Shown here in pieces: positions 1 to 38,637 of a stretch of DNA of 38,637 nucleotides (position 1 is the stretch's first letter; each line of letters starts with the position of its first letter). Where the stretch lies: positions 1 through 38,637 of IMG/VR virus record IMGVR_UViG_3300021131_000020; one strand, written 5' to 3'. The notes beneath the pieces are model-generated. The model was not told the DNA's origin and did not search any database. It saw only the letters and a program-made list of their open reading frames with translations. A program made the position numbers and the translations under genes. The DNA comes from a virus.

Positions 1-57
1 TTCTTGGTAACGTAAGCCAATCTTTAAACCAGTCTTCGTGGTGTAAGGGACATTCAT
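1..57 (-). CDS. 5' end of a leftward phage gene (partial)
   Basis: Only the first 19 codons are in the window; the gene runs off the left edge. The peptide begins MNVPYTTKTGLKIGLRYQE, which resembles the start of a small hypothetical protein seen in many environmental podovirus-like phages. The ATG is preceded by AGGA about 8 bases upstream, a reasonable ribosome-binding site. It reads in the same direction as the main late operon but is separated from it by the opposing RusA gene, so it may begin a different transcription unit. Function unknown. Confidence rests on the good start signal and familiar N-terminus, not on length. Confidence 0.5.
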   Translation of the reverse strand, partial: MNVPYTTKTGLKIGLRYQE

Positions 58-74
58 TTTGATTTTCCTAGCAG

Positions 75-104
75 TTAATCAGACTATAGTTTGCATGATA
101 TAAT
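75..104 (+). promoter_or_regulatory. Extended -10 promoter for the RusA gene
   Basis: A perfect TATAAT lies at 99-104, preceded by TG one base upstream (TGATATAAT), the extended -10 form recognised by bacterial sigma-70. The -35 candidate TTAATC at 75-80 is weak, as extended -10 promoters allow. Transcription would start near 111, at or just past the first possible ATG (110). That supports the ATG at 146 as the translated start, or else a leaderless mRNA. Confidence 0.5.
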
Positions 105-145
105 AAATCATGTCAATAGATTGTACCCACATTAATACACCTACT

Positions 146-481
146 ATGAAAATAATTTATCTGCCCTGGCCGCCAAAAGAATTATCCCCAAACGCAACCC
201 TGCATTGGGCTAAGAAAGCCAAATACAAAAAGCTGTACAGACAAACGTGTTGGGCTTTAACTTTGGAGTCTAAGGTTAAGGTATCAACTGATGGTCGAAT
301 CCCTATGACGGTGACATTTTACCCACCTGATAAACGCCATAGAGATGCCGACAACATGGTAGCCAGCATTAAAGCTGGATTAGATGGTGTTGCTGATGCT
401 TTAAAGGTGAATGACAAACAATTCTGGCCGATGTTTGTCTTTTCTGATGAAGTAAAAGGGATGGTTACAATCCAGCTTTGA
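146..481 (+). CDS. rusA: RusA-family Holliday junction resolvase
   Basis: RusA-type endonucleases are Mg-dependent homodimers that cut four-way DNA junctions, and phages use them to resolve replication and recombination intermediates before packaging. The 111-residue product opens with the family's strand and loop LPWPPKELSPN, then a basic stretch (WAKKAKYKK). The diagnostic block RDADNMVASIKAGLDGVADAL follows at about residues 66-86. Asp67 and Asp69 of the RDxDN motif and Asp90 are the likely metal ligands. Length matches the family (about 110-120 residues). An in-frame ATG at 110 would add 12 residues unlike family N-termini, and neither start has a clear Shine-Dalgarno. It is the only complete plus-strand gene and overlaps the end of the giant leftward gene by 17 bases, tail to tail. 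Confidence 0.9.
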   Translation: MKIIYLPWPPKELSPNATLHWAKKAKYKKLYRQTCWALTLESKVKVSTDGRIPMTVTFYPPDKRHRDADNMVASIKAGLDGVADALKVNDKQFWPMFVFSDEVKGMVTIQL

Positions 482-3400
482 TCCTGTATTGAATAGTATC
501 TTTAAGAAGATTTTCTTTTTTAGTTTTAAAGAAATTAATTTCTTTTTGTTTTTCATCAGGCGATTTGTTTGATCTTTCAATACGATGAATGTTTTTGGTT
601 ATTTCATTCAGTTGTGCATTTGCACTTTGTGTAAATCCATAAGCTTGCAATAATCCTTTATTGGCTTCCATCCACTTTCTTGCTTGTTCAGTTTTTTTAT
701 CTTGCATTTCATTTACAAAAGTTCCATGAGCAATTTCAGCACGATTTTTTAAATCATAGAATATATCTTCTCTGCCACGAGGTACTTCAGGGGATATAAA
801 TGAACCAAATATAGGATTATTTCTTAATTCTCTAGTTGGTTTATCATTGGATAATAAATCAGATGTCCACATGGCTAATCCAGCTACTGAACCATACAAA
901 CCACGAGCAATATGATCTGCTTCCATTGGATTAATTAATCGTTTTCTTGAGCCTTCAATAGTATTACCTTCTTTGTCTTCTTTGCCAGTATATGGTATTT
1001 GAGTTGAAGCACTAATCCATCTGCCCAATTCTGAAGTATTGGCATTGTATTGCAAGAAAGGAGACAAATTCTTCATGCTGTCAGGAGTAACTTTACCGCC
1101 TGTAAAGAAATCATGGTTTAAACCAATTTCAACAAATGGTTTAAATATAGTTGGTACTGGACCAGAAGCTAAAGGACCAAGAAAAGCATCTAACGCACCT
1201 TTTTTAAGTGCTATTGATAATCTTGTTGCATCAACTTCATCTTTTGTTCCCATTGTTATAAATCGGTTGTATAACATTTCTGGTAAAGCTTTACAAATAT
1301 AACCAGCAGTTGTTGTTATTGGAATTAATAATGAATGATCAACGCCAATGTGTCTCATTAATGATCGAGGAACAAAAAAGTTACGCATCTTTGTTTGGTC
1401 ATCTAATTTTTTATATTCGTCATCATCCCCTATAGCCATTGCATATAACAAACTCATTGTCATCATTAAGCCAACGCCTGTAAATAAACGAGCACTTGCT
1501 TCGGCACGACTGATTCCTCTTAAATTACCAGCAACACTAGTAATTTTTGCTCCTGTAACTTGTTCTACGCCCATAGCGACTGGTTCTGCCAATGCTTGTG
1601 TTAATACATCAACTTGTTGTCCAAATGCATTTAAGAACGATATAGAACGAGTTAATGCTTGAGCTGTTTTTGATGCTCCACGTTGATCCCAGTTAATAAC
1701 ATTTGATGCTGCTAAAAGAGCTTTTCTTCGATCACCACGAGTTTCTTTCATTACTTTTGCATAAATTGCTCTTCTTGGTGCTAAATCTGAAGCATCACCT
1801 ATTTTGTCTAACATATTAATAAGTTTGGACATTTTATCTTCACTCAACAATCCAATTTGTTGAGTAGCATATTGTTCAGCAGTTCTTGAACTAGAATAAA
1901 TATTACCAATACCATGTGCTCTTAATATTTTTACTATTGGATCATTACTGTTAAGTGATTTTATAAAAGAACCAAAAGTAGATACATAGAATGAAATTGG
2001 ATTACGAATTCCTGTCACAATAATTGTGCTTGGAATATCCATAAATAATTGTCTTAATTGGAATACGCCAGACCAAGTAATTGTTCTACGCAATGTTTGA
2101 GCACCAAATGACATAATGCCTTCAAGTGGCAACATAAAACTTTCCATACCAATAGCTGCTTGAGCTACTAACGGATCAAGAATACGAATATTAACTTTTC
2201 TTCCATTAACTAAAATTGAAACAATGCCTCTGTTAAAGTCTTCAGCTGGATAAACTTTTAATTTTCCATTTTCATTGCGTTCACCATATACTTGAGCAAT
2301 ACGATTGGCAGCGTAGTTACGAATACAATTACGAGTAACCACCATCGTGTGGTTAATCATATTGTCCAAAACATTAGCTATCGCAAGTTCAGTTTCTCCA
2401 GGTTTAAACTTGTGTTCTTTTGAAACATTTCTAACGCCTTTTTTTCCATAAAAATATGTCGGTTTACTTGGATCTTGACTAATATCTTCAGGCTGAATGC
2501 GTTGCCACGGAACATAATCTTTAATGCTTCTATATAATTTAGCCGTTTCTTTGCTAATCATTTTAGCTTGTTCCATATTATCAACTAAGTTTTTGCTGAC
2601 AGAGTTCCAGTTGTCCATCATTTCTCTTAATTGTGGAAAATCTTTTTCAAATGCAATTCCTTCTTCTATGGCTTCTTCAGACATATTTACTTTTTGAAGG
2701 GCAATTTTGATGTGATTTAAATCTTCTTCTGCTTGCGGTATTCTATTTAATAACTGTAATTGACGATCTGGAGTTGTATCTGGATTCATTTGTTCAGTTT
2801 TTAAATCTTCTAAAACTGCCATACGGTCAGCATGTTCTTGAATAATACTTTTAGATCGTTTTGCTTCAAAATATTTATTAATTAAATTTGTTGCTGTATC
2901 AATACCAATTTCTTTTTCTAGTTCATGAGCAAGGCTAATTATGTTAGCTACCGAATGTTTATCTTCTACTGCTTCAAACATTTGATCATTAAAATTAAAA
3001 TTCATTTTGCCCAATTGAAGGACTTGTAATCCAATATGCGACGCTTTTAAAGCTTGATCCATTGCTACAGAAGCTGTAGCACGACCTTCGCCATCGATTA
3101 ATAGTCGACCATAACGCTGTGCATCAGCAGCTTTAAGTCCAGCAGTAAAATCAAACGCATTAACCCTAAACCCTAATGCCAGTCGATCAACACCATTAAC
3201 GGCTTGCTGAACAGCTGAACCAGGATTAGATATTAATCGTGCAGCATTATTTTTTCCATTTACATACCCACTAATCACGGTATCTTTTACTGTATCTCTT
3301 TTATGCGATGGAGTATCTGGAAAATCATGCTTATCCATATACTTTTTAACTTTTTGTATTTTTGGATTTTCTAAAATTTTTAAATCTGGTCCAGAATTTT

Positions 3401-6400
3401 CAAGCAAATGTCGTAAAGATAAATTATCTAATCGTGTGCCATTACCTTTCATAATGTCATCAAATGTTTTATACAAAATGTATTTGCTGTTAAATCCAAA
3501 TAAGTGTTTTAAACCTTCAATTAATTTACGAATGCCCATAACAAAACGATGCCACGGTGTTCCCATTTTCATTGTCATTAATCTTTCAGCATTAACAGCC
3601 CAATATTCTGATGGGTTTGCGTACTGATACAAATCTTCATTCGGAGGAATATGCATCCTTACTTTTTTATATGTTTCTGAAGTAGGATTAGCCATATAAT
3701 CATTAATTGCTTCAAAATACGCTTGAGTCATAGGATCAGTATTTTTACGAATCGCATCTTTTGTATCTTTAGCCCATTGGTTTATAATAGCTAATCTGAC
3801 TTGCGGTGTCATCATTTGTTCAAATGTATGCGTTAACTCATGGCGAGCTGTGCTTGGATTATCTATTCCATCAGAGCCTTTATACAAACGAATTAAACGA
3901 TTCATTGGATCAAACATCCCCAATGCAGTAGTTTCTTTTCTTACTGGTTTTCTTACTTGAAGTTCTAATCCAGTTAATAAACTTGGAGCATTTTTGTACA
4001 TCCACTCAAATACTTTATAAACATCTTCGCTAATATTGCCAGCTTGATATTCATCACCAGCTTTTTTAAAAATATTCCAAGCACTTGGTAAAGTTTTAGG
4101 TGAAATTAATGCTAAATTTTCTTCATTTTCTTTTCGTGCTTCTTCTACAAATGTAATTTCACGTTGAGTATCAATTGTGTTTTCACCATTAATAATTTGA
4201 CGTTTAAGTTTTTTTTCTTTTTTAGTTAATTCACGTTGAGAAGCAATAATTTCTTTTCTGCGTATTTCATCAAATTTATCTTTTATAGTTTTTTTACGAG
4301 GAACAATATTTTCTAATGGTTTTACTTTAGGCTCAAACATCTTTCTTGCTTGCTCTCTTTGATTAAGAGCAATTAATGTTTCACCTTTATCATTGAGTAA
4401 ATAATCAATCGCTTTCTTAGCTACATCTTCATCGTAGGTATAGGCATACATGACGCTGCCTGACTTATAAAAGTCACCCAATAACTTTGTTAATTTAGGA
4501 TCAAGGAAGTAAGTACCACCAACTTTTTTAGAGCTTGGTACATTAAATTGTATACGTCTGCCACTTTTGGTAATCTGTAAATTTTTATCAGCTGTACCAA
4601 TCGTGCCACGAGCTTCTTCCATAAACTGAATAGCATCATCAGCATTTTTAATTTTGATCGGTGCATCACGCTGGGCTTTTGCAAAGTCGTAAGTCCTTGG
4701 CATTAATACACCTTGACCAGTCGTACCATCAGCTTTGGTAAACGACATAATTTGACCTTGATTTTCTACTGCTGCGTAACCAGCCAAAATATTACCTGTC
4801 ACCATCCAGCGTTTCTCACGCCTTTGTGTTGCACCTTTATCAAACATATCTAATAAAGGAATATACTCACCTTTTTGAGTTTCAGGGTTATACCAACTAA
4901 CTGTATTTTCTTCACTAAGAGTGTATGATCCACCAATTTGAGAAAAGGTTAAAGGAAGAGACTTTGCATCACCATCAGCTAATGCTATGGTCATCTTCCA
5001 ATCAGAACCCATTGTTGGATTTTTAGTTTTCTTTTTATTCTCAATATTAGTAACAACACCATAAAATATTTGAGTATTTGCATCTTTAATTTGAATTTGT
5101 GTGCCAATTTTATATGAGTTTAAGATTGATGCAATTTTGTTGTATTGCATATTTAATCTATCTTTTTGACCTTGTACTTCTACTTCTTGTGCATCAGCTT
5201 CTTTTAACTTAACCAGCATTTCACCAGCAAATACTTGTGATCTTTGTTTTAAATCAGAAAGCATTTCTTTATAAATTTCGCTTGGCGATTTGCCATCTAA
5301 ATTTGTTTTAACTAATTCTTGAACTTCTTCTTTTGAATATGGTTTAACTTTTCGCTTGATATCCACCTGTTCCATATAAGCAGGTTGAGCAAACAATGAT
5401 TCACCTTTTCCTTCAGTAATTGGAGTTGAAGATATTGTTTCAGCATCAAGATCGGATGCCTTGGCTTCGAGCTTATTTGTTCCCATGCTATTTTCACGCT
5501 CAAGCAAATCGTTGTAGCGTTCAATCAAATCTTTGTATATCTCTTCCTGTTGTTTAAGTGGGAGAATAGGAATGTAACCAGTTAGCTTTTTAATATCTTC
5601 TTCAGTTCCATCTGCTGGATTTTCTTTTTTATCAAATGAAAACTGTTCTCCACCAAATGCTTGCCAAACCTCTGGATTGTCATTAATAAATTCTTGAGCT
5701 ACTTGACCACCGTAATCATTAATAAAGTCAACAGTACCTTCAGCCGTTACAGCAGACTTACGAGAAGCTGTGGTATTCGCATTTAAAGAAGCCATCTTCT
5801 TTAATAAAACGGCAGCTGGTCGCATTTCAGCTGGGATATCAGCCATCAACTGTGAATAAGCTGGAGGAATAACTTGACCTGTTCTTAAAACACGCCCTAA
5901 TGTTTGCATATGAACATCAATGTTGGCATCTGCTTGAGCAATAATCATATGACGTTTGCGTTTATCATCAAAATTTTCAGAAGCATGCAAAGAAATACCT
6001 GTTGATCCTGATTGATTAATAATTAAAGCAGTAATTTTTCCATTATTAAAACCTTCAATTGCATTATTTTTTTGCTCTGAATCAGGTTTTCTTGTAATTA
6101 AAGTTGGAACTCCAGTTGAATAATTGATACCAATTGTTCTACCTGTAATCTCATCTACTAAATATTTTGGGTTTGCTTTTTCAATGCCATTTTTAATATA
6201 GTCAATTGGTGACATTGGTGCAGAACCAAAACCAGCATGATTAATATATTCTTTTATTTTGTTATATTGCTCAACAATGGATGGCCCTAAATCATCATCT
6301 GTTAAACGATAATCTGTTTTAATTGGCTCTCCACCTTTTGGATTTGGTCTATTAATTTTTACAGTACGTTGTTTTTCCAAATAACCTAAAAACATATCTT

Positions 6401-9400
6401 TAAATGAAAGATTAATTGGATCACCTGGATTGATGCCCATTTCTTTTGCGTATTCTTGCAAAGAAGCACCCATTGTGTTTGAAACAGTAATGACTGGTTT
6501 TTCACCAGCAGCAATTTTTTCAAGTGCGATTCTAACTGTATCTTCTGCTTTTAATGACAATAACATTTGAGCGATCAAACTATGCATTTTTGAACCAAAT
6601 GTTGTGCTAGTTATGGTAGTTTTTTCTCCTCTGGATTTTGCTATTGCACCAGAGTTATCTAAACTTTTTTGCATTTGTTTTGTTACAATAGTAACAGCCC
6701 TAGAAAATGCCAATATATCTCGCATAGATGTAGCCATCTTTTCTGCTGTATCTTTATTCACTTTTGTTTCTACTGTGTCATACGAAACTCCAGCAAATGT
6801 TCTTTCTCTACGAATATACTGACCTTCTTGAGTAAGCATGTTTGCAACAATCTGTTGCATTGGGATGCCACCATTTCGAATTGCATCAGCAAGTTCAGAT
6901 ATATTTCCTACTGCCAATCTCATATTGGTATTGGAATATAAATCCATTACATCTGCACGTTTAGCATAAGTAGCAGATGAATAAAATGTTCCATCAGAAG
7001 CATCTACTAAGTTACGAATAAACGCTGCTTTGCCAGTTGCTTCTTCATCTTTTTTTCTAGACTTATCGCCAGATCCACCAGCTTCATGGCTTTCATCAAG
7101 AATTAAATAATTTCCTTGAACAAAATGATTTATAAATCTTTGGCGTTCAGTTTCTTTTCCACCTTGCATTTGTGCATAAGTTGTGAAAATAACTTTATAT
7201 GGCCCAAGATCATCTTTATCAATCATTCCTTTTAAAATAGAATCTTGTTTTTTTGTATTTATTTCAAGTTTAGTTTCAGTTTTTTTCCCATTTACTTTAC
7301 GAACTAATTTGTAAGGAACCATTTCATTATTATTGGTAATAATAATCTTTGGTTTATCAGTATCTAAACCAAGTTCTTTGGTCATACCAATATCATCCAA
7401 ATCACCAATCATGGCAGGATAAAGGGTTGTATTTTTTGTAACAAAAATTGGAATCTTATCGTTTAATAAAGCATACCGAATCATGGCAGCAACAACACGA
7501 CCTTTACCAATACCTGTTTGGTCTCCAATAATAAATCCTTTTCCTTCTTCAGCATTTTTAATGGCTAATGCAAGAGCATCAACTTGTTCAGCTGAAAATC
7601 TTTGAAACAACGATTCTGGTTCCATCTGCAATCTATCAGAAACATAATCATCAATATCACCAAATTGATCTACTACTTTTTGTAAAGAATTGCGTATGGA
7701 TTGTGCCATTGCTCTTGGCATGAGAGTTCCAACAGATGGTGCTTTTGAAAATGGTTCATAGGTTACTTGATGACCAGTTTCAGTTTCTTCGCCCCTACGG
7801 TCCTTTAATCCAGATTCGGTACGCTCACCTGTGACAATGCTAGGTCCACCCAATTCTCCAGGCTCGTTTGTTCTAGTGCCCTCTCTGCCGCTGGGTTGCT
7901 TTCCTTCAGCTGTACTGGGAACGGCATTTTTGTTATTGACACGTTCAGGCTTGTTAGTAACTCCAGGTTGTCTTCCACTAACACCTGCCCCAGTTGTCTC
8001 GGTTGTACGTTCGCTAGGCTCATTTTCAGACACGCCCTGTCCGCTGACTCCTGTGGGTTTGGTTCTTTCAACACCAGGCTCACCACTCGGTCTGCCAGGG
8101 CGTTCACCCAATCGTTCTGGTTCACCTGTCCTGCTGGTAGTCTCACCGATGTTAGCTCTATTGGTGCCGTCATTCCCTCTGGATACCACGCTAGGTTCAT
8201 TTAATTTCTCCTTGAGTTCTGCATAATTCTTAATAATTTGTGGAAGTTCTGCTGCTGGCAATGATCTTTGTGCTTGTCCTTTGCCATTAATAACAATGAC
8301 ATCAACAGGATAACTAGCACCCTGTTTAGAATACATATCACCAGCTACTGTAAAGTGATCTACTACGTTGTAATCTTTATAAAGATTGACATAAAAATTA
8401 CGTTTGGCAGCAGAACGATAACCTTCTTTTCTTGCTTCATCACCTTCAGCACGGACACCACCAACGATAAGAACAGCCCTACCGTCATCTTTCATTGTTT
8501 GTAATGACTTCATGACGATGGCATGGTCAATTTCTCTGGTTTTAAATCCATCAACAGTTACTTCTTCGCCAATAGCACCAAACGGTGGATTTTCAATAAC
8601 TACATCAAACTTGCCAGTTTCATTTCTAGTAAGTGCATTTTCATTAGTTACTTTACCTCCACGCAATACACCTTTTAGCATTTCAAATCGAGAAGCATTT
8701 AATTCATTCGCTCTGACATGCATAGGATCAGCAGCAATTAACAACATACCATTACCTGCTGTTGGTTCATAAACCGTTGTATCTTCATTAATGCCAGCAA
8801 GTTTGCTTGCCACATACGCCAATGGAGCTGGAGTTGAATACGCTTGTTCTTTTACGCTGGTCGATGAACGAACCGATAAATTAGGTTGACGATTGTATAA
8901 ATCTACCAATCTATCATAGGCTTCTTCTTTAGACTTTGTTTCGTGAGCAATATTTTGAGCAGCCAATACCACACCAACTTCTATTGTTTCGTCAGCTTCT
9001 TTGGCTTGTGCTGTGCCAGGATCAATCTTTTGAACTGTAATATTTGATATAAACTTGCGAGCTTCTATGATTGTTTTAAAACTGTTGCCTTCTAACAAAT
9101 GTTTAGATATTGCTTCAGCCAGTTTAAATTTAGAATCAGGATCAAATACGCTTTCTGGTTTTTCAAAGCTATGCGCCATTACAGCATCGTGGCTATCCAT
9201 CTCTTTAGCCAAGTCTTGAGCTGTTGGCTCCATGCGTAGAGCTGTGTACCATTGTTTTAAATATGGGATAACCTTATCACCTAGATCATCAATCATTGCT
9301 TTTGCATAGGCAGCAAATGTTCTTGCACCTTTTTCAACGTGATAACCAGACAAGGTAATACCATCAATTAAGAACTCAGGATCAACACCACTATTGAGCT

Positions 9401-11555
9401 GATTTAATTTTTGACGGATACGATTACGAGCTTTAGTTGCAGCATCCTCGGTAAATATTTTGTTTTCTGATACAACAGGTTTTTCTTCAGGAGTTGTTTC
9501 AATAGGTTCTTCTGTTTTTTCTGCTTCACGTTGAGCAGCTTGACGTTCTTGATTAATCTGTGCCTGTGTTTTTTGTTCAGCTTCTGGTTTAGTTTCTTCA
9601 ACTTTTGTTTCAGCTTCTGTAACAGGCTCTTCTTCAGTTGGAATTTCAGCAGTTTTTATTGCTGGTTCTTCTTCTTTTACTTCAGTTGGTTTTTCTTCAG
9701 TGGGAACTTCGGCAGCTGGTTCGTTTGCCTTTTCTTCACTGGGCTTTTCTTCAGCGGTGGGTTTTTCTTGCTCGGCATTTTTGGCCTCCTCTTTAGATTC
9801 TCCTTTTGTCCAAACAAGAGCTTCTCTTTCAGACAATTTAATGGGGTAATAATTACTTAAATTTTTAACAGGTACCCAATCAGGAAAACCATCTTTATCA
9901 TCTGCCAACATATCTTCAAAAGTTGTATTGCCATCAGCATATACAATTTTTCTAACTAAAAGACCATCAGGCCTTAAAGAATATGTAGTTGTTAATTTAT
10001 CACCATGTTCATCTACAGAATCAGTTGATTTAAGAACCTTTGAAGATTCTTCCATCGCTTTAGGCTGTGGTTTTTCTTCTTTAGGAACAACCATCAATTG
10101 ATCAGGTGTATATCCTTTTAACTGGTCAATGTCTTTAATTAATACAGGATGTTCTTCATCTTGCTCATGAAATCCATAAACGGTATCACCATCGCTGTGA
10201 GCTTTTTCGGCTTCCTGTTTTGTTGCAACAGGCTCGCCTTTTTCCATAATTTCTTCAAGAGTATGAGGCAAAGCTGGTGGAGTCGGTGGTTTAACTGAAG
10301 GCTCTTGTCTTTCTAATTCTTCTTCAGATACCATACCACCCAAAGTTGTGGGAGGAGTAACTGGCGGAGCATTTGGTCCTTCTGGAGTTTCAACTCTTGC
10401 AATGCTAGAGTTGGCAAGTTCTTGATTTTTCTGTTCTTTTTTACTTAAAACTTTACCAGCAACATATGGAACTCCGCCCATAACAATTGATTGAAGTAAA
10501 GTTGGTCCTGCAACTTCAGTAAAAGATTTTTGCCAATCAGCAGGAGATAAAAAACTTCTTTCTTCTTCTTTGTTTAAACCAGCTTTTCGCTCAACATTGG
10601 TTTGACCAATTTGCGTAGCACTTTCACCACCTAGTTCAACAGCCTGTTCACCAGCAACCGCTAAAACTGGTTTAATAACTTTTCCCTCTAATGCTTTTCT
10701 AAAAATAAACTTACCAGCACCAATACCCAATGCAGTTGAAGCGGCTTCAATTCCTGCCTCATAAGTACCATGTTCTTGTGCTAATTTTTGAATTGATCCA
10801 GATCCACCCCATTCAACGCCATATTTTTTAGCTTCGGCTTTCATTTCAGGAGATTTAGCAACTGCTAAAAATTCTGCATTAGATAATGGGATGCCACGTT
10901 GTTTTAATGATGCTTCATCTAAACCATCTCTGAAATTTCTTAAAAAATTGTTTGTATCAATACGATATGCAGCAGCTCCAGCTCCAGCCATCATTGCACC
11001 ATAGCCAACTGGAATCGAAGCCAAACCTAATGTTTCTGGTGCTACTGCTGCCCCAGCCGCAAGTCCAGAAAGTAATCCTGCACCCATTGAAACAATTGAA
11101 TTAGAAAAATTTTGTGGGAAATTTTGCACATCGCTACGAGCAATTTTTACACCCATGAAATCTACATATGTATCTTTTCCTTCTGGTGTATTTGCATGTT
11201 CCGCTGCTTTTTGTTGAGCATTTTGAACAATCCGATTCGCAAAAGTTGTTTTATCAGCAATTGCTTCAGGATTATTTCCTTGATAAGCAGCAATGCCTGT
11301 TGCGGCTAACTGCCTCGGTGTTTCTTTAACTGCTGTTCCAATATCAGAAGCTAAATCAAATAAACCAGCTTGTTGTCCTTGAAGCTCATTTGCATGTTGC
11401 GTTTTAAAAGCAGCAATTGTTGGTGATGGAGTAATTGGTGCTGGTGGTTTATTTTGTAAAAATGATTGATATTTAGCAAGCACATCAGTTTGGCTGGCAT
11501 TATCAGGAACACCACTAATGATTGTTCCATCTGGCATTTGCACATTTATAGGCAT
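465..11555 (-). CDS. Giant polyvalent protein: DNA methylase, Sno-type helicase, zincin, LPD38
   Basis: This 3,696-residue protein belongs to the large polyvalent proteins of phages and conjugative elements. Domains in order: a short N-terminal module (PDGTIISGVPDNASQTD) and a Gly/Ala-rich hydrophobic stretch at about 155-200 that may insert in membranes; a Glu/Lys/Pro-rich linker at about 585-705; and a conserved polyvalent-protein block at about 718-773. Next comes an N6-adenine methylase-like fold with YEPTAGNG (929-936) and NPPF (989-992). A Gly/Arg/Thr-rich linker (about 1122-1265) precedes an SF2 helicase of Strawberry-notch type: Walker A GDQTGIGKG (1344-1352), DESH (1487-1490), GSTGISLH (1850-1857) and GRVLRTGQ (1887-1894). 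A zincin-like HELTH sits at 2572-2576 and an LPD38-like region at about 3290-3580. Proteins like P1 DarB are packaged and injected to protect phage DNA; its place after the internal virion genes fits that role, by inference. The start lies 1 base after the preceding stop with no strong ribosome-binding site, suggesting translational coupling. Confidence 0.9.
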   Translation of the reverse strand: MPINVQMPDGTIISGVPDNASQTDVLAKYQSFLQNKPPAPITPSPTIAAFKTQHANELQGQQAGLFDLASDIGTAVKETPRQLAATGIAAYQGNNPEAIADKTTFANRIVQNAQQKAAEHANTPEGKDTYVDFMGVKIARSDVQNFPQNFSNSIVSMGAGLLSGLAAGAAVAPETLGLASIPVGYGAMMAGAGAAAYRIDTNNFLRNFRDGLDEASLKQRGIPLSNAEFLAVAKSPEMKAEAKKYGVEWGGSGSIQKLAQEHGTYEAGIEAASTALGIGAGKFIFRKALEGKVIKPVLAVAGEQAVELGGESATQIGQTNVERKAGLNKEEERSFLSPADWQKSFTEVAGPTLLQSIVMGGVPYVAGKVLSKKEQKNQELANSSIARVETPEGPNAPPVTPPTTLGGMVSEEELERQEPSVKPPTPPALPHTLEEIMEKGEPVATKQEAEKAHSDGDTVYGFHEQDEEHPVLIKDIDQLKGYTPDQLMVVPKEEKPQPKAMEESSKVLKSTDSVDEHGDKLTTTYSLRPDGLLVRKIVYADGNTTFEDMLADDKDGFPDWVPVKNLSNYYPIKLSEREALVWTKGESKEEAKNAEQEKPTAEEKPSEEKANEPAAEVPTEEKPTEVKEEEPAIKTAEIPTEEEPVTEAETKVEETKPEAEQKTQAQINQERQAAQREAEKTEEPIETTPEEKPVVSENKIFTEDAATKARNRIRQKLNQLNSGVDPEFLIDGITLSGYHVEKGARTFAAYAKAMIDDLGDKVIPYLKQWYTALRMEPTAQDLAKEMDSHDAVMAHSFEKPESVFDPDSKFKLAEAISKHLLEGNSFKTIIEARKFISNITVQKIDPGTAQAKEADETIEVGVVLAAQNIAHETKSKEEAYDRLVDLYNRQPNLSVRSSTSVKEQAYSTPAPLAYVASKLAGINEDTTVYEPTAGNGMLLIAADPMHVRANELNASRFEMLKGVLRGGKVTNENALTRNETGKFDVVIENPPFGAIGEEVTVDGFKTREIDHAIVMKSLQTMKDDGRAVLIVGGVRAEGDEARKEGYRSAAKRNFYVNLYKDYNVVDHFTVAGDMYSKQGASYPVDVIVINGKGQAQRSLPAAELPQIIKNYAELKEKLNEPSVVSRGNDGTNRANIGETTSRTGEPERLGERPGRPSGEPGVERTKPTGVSGQGVSENEPSERTTETTGAGVSGRQPGVTNKPERVNNKNAVPSTAEGKQPSGREGTRTNEPGELGGPSIVTGERTESGLKDRRGEETETGHQVTYEPFSKAPSVGTLMPRAMAQSIRNSLQKVVDQFGDIDDYVSDRLQMEPESLFQRFSAEQVDALALAIKNAEEGKGFIIGDQTGIGKGRVVAAMIRYALLNDKIPIFVTKNTTLYPAMIGDLDDIGMTKELGLDTDKPKIIITNNNEMVPYKLVRKVNGKKTETKLEINTKKQDSILKGMIDKDDLGPYKVIFTTYAQMQGGKETERQRFINHFVQGNYLILDESHEAGGSGDKSRKKDEEATGKAAFIRNLVDASDGTFYSSATYAKRADVMDLYSNTNMRLAVGNISELADAIRNGGIPMQQIVANMLTQEGQYIRRERTFAGVSYDTVETKVNKDTAEKMATSMRDILAFSRAVTIVTKQMQKSLDNSGAIAKSRGEKTTITSTTFGSKMHSLIAQMLLSLKAEDTVRIALEKIAAGEKPVITVSNTMGASLQEYAKEMGINPGDPINLSFKDMFLGYLEKQRTVKINRPNPKGGEPIKTDYRLTDDDLGPSIVEQYNKIKEYINHAGFGSAPMSPIDYIKNGIEKANPKYLVDEITGRTIGINYSTGVPTLITRKPDSEQKNNAIEGFNNGKITALIINQSGSTGISLHASENFDDKRKRHMIIAQADANIDVHMQTLGRVLRTGQVIPPAYSQLMADIPAEMRPAAVLLKKMASLNANTTASRKSAVTAEGTVDFINDYGGQVAQEFINDNPEVWQAFGGEQFSFDKKENPADGTEEDIKKLTGYIPILPLKQQEEIYKDLIERYNDLLERENSMGTNKLEAKASDLDAETISSTPITEGKGESLFAQPAYMEQVDIKRKVKPYSKEEVQELVKTNLDGKSPSEIYKEMLSDLKQRSQVFAGEMLVKLKEADAQEVEVQGQKDRLNMQYNKIASILNSYKIGTQIQIKDANTQIFYGVVTNIENKKKTKNPTMGSDWKMTIALADGDAKSLPLTFSQIGGSYTLSEENTVSWYNPETQKGEYIPLLDMFDKGATQRREKRWMVTGNILAGYAAVENQGQIMSFTKADGTTGQGVLMPRTYDFAKAQRDAPIKIKNADDAIQFMEEARGTIGTADKNLQITKSGRRIQFNVPSSKKVGGTYFLDPKLTKLLGDFYKSGSVMYAYTYDEDVAKKAIDYLLNDKGETLIALNQREQARKMFEPKVKPLENIVPRKKTIKDKFDEIRRKEIIASQRELTKKEKKLKRQIINGENTIDTQREITFVEEARKENEENLALISPKTLPSAWNIFKKAGDEYQAGNISEDVYKVFEWMYKNAPSLLTGLELQVRKPVRKETTALGMFDPMNRLIRLYKGSDGIDNPSTARHELTHTFEQMMTPQVRLAIINQWAKDTKDAIRKNTDPMTQAYFEAINDYMANPTSETYKKVRMHIPPNEDLYQYANPSEYWAVNAERLMTMKMGTPWHRFVMGIRKLIEGLKHLFGFNSKYILYKTFDDIMKGNGTRLDNLSLRHLLENSGPDLKILENPKIQKVKKYMDKHDFPDTPSHKRDTVKDTVISGYVNGKNNAARLISNPGSAVQQAVNGVDRLALGFRVNAFDFTAGLKAADAQRYGRLLIDGEGRATASVAMDQALKASHIGLQVLQLGKMNFNFNDQMFEAVEDKHSVANIISLAHELEKEIGIDTATNLINKYFEAKRSKSIIQEHADRMAVLEDLKTEQMNPDTTPDRQLQLLNRIPQAEEDLNHIKIALQKVNMSEEAIEEGIAFEKDFPQLREMMDNWNSVSKNLVDNMEQAKMISKETAKLYRSIKDYVPWQRIQPEDISQDPSKPTYFYGKKGVRNVSKEHKFKPGETELAIANVLDNMINHTMVVTRNCIRNYAANRIAQVYGERNENGKLKVYPAEDFNRGIVSILVNGRKVNIRILDPLVAQAAIGMESFMLPLEGIMSFGAQTLRRTITWSGVFQLRQLFMDIPSTIIVTGIRNPISFYVSTFGSFIKSLNSNDPIVKILRAHGIGNIYSSSRTAEQYATQQIGLLSEDKMSKLINMLDKIGDASDLAPRRAIYAKVMKETRGDRRKALLAASNVINWDQRGASKTAQALTRSISFLNAFGQQVDVLTQALAEPVAMGVEQVTGAKITSVAGNLRGISRAEASARLFTGVGLMMTMSLLYAMAIGDDDEYKKLDDQTKMRNFFVPRSLMRHIGVDHSLLIPITTTAGYICKALPEMLYNRFITMGTKDEVDATRLSIALKKGALDAFLGPLASGPVPTIFKPFVEIGLNHDFFTGGKVTPDSMKNLSPFLQYNANTSELGRWISASTQIPYTGKEDKEGNTIEGSRKRLINPMEADHIARGLYGSVAGLAMWTSDLLSNDKPTRELRNNPIFGSFISPEVPRGREDIFYDLKNRAEIAHGTFVNEMQDKKTEQARKWMEANKGLLQAYGFTQSANAQLNEITKNIHRIERSNKSPDEKQKEINFFKTKKENLLKDTIQYRIKAGL
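7760..8200 (-). other. GC-rich low-complexity linker inside the giant gene
   Basis: This in-frame segment encodes residues about 1120-1265, between the methylase-like and helicase domains. It is rich in Gly, Arg, Glu, Thr and Pro (for example TSRTGEPERLGERPGRPSG) and visibly more GC-rich than the flanking DNA. Reading frames on both strands stay open here for over 100 codons. That follows from the composition and is not evidence for extra genes. It is probably a disordered interdomain tether. Confidence 0.6.
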
Positions 11556-11556
11556 A

Positions 11557-13770
11557 TTACTTAGGCATTAAAGTTGGATTCTGCGGCAATGAACTAAATG
11601 GCACTACATTGGGTTGTACATTAGGGGGTTGACCTAAAAAATAACTACTAAATGGATTGTTTGTTGTTGGAGCTGGTGCTGGATTTGGTGCTGGATTTGG
11701 AGCTACAGGAGGTGTTAATCCAAGTATTTCACGACTTTTTTGTGGAGTTGATTTATATACCATTGCTGCTGCGGCTGCATCTAATTTTTCTGGATGGACT
11801 TCAAATGTAGTTTTCATATCACCAGTTTGTAAAATATTATAAGCTTTAAGCAAATTATCTTGATATTCTTTGGCAGCAGCATTATACATTGCTACATCTC
11901 GTGCTGCACCTGCACTTGCATATCCTGCTTCTTTAATTGCACGAGCATTTGCTAATTGTGCTTTAACATTTTGTGAACCTGTGTATGCTTGATTTAATTG
12001 TCCAAGTAATGCATCTCTGCGAGCCTGGTCTGCCGTTGCAGCTGAAATTGTTCCTTGTTGCATGAGTTTTTTCGATGCATTAATATCAGCAAGACTCTTT
12101 TGCATACCAGCTTCAGCACCAAGAGCTGATGTACCTAATCCGCTTACAAAGTTTTGGAAGGGTGAACCTGTGCGATCACCAGCACCACTCATCATGCTTG
12201 TCCCTGTACGAAATGCAAACTCAGGAAGAATCATTGCTCGTTGTTGTGCAAGATCCGCTTTTTGTTCTTCTGCTAAAGGTTTATATGCTTCTGCTACAGT
12301 ATTTTTCCCAGAAAAAGCATCTGTTAATTGTGCTTTTAATAAATCCGACATCCATTGATCATCTGCTGGAGGAACTGTTTCACCTTTAGCAAATGCTAAT
12401 ATTCCACCACCAGCCATTCTAGTCATATCGCCTGTGCCAATTGCTGCTACTCCTGAACGATTTTGTGGAGCTTCTGCCATTTGTTGTGGAGGAGGCATAC
12501 CGCCACTAGGTGCGCCTGGCAATGGTTGTGCCATTATCTTTCCAGCTTCAGGATTGTTATGAATATATCCGTGTAACTGATCTAACCCCTGTGCATACAT
12601 TTGAGCCATTGGACTTGATACAGGACTTTGCTGAACTTGCTGAAGTTGCTGATCACTCATCATTGTCATTGGCACAGCACCACCAGTAGCCATTGATGTG
12701 ATCTTACCACCACGCTTATGTCCAGCTCCAGTAGCTGCGTTATACATACCCAAACCACCAAGACCAGCTAATCCTAATCCACCCAACTGAGATGCAGTAC
12801 TTGGAGGAGCTTGATACATGGTAGTTGAAGATTGCTGTGTAGGAAGACCACGCAACATCGCATTCATTACTCCTAATTGCATGTATGGATATTGCTGTGC
12901 AGTTGCATAATTTTGCACACCTTGATTAATAATATTCTGCTGTGCTTGAGTTTGTTGACCACCAACTTGGTTCTGTAAATTGGCAATACCTTCTTGAGAA
13001 GCCAACTGTTGACCACCTAAACCAGCTAATTGATTTGCAGCTCCCATTTGCTGGCCATATGCACCCAGCTGACCTTGCATAGCACCTAACTGTGCTTGCT
13101 GTCCTTGTAATCCTAAATTAGCACCAAATTGCTGGGCTTGTTGAGCATTACCAAAAGCTTGGTTATAGCCTTGACCAATTGCTTGTTGAGCAGCCATGTT
13201 TCCTGCTTGTTGATTCAAACTATTTGCCAATGCTTCACGAGATCCACCAAACGCACCTTTTGATGTAGCAGCAGCTTGTTCGCCAGCAGAATTAATACCA
13301 GTTTGTTGTGCCAACATTTGCAACTGTGGTGCAAGCGACTGCTGAAGGTATGGATTCATGTAAGAACTAATCGAATTTGGATCAGTTGCTTGTTGGGCAT
13401 ATTGATTACCAGCTTGCCCCATTTGAGATCCTAAACCACCCATTTGATTACCGACCATGCCAGATTTCATGGCATCTTGTCCAGTAATATTCATTGCTTG
13501 TCCATACTGACTTGGATTTTGCAAGTTAGCAACAGTAGACTGCGCTTGTTTTTGCATAGGACTAAAATCAGCAAAATAATCTGATGGATTAGAACTATAT
13601 GGTTGATATGGCTTGAATGATGAATAGTTTGGACTACCATCAGGATTTGTTTGGAATATCTGTGCTTGAGTAGCATTCAGCATATTTGAGGCGTACGGAG
13701 CCAAATAATCAGGAATCTGAGTATTATTTATATTTTGCTGAACTGGAGCTGGAGATGAACTACCGCCCAT
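11557..13770 (-). CDS. Gln/Gly-rich internal virion-like structural protein
   Basis: A 737-residue protein with a long Gln/Ala/Gly-rich, probably helical N-terminal half (many GQQ, AQQ and GLGSQMGQ units). The start MGGSSSPAPVQQNINNTQIP and the block KGAFGGSREALAN are familiar from environmental podovirus-like phages, where such proteins lie beside internal virion genes. The middle carries short RGGKIT, MATGGAVP and AGGGILAFAKG motifs; the second half is Ala-rich and helical and ends in a Pro/Asn-rich tail. No enzymatic motif is visible. A strong AAAGGA lies 6 bases before the ATG. Directly upstream of the giant gene, it may be a DNA-ejection or tail-associated protein (inference). Confidence 0.6.
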   Translation of the reverse strand: MGGSSSPAPVQQNINNTQIPDYLAPYASNMLNATQAQIFQTNPDGSPNYSSFKPYQPYSSNPSDYFADFSPMQKQAQSTVANLQNPSQYGQAMNITGQDAMKSGMVGNQMGGLGSQMGQAGNQYAQQATDPNSISSYMNPYLQQSLAPQLQMLAQQTGINSAGEQAAATSKGAFGGSREALANSLNQQAGNMAAQQAIGQGYNQAFGNAQQAQQFGANLGLQGQQAQLGAMQGQLGAYGQQMGAANQLAGLGGQQLASQEGIANLQNQVGGQQTQAQQNIINQGVQNYATAQQYPYMQLGVMNAMLRGLPTQQSSTTMYQAPPSTASQLGGLGLAGLGGLGMYNAATGAGHKRGGKITSMATGGAVPMTMMSDQQLQQVQQSPVSSPMAQMYAQGLDQLHGYIHNNPEAGKIMAQPLPGAPSGGMPPPQQMAEAPQNRSGVAAIGTGDMTRMAGGGILAFAKGETVPPADDQWMSDLLKAQLTDAFSGKNTVAEAYKPLAEEQKADLAQQRAMILPEFAFRTGTSMMSGAGDRTGSPFQNFVSGLGTSALGAEAGMQKSLADINASKKLMQQGTISAATADQARRDALLGQLNQAYTGSQNVKAQLANARAIKEAGYASAGAARDVAMYNAAAKEYQDNLLKAYNILQTGDMKTTFEVHPEKLDAAAAAMVYKSTPQKSREILGLTPPVAPNPAPNPAPAPTTNNPFSSYFLGQPPNVQPNVVPFSSLPQNPTLMPK

Positions 13771-13771
13771 A

Positions 13772-14224
13772 TTAATCCTTTAACATTTTCGTATACACTT
13801 TATCTGTCTGCTTATAACCCAAATACTCTAACAATCTTGAATTATCTAAATGAATCTTGGTATGAACAATAATTCGATCCACTTTACAATGCTTTAAAAC
13901 TTGTTCGGCATATTGAAATAGTTTAATCCCAACACGACCTTTTCGAAACTCTTTTTTAACAAAATACACATCTTCTATTGCTGTAATGCAGGACTTATAA
14001 TGTAAATGTGGACTAATCATAAAAATAATATAACCAATCAACTCACCATCATTCCTACAAGAAACGCAACGCAACATTCCTAATTCTGCATACTTTCGAT
14101 AGACATCATAATCAGGATCCCAATCAAAGTCTTTTGTTACACACAACTCATCATAATGCTCTGGAAGAAGCTGTTCAAGCTCTTCAACTAATTTGATCGG
14201 ATCGCAGTCGGCATAAACTATCAT
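13772..14224 (-). CDS. GNAT-family N-acetyltransferase
   Basis: GNAT enzymes transfer an acetyl group from acetyl-CoA to an amine on a protein, small molecule or sugar. The 150-residue product has the usual length and the pyrophosphate-binding signature near residues 93-101 (EFRKGRVGIKLF, of the R/QxxGxG/A type). It also has the preceding strand EDVYFVKKEFR and a C-terminal NSRLLEYLGYKQTDKVY, the usual final alpha-beta of the fold. It starts inside the end of the 522-residue gene (ATGA overlap), so it is translated with the virion genes. The substrate is unknown; its position suggests modification of a virion or host protein during late infection. Confidence 0.82.
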   Translation of the reverse strand: MIVYADCDPIKLVEELEQLLPEHYDELCVTKDFDWDPDYDVYRKYAELGMLRCVSCRNDGELIGYIIFMISPHLHYKSCITAIEDVYFVKKEFRKGRVGIKLFQYAEQVLKHCKVDRIIVHTKIHLDNSRLLEYLGYKQTDKVYTKMLKD

Positions 14225-15789
14225 GCTGGAAGATGTTTATATGCCTTTGTATCTGCTGCAATATCCTTTGCTTTCTTTCTTGCGTCTTTAATTCTGTCCA
14301 TCATGGCATAAAGTCGTTTAGCTCCAGCATCTGTGCTTCCATTACCTAACTCTGAAACAATTCGAGCTGGGATAACAAACTCGCCATCAGCCAATCTTGC
14401 TGGTTGTTTACCACCAATAACCGCAGGAATGCCATCGCTTACACCATCGCCAGGTCCTTTAAGCAAACGACCACCATCAGAGTAATCTCCTAAATGACTT
14501 TGCAAACCACCTTCTTTGGCAGTATTGACTACTGGGCTATTATTTTGAATGTCTTTTGCCGCTTCTTCTGCTGCCAATTGGTCTTGTGATAAAACTTTAA
14601 TATCAGAACCCAATGGATTAACTGCACCTAATCCTGATTTGGTTGGGGTTAAATGAGCAAATTTACTAATTTTAGATAAACTTGCCATTGCTGCATTGTA
14701 TGCATCAAGATTTTTTGTATCTGGATCTGTATCTATATAGGTACTATCATGATCTGGTGTTGCCTGTAATATAGGTCGTTTAGACATCATTGATAAACCC
14801 TGCTGAACATCACTACCATCCGCTCCCGAATAGCCCATAATACCTCCAGATTTAGCAGTTGCCATGCTGTAAGGATTTTGAACATAATTTGGATACTGAG
14901 CTTGATAATATGGTTGTGGCTGTGCTGGAAACTGCCCTTGAAAATTAGGCGATAAAGGTTTTATGTTAAATGGATTTGTTTGACTAGTTTGAACAGGCTG
15001 AATTGTTGGTTGATTAAACCCACCTACTGCATTTAATAAAGTTCCGCCAAGTGCTGCAACTGATCCTGGATTAGCTTTAGCAAACGCTAATGCATTGGAT
15101 CCAGAACTGGTAATATTTTGCAAACCAGATTTTACATTTTCTAAAGAATAAGGTGATCCTGATGCCATTGCACTATTTGCCATACCAGCTGATTTAACCA
15201 AACTATTGGCACTTTCAGGAGATACATTAGATGTCATATTAGCAATTTGATCAGGCGTAAGATTTGGCATCTGAGAAATCGTTTGTTTTGCTGCTGCCTG
15301 TGCTGCTTCTTCTGGAGTCATTTCAGGAACAGAATTTAAAAATTGACTTTGTGCTTGTTGAAATGCTGTATCTGCTACATTTGAACCTTGTTGTATTCCT
15401 GCTGAAATACCAGCTGATCCTATACTTCCAAATAAATTTGCTCCACCATATGCTCCAAGACCAGCCATAAGACCATCTTTTAAACTACCTGTCATTGCAT
15501 AATCAGCTGCACCAACAATTCCTCCTGCTACCATAGGATCTGCCAACATAGATAGACCACCAGTTTCAGGTGCAAGAGCCATTAAAGCAGCACCAGCTAC
15601 CATTGGAAGAATAGAACTAAGGAATCCTGCTTCTGGAAGACCAGTAGATGGATTAATTGTGAGCGATCCACCGTGTTGTTTTGCTAACTTTTGCAACGCA
15701 ATTAGTTCGCCAGTAGTCATATGGACTAAGTGGGTATCGTCTCCACGACCATGATGCTCTAGATGTTTGGCAATTAACGGTAGACTCAT
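14221..15789 (-). CDS. Gly/Ala-rich virion protein, probably internal or tail-associated
   Basis: A 522-residue protein. The N-terminus carries a recognisable phage block (MTTGELIALQKLAKQHGG, then SLTINPSTGLPEAGFL), followed by a Gly/Ala/Met-rich hydrophobic region at about 55-130 that could interact with membranes. The centre is Gln/Asn/Pro-rich. The C-terminus has a conserved phage signature (GPGDGVSDGIPAVIGGKQPA, then LADGEFVIPARIVSELGNGS) and a Lys-rich helix. That C-terminal block is common in podovirus-like environmental phages, but I know no biochemical function for it. It precedes the acetyltransferase with a 4-base overlap. A role in the ejectosome or tail is inferred from position. 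Confidence 0.55.
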   Translation of the reverse strand: MSLPLIAKHLEHHGRGDDTHLVHMTTGELIALQKLAKQHGGSLTINPSTGLPEAGFLSSILPMVAGAALMALAPETGGLSMLADPMVAGGIVGAADYAMTGSLKDGLMAGLGAYGGANLFGSIGSAGISAGIQQGSNVADTAFQQAQSQFLNSVPEMTPEEAAQAAAKQTISQMPNLTPDQIANMTSNVSPESANSLVKSAGMANSAMASGSPYSLENVKSGLQNITSSGSNALAFAKANPGSVAALGGTLLNAVGGFNQPTIQPVQTSQTNPFNIKPLSPNFQGQFPAQPQPYYQAQYPNYVQNPYSMATAKSGGIMGYSGADGSDVQQGLSMMSKRPILQATPDHDSTYIDTDPDTKNLDAYNAAMASLSKISKFAHLTPTKSGLGAVNPLGSDIKVLSQDQLAAEEAAKDIQNNSPVVNTAKEGGLQSHLGDYSDGGRLLKGPGDGVSDGIPAVIGGKQPARLADGEFVIPARIVSELGNGSTDAGAKRLYAMMDRIKDARKKAKDIAADTKAYKHLPA

Positions 15790-15828
15790 ACACGACCTAT
15801 TGAGTTATTTGGAATAATTTTATCATAA

Positions 15829-16131
15829 TTAAACCGCTGTGCCAGTAGAATTTACCCATTTTTGACCGTTCCAATAAATTGGATAGCCAAGAGTAGTATC
15901 AAAAAATTGTTGCCCTATTTGCAAATTAGCTAATGGGCGTTGACCTTTTAATCCATAACTAGGCGTTGCTGTTGCTTGGGTATAGTTGTTTAATTGATTG
16001 AAATATAAACGCAACTGGCTTAATACTTGATTATCATGTCCAGCACTATAAATCTCTGGAGCAAGAGGCAAGTTGGGAGGAGCTGGTGCTAAAGGAGTAC
16101 CATTGTATTTTTGAATATTGATTGTTGCCAT
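15829..16131 (-). CDS. Small virion-associated hypothetical protein
   Basis: A 100-residue protein beginning MATINIQKYNGTPLAPAPPN. It has a central helix (NQVLSQLRLYFNQLNNY) and ends QFFDTTLGYPIYWNGQKWVN, a short ending often found on phage tail or fibre components. I chose the ATG at 16131, which has GGAG 9 bases upstream. A TTG five codons earlier would fall within that ribosome-binding site. The ATG overlaps the stop of the homing endonuclease gene by one base, so that gene seems to have landed directly ahead of this one without disrupting it. Function unknown. Confidence 0.6.
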   Translation of the reverse strand: MATINIQKYNGTPLAPAPPNLPLAPEIYSAGHDNQVLSQLRLYFNQLNNYTQATATPSYGLKGQRPLANLQIGQQFFDTTLGYPIYWNGQKWVNSTGTAV

Positions 16132-16757
16132 TATCTTATACTCCAATGTATGCGTTCTAGTTCTTTACGAGCTGCTGCGGCTTCTTCTATAGTATTAAAC
16201 ACCTTGGAGTAATAATTTTTCTTTTTTACAGTAATTTTTGCGTAATATCTATTTTTATAAAGCACAACACCAGTAACGCCTGTTTCACTATTTGCACGAA
16301 CTCTTACATTTCTTGCTTGTTGTGTTAGACCAGCCCATCTACAATTACTTGGTTCATAATTGCCATAAACATCAATTCTGTCCAATGTTTCATCACCTTG
16401 AGGCTCACCCATATCTTTTGCAAAAGTCGCATAATCCAACCATTCAGGACACACCGATACGCCTTTACCACCATATTTTGGGTAGTCTTTATCTTTAGGG
16501 TTATTGCATCTTCTTATCATTGCTCGCCATGTATTATAAGAACTTTTTTTCCATCCACCGTGTTTTGTAATTGCTTCTTTTAAAATACAACCACACGATT
16601 CCGTATTGCCTGTTACTAAACTGCCTGAATCTGTTTGTGTTTCATTACCACAATCACATTTACACTTCCATAATACTTTTTTACTTACTGTTCTACCAGC
16701 CTGTTCTAATACTACTAATCTTCCAAACCTCTGCCCTGTACGGTCTACTAACTTCAT
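16131..16757 (-). CDS. HNH/AP2 homing endonuclease-like protein
   Basis: A 208-residue free-standing mobile endonuclease. The N-terminal Cys-rich module (GQRFGRLVVLE, then Cys32, 34, 36, 55 and 57) looks like a small zinc-binding DNA contact. The middle (YNTWRAMIRRCNNPKDKDYP through LDRIDVYGNYEPSNCRWA, about 74-142) matches the HNH-like nuclease core found with AP2 domains. The C-terminal 45 residues (TGVTGVVLYKNRYYAKITVK onward) are an AP2-type DNA-binding domain. The first catalytic His of classic HNH is not obvious; Asp in LDRID may take its place, as in related sequences. It has its own near-consensus promoter and an AAGGAG site 6 bases before ATG, unlike the virion genes around it. This suggests an inserted selfish gene. 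Confidence 0.85.
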   Translation of the reverse strand: MKLVDRTGQRFGRLVVLEQAGRTVSKKVLWKCKCDCGNETQTDSGSLVTGNTESCGCILKEAITKHGGWKKSSYNTWRAMIRRCNNPKDKDYPKYGGKGVSVCPEWLDYATFAKDMGEPQGDETLDRIDVYGNYEPSNCRWAGLTQQARNVRVRANSETGVTGVVLYKNRYYAKITVKKKNYYSKVFNTIEEAAAARKELERIHWSIR

Positions 16758-16780
16758 AATATTCTCCTTGTTGAGGAGTT

Positions 16781-16809
16781 ATTATATCACCATTTGAACA
16801 GATTGTAAA
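16781..16809 (-). promoter_or_regulatory. Sigma-70 promoter of the HNH/AP2 gene
   Basis: On the minus strand, TTTACA (16804-16809) and TATAAT (16781-16786) are separated by exactly 17 bases, with TG before the -10 (TGATATAAT). The -35 box begins one base past the stop of the 819-residue gene. This is the best promoter match seen in the window and would let the endonuclease be expressed independently of late transcription. Confidence 0.75.
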
Positions 16810-16810
16810 C

Positions 16811-19270
16811 CTAGCGTCTGCCGTCTGGTCTAACATCAAATCGTGGAGTTCCTAATTGCCATGCAACACCAATTTGTCCATTTGATTCAAGCCTGAATGC
16901 CATTTGTCTACCACGCAATCGAGTATAAACTTCACCAGTAAATTGTTGAACTGTATAAGCTGGAATATTTGTATAGTCTTGTAAACTTGTAACCGCTGGA
17001 TTAGCAGCTGAACCATAAGCAGAACCAGAAGAATTTCGAGGAATTAACTGAATCGTTACCGATGGATTATTACTTGTGGAGCTATTAAAGTTAATATCAG
17101 GAAACATCCGCCACACAAAACCAAAATGTTGCCCAGCGTCTTGTGGACTAACTTCTATATCGGAAGATTGAATATAAGAATCAATTGCTGTTGGTGTGCC
17201 TGTAGATACATCATCATTACCATTTTCATGATAGAGAAGCCGACTATTATAATCAGCCGCTACAGGGAACTGCGTAATTCCTGTTTGATACCAAGCTGTT
17301 CTTGCCATACTTCCGTAGTACCAAATATTATCTAAGTAGTTATAAATAGCATACTTATCAACTTGGGTACCACCACTAGAATTACTCACATAAAACCACC
17401 ATACTTCATTAAATCCTTCGTTAGAACCTGTAAATATTTGAAATGCTTGGTTTTGATTAATATCTTCAAATATATATTGTTTAATCGTACATGGTAATGT
17501 TTGAACCGTACCGTTATACATATAAAAGCGATCACGCCCCATCCAGTAAGTTACGTTGTTAACAGTAATCATGGCGTTTGGGCCAATAATTGAAATGTTA
17601 TCCATTAAAAGCTGAAAACCCCAAACATAAGGTGCGCCAATATACTGCATGGAATATATAGCAGAATCAGTCCAAACCAATATCTCTTGACGAGTTGATC
17701 TTGCACCGACTATATAAGAGCCATTTCCTAATGCAAATTCACCAGATTGATTTGTAATTTGTGGAATCCATTGATATGCATTTGCTTGGTCAGACCATCG
17801 CACAAGTAAAGGATTGAAAGAAGTTGATGGTGTACCTGGCGTATAAGGATTAGCACCAAATGCAATAATAAATTCTTGAACATCTGAAGATAAAACTTGA
17901 TACGTTGAATTTGGTACAAAGGCACCTGAATAAGAAAAGCTATAACTTCCAGAACTTGCTGAAGTAGTTGATGCACTAATTGTAGCCACACCTGTTACAT
18001 TATTAACAGCAGTTACATAAGTATTAGACGGAATACCTGTTCCTGAAATATAAGAATATGGATAAACATATGGCGCATTTGCAGATGTTATATTAATAGT
18101 TGATGATCCAGAAGAAAATGTTGTTGAATCAGTTAACAATGTTGATGTATTAGCTAAAGTACTTAAATATTTAGAAGAAGTGCTTAAACCCAATGAATTT
18201 TGCCAATAAAAAATAGGTCCGCCTCGTGGTGCAAGAACAAGATCAGAACCAAAATTATCATTTGTCCAAAGTCTTAATTGTTGACCAATACCAACTGCTG
18301 CTGCTGACCCCCACCCAGTAGCTGCTGGTGTTGATGTTGATGTGGTATATGGTAAAACTATAGTTACCGCACCGCCCACATTTGTAGCTGCACTTACAGA
18401 ACCTGTCCAAGCCGAGGATACATTAATAGTATAAGTATTGGTCCCAGTTACAGTCACACCAAATCCTTGCTGCAAAACCTTAGCTGGTATACCACCTACA
18501 GAATTTGCAACACTACTAATAAAAATAGAATTACCTGTAGATAAACCATGCGCTGCTTGTGTAACCGTAACTACATAACTACTAGATGTTGTTGTAAAAG
18601 GATTGGTTAAACTAACTGTACTAGAACCAGTAGTTCCTCCCCAAGGTCCAGCTCCCCAACCACTACCTACTGTATATATACTTAATCCAGATTGGTAATA
18701 ATATTGTATGGTTACCGTTCCACCACCTGTTCCTGTAGAAGACGCATTACTTGATGCTTTAATTTTAAAAGATGTATTTGAAGGTACAGCAGTAACAATA
18801 TATTGCCCGCTAATAGTAAGTCCACCAACCGTTGTTGTACTTGTTAAAACAACATAATCACCTACGTTAGGAGTAATTCCTGTAACGGTGTCATTAACAG
18901 TAACTGTTGGAGAGCCAGAAACTGCTGAAAAAGGATTAGAAGTTAATGTATTTGTTGTTAAATTTGTGTTTGGCGATATTAAAAATGGAGTAATATCGTT
19001 ATATGCTCCACCATAATAAATATAGTATTTAGCATTAGTTCCTAAACCAATATATGTATTACTAACGCCTGTCGTTGCGCTTGACCATACCCATAAAGAT
19101 CGACAAATTCCAATAAATTGAAAAGGGCTTACTTGAGTCCATCCACCAATTTTTTCAGGTAAACCAGAACGAAATCGAATTTTATCTCCGTCATACCATC
19201 CGCCTGAATTAGAGTAAATAGTACCTTCTCTATTAACTCCAGGCTTAAGCATTAATTTAGTTAATGGCAT
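16811..19270 (-). CDS. Tail tube / DNA-stabilisation-like virion protein
   Basis: An 819-residue structural protein. The start (LMLKPGVNREGTIYSNSGGW, then YDGDKIRFRSGLPEKIGGW) matches a widespread podovirus-like family annotated as phage stabilisation (P22 gp10-like) or tail tubular B-like protein, which closes the neck and keeps DNA inside. Two Thr/Ser/Gly-rich inserts at about 105-190 and 225-305 resemble the FCCH-like beta domains common in phage tail proteins. A third (SYISGTGIPSNTYVTAV, about 388-447) resembles a domain also found in two other virion proteins here. The C-terminal half carries the conserved body (WTDSAIYSMQYIGAPYVWGF; WMGRDRFYMYNG) and ends in GRQMAFRLESNGQIGVAWQL. T7 gp12-like and P22 gp10-like roles cannot be separated by reading alone. 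Confidence 0.78.
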   Translation of the reverse strand: MPLTKLMLKPGVNREGTIYSNSGGWYDGDKIRFRSGLPEKIGGWTQVSPFQFIGICRSLWVWSSATTGVSNTYIGLGTNAKYYIYYGGAYNDITPFLISPNTNLTTNTLTSNPFSAVSGSPTVTVNDTVTGITPNVGDYVVLTSTTTVGGLTISGQYIVTAVPSNTSFKIKASSNASSTGTGGGTVTIQYYYQSGLSIYTVGSGWGAGPWGGTTGSSTVSLTNPFTTTSSSYVVTVTQAAHGLSTGNSIFISSVANSVGGIPAKVLQQGFGVTVTGTNTYTINVSSAWTGSVSAATNVGGAVTIVLPYTTSTSTPAATGWGSAAAVGIGQQLRLWTNDNFGSDLVLAPRGGPIFYWQNSLGLSTSSKYLSTLANTSTLLTDSTTFSSGSSTINITSANAPYVYPYSYISGTGIPSNTYVTAVNNVTGVATISASTTSASSGSYSFSYSGAFVPNSTYQVLSSDVQEFIIAFGANPYTPGTPSTSFNPLLVRWSDQANAYQWIPQITNQSGEFALGNGSYIVGARSTRQEILVWTDSAIYSMQYIGAPYVWGFQLLMDNISIIGPNAMITVNNVTYWMGRDRFYMYNGTVQTLPCTIKQYIFEDINQNQAFQIFTGSNEGFNEVWWFYVSNSSGGTQVDKYAIYNYLDNIWYYGSMARTAWYQTGITQFPVAADYNSRLLYHENGNDDVSTGTPTAIDSYIQSSDIEVSPQDAGQHFGFVWRMFPDINFNSSTSNNPSVTIQLIPRNSSGSAYGSAANPAVTSLQDYTNIPAYTVQQFTGEVYTRLRGRQMAFRLESNGQIGVAWQLGTPRFDVRPDGRR

Positions 19271-19275
19271 GGGGT

Positions 19276-19791
19276 TTACCCTAACATTTCTTCTGAAATT
19301 GTTTTAACTGATGCAACTCTATTTAACCATCCATTACCAAAAGTAGGGAAAGTACTTAGTGATCTGTAAAATTTTTCTTTTAAAGTAGCAAACTTATCAA
19401 GAATCGATTTGCTATCCTGCATCTTGATTGCGTTTAAAGTACCCTGCCCAATGATCCCATCTGGCGCACAGTTAGCAGCTTCTTGAATTAATTTAGCAGC
19501 TCGACCAACTCCCATATTAACTGAAGCGTCAAAGACTGCATAATCAATACCAGCTGGAAGATCGTCACAATGACATACATCCCAATATTTTTGTTTGTAA
19601 AGATCATGAACATCAGCATCTGAAATAGCCTTTAATTCTTCTTTTGTGATATGTGGATTTCGTTTCCATGCACGGTATACTTCAAGCGTAATTCCTTTCA
19701 TAGTGGCTCCTCCAGGATCGGCAGGGTTGTCACTCCAAAGTCCTTCGCTCTTTAATACTTGAGCCAATGATGCATCGTAATTTTCTTTCAT
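19276..19791 (-). CDS. Endolysin, GH108 N-acetylmuramidase
   Basis: This enzyme cleaves the glycan backbone of peptidoglycan at the end of infection. The 171-residue protein has the GH108 signature in its N-terminal half: Glu16 followed by DPGG (25-28) and TMKGIT, with Glu16 the likely catalytic acid. The C-terminal half is a PG_binding_3-type domain (VFDASVNMGVGRAAKLIQEA, then DGIIGQGTLNAI). No signal peptide is visible, so release to the cell wall would depend on the upstream holin. Its ATG overlaps the holin stop (ATGA), so the two are translationally coupled. Length and architecture are typical. Confidence 0.93.
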   Translation of the reverse strand: MKENYDASLAQVLKSEGLWSDNPADPGGATMKGITLEVYRAWKRNPHITKEELKAISDADVHDLYKQKYWDVCHCDDLPAGIDYAVFDASVNMGVGRAAKLIQEAANCAPDGIIGQGTLNAIKMQDSKSILDKFATLKEKFYRSLSTFPTFGNGWLNRVASVKTISEEMLG

Positions 19792-20279
19792 ATCGGTGTA
19801 CTTTGATGTAGTAGCTCATCTTTCTTTTGACTACCAGCAGATGAACCAAAATAAAACGCAATGATCCCTGTCCATGCTGTTCCTAAACTTCCAAGCATAA
19901 GCAGTAAAGCATCGGACTTTACAACATGATCGGTCATCAAACCAATCAAAATGCCAAAAAATCCTATAGTGACAAGAATAGATAAGACTGGTGGAATAAA
20001 CGAATGCGTTGCTGTTTGCATATCTCTTGCAGATTTACGGTCATCTACTGCAAGTTTTTCAAAATCTAAACCTAATTCATTGGCTTGTTTTTGCAATTCT
20101 AATTCAGCTTGCTTTATAGATGTCAGTTGATCTGAAGTGAGTTTTCCTGATTCAATTGTAGACTGCACATCTTTTTCATCAATACCAAGTGCTTTTGATA
20201 CAGCAGTAACCGCTAATCCTGCTAATGGGCCACCAAGAGCAGTAGCAATGCCAGGTGCAATTTGAGCTAACCAATCCAT
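19788..20279 (-). CDS. Holin, GTA/3TM type
   Basis: A 163-residue inner-membrane protein resembling the three-TM holin family first named from gene transfer agents. A hydrophobic N-terminal segment lies at about 8-31, a charged helical middle at 32-90, and two clear membrane segments at about 95-116 and 123-145, with a charged C-terminal tail. The pattern APGIATALGGPLAGLAVTAV and the block SFIPPVLSILVTIGFFGI are typical. It would set lysis time by permeabilising the membrane. An AAAGGA lies 6 bases before ATG, and it is coupled to the endolysin by an ATGA overlap. This is the clearest holin in the cassette. Confidence 0.85.
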   Translation of the reverse strand: MDWLAQIAPGIATALGGPLAGLAVTAVSKALGIDEKDVQSTIESGKLTSDQLTSIKQAELELQKQANELGLDFEKLAVDDRKSARDMQTATHSFIPPVLSILVTIGFFGILIGLMTDHVVKSDALLLMLGSLGTAWTGIIAFYFGSSAGSQKKDELLHQSTPI

Positions 20280-20280
20280 A

Positions 20281-20358
20281 TCAATCCTTTAAGAGAATAA
20301 TTAACATCATACAAATTAATGCAAAGACTGTCCACAGTTTAAACACTTCATCATCCAC
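20281..20358 (-). CDS. 25-residue single-TM peptide in the lysis cassette
   Basis: A short frame starting with GTG at 20358, with AAGGA 8 bases upstream. It encodes MDDEVFKLWTVFALICMMLI and five more residues, ending LKD. It is an acidic head followed by one membrane span. A longer reading of the frame from a TTG at 20484 lacks a site and looks like chance. It overlaps the end of the preceding 56-residue gene by 8 bases and ends 2 bases before the holin ATG, so it sits tightly within the cassette. It could be a small lysis regulator or spanin-like part, or no gene at all. The ribosome-binding site is the main support. Confidence 0.35.
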   Translation of the reverse strand: MDDEVFKLWTVFALICMMLIILLKD

Positions 20359-20521
20359 GCACGATGTCCTTTTTGGTTCGTTCTTCGGTAATAGTCCTAG
20401 TAATTTTAAATCGTATTGGCTTTTTTGTCTGCTGTAATTGTTTGATTTCCCAATGTAAAAAGGCAATTTGACTCCATAAACCAAGTTCTATTAAGAATAC
20501 TACAAACCAATAGAGCGTCAT
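20351..20521 (-). CDS. Small membrane protein of the lysis cassette, possibly spanin-like
   Basis: A 56-residue product starting at the ATG whose last bases form the TGA of the upstream gene (ATGA). An upstream TTG in the same frame would extend it into that gene's coding region and is less likely. The N-terminus (MTLYWFVVFLIELGLWSQIA) is one membrane span, followed by a Gln/Lys/Arg/Glu-rich helical tail (HWEIKQLQQTKKPIRFKITR). An N-terminal anchor plus a charged tail is the layout of an inner-membrane spanin, but it is short for one, and no lipobox-bearing outer partner was found. Function is inferred only from position. Confidence 0.5.
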   Translation of the reverse strand: MTLYWFVVFLIELGLWSQIAFLHWEIKQLQQTKKPIRFKITRTITEERTKKDIVRG

Positions 20522-20970
20522 ACAAGGTGAAAATAATACAAAAGATAGGTAACAATAAAAGCAGCAATCCAACAATACATTTGCACCCTTTGAACATCTT
20601 TTAATTTATGCCCATAATGCGTCTGATTTTCCTTACGTTCTCGTTCAACCACCACTTTTAATTCAAGCACCTTTGCCCATTCTTTCTCACCGTACTTAGC
20701 TTTAAAATCTTTTTCCGCTTTGTTCTCGGCTTGAATAATTTCGCTTTGGTTTTTATACTCCTGAATCGCTCGATAGATTACCGAGTTTTCCATTGCTTCT
20801 GCATGTATACGTTGGCGTTGGTGATCTTCTAAATCTTTTTTTGCTACGTCTTTACCATCACGCTGTATATCTTCAATTGTTTTGGTAAGACCTTTCCCTG
20901 CTTCACGAGCCTGATTCAATCCTTCACTTAACGACTTTGCTCCTTCGGCAATAGGGTTGATATCTGGCAT
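20518..20970 (-). CDS. Tail-anchored coiled-coil protein, first gene of the lysis cassette
   Basis: A 150-residue, highly charged, mostly helical protein (DVAKKDLEDHQRQRIHAEAM; AKVLELKVVVERERKENQ) with one C-terminal membrane span at about 130-148 (MYCWIAAFIVTYLLYYFHLV). Proteins of this look are common just ahead of holin genes in podovirus-like phages and usually remain unannotated. No catalytic motif is present. It precedes the 56-residue membrane protein with a 4-base overlap. Its own start has no strong Shine-Dalgarno and follows the propeller-like gene by 16 bases. A role in lysis timing or membrane scaffolding is possible. Confidence 0.65.
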   Translation of the reverse strand: MPDINPIAEGAKSLSEGLNQAREAGKGLTKTIEDIQRDGKDVAKKDLEDHQRQRIHAEAMENSVIYRAIQEYKNQSEIIQAENKAEKDFKAKYGEKEWAKVLELKVVVERERKENQTHYGHKLKDVQRVQMYCWIAAFIVTYLLYYFHLV

Positions 20971-20986
20971 TCACTAAAATAATTTC

Positions 20987-22135
20987 TTATGTTATTGCAC
21001 AAACAGCAGAGTATGGTGATGAACCTTGGCTACCTACTGCACAAAATATAGTACTGCTTGCTGCTAATCCTGCTGGCACACTTAAACTGCCAAATGCCGA
21101 TGTAAAGCTTGTTGATGCTTGCCAACTTGATCCGTTACCAGATAAAACAGCACAAGCATTATTACTTGAATTTAAACCTATAACACAAATTAAAGTACCC
21201 AAACTTGCACTTGCATATGGCGAATAAACATTTCCTGAACCCAATGAAGAAAAACCAGTTTGCGCTGTCCATGAGAATCCATCTGGCGATGTAGCACATA
21301 CTCCAGGTCCGCTGCTTGCCGTTCCTGTTACACAAAATATTGAACCATTCCAAGTAATTGTATTTGCGTTATTTGCACCACTAAATGCTGAACGTAATCC
21401 AGTTTGAGCAGTCCAAGTAACTCCATCTGTAGATGTGTACGCCAATGCACCACCTGTAAAACTTGCTCCAATTAAACAAAATATGGAGCCGTTTGATGCT
21501 ATTGCATAAGTAGCAAATCCTGATGTTGGTAAATTAGAAGAATTTGCAGTCCAGCTTGTGCCGTTTGTAGATGTCCAAGTTGTTGCGGATAAATTTGCAA
21601 CTAAACAAAATTTAGTTCCATTCCATGCTCCAAACTGTGGTCCTCCAGCACTTCCTGTATAACCACTTGTCCATGTAGATCCATTTGATGAAGATGCAAT
21701 TAAAGCGTTGCTAGAACTATTTTGACCGTATCCTACAAATATAGATCCATTTGAAACTACACCATTAAGAGACCCGCCGCTAAAAATAGAACGTATTCCT
21801 GATTGATTAGTCCATGTTATTCCATCTGGAGACGATGCTCCATATCCTGTACTATTTGTAGCAAAAAACAAAGAAGATCCATATGCTACTGAATTGGAAT
21901 TATATCCACTACCTAAAGCAGTAGCCAATCCACTTTCTGTATACCATACTGTATTTGTCTTTCCCCAAAAATTAGTCGGCATAACAATCGTTCCACTTGA
22001 CACAGCCGCTAATGATCTAACATTTGTATCATTCAAACTAATTTGTGTAGTACCATTGCCACCTAACTCTAATTCAATAGATTGTCCGATGGTTGTCCCA
22101 GCAAGACTAATTGGTCCAGATGCATTTAATGTCAT
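20987..22135 (-). CDS. Asp-box (BNR-like) propeller tail protein
   Basis: A 382-residue Ser/Thr/Gly/Asn-rich virion protein. The first 60 residues (MTLNASGPISLAGTTIGQSI through NFWGK) form a compact N-terminal module seen on many phage tail proteins, probably the attachment part. The rest holds at least six repeats of S-x-D/N-G-x-S/T-W: SSPDGITW, SSNGSTW, TSTNGTSW, TSTDGVTW, TSPDGFSW and LSGNGSSW. Each is followed by a G-I/L/F turn and a hydrophobic strand such as SIFCLIG. This is the Asp-box pattern of sialidase-like beta-propellers. No sialidase catalytic residues are recognisable, so glycan binding rather than cleavage is the safer inference. The gene starts one base into the stop of the previous fibre gene (TAATG). 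Confidence 0.7.
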   Translation of the reverse strand: MTLNASGPISLAGTTIGQSIELELGGNGTTQISLNDTNVRSLAAVSSGTIVMPTNFWGKTNTVWYTESGLATALGSGYNSNSVAYGSSLFFATNSTGYGASSPDGITWTNQSGIRSIFSGGSLNGVVSNGSIFVGYGQNSSSNALIASSSNGSTWTSGYTGSAGGPQFGAWNGTKFCLVANLSATTWTSTNGTSWTANSSNLPTSGFATYAIASNGSIFCLIGASFTGGALAYTSTDGVTWTAQTGLRSAFSGANNANTITWNGSIFCVTGTASSGPGVCATSPDGFSWTAQTGFSSLGSGNVYSPYASASLGTLICVIGLNSSNNACAVLSGNGSSWQASTSFTSAFGSLSVPAGLAASSTIFCAVGSQGSSPYSAVCAIT

Positions 22136-22977
22136 TATGGTGTTCCATATGCAGTTACGTTAGCAAGAACTATTAAGTTTCCTGATGAATCTAATGATGC
22201 TACATTCGTGCCGTTATAGTTAAAATAAAGTTTTGTTCCTGTTGGAGTAATATTCCAGCCACCTGTATTTGCAATCTTAGCAGCCGACCCTGAACTTCCA
22301 CCAACCGATAAATTTGCTACTGGGGTTGTTGATGTAACTGTAAGTGGTGCCGTTCCTGTAGCAACCGTACTTGTAAATGCTGTTGCAGAAATAGTGCTTG
22401 AGTTTGTCTGCGCTCCTGTTACTCCAAGCGTTCCGCCTAATGTAGAATTACCTGTTACACCAAGCGTTCCACCAATACTCATATTACCTGTATCAGATTC
22501 TCCTGTTGCTGTTAATGTACCATTTACTACAAAGTTACCAGCCGATCCTGTTTGTGCAGAATAAAATCCAGCTCCAGACCCACTTACGTTATATGCATCA
22601 CAATAACATTGAGCAGTTACGCCAGCAGGTATTGCTAAAGTAATAGCACCACCAGAAGCTGACATGGTTATAACCTGACTAGTATTGTTTACAACTATAT
22701 AAAACTTATTAACCAATGGTGCAATAATAGTCACGCCAGCTGATGGTGTACCTGTAAATACAAGTGCCATATTTCTTGCGTCATCAAGTGTGCCGTTATA
22801 ATTTGTTAATGTATAGGAGCTTCCGCCATAGGTTGTTAAACTAATTCCATTTACGCCTGTAATAGCTTGCTCTAATAGGGTTCCTAAATTTGTATTAGTT
22901 ACATCGCCCCATGTACCAGCAAGATCTCCATCTCCAATTAAAGTTAACTTTAACGAGGTTGAATAAGTTTCTGCCAT
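22135..22977 (-). CDS. Short tail fibre with GTLGVTG repeats
   Basis: A 280-residue tail protein. Its N-terminus (YSTSLKLTLIGDGDLAGTWG, then DVTNTNLGTLLEQAITG) is a well-known phage fibre module, followed by a small beta domain. A repeat region near 165-185 (SIGGTLGVTG, STLGGTLGVTG) matches trimeric beta-strand shaft segments. The C-terminus is Ser/Thr/Asn-rich (KLYFNYNGTNVASLDSSGNL) and looks like a receptor-facing tip. AAGGA stands 7 bases before ATG. It belongs to the adhesin group with the 702-, 294- and 382-residue genes. Confidence 0.78.
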   Translation of the reverse strand: MAETYSTSLKLTLIGDGDLAGTWGDVTNTNLGTLLEQAITGVNGISLTTYGGSSYTLTNYNGTLDDARNMALVFTGTPSAGVTIIAPLVNKFYIVVNNTSQVITMSASGGAITLAIPAGVTAQCYCDAYNVSGSGAGFYSAQTGSAGNFVVNGTLTATGESDTGNMSIGGTLGVTGNSTLGGTLGVTGAQTNSSTISATAFTSTVATGTAPLTVTSTTPVANLSVGGSSGSAAKIANTGGWNITPTGTKLYFNYNGTNVASLDSSGNLIVLANVTAYGTP

Positions 22978-22986
22978 AATTTATCC

Positions 22987-23871
22987 TTATTGCTGATTAT
23001 TTATTAATATCCAATTAGATGTTTGACTATCATTAATTGCATTCCAAGTTGCTGAGTTTGAATTATTTACAGCATTCCAAGTTACAGTCTGATTATCGTT
23101 AATTTTAATCCATCCTGAGACAAAATTACTATCTAATAGATTAATATTTTCTACAATAGAATCAAGGAAATTAGACTGTTGGGTACTAGAATCAGCTAAT
23201 CCTGTGTTTTCAAATACAAAAACTCCAATGCCAACTTTATTGGAATCTGCTGATGATAAATTTTCTGTTATTACTACACCGATATTTACCTGATTATTAT
23301 CTGCAAGATTTAAATTTTCTGTAATAGATTCAAGGAATTGTGATATAGCGGTTGGTGTATCAAGTACATTTACATTCTCTGTAATAGTTTGCAGGAACGT
23401 AGAAGTTTCAGAATTTGAGTCCGCTGGGTTAACATTTTCAAATACAAATAAACCAAGTCCAACTTGATTAGAGTCTGCCATTGAACTAATAGATTCTGTA
23501 ATAGTTTGAAAGAATCCCTGAGCAATGCTTGGTGTATCAGCTAAAGTCACACTTTCTGTAATTGAAAACGATAGCGCATTACCAATAGCAATAATATCTA
23601 AAAGACTTAAACTTTCAGTTATTGATTGAGAAAACTGAGCCAAAATACTTGGCGTATCAGATACACTAATATTCTCTAATATAGACTGTATAAACGCAGC
23701 CAAAACAGAATTAGAGTCTGCTAATGTTGCATTTTCTGCAATTGATAATAAAAAATTACTTTGTTCTGCATTTGCATCAGCAATAGTTACCGCCTCTGAT
23801 TTATTAAAGGTGTATAGGTTTTGTCCTAATCCAGCAAACGGTGCTTGAGCAAATGCAGTTATGCCGAACAT
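22987..23871 (-). CDS. Virion protein made of about twelve 20-residue repeats
   Basis: A 294-residue acidic protein whose body, about residues 25-260, is a tandem array of roughly 20-residue units with consensus (I/F)xEN(x)xLADSNxxxxxFxxS. Examples are SIAENATLADSN, SITESVTLADTP and TITENVNVLDTP. The last 40 residues hold a second repeat type, W-N-x-(V/I)-N (VTWNAVNNS, ATWNAINDSQ, NWILINNQ). The N-terminus (FGITAFAQAPFAGLG) resembles short virion-anchoring segments. No Cys or catalytic motif. An elongated solenoid or fibre shaft is likely. It is coupled to the 53-residue gene upstream, starting 2 bases after its stop with no strong ribosome-binding site. Confidence 0.65.
   Translation of the reverse strand: MFGITAFAQAPFAGLGQNLYTFNKSEAVTIADANAEQSNFLLSIAENATLADSNSVLAAFIQSILENISVSDTPSILAQFSQSITESLSLLDIIAIGNALSFSITESVTLADTPSIAQGFFQTITESISSMADSNQVGLGLFVFENVNPADSNSETSTFLQTITENVNVLDTPTAISQFLESITENLNLADNNQVNIGVVITENLSSADSNKVGIGVFVFENTGLADSSTQQSNFLDSIVENINLLDSNFVSGWIKINDNQTVTWNAVNNSNSATWNAINDSQTSNWILINNQQ
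23085..23800 (-). repeat. Degenerate tandem repeat, about 60 bp units
   Basis: The coding repeats of the 294-residue gene show at DNA level as recurring minus-strand words for ENxxLADSN, such as plus-strand gaatctgc and ttctgtaat spaced near 60 bases. About twelve units are seen. They are diverged, so the array is old or under selection for variation and is not a recent expansion. Confidence 0.6.
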
Positions 23872-23873
23872 AA

Positions 23874-24035
23874 TTAGGCAGCTTTGTCAGCCTCTTTAGT
23901 TTCAGGAACTTGAGGGTCAGCTTGCTCTTTAACTTTCATCATCAAAGGAAAGAAACCCATCTTAGCAGGTGTATCACCCATAAGATTCATCAAGCCTTGT
24001 ACTTCTTCTACTGTTAGTGTTAATTTAATATCCAC
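23874..24035 (-). CDS. Short conserved phage protein (LTVEEV type)
   Basis: A 53-residue product starting at GTG with GGAG 6 bases upstream, reading MDIKLTLTVEEVQGLMNLMG and ending PETKEADKAA. Short proteins with this pattern (a beta strand ending LTVEEV, then a helix NLMGDTPAKMGFFPLMMKVK) occur beside fibre genes in many podovirus-like phages. It is too short for a typical gene-length cut-off, but the start signal and familiar sequence support it. It fills the gap between the 104- and 294-residue genes exactly. Function unknown. Confidence 0.72.
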   Translation of the reverse strand: MDIKLTLTVEEVQGLMNLMGDTPAKMGFFPLMMKVKEQADPQVPETKEADKAA

Positions 24036-24060
24036 TTATTTCTCCATTTAGTTTAAAAAA

Positions 24061-24375
24061 TTACCAAGGTAACGCTGTTGCAACTGGCACTACAGGTGGA
24101 TTAACGATACTGTTAATCTGACCATCAATATTTGCATAATGATTAATTAAATTTTGTGTTTCGGCATTAATCCATGCCAATACTTCTGCTTGTGTCAAAC
24201 TAGAATAAGGTATTGACATAAAATCATTTGATGGATTAAAGCGCAAGTTATCTTGAATAGACGCTGTATGCGTTCCATCCGTTCCTGAAACTGTAAACAT
24301 GACATCCGTTACAAACCCTTCTGGATTAGATAATGTACGCATTGAATTGATTGTTACTGTATATGTATTTGCCAT
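24061..24375 (-). CDS. Small conserved phage protein of unknown function
   Basis: A 104-residue product beginning MANTYTVTINSMRTLSNPEG. The pattern of a first strand, then VTDVMFTVSGTDGTHTASI, then a helix with LTQAEVLAWINAE, is a recognisable small phage protein usually found between fibre genes. It is probably a beta-sandwich with one helix. AAAGGAG precedes ATG at good spacing. It has no known biochemical role; a fibre chaperone or tail cap is possible, but nothing in the sequence decides this. Confidence 0.65.
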   Translation of the reverse strand: MANTYTVTINSMRTLSNPEGFVTDVMFTVSGTDGTHTASIQDNLRFNPSNDFMSIPYSSLTQAEVLAWINAETQNLINHYANIDGQINSIVNPPVVPVATALPW

Positions 24376-24393
24376 TTAAATCTCCTTTAAAAA

Positions 24394-26502
24394 TTAACCA
24401 ACTTTCCAGTTTGTACCATCTGAATAAACAGGAGTAAATACTGCACCACCACCTGTAACTGTAGCTTGAAATGTAGGTGCTAAAGCATCAGTTACAAATG
24501 TTCTCGAACCACGACCTACTGTTGATGCACTTGGCAAACTTGCTACTGTTGAATAATTAAGTGGGTAACGTAAAACGGTATTTGATGAGTTACCAATAGT
24601 TATTTCGTTTGATACTGTAGCTGCCGATGGTGCAGCTTGATAGCCCAATAAAATATTATTAGAGCCTGTCGTAATAGAAGAACCAGCAGAATAACCAATA
24701 ACTGTATTATTTGCTCCTGTGGTATAACCGCTTAAAGCATTAGGACCAATTGCCACATTTAACCCACCAGTAGTCGAGCCTGATACTCCCAATCCAGCAT
24801 TTCCACCAATAAATATGTTATCTGCACCTGTGGTATTGTAGTATCCAGACTGATAACCAATTATTACTGAACCATAAGTATCAGTAGCTTGATAGAAAAA
24901 CCCTGACCTGTAACCTAATGCTGTTGCATTACTTGTTGTAGATAAAGAATATAAAGAATATGTACCGATAGCCGTATTTTGACCACCTGAAGATGCTTGA
25001 CCTAGTGCGTAATAACCAATAGCAACATTATTGCTTCCATTTGGACTACCTGCGAATTCACCAATTATTACATTATATCCACCAGTTGAAAGAGAAGAAC
25101 CTGATTGATAACCAATAACTGTGTTATGTGAACCAGTTGTAATTGCCTTACCCGCTTGATAACCAACTACAATATTTCTAGTTCCAGTCGTATATGCAGT
25201 TAAAGCTTGAGCACCAATTGCTACGTTTTGACCACCAGTCGTTGAACCAGAAACTCCATATCCAGCACTACCACCAATAAAGACATTGTCAACCCCAGTA
25301 GTATTGTAGTAGCCTGCCTGATAACCCGCAATAAAACTACCATATACATCATTACCTGTATATGAATAACCTGATGTATCACCAATAGCAGTTGAATAAT
25401 TATTTGCTGCTTGTGAATATAAAGAGCGATAACCTACTGCTGTTGCATGACTAGTATACTGCGCTGATGCTAATGCTTGATTACCTATACCAACTGAATA
25501 ATTTGGTGAAACAATTGAATTACTAAACTGTGGGCCTGATTGATAACCAACAAACACATTGCTTGTGCCACCGTTCATATATTGAGCGGCTTGATAACCT
25601 ATTATTACGCAGTTTACTGTGGTTTTATATAACCCAAGGGCATCTGCACCAATCGCTACATTTAAACCACCTGTTGTTGAAGCACTAACCCCATAACCAG
25701 CTTTGCCGCCAATAAATACGTTATCAGCACCAGTTGTATTAAAATAACCAGATTGATAACCAAGATACACACCACCATAAGTATCTGTTGCAGCGTAAGA
25801 ATAGCCTGATTGATAACCAACCCCAGTTGCTTTTCCTTGTGTTGTGCCAGACGCTAAAGTTTGATAACCGACTGCTGTTAAGTTTGCTCCAGTCGTATTT
25901 GCATTTAACGCTTGATAACCCAAAGCGGTATTTGTTGCAATACTTCCTGAACCTAAACCAATAGTTAATGTATGAATTTTTGCATCATTAGCCAATGTCA
26001 AACTTGTACCATCAAAGGTCATGTTGGCAGAACCAGCAAACGATCCTGAGCTATTGTATTGAACTTGAGTATTAGAGCCACCTGGTGAACCACCGCCACC
26101 ACCTGATGCTTGCCAACTAGGTGCTAAACCTGTACCGTTTGAAGTTAGTACATAACCAGACGTTCCAGGATTATTGCTTGAAACTACTGTATTTTCTGCT
26201 GGCTGTGTAATAAAAACATTTAGACTGTTGGATGTACTAAAACTAATTAAAGCAGTTGTTCCAAGCGAGTTAGATATAACCGTTGTACGAACAAGCGTAT
26301 TTGGACTAGTTGTAAATGTTCCAATACCTACTTCCCAAACTCCAGCTATAGAATCGTAGATACAATAGTATGTTGTATTACCAGAAGTTATTGTACTTGA
26401 GAAAGCTACATAACCAGATACGGCACCACCAAGCGTAACAGAACCTGTACCTGTGGATACTGTACCTGTTTCAAATACACGGTCAGCTAATTGTAAAGCC
26501 AT
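24394..26502 (-). CDS. Tail fibre with YadA-head-like beta-helix repeats
   Basis: A 702-residue receptor-binding fibre candidate. The N-terminus (MALQLADRVFETGTVSTGTG through about 90) is a common phage fibre attachment domain. From about 180 to 640 it is built of 14-16-residue units with consensus N-x-(V/A)-I-G-x-x-A-L/G, such as NVAIGADAL, NTVIGYQSG and NVFIGGSAG. This is the pattern of the left-handed parallel beta-roll heads of YadA-type trimeric adhesins. Within it, a block of about 60 residues recurs three times. The last 60 residues (SRTFVTDALAPTF through SDGTNWKV) form a different tip domain. AAGGAG stands before ATG. It lies between the small virion genes and the other adhesins. Confidence 0.83.
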   Translation of the reverse strand: MALQLADRVFETGTVSTGTGSVTLGGAVSGYVAFSSTITSGNTTYYCIYDSIAGVWEVGIGTFTTSPNTLVRTTVISNSLGTTALISFSTSNSLNVFITQPAENTVVSSNNPGTSGYVLTSNGTGLAPSWQASGGGGGSPGGSNTQVQYNSSGSFAGSANMTFDGTSLTLANDAKIHTLTIGLGSGSIATNTALGYQALNANTTGANLTAVGYQTLASGTTQGKATGVGYQSGYSYAATDTYGGVYLGYQSGYFNTTGADNVFIGGKAGYGVSASTTGGLNVAIGADALGLYKTTVNCVIIGYQAAQYMNGGTSNVFVGYQSGPQFSNSIVSPNYSVGIGNQALASAQYTSHATAVGYRSLYSQAANNYSTAIGDTSGYSYTGNDVYGSFIAGYQAGYYNTTGVDNVFIGGSAGYGVSGSTTGGQNVAIGAQALTAYTTGTRNIVVGYQAGKAITTGSHNTVIGYQSGSSLSTGGYNVIIGEFAGSPNGSNNVAIGYYALGQASSGGQNTAIGTYSLYSLSTTSNATALGYRSGFFYQATDTYGSVIIGYQSGYYNTTGADNIFIGGNAGLGVSGSTTGGLNVAIGPNALSGYTTGANNTVIGYSAGSSITTGSNNILLGYQAAPSAATVSNEITIGNSSNTVLRYPLNYSTVASLPSASTVGRGSRTFVTDALAPTFQATVTGGGAVFTPVYSDGTNWKVG
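24720..25806 (-). repeat. Three-copy, about 60-codon block in the fibre gene
   Basis: Copies at about 24720-24905, 25195-25372 and 25628-25806 encode near-identical stretches. The copies share NTTG(A/V)DN(V/I)FIGG, AG(Y/L)GVS(A/G)STTGG and NVAIG, each preceded by a TDTYG or NDVYG segment. The intervening units differ in number and sequence. The pattern suggests internal duplication followed by divergence. Confidence 0.7.
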
Positions 26503-26512
26503 TTAAGGCTCC

Positions 26513-27124
26513 TTATGATGTTGCAGTTGTACTATATGTTACCGCAACAGTATCACCAGCAGTTGTTGCCTTAGCTGTTCCAAACGCACCAGCACTATAT
26601 AACGTACCTGTTGTAGAACTTTGAGTAGATGAAGCTCCTGTACCTGTTACTAAGAAACATCCACCAACCGTACCACCAGCACCTGTAATTGTATAAGTAA
26701 TTGCTGTTGCAGATGCAGTAACTACGTTAGAACCAGAAGTTGTACTGTTATTACCTGTTGGTGTTGCAAATACAGCTGTTCCACGAACGGCAGAGCCACT
26801 TACTGTATAGTTAACAAATTCAGTCCAACCAGAGTGTGAAGCCATTGTATCTGTAGGAGAAAACGTATTAGAAGAACCAGATACCAAACCAAGATAAGGA
26901 CCAACCAAAGATATTGGAGAAGATTGTAGTAACTGAGAAAACATAAATATTTTTCCAGCTTGAACTACTTGATTATCAAACTCTTCAGTCCATTTTAAAT
27001 TACCATTTGCATCACGGCACTCTACATAGTAGCGACCTTCAATCCCAAAAGTTTCAGTTAGTATTGGACTTGTTTGTAATGTTGCTACGGCATAATCACC
27101 GCAGCTGGCTAATTCATTTTGCAT
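26513..27124 (-). CDS. Tail-associated virion protein, unnamed family
   Basis: A 203-residue protein. Its N-terminal half (FGIEGRYYVECRDANGNLKW, then TEEFDNQVVQAGKIFMFSQL) is a compact phage structural domain recognisable from other environmental phages. The C-terminal half is almost entirely Ser/Thr/Gly/Ala beta-rich sequence. The conserved part carries a charged beta-hairpin but no enzyme motif. AGGAG precedes ATG. It sits between the adaptor side and the fibre, so a tail-tip or fibre-connector role is reasonable but unproven. Confidence 0.6.
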   Translation of the reverse strand: MQNELASCGDYAVATLQTSPILTETFGIEGRYYVECRDANGNLKWTEEFDNQVVQAGKIFMFSQLLQSSPISLVGPYLGLVSGSSNTFSPTDTMASHSGWTEFVNYTVSGSAVRGTAVFATPTGNNSTTSGSNVVTASATAITYTITGAGGTVGGCFLVTGTGASSTQSSTTGTLYSAGAFGTAKATTAGDTVAVTYSTTATS

Positions 27125-27132
27125 AATTTCTC

Positions 27133-27597
27133 CTAAGATGGGCTACTATAGTTAAGACTGCCTGTATTGGTTCCAATGGTTAATATTGCGCTGTTATATG
27201 CCGCTGTTGGGAATTGCACCGTAAAGCTTGTAGTACAAATTTTATCTGATCCAAAATTTAATATAAAACATGCTGCACCTGTAGTTGCATTGTAAACTAA
27301 TGCACCCCTTGTCGTAAAGGATGCAGGACTCCAAACAGCATTATTAAATGATACATAACTGACGTTATATTGCGTATTCTTCGTTGGATAAGTAGAAATC
27401 ACTAAAGTATTTCCGCCAGCCGTATATCCTGTTCCTGTTACCTCGTTAACTGTTGTATATGCCGTTGTGGACTGCCCTAAATTCGCATTAGCGTTATACA
27501 AAGCTATTTTGTAAGTGTACGGAGTTGATGCAGAAAAGTTCTCTAAACCACTTAATAGGTTTTGTTGAAAAATCGTACAGGAAGTTTGAACTATCAT
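27133..27597 (-). CDS. Small virion structural protein, unnamed family
   Basis: A 154-residue beta-rich protein (STPYTYKIALYNANANLGQS; FNNAVWSPASFTTRGALVYN; AACFILNFGSDKICTTSFTV) with a repeated phage pattern: a short YKIALY strand early and an F-G-S-D-K turn near the end. Similar proteins lie just after the adaptor gene in related phages, probably as neck or tail parts. It is coupled to the 318-residue gene by an ATGA overlap. No enzymatic signature. Confidence 0.6.
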   Translation of the reverse strand: MIVQTSCTIFQQNLLSGLENFSASTPYTYKIALYNANANLGQSTTAYTTVNEVTGTGYTAGGNTLVISTYPTKNTQYNVSYVSFNNAVWSPASFTTRGALVYNATTGAACFILNFGSDKICTTSFTVQFPTAAYNSAILTIGTNTGSLNYSSPS

Positions 27598-28550
27598 GAA
27601 ACAACATTACCTTTAAGATTAGTATTAAGTTTAGTTTGACCATCACGATACGCATCACCACGCTCAAGACCATTACCAAGACGAATCGCTAATTGAAGAG
27701 CTTCTTTATATTTATCTTCATAATAAGTAACCATGTCTTGTTCGCCCTTCATAAAAATCATCGCTTCACGCATGGATCCATACAAAAGAACTGGATCAAA
27801 GTTATCACCTAACCAGCTTTGACCATTGGAATTATTAATTTGACTAACTGTAATAGAAAATCCAGAACCGCTACCACCAAGACTTGAAGAAGGTACACTC
27901 AATACATCATTAGTAATATAAAAATTACCGCCATTTTGTAATGTTACTGAGCTTACGGCTCCACTAGAATTAACTAATATATCTCCTGATGCACCGCTAC
28001 CAGAGCCTCCAGTAAACAAAACATTTTGATAAAAACCAGGTTGATATAAAGATCCAGCATTAGTAATAGAAGACAAAATCGTAATAATACCTTGCACAAT
28101 AGAAGATGGATAATAAAAATAATGTAACTCTGCACTGTAAGAATCATCAGGTGTAGGACCAAGAATCAATGATAATTCATTAGGATTTGAATATTGAGTT
28201 CCAAATAAAGCATAATGCGTTGGCAATCCTTTTACAGATGGATCAGGAAAGGACTCTCTAATAAAATTAACATCTTTATTTAATAAAAAAGAATACGGCA
28301 CTGTATAAACTGAATTTGTTAATTGATATAAAGCCAACGAATAGGTAGATAAATAATCATTCGGCAAGGATAAATATTGATTACCAATTGTTATTGTTCC
28401 TGTAACATTTTTCCGCAGTGATGGAAACTGAACAGAGTTATATACACGCTCTTCACATTCCTGCACAAATGTAGGAATATAGTTAATAAACGTAGACTCA
28501 TAGTTTTGAGCATACGCTTGAATCGTGTTATATAACTGCTCGTAGTTCAC
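27594..28550 (-). CDS. Head-tail adaptor protein, SU10-like, with inserted beta domain
   Basis: A 318-residue neck protein that would sit between portal and tail. The N-terminal helical part (YEQLYNTIQAYAQNYESTFI, then NYIPTFVQECEERVYNSVQF) and the middle (LPNDYLSTYSLAL; PTHYALFGTQYSNPNELSLI) match adaptors of the phage SU10 family. So does the ending (GSMREAMIFMKGEQDMVTYY, then EDKYKEALQLAIRL). Between them, about 165-240, is an inserted Gly/Ser beta domain with TGGSGSGASG and GGSGSGFSITV motifs, seen as an add-on in various phage proteins. The start is GTG, overlapping the preceding stop as GTGA, with GAGGG 8 bases upstream. Confidence 0.75.
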   Translation of the reverse strand: MNYEQLYNTIQAYAQNYESTFINYIPTFVQECEERVYNSVQFPSLRKNVTGTITIGNQYLSLPNDYLSTYSLALYQLTNSVYTVPYSFLLNKDVNFIRESFPDPSVKGLPTHYALFGTQYSNPNELSLILGPTPDDSYSAELHYFYYPSSIVQGIITILSSITNAGSLYQPGFYQNVLFTGGSGSGASGDILVNSSGAVSSVTLQNGGNFYITNDVLSVPSSSLGGSGSGFSITVSQINNSNGQSWLGDNFDPVLLYGSMREAMIFMKGEQDMVTYYEDKYKEALQLAIRLGNGLERGDAYRDGQTKLNTNLKGNVVS

Positions 28551-28852
28551 GCCATTGGCCCTCTACTCATTTTACCTTTGGTTGCTGCTCCTGTACCACG
28601 CATTTGTATACCAGATGTTTTTAATCTGGATTGTCCATAACCAACACCACCATAAACTGGATCAGTCAATTCAGCATCTTTAGCTGATTTTGTATGTGCA
28701 AATTCGCCACGATCCATGACTTCTTGACCAGTAATATGTTTCTCTTTATTGGTATGCGGATTAGCATAAGCCTCTGCTGGTTCAGCAAACTTGTTTTTTC
28801 CAATGGTAATCTTTGGACTATTTGCAGTCGTTGGTTTTACTTGGGTTTTCAT
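28547..28852 (-). CDS. Small basic hypothetical virion-region protein
   Basis: A 101-residue Lys/Thr/Gly-rich protein, probably largely disordered, with a C-terminal motif (RGTGAATKGKMSRGPMA) common to small proteins in this position in related phages. The middle has TGQEVMDRGEFAHTKS and DPVYGGVGYGQS. No domain of known function is visible. Its ATG shares a base with the stop of the upstream 62-residue gene, and its own stop overlaps the adaptor's GTG, so it is translated within the structural operon. Confidence 0.55.
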   Translation of the reverse strand: MKTQVKPTTANSPKITIGKNKFAEPAEAYANPHTNKEKHITGQEVMDRGEFAHTKSAKDAELTDPVYGGVGYGQSRLKTSGIQMRGTGAATKGKMSRGPMA

Positions 28853-29040
28853 TATTTGCTCCCTGCTTTTTGATTGTGTGCACGAGCTAAATTGCGACCA
28901 ACAGCTCGCATTTCTTTACCTGTTACACCACCTTTTTTTAATTTGGTAACTGGTTTACCCTTGTGCATATGATGTTCATGCTTATGCACTTCTTTTGCTG
29001 CTTCTTTATCAGCAATTTTTACGATTTGTTTTTTGTCCAT
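28852..29040 (-). CDS. Small basic protein with KKGG motif
   Basis: A 62-residue Lys/His-rich protein. The first half is helical and charged with an HKHEHHMH cluster. The second half (KLKKGGVTGKEMRAVGRNLA, then RAHNQKAGS) is a pattern found in many environmental podovirus-like phages at this point in the operon. It likely binds nucleic acid or a virion partner through its positive charge, which is inference. AGGAG stands near the ATG. Confidence 0.6.
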   Translation of the reverse strand: MDKKQIVKIADKEAAKEVHKHEHHMHKGKPVTKLKKGGVTGKEMRAVGRNLARAHNQKAGSK

Positions 29041-29048
29041 AATAACTC

Positions 29049-29483
29049 CTAAGTTGTTAATATCGTTACTTTACCTATTGTAATCACTAAATTCAAGTCA
29101 TTGGGAACAAATGCATCTGTAAAATAACTTGCCCCACCAACTGGATTCCAGCCCCATTGCGTTTGCCTACTACCATCTGATGCATAACCTTGATTATCAA
29201 TATTGGTTACCGTTGGATCATATGGATTAGTAAATAACCCAGTTGTTCCACTTGCTTGATAACTTACATCTGGGCGAGGCTCACGCACCGCCTGTGGATC
29301 ATTCACAGGGTATAAACCTAAACTTAACTGTGGCTGATCTGGATCCCAACACTCTTGACAAACTTTAATATTAAAAAGTTTTGTCTTAATAATTTCTTTT
29401 TTTAACTCTTTCAACATATACCGTTGACCACATCGGTCACATTCGGCAATTGCATACTTACCTGATGAATACTTACTTGGCAT
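29049..29483 (-). CDS. Zinc-ribbon virion protein
   Basis: A 144-residue protein whose N-terminus has two CxxC pairs (Cys15/Cys18 and Cys42/Cys45) flanking a basic helix-turn (YMLKELKKEIIK), a zinc-ribbon-like fold. The rest is beta/Pro/Asn-rich (SLGLYPVNDPQAVREPRPDV; QTQWGWNPVGGASYFTDAF) and ends with strands. This architecture is familiar from small structural proteins beside the neck genes of related phages. It begins one base into the stop of the upstream 321-residue gene (TAATG). The exact virion role is unknown. Confidence 0.6.
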   Translation of the reverse strand: MPSKYSSGKYAIAECDRCGQRYMLKELKKEIIKTKLFNIKVCQECWDPDQPQLSLGLYPVNDPQAVREPRPDVSYQASGTTGLFTNPYDPTVTNIDNQGYASDGSRQTQWGWNPVGGASYFTDAFVPNDLNLVITIGKVTILTT

Positions 29484-30448
29484 TATCTGCCTCCGCCACC
29501 ATAGAATCCCATTCTTGGAACAAAACGAATGGCAGCTTTCTCTCTATCTTCTTCCGAAGCAAGTGTCCATTGCTCCATATAATCTGCTTTAAGCATTGCT
29601 ATACGAGCAGGATCAACGCCATGTATTTTTTGTGCCAAGTAATAAGCCAAACCAGCAACTAAACAAGATATAAATCGAAATGGAATATCATTTGTTGCCG
29701 TACCAGTTCCAGCATCTTGCATTCTACGCAGTCTCCAATACACAAATGTGTACTGATTCCCTGGTGAATTAGGAGTCGGCCAGACGTTAATACAAGGCAA
29801 ATTTGTCACGCTAATAGGAGCGTTGTACGCATGACTTGTTGCAGTTGTACCTGCTTGCCCACGATAACAATTTAAAAGGTATGGAGACGTTGTAGAGACG
29901 TTTGGATAGTAAATAATCTCGTTATCTATTTTAATGTATCCAGTCGCAGCTAAACCTGTCAAATCTGTTGGTGTTAATTGAATATTGGTGTCTGTTGCTG
30001 ATATTCCAGCATTTCCATTAGAGCCATTCCCAACTAGCGTATATGTTGTTGGCTGTGTCTGTCCAGATTGACGATTAATCCATACTTGAATTGGTCTACC
30101 CTGTGCCAGTTTATTGGGCAAAGTAGAATATGTATCTTCTGAAATACGGCTAATATTGATATCAATCTGGTTTTGTAGCGTTCCAGTTCTAATGACTTGA
30201 CTTAATAAATCAATCGTATCAATTGGCAAAGGATAAGTAATTTGCCCTGTGTTCAAAGGTATTTGTCCTTCTTCAACAGTCCACAGATTAATACCTCTGT
30301 TTGCCCATTCAACCGATAAAATATTTAATGATCTTCTGGCAGTTCTAAAGTCATATCCACTTCTTAACTCAGCACCACACCGTTCGAATGCCTCTTCAAT
30401 GAGTTCATTCATGTTTAAATCAAATACGGAGGTGCCTGTCGTTGTCAT
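29483..30448 (-). CDS. Neck / tail tubular A-like protein
   Basis: A 321-residue protein. The N-terminal signature (FDLNMNELIEEAFERCGAEL, then YDFRTARRSLNILSVEWANR, then GINLWTVEEG) resembles T7 gp11-type tail tubular A and related neck proteins, which ring the portal exit. A beta-rich middle follows. The C-terminal helices (NDIPFRFISCLVAGLAYYLA, then KADYMEQWTLASEEDREKA) are typical of the family. It starts with an ATGA overlap on the preceding 58-residue gene. The match is by pattern, so tail tubular A versus a distinct neck family is not settled. Confidence 0.68.
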   Translation of the reverse strand: MTTTGTSVFDLNMNELIEEAFERCGAELRSGYDFRTARRSLNILSVEWANRGINLWTVEEGQIPLNTGQITYPLPIDTIDLLSQVIRTGTLQNQIDINISRISEDTYSTLPNKLAQGRPIQVWINRQSGQTQPTTYTLVGNGSNGNAGISATDTNIQLTPTDLTGLAATGYIKIDNEIIYYPNVSTTSPYLLNCYRGQAGTTATSHAYNAPISVTNLPCINVWPTPNSPGNQYTFVYWRLRRMQDAGTGTATNDIPFRFISCLVAGLAYYLAQKIHGVDPARIAMLKADYMEQWTLASEEDREKAAIRFVPRMGFYGGGGR

Positions 30449-30621
30449 TTGTGCATTTTTCTAAGTGTCTCTGCTAACCTTGCACGTTGTCCTAATTTGC
30501 CAGGTTTTTTAGCAGCAGCTTCGAGCTTTTTCTCAGGGATTGTATGTCCTTCTTTAACGCCCAAAGATTTACGCAACGCACCAGCTCTGTGTATTGCGTT
30601 CTGTATCCAATGTTCAGCCAT
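30445..30621 (-). CDS. 58-residue basic phage protein
   Basis: A short gene starting at ATG 30621. It reads MAEHWIQNAIHRAGALRKSL and continues through IPEKKLEAAAKKPGKLGQRA to a C-terminal LRKMHK. The pattern 'WIQ-A-x-x-x-GAL-x-x-LGV' followed by 'KLxAAAKKxGKLGxRARLAxTL' is a common small phage protein usually found beside neck genes. It lies just after the stop of the 113-residue gene and overlaps the neck gene by 4 bases (ATGA), exactly filling the gap. Very basic; function unknown. Confidence 0.78.
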   Translation of the reverse strand: MAEHWIQNAIHRAGALRKSLGVKEGHTIPEKKLEAAAKKPGKLGQRARLAETLRKMHK

Positions 30622-30623
30622 GA

Positions 30624-30965
30624 TTAACTTGCTGCTGGTGGGTTTGGTATTTCTACAGAATCAGAAATTACTGCTGGTGCTGGAGTACCAATTGTTTGAT
30701 TTGTTAAACCAGCATTTTCTTCAGGAACAACTTCTGGAGCTGGCTCTGGTATAACTGGAGGAGGAGCAACTACAGCAGGAGTTGGATCAATTTGTGGAAC
30801 AATTGTAGCTGCAAATTGTTTTACAACTTGTGCATCTGAAAATCCAGAAACTACTTTTTCGCTACCCAAATAAGAGATAAACTCATTAATTAATTTATGC
30901 TCTTCACTTTCTACAGAATGCCCTATACTTTTTGCAAAATAAATTGCCTTTTCAAATAAATTCAT
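30624..30965 (-). CDS. Pro-rich small protein
   Basis: A 113-residue protein. The first half is helical (FEKAIYFAKSIGHSVESEEH, then LINEFISYLGSEKVV) and the second is a Pro/Ala/Val-rich tail (PTPAVVAPPPVIPEPAPEVV). The latter resembles an extended linker. GAGG is present upstream of the ATG, which overlaps the previous stop by 4 bases. No known domain is recognised. It may be a scaffold-like or linker protein of the particle, but there is no direct evidence. Confidence 0.5.
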   Translation of the reverse strand: MNLFEKAIYFAKSIGHSVESEEHKLINEFISYLGSEKVVSGFSDAQVVKQFAATIVPQIDPTPAVVAPPPVIPEPAPEVVPEENAGLTNQTIGTPAPAVISDSVEIPNPPAAS

Positions 30966-31222
30966 TTTTTCCTCGCAGCTCTCATGTTATCAACTAAATT
31001 TGGATAAGGTCTACCAGCAGCTTTAGCCATAGCTTTTGCCGATGCCTTTTTTGCAGAACTTAACTTCTTAGGTTTGCCTAAACCTTTCGGTCTTGGTTTA
31101 TCCCATACCTCGCCACCTTTTGCATACATAGCAACAGCATCAGGGTTATCCTTTCTGTGAATAACCTTTTTATTTGGCATCTTGGATGGGTTCATAGCTC
31201 CCATACCACGACTGGCTCTCAT
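30962..31222 (-). CDS. Conserved basic phage protein (RPYPNLVDNMRAARKK type)
   Basis: An 86-residue, very basic protein. The pattern RGMGAMNPSKMPNKK, RKDNPDAVAMYAKGG and AKAAGRPYPNLVDNMRAARK is a strong match by eye to a family repeated throughout environmental podovirus-like phages. Its biochemical role is unknown. It carries an AKGG motif shared in form with its neighbours. The ATG overlaps the preceding stop by 4 bases. Probably nucleic-acid binding or a virion component (inference). Confidence 0.65.
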   Translation of the reverse strand: MRASRGMGAMNPSKMPNKKVIHRKDNPDAVAMYAKGGEVWDKPRPKGLGKPKKLSSAKKASAKAMAKAAGRPYPNLVDNMRAARKK

Positions 31223-31416
31223 TTGTGAGCCTTACCACCCCAACACATTTTCTCAACATGATCCATGTGATGGTGATGATGTTCTGCATGTTTTTTAAAA
31301 TGATGCTTATGGTGCTTATGAGATTCAGTCTCATGCTCAGAAATGAACTCATCATGACGAACCATATCTGGTCCTGATTCTGGCTCCATGTGCTCTTTAG
31401 TTAAATGTGGTTTCAT
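31219..31416 (-). CDS. Very His-rich small protein
   Basis: A 65-residue product, MKPHLTKEHMEPESGPDMVR onward, with 17 histidines. These include the clusters HKHHKHH and AEHHHHHMDH, and the protein ends WGGKAHK. I chose the ATG at 31416 because AAGGAG lies about 7 bases upstream; the frame stays open further upstream but lacks a ribosome-binding site. No domain is recognised. The composition suggests metal binding (Zn, Ni or Cu) or pH-sensitive charge. It sits between two other basic, Gly/His-rich genes and overlaps the next by 4 bases. Confidence 0.6.
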   Translation of the reverse strand: MKPHLTKEHMEPESGPDMVRHDEFISEHETESHKHHKHHFKKHAEHHHHHMDHVEKMCWGGKAHK

Positions 31417-31426
31417 AAACTTCTCC

Positions 31427-32248
31427 TTAACAATATTTAGTCTTAGTATGACCACGTTGTGCAATACCATCAGCACGATGTGATGTAGATCCACCATGAG
31501 CCATCTTCTTAATATGACCACCATGTTTTTTAGTATTTACTAATGGACCATCGCCAATAGTATTACCCTTCATATTAGGATGACGATCTTCTGTGTGACC
31601 ATATTTTTCAACTTTAGATTCACCAAAACGACCATGTTTATTAGAACCTCTTTCAACATCTTCTTTCATAGTACGAGGACCCATTGACTCAGCTTTACCA
31701 CCATGAGCCATTTTCTTCATGTGAGCCTTACCACCATGTTTCATTGCTTTGGCTTCATGCTCTTCTTCAGAAGCTAAATGACGTAACTGTTTAGCTTGTT
31801 TCATTTCATGCGCTTTTTCAGTCATACCACCATGAGCCATTTTGTGCACTTTACCACCGTGCTTCATGCCATGACCTTCATGTTGAGCCATATGATGTTC
31901 AGCCATTGCCAAATGATGATGAGCTAAATGTTTATGATGAGTTTTAGATAAACCGCCATGTTTCATTCCTGGTGCTGCACCAGGAGGCATTGGAGCACCC
32001 ATAGGAGCTGCTGGAGGAGCCATTGATGGAGTTGGCATGGCTCTTGCAGCCATCATAGCCATCGCTGGATTTACACTACGTTTTTTCATTGTTGCCATGT
32101 TAATTCCACCTTTTTTAAAATGTTTGCCTTTATCGGCTTCTACAAAATCACGCCCCACTTTTTGTGGAATGTGAACCTTATCAGCAAACGCCTTAGAATG
32201 GGCTATTGCCTCCATAAAATCATGTTGTTTTTTACTATGACTTGGCAT
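31427..32248 (-). CDS. Lys/His/Gly-rich protein with repeated KHGG / MAHGG units
   Basis: A 273-residue protein. The N-terminus (KKQHDFMEAIAHSKAFADKV, then IPQKVGRDFVEADKGKHFKK) is a conserved phage pattern. The centre repeats HGG units (MKHGGK and MAHGG, about eight copies). The C-terminus (GSTSHRADGIAQRGHTKTK) is another conserved ending in phages of this type. A Pro/Ala/Met-rich insert (MPTPSMAPPAAPMGAPMPPG) follows the first block. It overlaps the start of the 85-residue gene's tail by 14 bases. Likely a virion-region protein that binds nucleic acid or metal; function unproven. Confidence 0.6.
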   Translation of the reverse strand: MPSHSKKQHDFMEAIAHSKAFADKVHIPQKVGRDFVEADKGKHFKKGGINMATMKKRSVNPAMAMMAARAMPTPSMAPPAAPMGAPMPPGAAPGMKHGGLSKTHHKHLAHHHLAMAEHHMAQHEGHGMKHGGKVHKMAHGGMTEKAHEMKQAKQLRHLASEEEHEAKAMKHGGKAHMKKMAHGGKAESMGPRTMKEDVERGSNKHGRFGESKVEKYGHTEDRHPNMKGNTIGDGPLVNTKKHGGHIKKMAHGGSTSHRADGIAQRGHTKTKYC

Positions 32249-32492
32249 TGCTACCTCGTATTAATTCATTAATTTTATCTTCCAAACGATTAAATCTTGT
32301 ATCGATGTGGTCCATAATCTTACCTAATTCAGCCTGAGTTACTGTATCACGAGCTACTTCTTCACGAGTCTTGTTTAATAAAATACTTAAACGATTTAAC
32401 TCTTGAAATTTTTCTTTCATTATAAAACCAACGATTGCAATAAGTATAGTTAAAATTGCATTCCAAAATGGCATGATTGTATCAGTTAGCAT
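32235..32492 (-). CDS. Small TM + coiled-coil protein
   Basis: An 85-residue product from the ATG at 32492, chosen over the GTG at 32498 because AAGGA lies 7 bases before the ATG but only 1-2 bases before the GTG. One membrane span lies near residues 7-25 (PFWNAILTILIAIVGFIM), followed by a charged helical tail predicted as coiled coil (LNRLSILLNKTREEVARDTV; FNRLEDKINELIRG). The layout is like small phage proteins of uncertain role, including spanin-like and holin-like ones, but it is far from the lysis cassette. It could act in entry or assembly. Confidence 0.6.
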   Translation of the reverse strand: MLTDTIMPFWNAILTILIAIVGFIMKEKFQELNRLSILLNKTREEVARDTVTQAELGKIMDHIDTRFNRLEDKINELIRGSNAKS

Positions 32493-32725
32493 TTCCACTT
32501 CCTTAAACTTTTATTAATTCTTGAATTAGGATCATTTGCAGTTTCAGAACTGGTTAAACGCTTTTTCATTCCTTCCATGCGAGCACAGAATGATCTTTTT
32601 CTAGCTCCACCTTCAGGCTGTGGTGGTTTAATATTATGTCCTTCAGCCTTGAGGCTTGCACGACCTTTTGCATTAAGTCCACCACTCGGATTTTTACCTT
32701 CTTTTCGTGTCCAAGCTCCAGCCAT
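32486..32725 (-). CDS. DUF6321-like basic protein
   Basis: A 79-residue, strongly basic protein with GGLNAKGRASLKAEGHNIKP, KRSFCARMEGMKKRL and the ending DPNSRINKSLRKWKC. I recognise this combination from a small uncharacterised phage family (DUF6321-like; the number is from memory). The two Cys (SFCAR and the C-terminal Cys) and the arginines suggest DNA binding, possibly with a metal. Its ATG lies one base beyond the stop of the large virion gene upstream. Confidence 0.68.
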   Translation of the reverse strand: MAGAWTRKEGKNPSGGLNAKGRASLKAEGHNIKPPQPEGGARKRSFCARMEGMKKRLTSSETANDPNSRINKSLRKWKC

Positions 32726-32726
32726 G

Positions 32727-35303
32727 TTATGCCATCGCTTCCTGACAAACTACGTTAACTTGCATCGTAGCACCAGCACTTGATGTAACAGCAACAGTCA
32801 AAATGTCTGGTATGTTACCTTTAATATTAGTTACAACTGGGAAAAAATTTAATAAATCTAATTGTTGCAAACCATTATTAGCAGTAGAGAATGCATATAC
32901 AACTTCACCACCTGATAAAGATGTTGCGGTTAAATCTTGTTGAGCAAATGAGTTATATGAACCTAACCCATTTAAAGGAACAAAGTTTGCATTAGTTAAT
33001 GAAATTTCATTAGTTGGTGTTCCAGAAATTAATTCAACTAAACAAGTTGCTGAAGAGTTAATTAACAATGTTTGTGGCAATAATTGACCACGATCAATTA
33101 AACCAATCTGATATGCATTACCAGCTGATGGCCCAGTTACTAATGGATTTCCAGTAACAACATCAACAAAATTAAGTGTTGTTGTTGTATTTGAAGTGAT
33201 ACGAGCCGTATAGTTTGCAGATACAGTTGCACTATTTGAATATGCTCCTGGACTTACAGGACCAAAGTTAATCAACACTTGGTTATACGTTAAAACAGTT
33301 ACAGAGTAAATACCGTTATAAGAACTTGGGTTTGAATTGCTAATAATAACTTGGTCATTGGTGTTTAAATAATGAGCCGATTGGAATGTAACAGTAGCAC
33401 TATAGTTATTTACACCAGCAACTTTTGGTGTTGGTCCAGTTAATGCACTAATCGTAGCAATTGAAGGTAAACTTGCTGTGTAATACACATATTTACCTAC
33501 CCATTGATTTGCTGCCCAATATGTTGCTGTTGGAACAGAAGAGGGTGTTGCTGTATTTGGAAAGTTAGGTATTTGCAATACCATTGTAGTTGTACTGGGT
33601 ACGTTATTAATCAAATATGTATTTGCTGCATAAGACTGTGTTGCAGTAATAGTTCCTGTTGCTCCTGCAATTGCTGATGCACTACTAACTTGATATGTTC
33701 CTACTCCACCAGCTGTATAAAAACTATATGTGCCAGAAGCTTGAACAGTAAATGCTTGACTTAAAATAACTGTTGAACCAATAACCTGTTGTACAAAAGT
33801 ACCACTTGGAACCCCTGTTCCAGAAACAAATTGACCTGCCAACAAACTTGTACCAGCACTTAAAGATACTGCATTTTGTCCAACAGTTCCACCACTTACA
33901 TATGTAGGAGTTACAACAGCAGATCCAGTTGCTGTTAATTGATTAACAATAGTTGGAGAACCTACAATACCTGTTCCAGTCAAAACTTGAAGATCGGTAA
34001 TAATGCCTGTATTAGCCGTTACAGTAAGCGTTGTTCCGCTAATCGTATAAGCAGTAATAGAAGCTACTTGAGTAAATGCACTTAAAGTTATGTATTGAGC
34101 TGGAGAATTAGCGGCAGCATTAGTTACTGCATAATTATGGGCGGCACTAAATGTTAATAATGCTTGACCATTATTTCCTTGCCCAACCATTGAACTAATT
34201 GTTCCAACAGAACCATTAATAGTTAATGAAGATTGAGTTCCTGAAGTTATGGCCGTTTGTGTATTATCAAATAAATCAGTTCCAACAGGTCTCATACGGA
34301 AAGACATTGCTGGGAAACGAATAGATGATGATGGAACTGTACGGTTTTGTGTTGCAGCATCATTACCATAAGAATAAGTAAATCCACGCTGTTTATCAAT
34401 ACCACCTTCAATCAATACAGATACACCATAGTGAGTCATAACAGATTGAAGTCCAGTACTTGAATTACGTTGTTCATAACGAACAGGCAAGTTACCTGTA
34501 CGACTCCATGGTTTAATTTGTGGAGTATTATTAACAATACCGTTACCAGTACCAACTTGATGCAATACCCAAGGCTCGCCATTAATAACCACCCCCCAGC
34601 GAAGTGCACCAGCACCATACCAAGCGTATTCCATCCAAATCATTTGAACTTTTGTCCAATCAATGGCATTAATAATTGTTCTATTGCCATTCCATAAAGA
34701 CATATCAAATACTGTATCTTGTGGCAAACCACCTGAATCAGAACGAATTACACAATACATTCCTTGTGGATTACCTGCTCCATTAGGGGTATTTTGCATA
34801 AAAAATATGCCGTTTGCATCATCAAAAATACCAACACGCTGAAATTGACCTGAAACAGCTCCACCAAAGTTGACATTAGATGCCATGTAAAAAGTTTTAC
34901 CTGGCTGATAACGATGATATGGTCTTGATTGACGAATTGTAATATCACCAGGAATAGGTGATCCGCCAATATTAGGATTACCTCCAATAGTCATGGTTAC
35001 ACCACCAAGACCTGGGTTTTGAACTATAGATGCATTACCTGATACGTTTTGAATAAACTGTTCCCAACGCAAAGGTTGTGTACCATATTCAAAGTCTGCA
35101 TCGTAAATATTTTGTGATTGTGATACTTTAAGTTTACCTACTACATCACGCAAACGCTGTGGAGCAATAAACTCAGCAGCCCCATCAATACCTTGCCAAA
35201 CCGTAGATGGAGTTTGATTACCCATCTGACCAGTTTGTTGATTGGTACCATTAGCACTATTCTGGTTGTTTCCAGAAAAGAAATTAAATAAATTCATGCC
35301 CAT
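32727..35303 (-). CDS. Large virion structural protein with beta-domain inserts
   Basis: An 858-residue virion protein. The conserved N-terminal half (PQRLRDVVGKLKVSQSQNIY; FEYGTQPLRWEQFIQ; YHRYQPGKTFYMASNVNFGG; FQRVGIFDDANGIFF) is familiar from many podovirus-like environmental phages, annotated only as a structural protein. The centre, about 350-720, is a series of Ser/Thr/Gly beta domains, including a block (SGTGVPSGTFVQQVIGSTVI, about 465-530) related to ones in the 292- and 819-residue proteins. The C-terminus returns to conserved sequence (GQLLPQTLLINSSATCLVEL). AAGGAG stands 6 bases before ATG, just after a strong terminator, so it may begin a new transcript. Confidence 0.7.
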   Translation of the reverse strand: MGMNLFNFFSGNNQNSANGTNQQTGQMGNQTPSTVWQGIDGAAEFIAPQRLRDVVGKLKVSQSQNIYDADFEYGTQPLRWEQFIQNVSGNASIVQNPGLGGVTMTIGGNPNIGGSPIPGDITIRQSRPYHRYQPGKTFYMASNVNFGGAVSGQFQRVGIFDDANGIFFMQNTPNGAGNPQGMYCVIRSDSGGLPQDTVFDMSLWNGNRTIINAIDWTKVQMIWMEYAWYGAGALRWGVVINGEPWVLHQVGTGNGIVNNTPQIKPWSRTGNLPVRYEQRNSSTGLQSVMTHYGVSVLIEGGIDKQRGFTYSYGNDAATQNRTVPSSSIRFPAMSFRMRPVGTDLFDNTQTAITSGTQSSLTINGSVGTISSMVGQGNNGQALLTFSAAHNYAVTNAAANSPAQYITLSAFTQVASITAYTISGTTLTVTANTGIITDLQVLTGTGIVGSPTIVNQLTATGSAVVTPTYVSGGTVGQNAVSLSAGTSLLAGQFVSGTGVPSGTFVQQVIGSTVILSQAFTVQASGTYSFYTAGGVGTYQVSSASAIAGATGTITATQSYAANTYLINNVPSTTTMVLQIPNFPNTATPSSVPTATYWAANQWVGKYVYYTASLPSIATISALTGPTPKVAGVNNYSATVTFQSAHYLNTNDQVIISNSNPSSYNGIYSVTVLTYNQVLINFGPVSPGAYSNSATVSANYTARITSNTTTTLNFVDVVTGNPLVTGPSAGNAYQIGLIDRGQLLPQTLLINSSATCLVELISGTPTNEISLTNANFVPLNGLGSYNSFAQQDLTATSLSGGEVVYAFSTANNGLQQLDLLNFFPVVTNIKGNIPDILTVAVTSSAGATMQVNVVCQEAMA

Positions 35304-35321
35304 ATAAGCTCCTTAGATTTT

Positions 35322-35345
35322 AAAAAAGGGGTCCTTAGACCCCTC
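35322..35345 (-). terminator. Rho-independent terminator
   Basis: Minus strand: GGGGTC, loop TAAG, GACCCC, then six Ts. The stem is perfect over six base pairs (four G-C). It lies just after the 236-residue virion gene's stop and before the large virion gene, so it ends one late transcript or attenuates into the next. Confidence 0.85.
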
Positions 35346-35352
35346 AACGCTA

Positions 35353-36063
35353 TTAATCAAAGTTACCGTATGGATAAGTTGTACTTGTACCAATATTCAT
35401 ATCTAATTGATTGTATCGAATAGTGATTTCAACTTGACCAGAAGACAAACCAGCAGCACCAGTAGTCATTTTAAGACCTACAACAACTTGTGAAAACCAT
35501 GTAGGCTGTTGACCAGGTTGTAAATTTTGAACGTCTTGTAATGTTGCACTAGTATATGCCAACTGTGTACCAACATAAGTTGCTGTATATCTTTGAGCAG
35601 CTGGGCTAGAAATATTTGCAAATGTTGCATATACACCTGTAGATGTTGCAAAGTTATTAGAAACATATGGTTGAATTGCTGTAACAGCAACTGGAGTCCC
35701 TTGAGAATCTTTTGGAACCGTTCCAATATCAAGAATAATATCAGTAATATTAGAAGAGTATGGCAGCCAAAATACTGCACCACGATATACGGTTGATGAA
35801 GCATCAGCCGTTGGAGCTGTCGCTGCTGTTGGTCCTGATGTGCTATATACACCAGATTGTGGAGTGTAAATAGTTGCTGCACTATTAGGAATTCCGTTTG
35901 AGTTAACAAAAACACCAGATCCACCACCATAATTGGCGGTATTGTTTGTTGTTACAGAAAAATCTAAAAATGCAGATTGAATTAAATCTGTGTAACCTAC
36001 GTTACGAAGTGGTGCAAAACGATTGTCACCAGATAAAATTGGTCCTTCAAAAGTTGTACGCAT
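35353..36063 (-). CDS. Virion structural protein, unnamed family
   Basis: A 236-residue beta-rich protein. The start (MRTTFEGPILSGDNRFAPLR) is a recognisable phage signature found near capsid genes. The body is Ser/Thr/Gly-rich strands (STVYRGAVFWLPYSSNITDI; VTAIQPYVSNNFATSTGVYA) ending QVEITIRYNQLDMNIGTSTT. AAAAGGAG precedes the ATG. It follows the homing endonuclease with a one-base overlap and ends just before a terminator. A decoration or minor capsid role is plausible from position. Confidence 0.6.
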   Translation of the reverse strand: MRTTFEGPILSGDNRFAPLRNVGYTDLIQSAFLDFSVTTNNTANYGGGSGVFVNSNGIPNSAATIYTPQSGVYSTSGPTAATAPTADASSTVYRGAVFWLPYSSNITDIILDIGTVPKDSQGTPVAVTAIQPYVSNNFATSTGVYATFANISSPAAQRYTATYVGTQLAYTSATLQDVQNLQPGQQPTWFSQVVVGLKMTTGAAGLSSGQVEITIRYNQLDMNIGTSTTYPYGNFD

Positions 36064-36650
36064 TATAAAACTCCTTTTAAATATGAATACTTGAGAGCAA
36101 TTTTCCTAGTAGATGATGTATCTCTACCAATAACACGCCCTCTCTCAGCATAGGACATATTAGGATTATTAACTATAAATTTAACAATTGCAAGGTATTT
36201 TAGATCAGATAAAGCTATATTTCTACGAGTTTTTTTAATTTTTTCAATATACTCTTTTGTTAAATGATTTCTTTGATTAACTTTACTTTTTGAAATTTTT
36301 TGTTTAGTTTCTTCTGTATGTTTTTTCCCTCTCATTGGGACTTTTGCGGTATCAGAAATATTAAAAACACAAGGCTCATCAAAATGTGCTCTACCTTGCA
36401 AAAATTCATTTTCGAAATCATCTAAATCATCTGCTAATCCACATTCAATTTCTAAACTCCAATCAAAAGCATTTTTACCGTATTTATTATAAGAATGTTG
36501 GAGTATAGGATTTATATGGCATCCTTTATCTAAAAGTCTAAAATGTTCATGGATACGTTTTTTTACGTTTTGTGATTGACCAACATAGGATTGATTCGTA
36601 ATTTTATTACGAATTTTATATATTCCTATGTAGTCGTGTGCATATGGCAT
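36063..36650 (-). CDS. GIY-YIG homing endonuclease
   Basis: A 195-residue SegA-like free-standing homing endonuclease. The catalytic domain is N-terminal: GIY (9-11), YVG (22-24), Arg31 in NVKKRIHEHF and a Glu in LDDFENEFLQ. A central Lys-rich linker follows (GKKHTEETKQKISKSKVNQR). The C-terminus carries a helix-turn-helix-like DNA-contact stretch (NPNMSYAERGRVIGRDTSST). It sits between the capsid gene and a virion gene, has its own promoter (TTGCAC-16-TATATT) and an AAGGAA site 7 bases before ATG. It probably cuts a homologous site in phages lacking it. Confidence 0.92.
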   Translation of the reverse strand: MPYAHDYIGIYKIRNKITNQSYVGQSQNVKKRIHEHFRLLDKGCHINPILQHSYNKYGKNAFDWSLEIECGLADDLDDFENEFLQGRAHFDEPCVFNISDTAKVPMRGKKHTEETKQKISKSKVNQRNHLTKEYIEKIKKTRRNIALSDLKYLAIVKFIVNNPNMSYAERGRVIGRDTSSTRKIALKYSYLKGVL

Positions 36651-36669
36651 GATAAAGTTCCTTGGAACT

Positions 36670-36697
36670 AATATACCACAATTTAAATTTTGTGCAA
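36670..36697 (-). promoter_or_regulatory. Promoter for the GIY-YIG gene
   Basis: Minus strand TTGCAC (36692-36697) and TATATT (36670-36675) are 16 bases apart, a fair sigma-70 match. It lies just past the capsid terminator and upstream of the homing endonuclease start, which it would serve after the terminator has cut capsid transcription. Confidence 0.55.
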
Positions 36698-36706
36698 TCT
36701 TTTTAA

Positions 36707-36738
36707 TAAAAAAATCCCCAGTTTTTTAGGCTGGGGAC
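36707..36738 (-). terminator. Rho-independent terminator after the capsid gene
   Basis: Minus strand: TCCCCAG, a loop of about nine bases, CTGGGGA, then a run of Ts. A seven-base-pair GC-rich stem plus T tract is a strong terminator. It would end the capsid-gene transcript. Confidence 0.88.
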
Positions 36739-36763
36739 AAGTCCTCTCACGAAGGAAATAACC

Positions 36764-37666
36764 TTAGTAAGAACCGTAGATACCTAATGGATCAGATACA
36801 CCAAAAGAATAACGCTCACGAGACTTGTAACGTACGTTACCTGTATCGAAGTCACCATCCATTGAGTTCTGTAAAGGTGTTCTTACGAACATCTTAAGAC
36901 CGTTAGGAACATCAGTAGTCAAGAACCATGCGTTAGTTGCTGTCAAGAAGTGGTTAATTGCGTAACCTTCTGGAACAGAACCGTTGTTCTTAATTGCGTT
37001 GATGTCGTTGTTGTTTGTACCAACACGGAGTTCAGTATCTAACAAACGAGTTGCTACGAACTGGAGTGCAGGTGGAACAATCAACTTCTTCGGTTTTGCA
37101 GCGATTAATAAACCACGCTCATCAGTCCATGCAGCGATTTGAATAACAGCATTTTCCAATGCAGTTTCGTTCAAGTCAGCAGGAGTTGATGGAGTGTTGG
37201 CGTTAGTACCACCAGAGATTAATGGATGTGCAGTAGAGAACAAAGGTTGGCCGTCACCATAAGTGAACTGGCTATTGAAACCATTGTTTAATACAGCAGC
37301 AGCTTTAACCTGTTTGGTGTAAGCCATTGCACGAGCCAAAGCTTTGGTATAGCGACCAGAGAGAGAATCGTACAAGTTATCTTCAATTGCCTCTTCAGTT
37401 AAGCTAAAGCCAAGAGCGATAGTTTCATGGTTATAACGAGCTGTCCATGCTTCCTGTCCGTTGTCATAAGCGATGGCTTGACCTTCGTTTTTGACTGGAG
37501 CAGCAGAGAAACCTGACAGTTTTGTTTCTTCTTCAAAAGAACGCTCAGAAGTTTCAATTTCGTAAAACTCTTTGTGTTCTTCACCGTAACGAGCATACTC
37601 AAGACCAAACAAAGCGTTTAATCCAGGTAATAGCTCTTTTAATAGTTGTGCACGAGAAATAGCCAT
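36764..37666 (-). CDS. Major capsid protein
   Basis: A 300-residue coat protein of the HK97 fold, related by pattern to Mu-like head-subunit families and to coats common in environmental phages. Diagnostic blocks: AQLLKELLPGLNALFGLEY, AWTARYNHETIALGFSLTEE, AIEDNLYDSLSGRYTKALAR, SMDGDFDTGNVRYKSRERYS and the end FGVSDPLGIYGSY. The length is that of an unprocessed coat with no separate delta-domain scaffold visible in the gene. AAGGAG lies about 8 bases before ATG. It follows the 292-residue capsid-associated gene and ends in a strong terminator, as expected for a highly expressed gene. Confidence 0.93.
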   Translation of the reverse strand: MAISRAQLLKELLPGLNALFGLEYARYGEEHKEFYEIETSERSFEEETKLSGFSAAPVKNEGQAIAYDNGQEAWTARYNHETIALGFSLTEEAIEDNLYDSLSGRYTKALARAMAYTKQVKAAAVLNNGFNSQFTYGDGQPLFSTAHPLISGGTNANTPSTPADLNETALENAVIQIAAWTDERGLLIAAKPKKLIVPPALQFVATRLLDTELRVGTNNNDINAIKNNGSVPEGYAINHFLTATNAWFLTTDVPNGLKMFVRTPLQNSMDGDFDTGNVRYKSRERYSFGVSDPLGIYGSY

Positions 37667-37681
37667 TTAAATGCTCCTTAA

Positions 37682-38560
37682 TTAAACACCAGTTGCATTG
37701 AAGTAACTGTGGTAACCGAAGTTCCACGCCACTAATGCTTCTGGGTAGCCAGTGAATGAAAAACCTGTAGCTGTCGATTGAGCAGTTGTTACCGCTGTAT
37801 TGATAGTTACGGTGGTGCCGTTTACAGTTGTTACATAGGTATTCGAGCCTGAAGCAATACCAGGACCAGAAATAACCATACCAGGCAGAATTGCGCTGTT
37901 AGCAGCAGATAAAGTAACAGTTGTGCTAGATGTAGTAGCATTTTGTGTCACAGTAACAGCTGAAGCAGGGACAACCTGAACGATACGGAAAGGTGCAGAT
38001 GTAGTCAACGGAGTGATTGCTGATGTACTTGTGGCAGCAGCAGAAATCGCAATACCAGCAGAAGAATCGCCAGTAGTTGTCGAACCAGTATTACCAGCAG
38101 CTGCTCCAATGTAATAAGCATTAGAACCAACAAACGCTGGGTTTAGGTATTGAATGGTTGTAGAACCACCAGTACCAGCTGGGTTAGACAAGCAAACTGC
38201 TTGGAAAACTGCTTGTGGATCATCTACAACATAACCAATCGCATCAGGAGCACTTGTAGAAGCATTCCAAAATTGATAACGGTTTTTACCGTAAATAGGA
38301 CCACCTGTTGTTGAATACTCGCAACCTACAAAAATACCAATCGTGCCAGCAACAGCAGATGAAGCGTTATATGTAAGCGATGAAGCGATGATATTACCGA
38401 TATTAGCCGATGTACCAATCTGCACAACGTCACCGTTGAACATACTAGTACTATAACCGTTGGTGATTGGAAACATGCGAGTAGAACCAGCATATACACG
38501 ACCACCAATCAGGTTAACTGGCTTTAGCCCATAAGGGGCTGCTACTGTAGGATAAGCCAT
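37682..38560 (-). CDS. Capsid-associated protein with Ig-like insert
   Basis: A 292-residue virion protein. The N-terminal half (MAYPTVAAPYGLKPVNLIGG, RVYAGSTRMFPI, YQFWNASTSAPDAIGYVVDD, PQAVFQAVCLSN) is a common companion of this capsid family. The C-terminal half has an Ig-like beta block (PGMVISGPGIASGSNTYVTT and GTTVTINTAVTT, about 200-270), then a short return (YPEALVAWNFGYHSYFNATG). Probably a decoration or minor capsid protein. AGGAG stands 6 bases before ATG. The insert resembles ones in two other virion genes here. Confidence 0.72.
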   Translation of the reverse strand: MAYPTVAAPYGLKPVNLIGGRVYAGSTRMFPITNGYSTSMFNGDVVQIGTSANIGNIIASSLTYNASSAVAGTIGIFVGCEYSTTGGPIYGKNRYQFWNASTSAPDAIGYVVDDPQAVFQAVCLSNPAGTGGSTTIQYLNPAFVGSNAYYIGAAAGNTGSTTTGDSSAGIAISAAATSTSAITPLTTSAPFRIVQVVPASAVTVTQNATTSSTTVTLSAANSAILPGMVISGPGIASGSNTYVTTVNGTTVTINTAVTTAQSTATGFSFTGYPEALVAWNFGYHSYFNATGV

Positions 38561-38575
38561 ATAATTCTCCTAAAA

Positions 38576-38637
38576 TTATGAACGATTTCCAAAACTAACC
38601 GTAGACTTCCGTTCTTGGAACAGAGGCATACGAGAGT
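38576..38637 (-). CDS. 3' end of an upstream leftward gene (partial)
   Basis: The last codons of a frame that enters from the right edge read MPLFQERKSTVSFGNRS followed by TAA, 15 bases before the ATG of the 292-residue gene. It could be the end of a scaffold or head gene, or a very short frame starting at the ATG at 38629. Too little is present to judge function. Confidence 0.3.
   Translation of the reverse strand, partial: SRMPLFQERKSTVSFGNRS

Follow-up and report, generated by a model that had tools for sequence, protein, structure and literature searches.

The window, meaning the whole 38,637-base stretch of DNA analysed here, is a virus record whose minus strand carries mostly virion genes, with same-strand matches to a major head protein, virion structural proteins, a tail spike and an endolysin. 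Neither a terminase nor a portal gene was recognised in these 38,637 bases, so the record is probably a fragment. The first-pass annotation had reported an open frame at 465-11555 without naming its strand; the frame is indeed open over 3,696 codons, starts with ATG and lies on the minus strand. Its product, hereafter the giant, combines several unlike enzymatic domains in a single chain. The locus comprises:

11557..13770, minus: partner gene of 737 aa, immediately upstream; its stop is separated from the giant's start codon by 1 base
465..11555, minus: giant polyvalent protein gene, 3,696 aa plus stop
11451..11555, minus: N-terminal tag, residues 1-35 (MPINVQMPDGTIISGVPDNASQTDVLAKYQ...), of a type common to L141 and L171
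11040..11099, minus: hydrophobic glycine/alanine-rich stretch, residues 153-172 (Kyte-Doolittle 1.78)
9156..9440, minus: domain before the methylase, at the place expected for LPD36, residues 706-800; PHROG matches; two interchangeable sequence types in relatives
8109..8978, minus: N6-adenine DNA methylase, gamma class, residues 860-1149
8748-8762, minus: methylase motif I, TAGNG
8580-8591, minus: methylase motif IV, NPPF
5526..7781, minus: Strawberry-notch-type SWI2/SNF2 ATPase, residues 1259-2010
7500-7526, minus: ATPase Walker A
7086-7097, minus: ATPase DESH
5874-5897, minus: ATPase motif VI
4329..5528, minus: ATPase C-terminal domain, residues 2010-2409
3402..4106, minus: zincin-like metallopeptidase domain, residues about 2484-2718
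3828-3842, minus: zincin HELTH
3606-3608, minus: likely third zincin ligand, Glu 2650, within NPSEYWAVNA
468..2828, minus: carrier module, residues 2910-3696 (~790), nearly all helical and LPD38-terminated
1428..1487, minus: hydrophobic stretch in the carrier, residues 3357-3376
810..1424, minus: Pfam LPD38, residues 3378-3582 (2.2e-22, 80.5 bits against a cut-off of 27)

The motifs named in the first-pass annotation are all intact: TAGNG at residue 932, NPPF at 989, GDQTGIGKG at 1344, DESH at 1487, GRVLRTGQ at 1887 and HELTH at 2572. The proposal of a large polyvalent protein is borne out by an intact methylase-ATPase dyad joined to a zincin-like domain and LPD38 among virion genes. No loss of catalytic residues, the finding named in advance as fatal to that proposal, was seen, since those of the methylase, ATPase and zincin are conserved in relatives; this retention places the methylase, helicase and zincin motifs beyond chance. 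The roughly 1,100 residues after the helicase, previously a puzzle, resolve into the helicase's own C-terminal domain (400 aa), the zincin and the first part of the LPD38 module. Phage-type polyvalent proteins likewise combine an N6-adenine methylase with a SWI2/SNF2-clade ATPase, a zincin-like peptidase and LPD38 in a virion-gene context, and the available part of their description reveals no basic difference from the giant, although Strawberry-notch-type ATPases are described there as rare and LPD38 is given no role (Iyer et al., 2017; PMC5512222). The giant is a well-preserved, complete member of this class.

Relatives were collected from IMG/VR by a scan with the methylase-ATPase part, which gave 33 loci, mostly 53-69% identical, and by further scans that took the C-terminal part and alignments as queries; the long protein was searched piecewise rather than whole. 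In a profile survey, about 30 complete ORFs had every part; 12 complete ORFs combined zincin and LPD38 but lacked the methylase-ATPase, and 12 ORFs carried LPD38 with no match to the zincin profile. These relatives share phylogeny, and counts across them are not independent.

The methylase carries the marks of the gamma class, which are conserved in relatives: STP (TP cap), EP..GNG and NPPF. Pfam methylase families match it weakly (MTS, 0.006; Eco57I, 0.006), and searching with a methylase-ATPase profile gives the EcoR124 M subunit at 2.6e-4. PHROGs give a DarB-like match at residues 574-803 and a DNA methyltransferase match at 903-1012, and PADLOC returned over the methylase only generic methylase matches and Mad2 (MADS). 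In the preceding domain (residues 706-800), the GXGU motif is not evident and no LPD36 model is matched. Directly C-terminal of the methylase lies the SWI2/SNF2-clade ATPase, for which AAA_34 (1.9e-19) and Helicase_C_4 (7.1e-19), both of Strawberry notch type, score above Pfam cut-offs. Its GDQTGxGKG, DE.H, SSAT, GSTG.SLHA and QxLGRVxRTGQ motifs are conserved, and the aligned full-length set keeps the methylase, Walker A, Walker B and motif VI residues. The type of sequence at residues 2010-2409 also accompanies a methylase and ATPase in compact bacterial chromosomal proteins of 1,550-1,830 aa (L216-L277), mostly from Bacteroidota and sometimes split as two adjacent genes. The ~400 residues after the helicase therefore belong to the ATPase, and their reading as a separate new domain was rejected; these stand-alone proteins delimit the cargo unit. 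Some relatives have extra inserts separating the C-terminal domain of the ATPase from the zincin (L020:13646-17641, L006:13631-16453, L028:13311-16130, L021:12936-15731); by eye, L020 has a YkuD-like stretch (SFGCIN) there, and L006, L021 and L028 have a ParB-like one (NEGNHRIMAAKELG).

The last 937 residues (2760-3696) are modelled by AlphaFold as nearly all-helical (pLDDT 81, pTM 0.78); BFVD contains similar models of other phage 'large polyvalent proteins', the best match being at 1.7e-35. Comparison of this end with the dyad separates the two. In several relatives (L014, L017, L019, L141, L150 and others) the dyad is 57-61% identical, yet the carriers are unrelated by BLASTP; conversely, others (L118, L069, L070, L076, L120) have a carrier 40-47% identical and lack the dyad. 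For example, the window protein matches L118 only at residues 2399-3696 and 351-525, whereas it matches L003 at 806-3696. Dyads without a matching carrier and carriers without a dyad imply that the two parts recombine independently. Ahead of the zincin or LPD38 in the dyad-less and zincin-profile-negative groups, Pfam finds GHKL ATPase (HATPase, 7 of 23), GNAT (6), L,D-transpeptidase (YkuD, 4), ART-PolyVal (2), ddrB-ParB (2) and other domains, matches that include weak ones and were partly confirmed individually. As judged from these alignments, the methylase-ATPase dyad is an exchangeable cargo, and the carrier end is the part that stays. A carrier bearing one of several exchangeable cargos is favoured over the earlier idea of one machine with linked activities.

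The best explanation, to which we assign a probability of about 0.6, is that the giant is a polyvalent virion protein of the phage type, composed of a carrier and its cargo. Intact catalytic motifs, carrier/cargo boundaries, cargo exchange, a recurrent zincin place, partner-carrier linkage and a late-gene context are all observed. We infer that the short N-terminal tag would direct the giant into the procapsid, along with the upstream partner protein, and that the C-terminal LPD38 module would keep it in the particle and carry it into the cell as the DNA enters. The zincin adjoining this module would then cut the chain and free the cargo, and the methylase-ATPase cargo would track the incoming duplex and methylate adenines, shielding phage DNA from type I-like restriction.

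The HELTH domain is predicted to be a zincin-like peptidase. Across 53 zincin regions, the H, E and H of HExxH are invariant (53/53), and the downstream Glu is present in 52, with Asp in the remaining one. Pfam and PDB profile searches with the zincin region gave no significant family or structure (Peptidase_M90 reached only 0.044), and a fold search with the AlphaFold model of residues 2010-2760 found no useful match in the PDB. Because this model (pTM 0.35, low confidence before the HExxH) lacks the zincin sheet, the assignment rests on sequence. Among the 55 complete LPD38 ORFs, 51 contain HExxH, against 1.2 expected from composition, mostly about 250-420 residues upstream of the LPD38 module. 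With L088 and L089, which have HExxxH about 370 residues before the module, the total rises to 53 of 55. The same holds for five isolate phages (JC1, BS-TP4, PTXU04, X14 and Pag-Yong1), with HExxH or HExxxH 197-288 residues before the module. L124 and L125 have neither motif; these short LPD38 proteins (L124:1902-5369, 1,156 aa; L125:8771-12331, 1,187 aa) are possibly bare carriers.

The zincins ahead of LPD38 fall into several unlike sequence types. A peptidase position that persists even as the sequence type occupying it changes points to a constant requirement, the simplest being processing where cargo meets carrier. Instead of processing the giant, the zincin could act as an effector, cleaving host proteins once inside the cell, an option listed in the available part of Iyer et al. 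(2017; PMC5512222) and consistent with the conserved active-site residues and with the second HExxH found in several proteins (L095, L104, L110). We consider this unlikely, because several unlike zincin types occupy much the same position ahead of LPD38 irrespective of cargo, which a processing or release role explains better than changing host targets. Self-cleavage by the zincin of the giant, as the carrier-plus-cargo reading envisages, would agree with the zincin processing of polyvalent proteins proposed in general in that part of the text, which also records that N4 vRNAP has a zincin yet is packaged unprocessed (PMC5512222).

The partner gene bears on the role of the carrier. Its homologues precede giants whose cargo is quite different (e.g., L118, 8e-278). 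Presence of a homologue tracks carrier similarity (23/11 vs 2/16; Fisher 1e-4, nominal because the relatives are not phylogenetically independent) and shows no association with cargo (14/14 vs 11/13, p 0.79). The partner gene thus seems to follow the carrier, not the cargo. T7 gp16 is a large internal core protein whose gene lies near the end of the virion gene block, and the giant, also large and encoded by the last gene of its virion block, might likewise be chiefly an ejection-conduit protein, with the helical C-terminal module and the partner forming a channel and the enzymes as minor passengers. The adjoining partner, the hydrophobic stretches at 153-172 and 3357-3376, the 937-residue helical model and the position of the X14 LPD38 giant just before a tailspike gene fit such a role. 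However, a PDB fold search with the carrier model gave nothing at E <= 0.001 (best E 0.54) and matched no solved ejection protein, and no lytic transglycosylase domain was found in the giant. A mainly conduit function is about as improbable as a host-directed zincin, and it overlaps with the carrier role proposed here.

An antirestriction role for the methylase-ATPase pair was already proposed by Iyer et al. (2017), in the part of that text available (PMC5512222), so that antirestriction with entry, a class-level proposal since 2017, is a reasonable function for the giant. The dyad might instead act in a different step, for instance by moving DNA or by labelling it for phage replication: the unit stands alone in bacterial chromosomes, mostly of Bacteroidota, and protection in cis was demonstrated only for P1 DarB, a distant protein. 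Against this, the combination of methylase and SWI2/SNF2 ATPase is the DarB pairing and resembles restriction-modification enzymes (PMC5512222, in the portion available), and the catalytic residues of both are kept. A role outside restriction protection is, in our judgement, slightly less probable than either a host-directed zincin or a conduit. The strand separation suggested by the first-pass annotation is doubtful, because SWI2/SNF2-clade ATPases are described, in that portion of the source, as translocating on duplex DNA without separating its strands (PMC5512222); the helicase of the giant would move along the duplex instead of opening it.

Packaging of the giant is suggested by analogy with Burkholderia phage JC1, whose gp69 was detected with 51 unique peptides in CsCl-purified virions, second by score, together with gp68, encoded directly upstream (PMC9144972). 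JC1 gp69 (4,515 aa) carries transglycosylase-like, methylase, helicase, LPD3 and LPD38 regions, the last matched by CDD at 1.6e-36 (PMC9144972); our profiles match its carrier end partially, and HEAFH lies at residue 3465, 215 residues before the carrier module. Like the giant, JC1 gp69 and Bcep22 gp75 (DarB-like, Lessievirus) are of giant size, with methylase and helicase annotations, an LPD38 end and a virion-associated upstream neighbour. JC1 gp69 differs in its N-terminal lytic transglycosylase-like domain and LPD3, and its methylase and ATPase are distantly related. That the giant stays in the cell as a late protein and never enters the virion would suit a phage known here from its genes, but this is highly improbable given the position of the gene in the virion block and the rank of JC1 gp69, which shares the C-terminal module, among the virion proteins detected best (PMC9144972). 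The giant is very likely packed in the virion and would be injected to shield viral DNA, presumably by methylating it on entry.

Other known systems share parts of this architecture. Bacteroides phage BS-TP4 gp3 (5,391 aa) has the methylase-ATPase-C-terminal-domain unit at 30% identity, an HExxxH and an LPD38 end; it differs in being longer, in having a different N-terminal half and an unlike zincin type, and in preceding the portal gene. P1 DarB is a virion protein in which a methylase is joined to an ATPase and an N-terminal sequence targets the capsid (PMC9024508), whereas it has 2,255 aa, NVPF instead of NPPF, and neither HExxH nor LPD38. The label 'DarB-like' given by the first-pass annotation therefore fits the dyad and goes no further: the DarB methylase match is weak (10 bits), the DarB helicase is unmatched by the family profile, and zincin and LPD38 are missing. 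Simple orthology to P1 DarB was rejected, as the helicase is not alignable and the domain set differs.

The N-terminal ends vary independently of the rest of the protein: 33 pairs of giants have the tag in common but not the body, and in 27 pairs the reverse holds. Of 59 distinct giants, 26 show a self-repeat in their first 70 residues that scores above the 99th percentile for internal windows, where 0.6 would be expected; the window giant's own tag is of the unrepeated type. Because the N-terminal 30 residues of P1 DarB suffice for capsid targeting (PMC9024508), our best guess is that the tags may be capsid-loading signals. A tag common to other virion genes of the same contig was unsupported in the 10 kb flanks. 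In relatives, motifs of 8-24 residues are tandemly repeated within the first ~60 residues (DDLQKLAAQFGG.., NPFDQFD.., FDPNAYLASKE..; e.g., L028:7092, L070:4790, L125:8771, L119:3590).

The division into carrier and cargo, a zincin that is nearly obligatory ahead of LPD38, the partner-carrier linkage and the swapped N-terminal tags go beyond the available part of the 2017 text, which does not state zincin-LPD38 pairing or cargo exchange (PMC5512222). More tentatively, and at somewhat less than even odds, LPD38 could be the end of a general delivery chassis, in which a ~900-residue helical carrier without a solved fold, a nearly obligatory protease slot immediately ahead of it, a dedicated partner and short swappable N-terminal loading tags serve varied effectors that the protease frees in the host. 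These effectors might include the methylase-ATPase, L,D-transpeptidase, GHKL ATPase, acetyltransferase and ADP-ribosyltransferase. LPD38, named in 2017 without a function in the text available (PMC5512222), becomes a testable carrier, and zincin processing becomes a position-specific prediction of a cut between cargo and LPD38 module. If the chassis is real, phages would possess natural vehicles for protein delivery in which tag, cargo slot, release protease and carrier are each defined, and new effectors could be found ahead of zincin-LPD38 ends in other phages.

The surrounding genes show further features. A GNAT acetyltransferase gene (13772-14224) lies just upstream of the partner gene, and JC1 has an N-acetyltransferase gene (gp63) in the corresponding region before its giant. 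HNH and GIY-YIG endonuclease genes, probably homing, lie within the virion gene block (16131-16757 and 36063-36650). A 702-aa protein (24394-26502) with many repeats of the form YQSGYYNTTGADNVFIGGKAGYG matches tail spike and virion structural families, and a 294-aa protein (22987-23871) consists of short repeats (ENxxLADSNSV..). Two overlapping small genes (31219-31524 and 31427-32248) encode His/Lys/Gly-rich products with KHGGK repeats.
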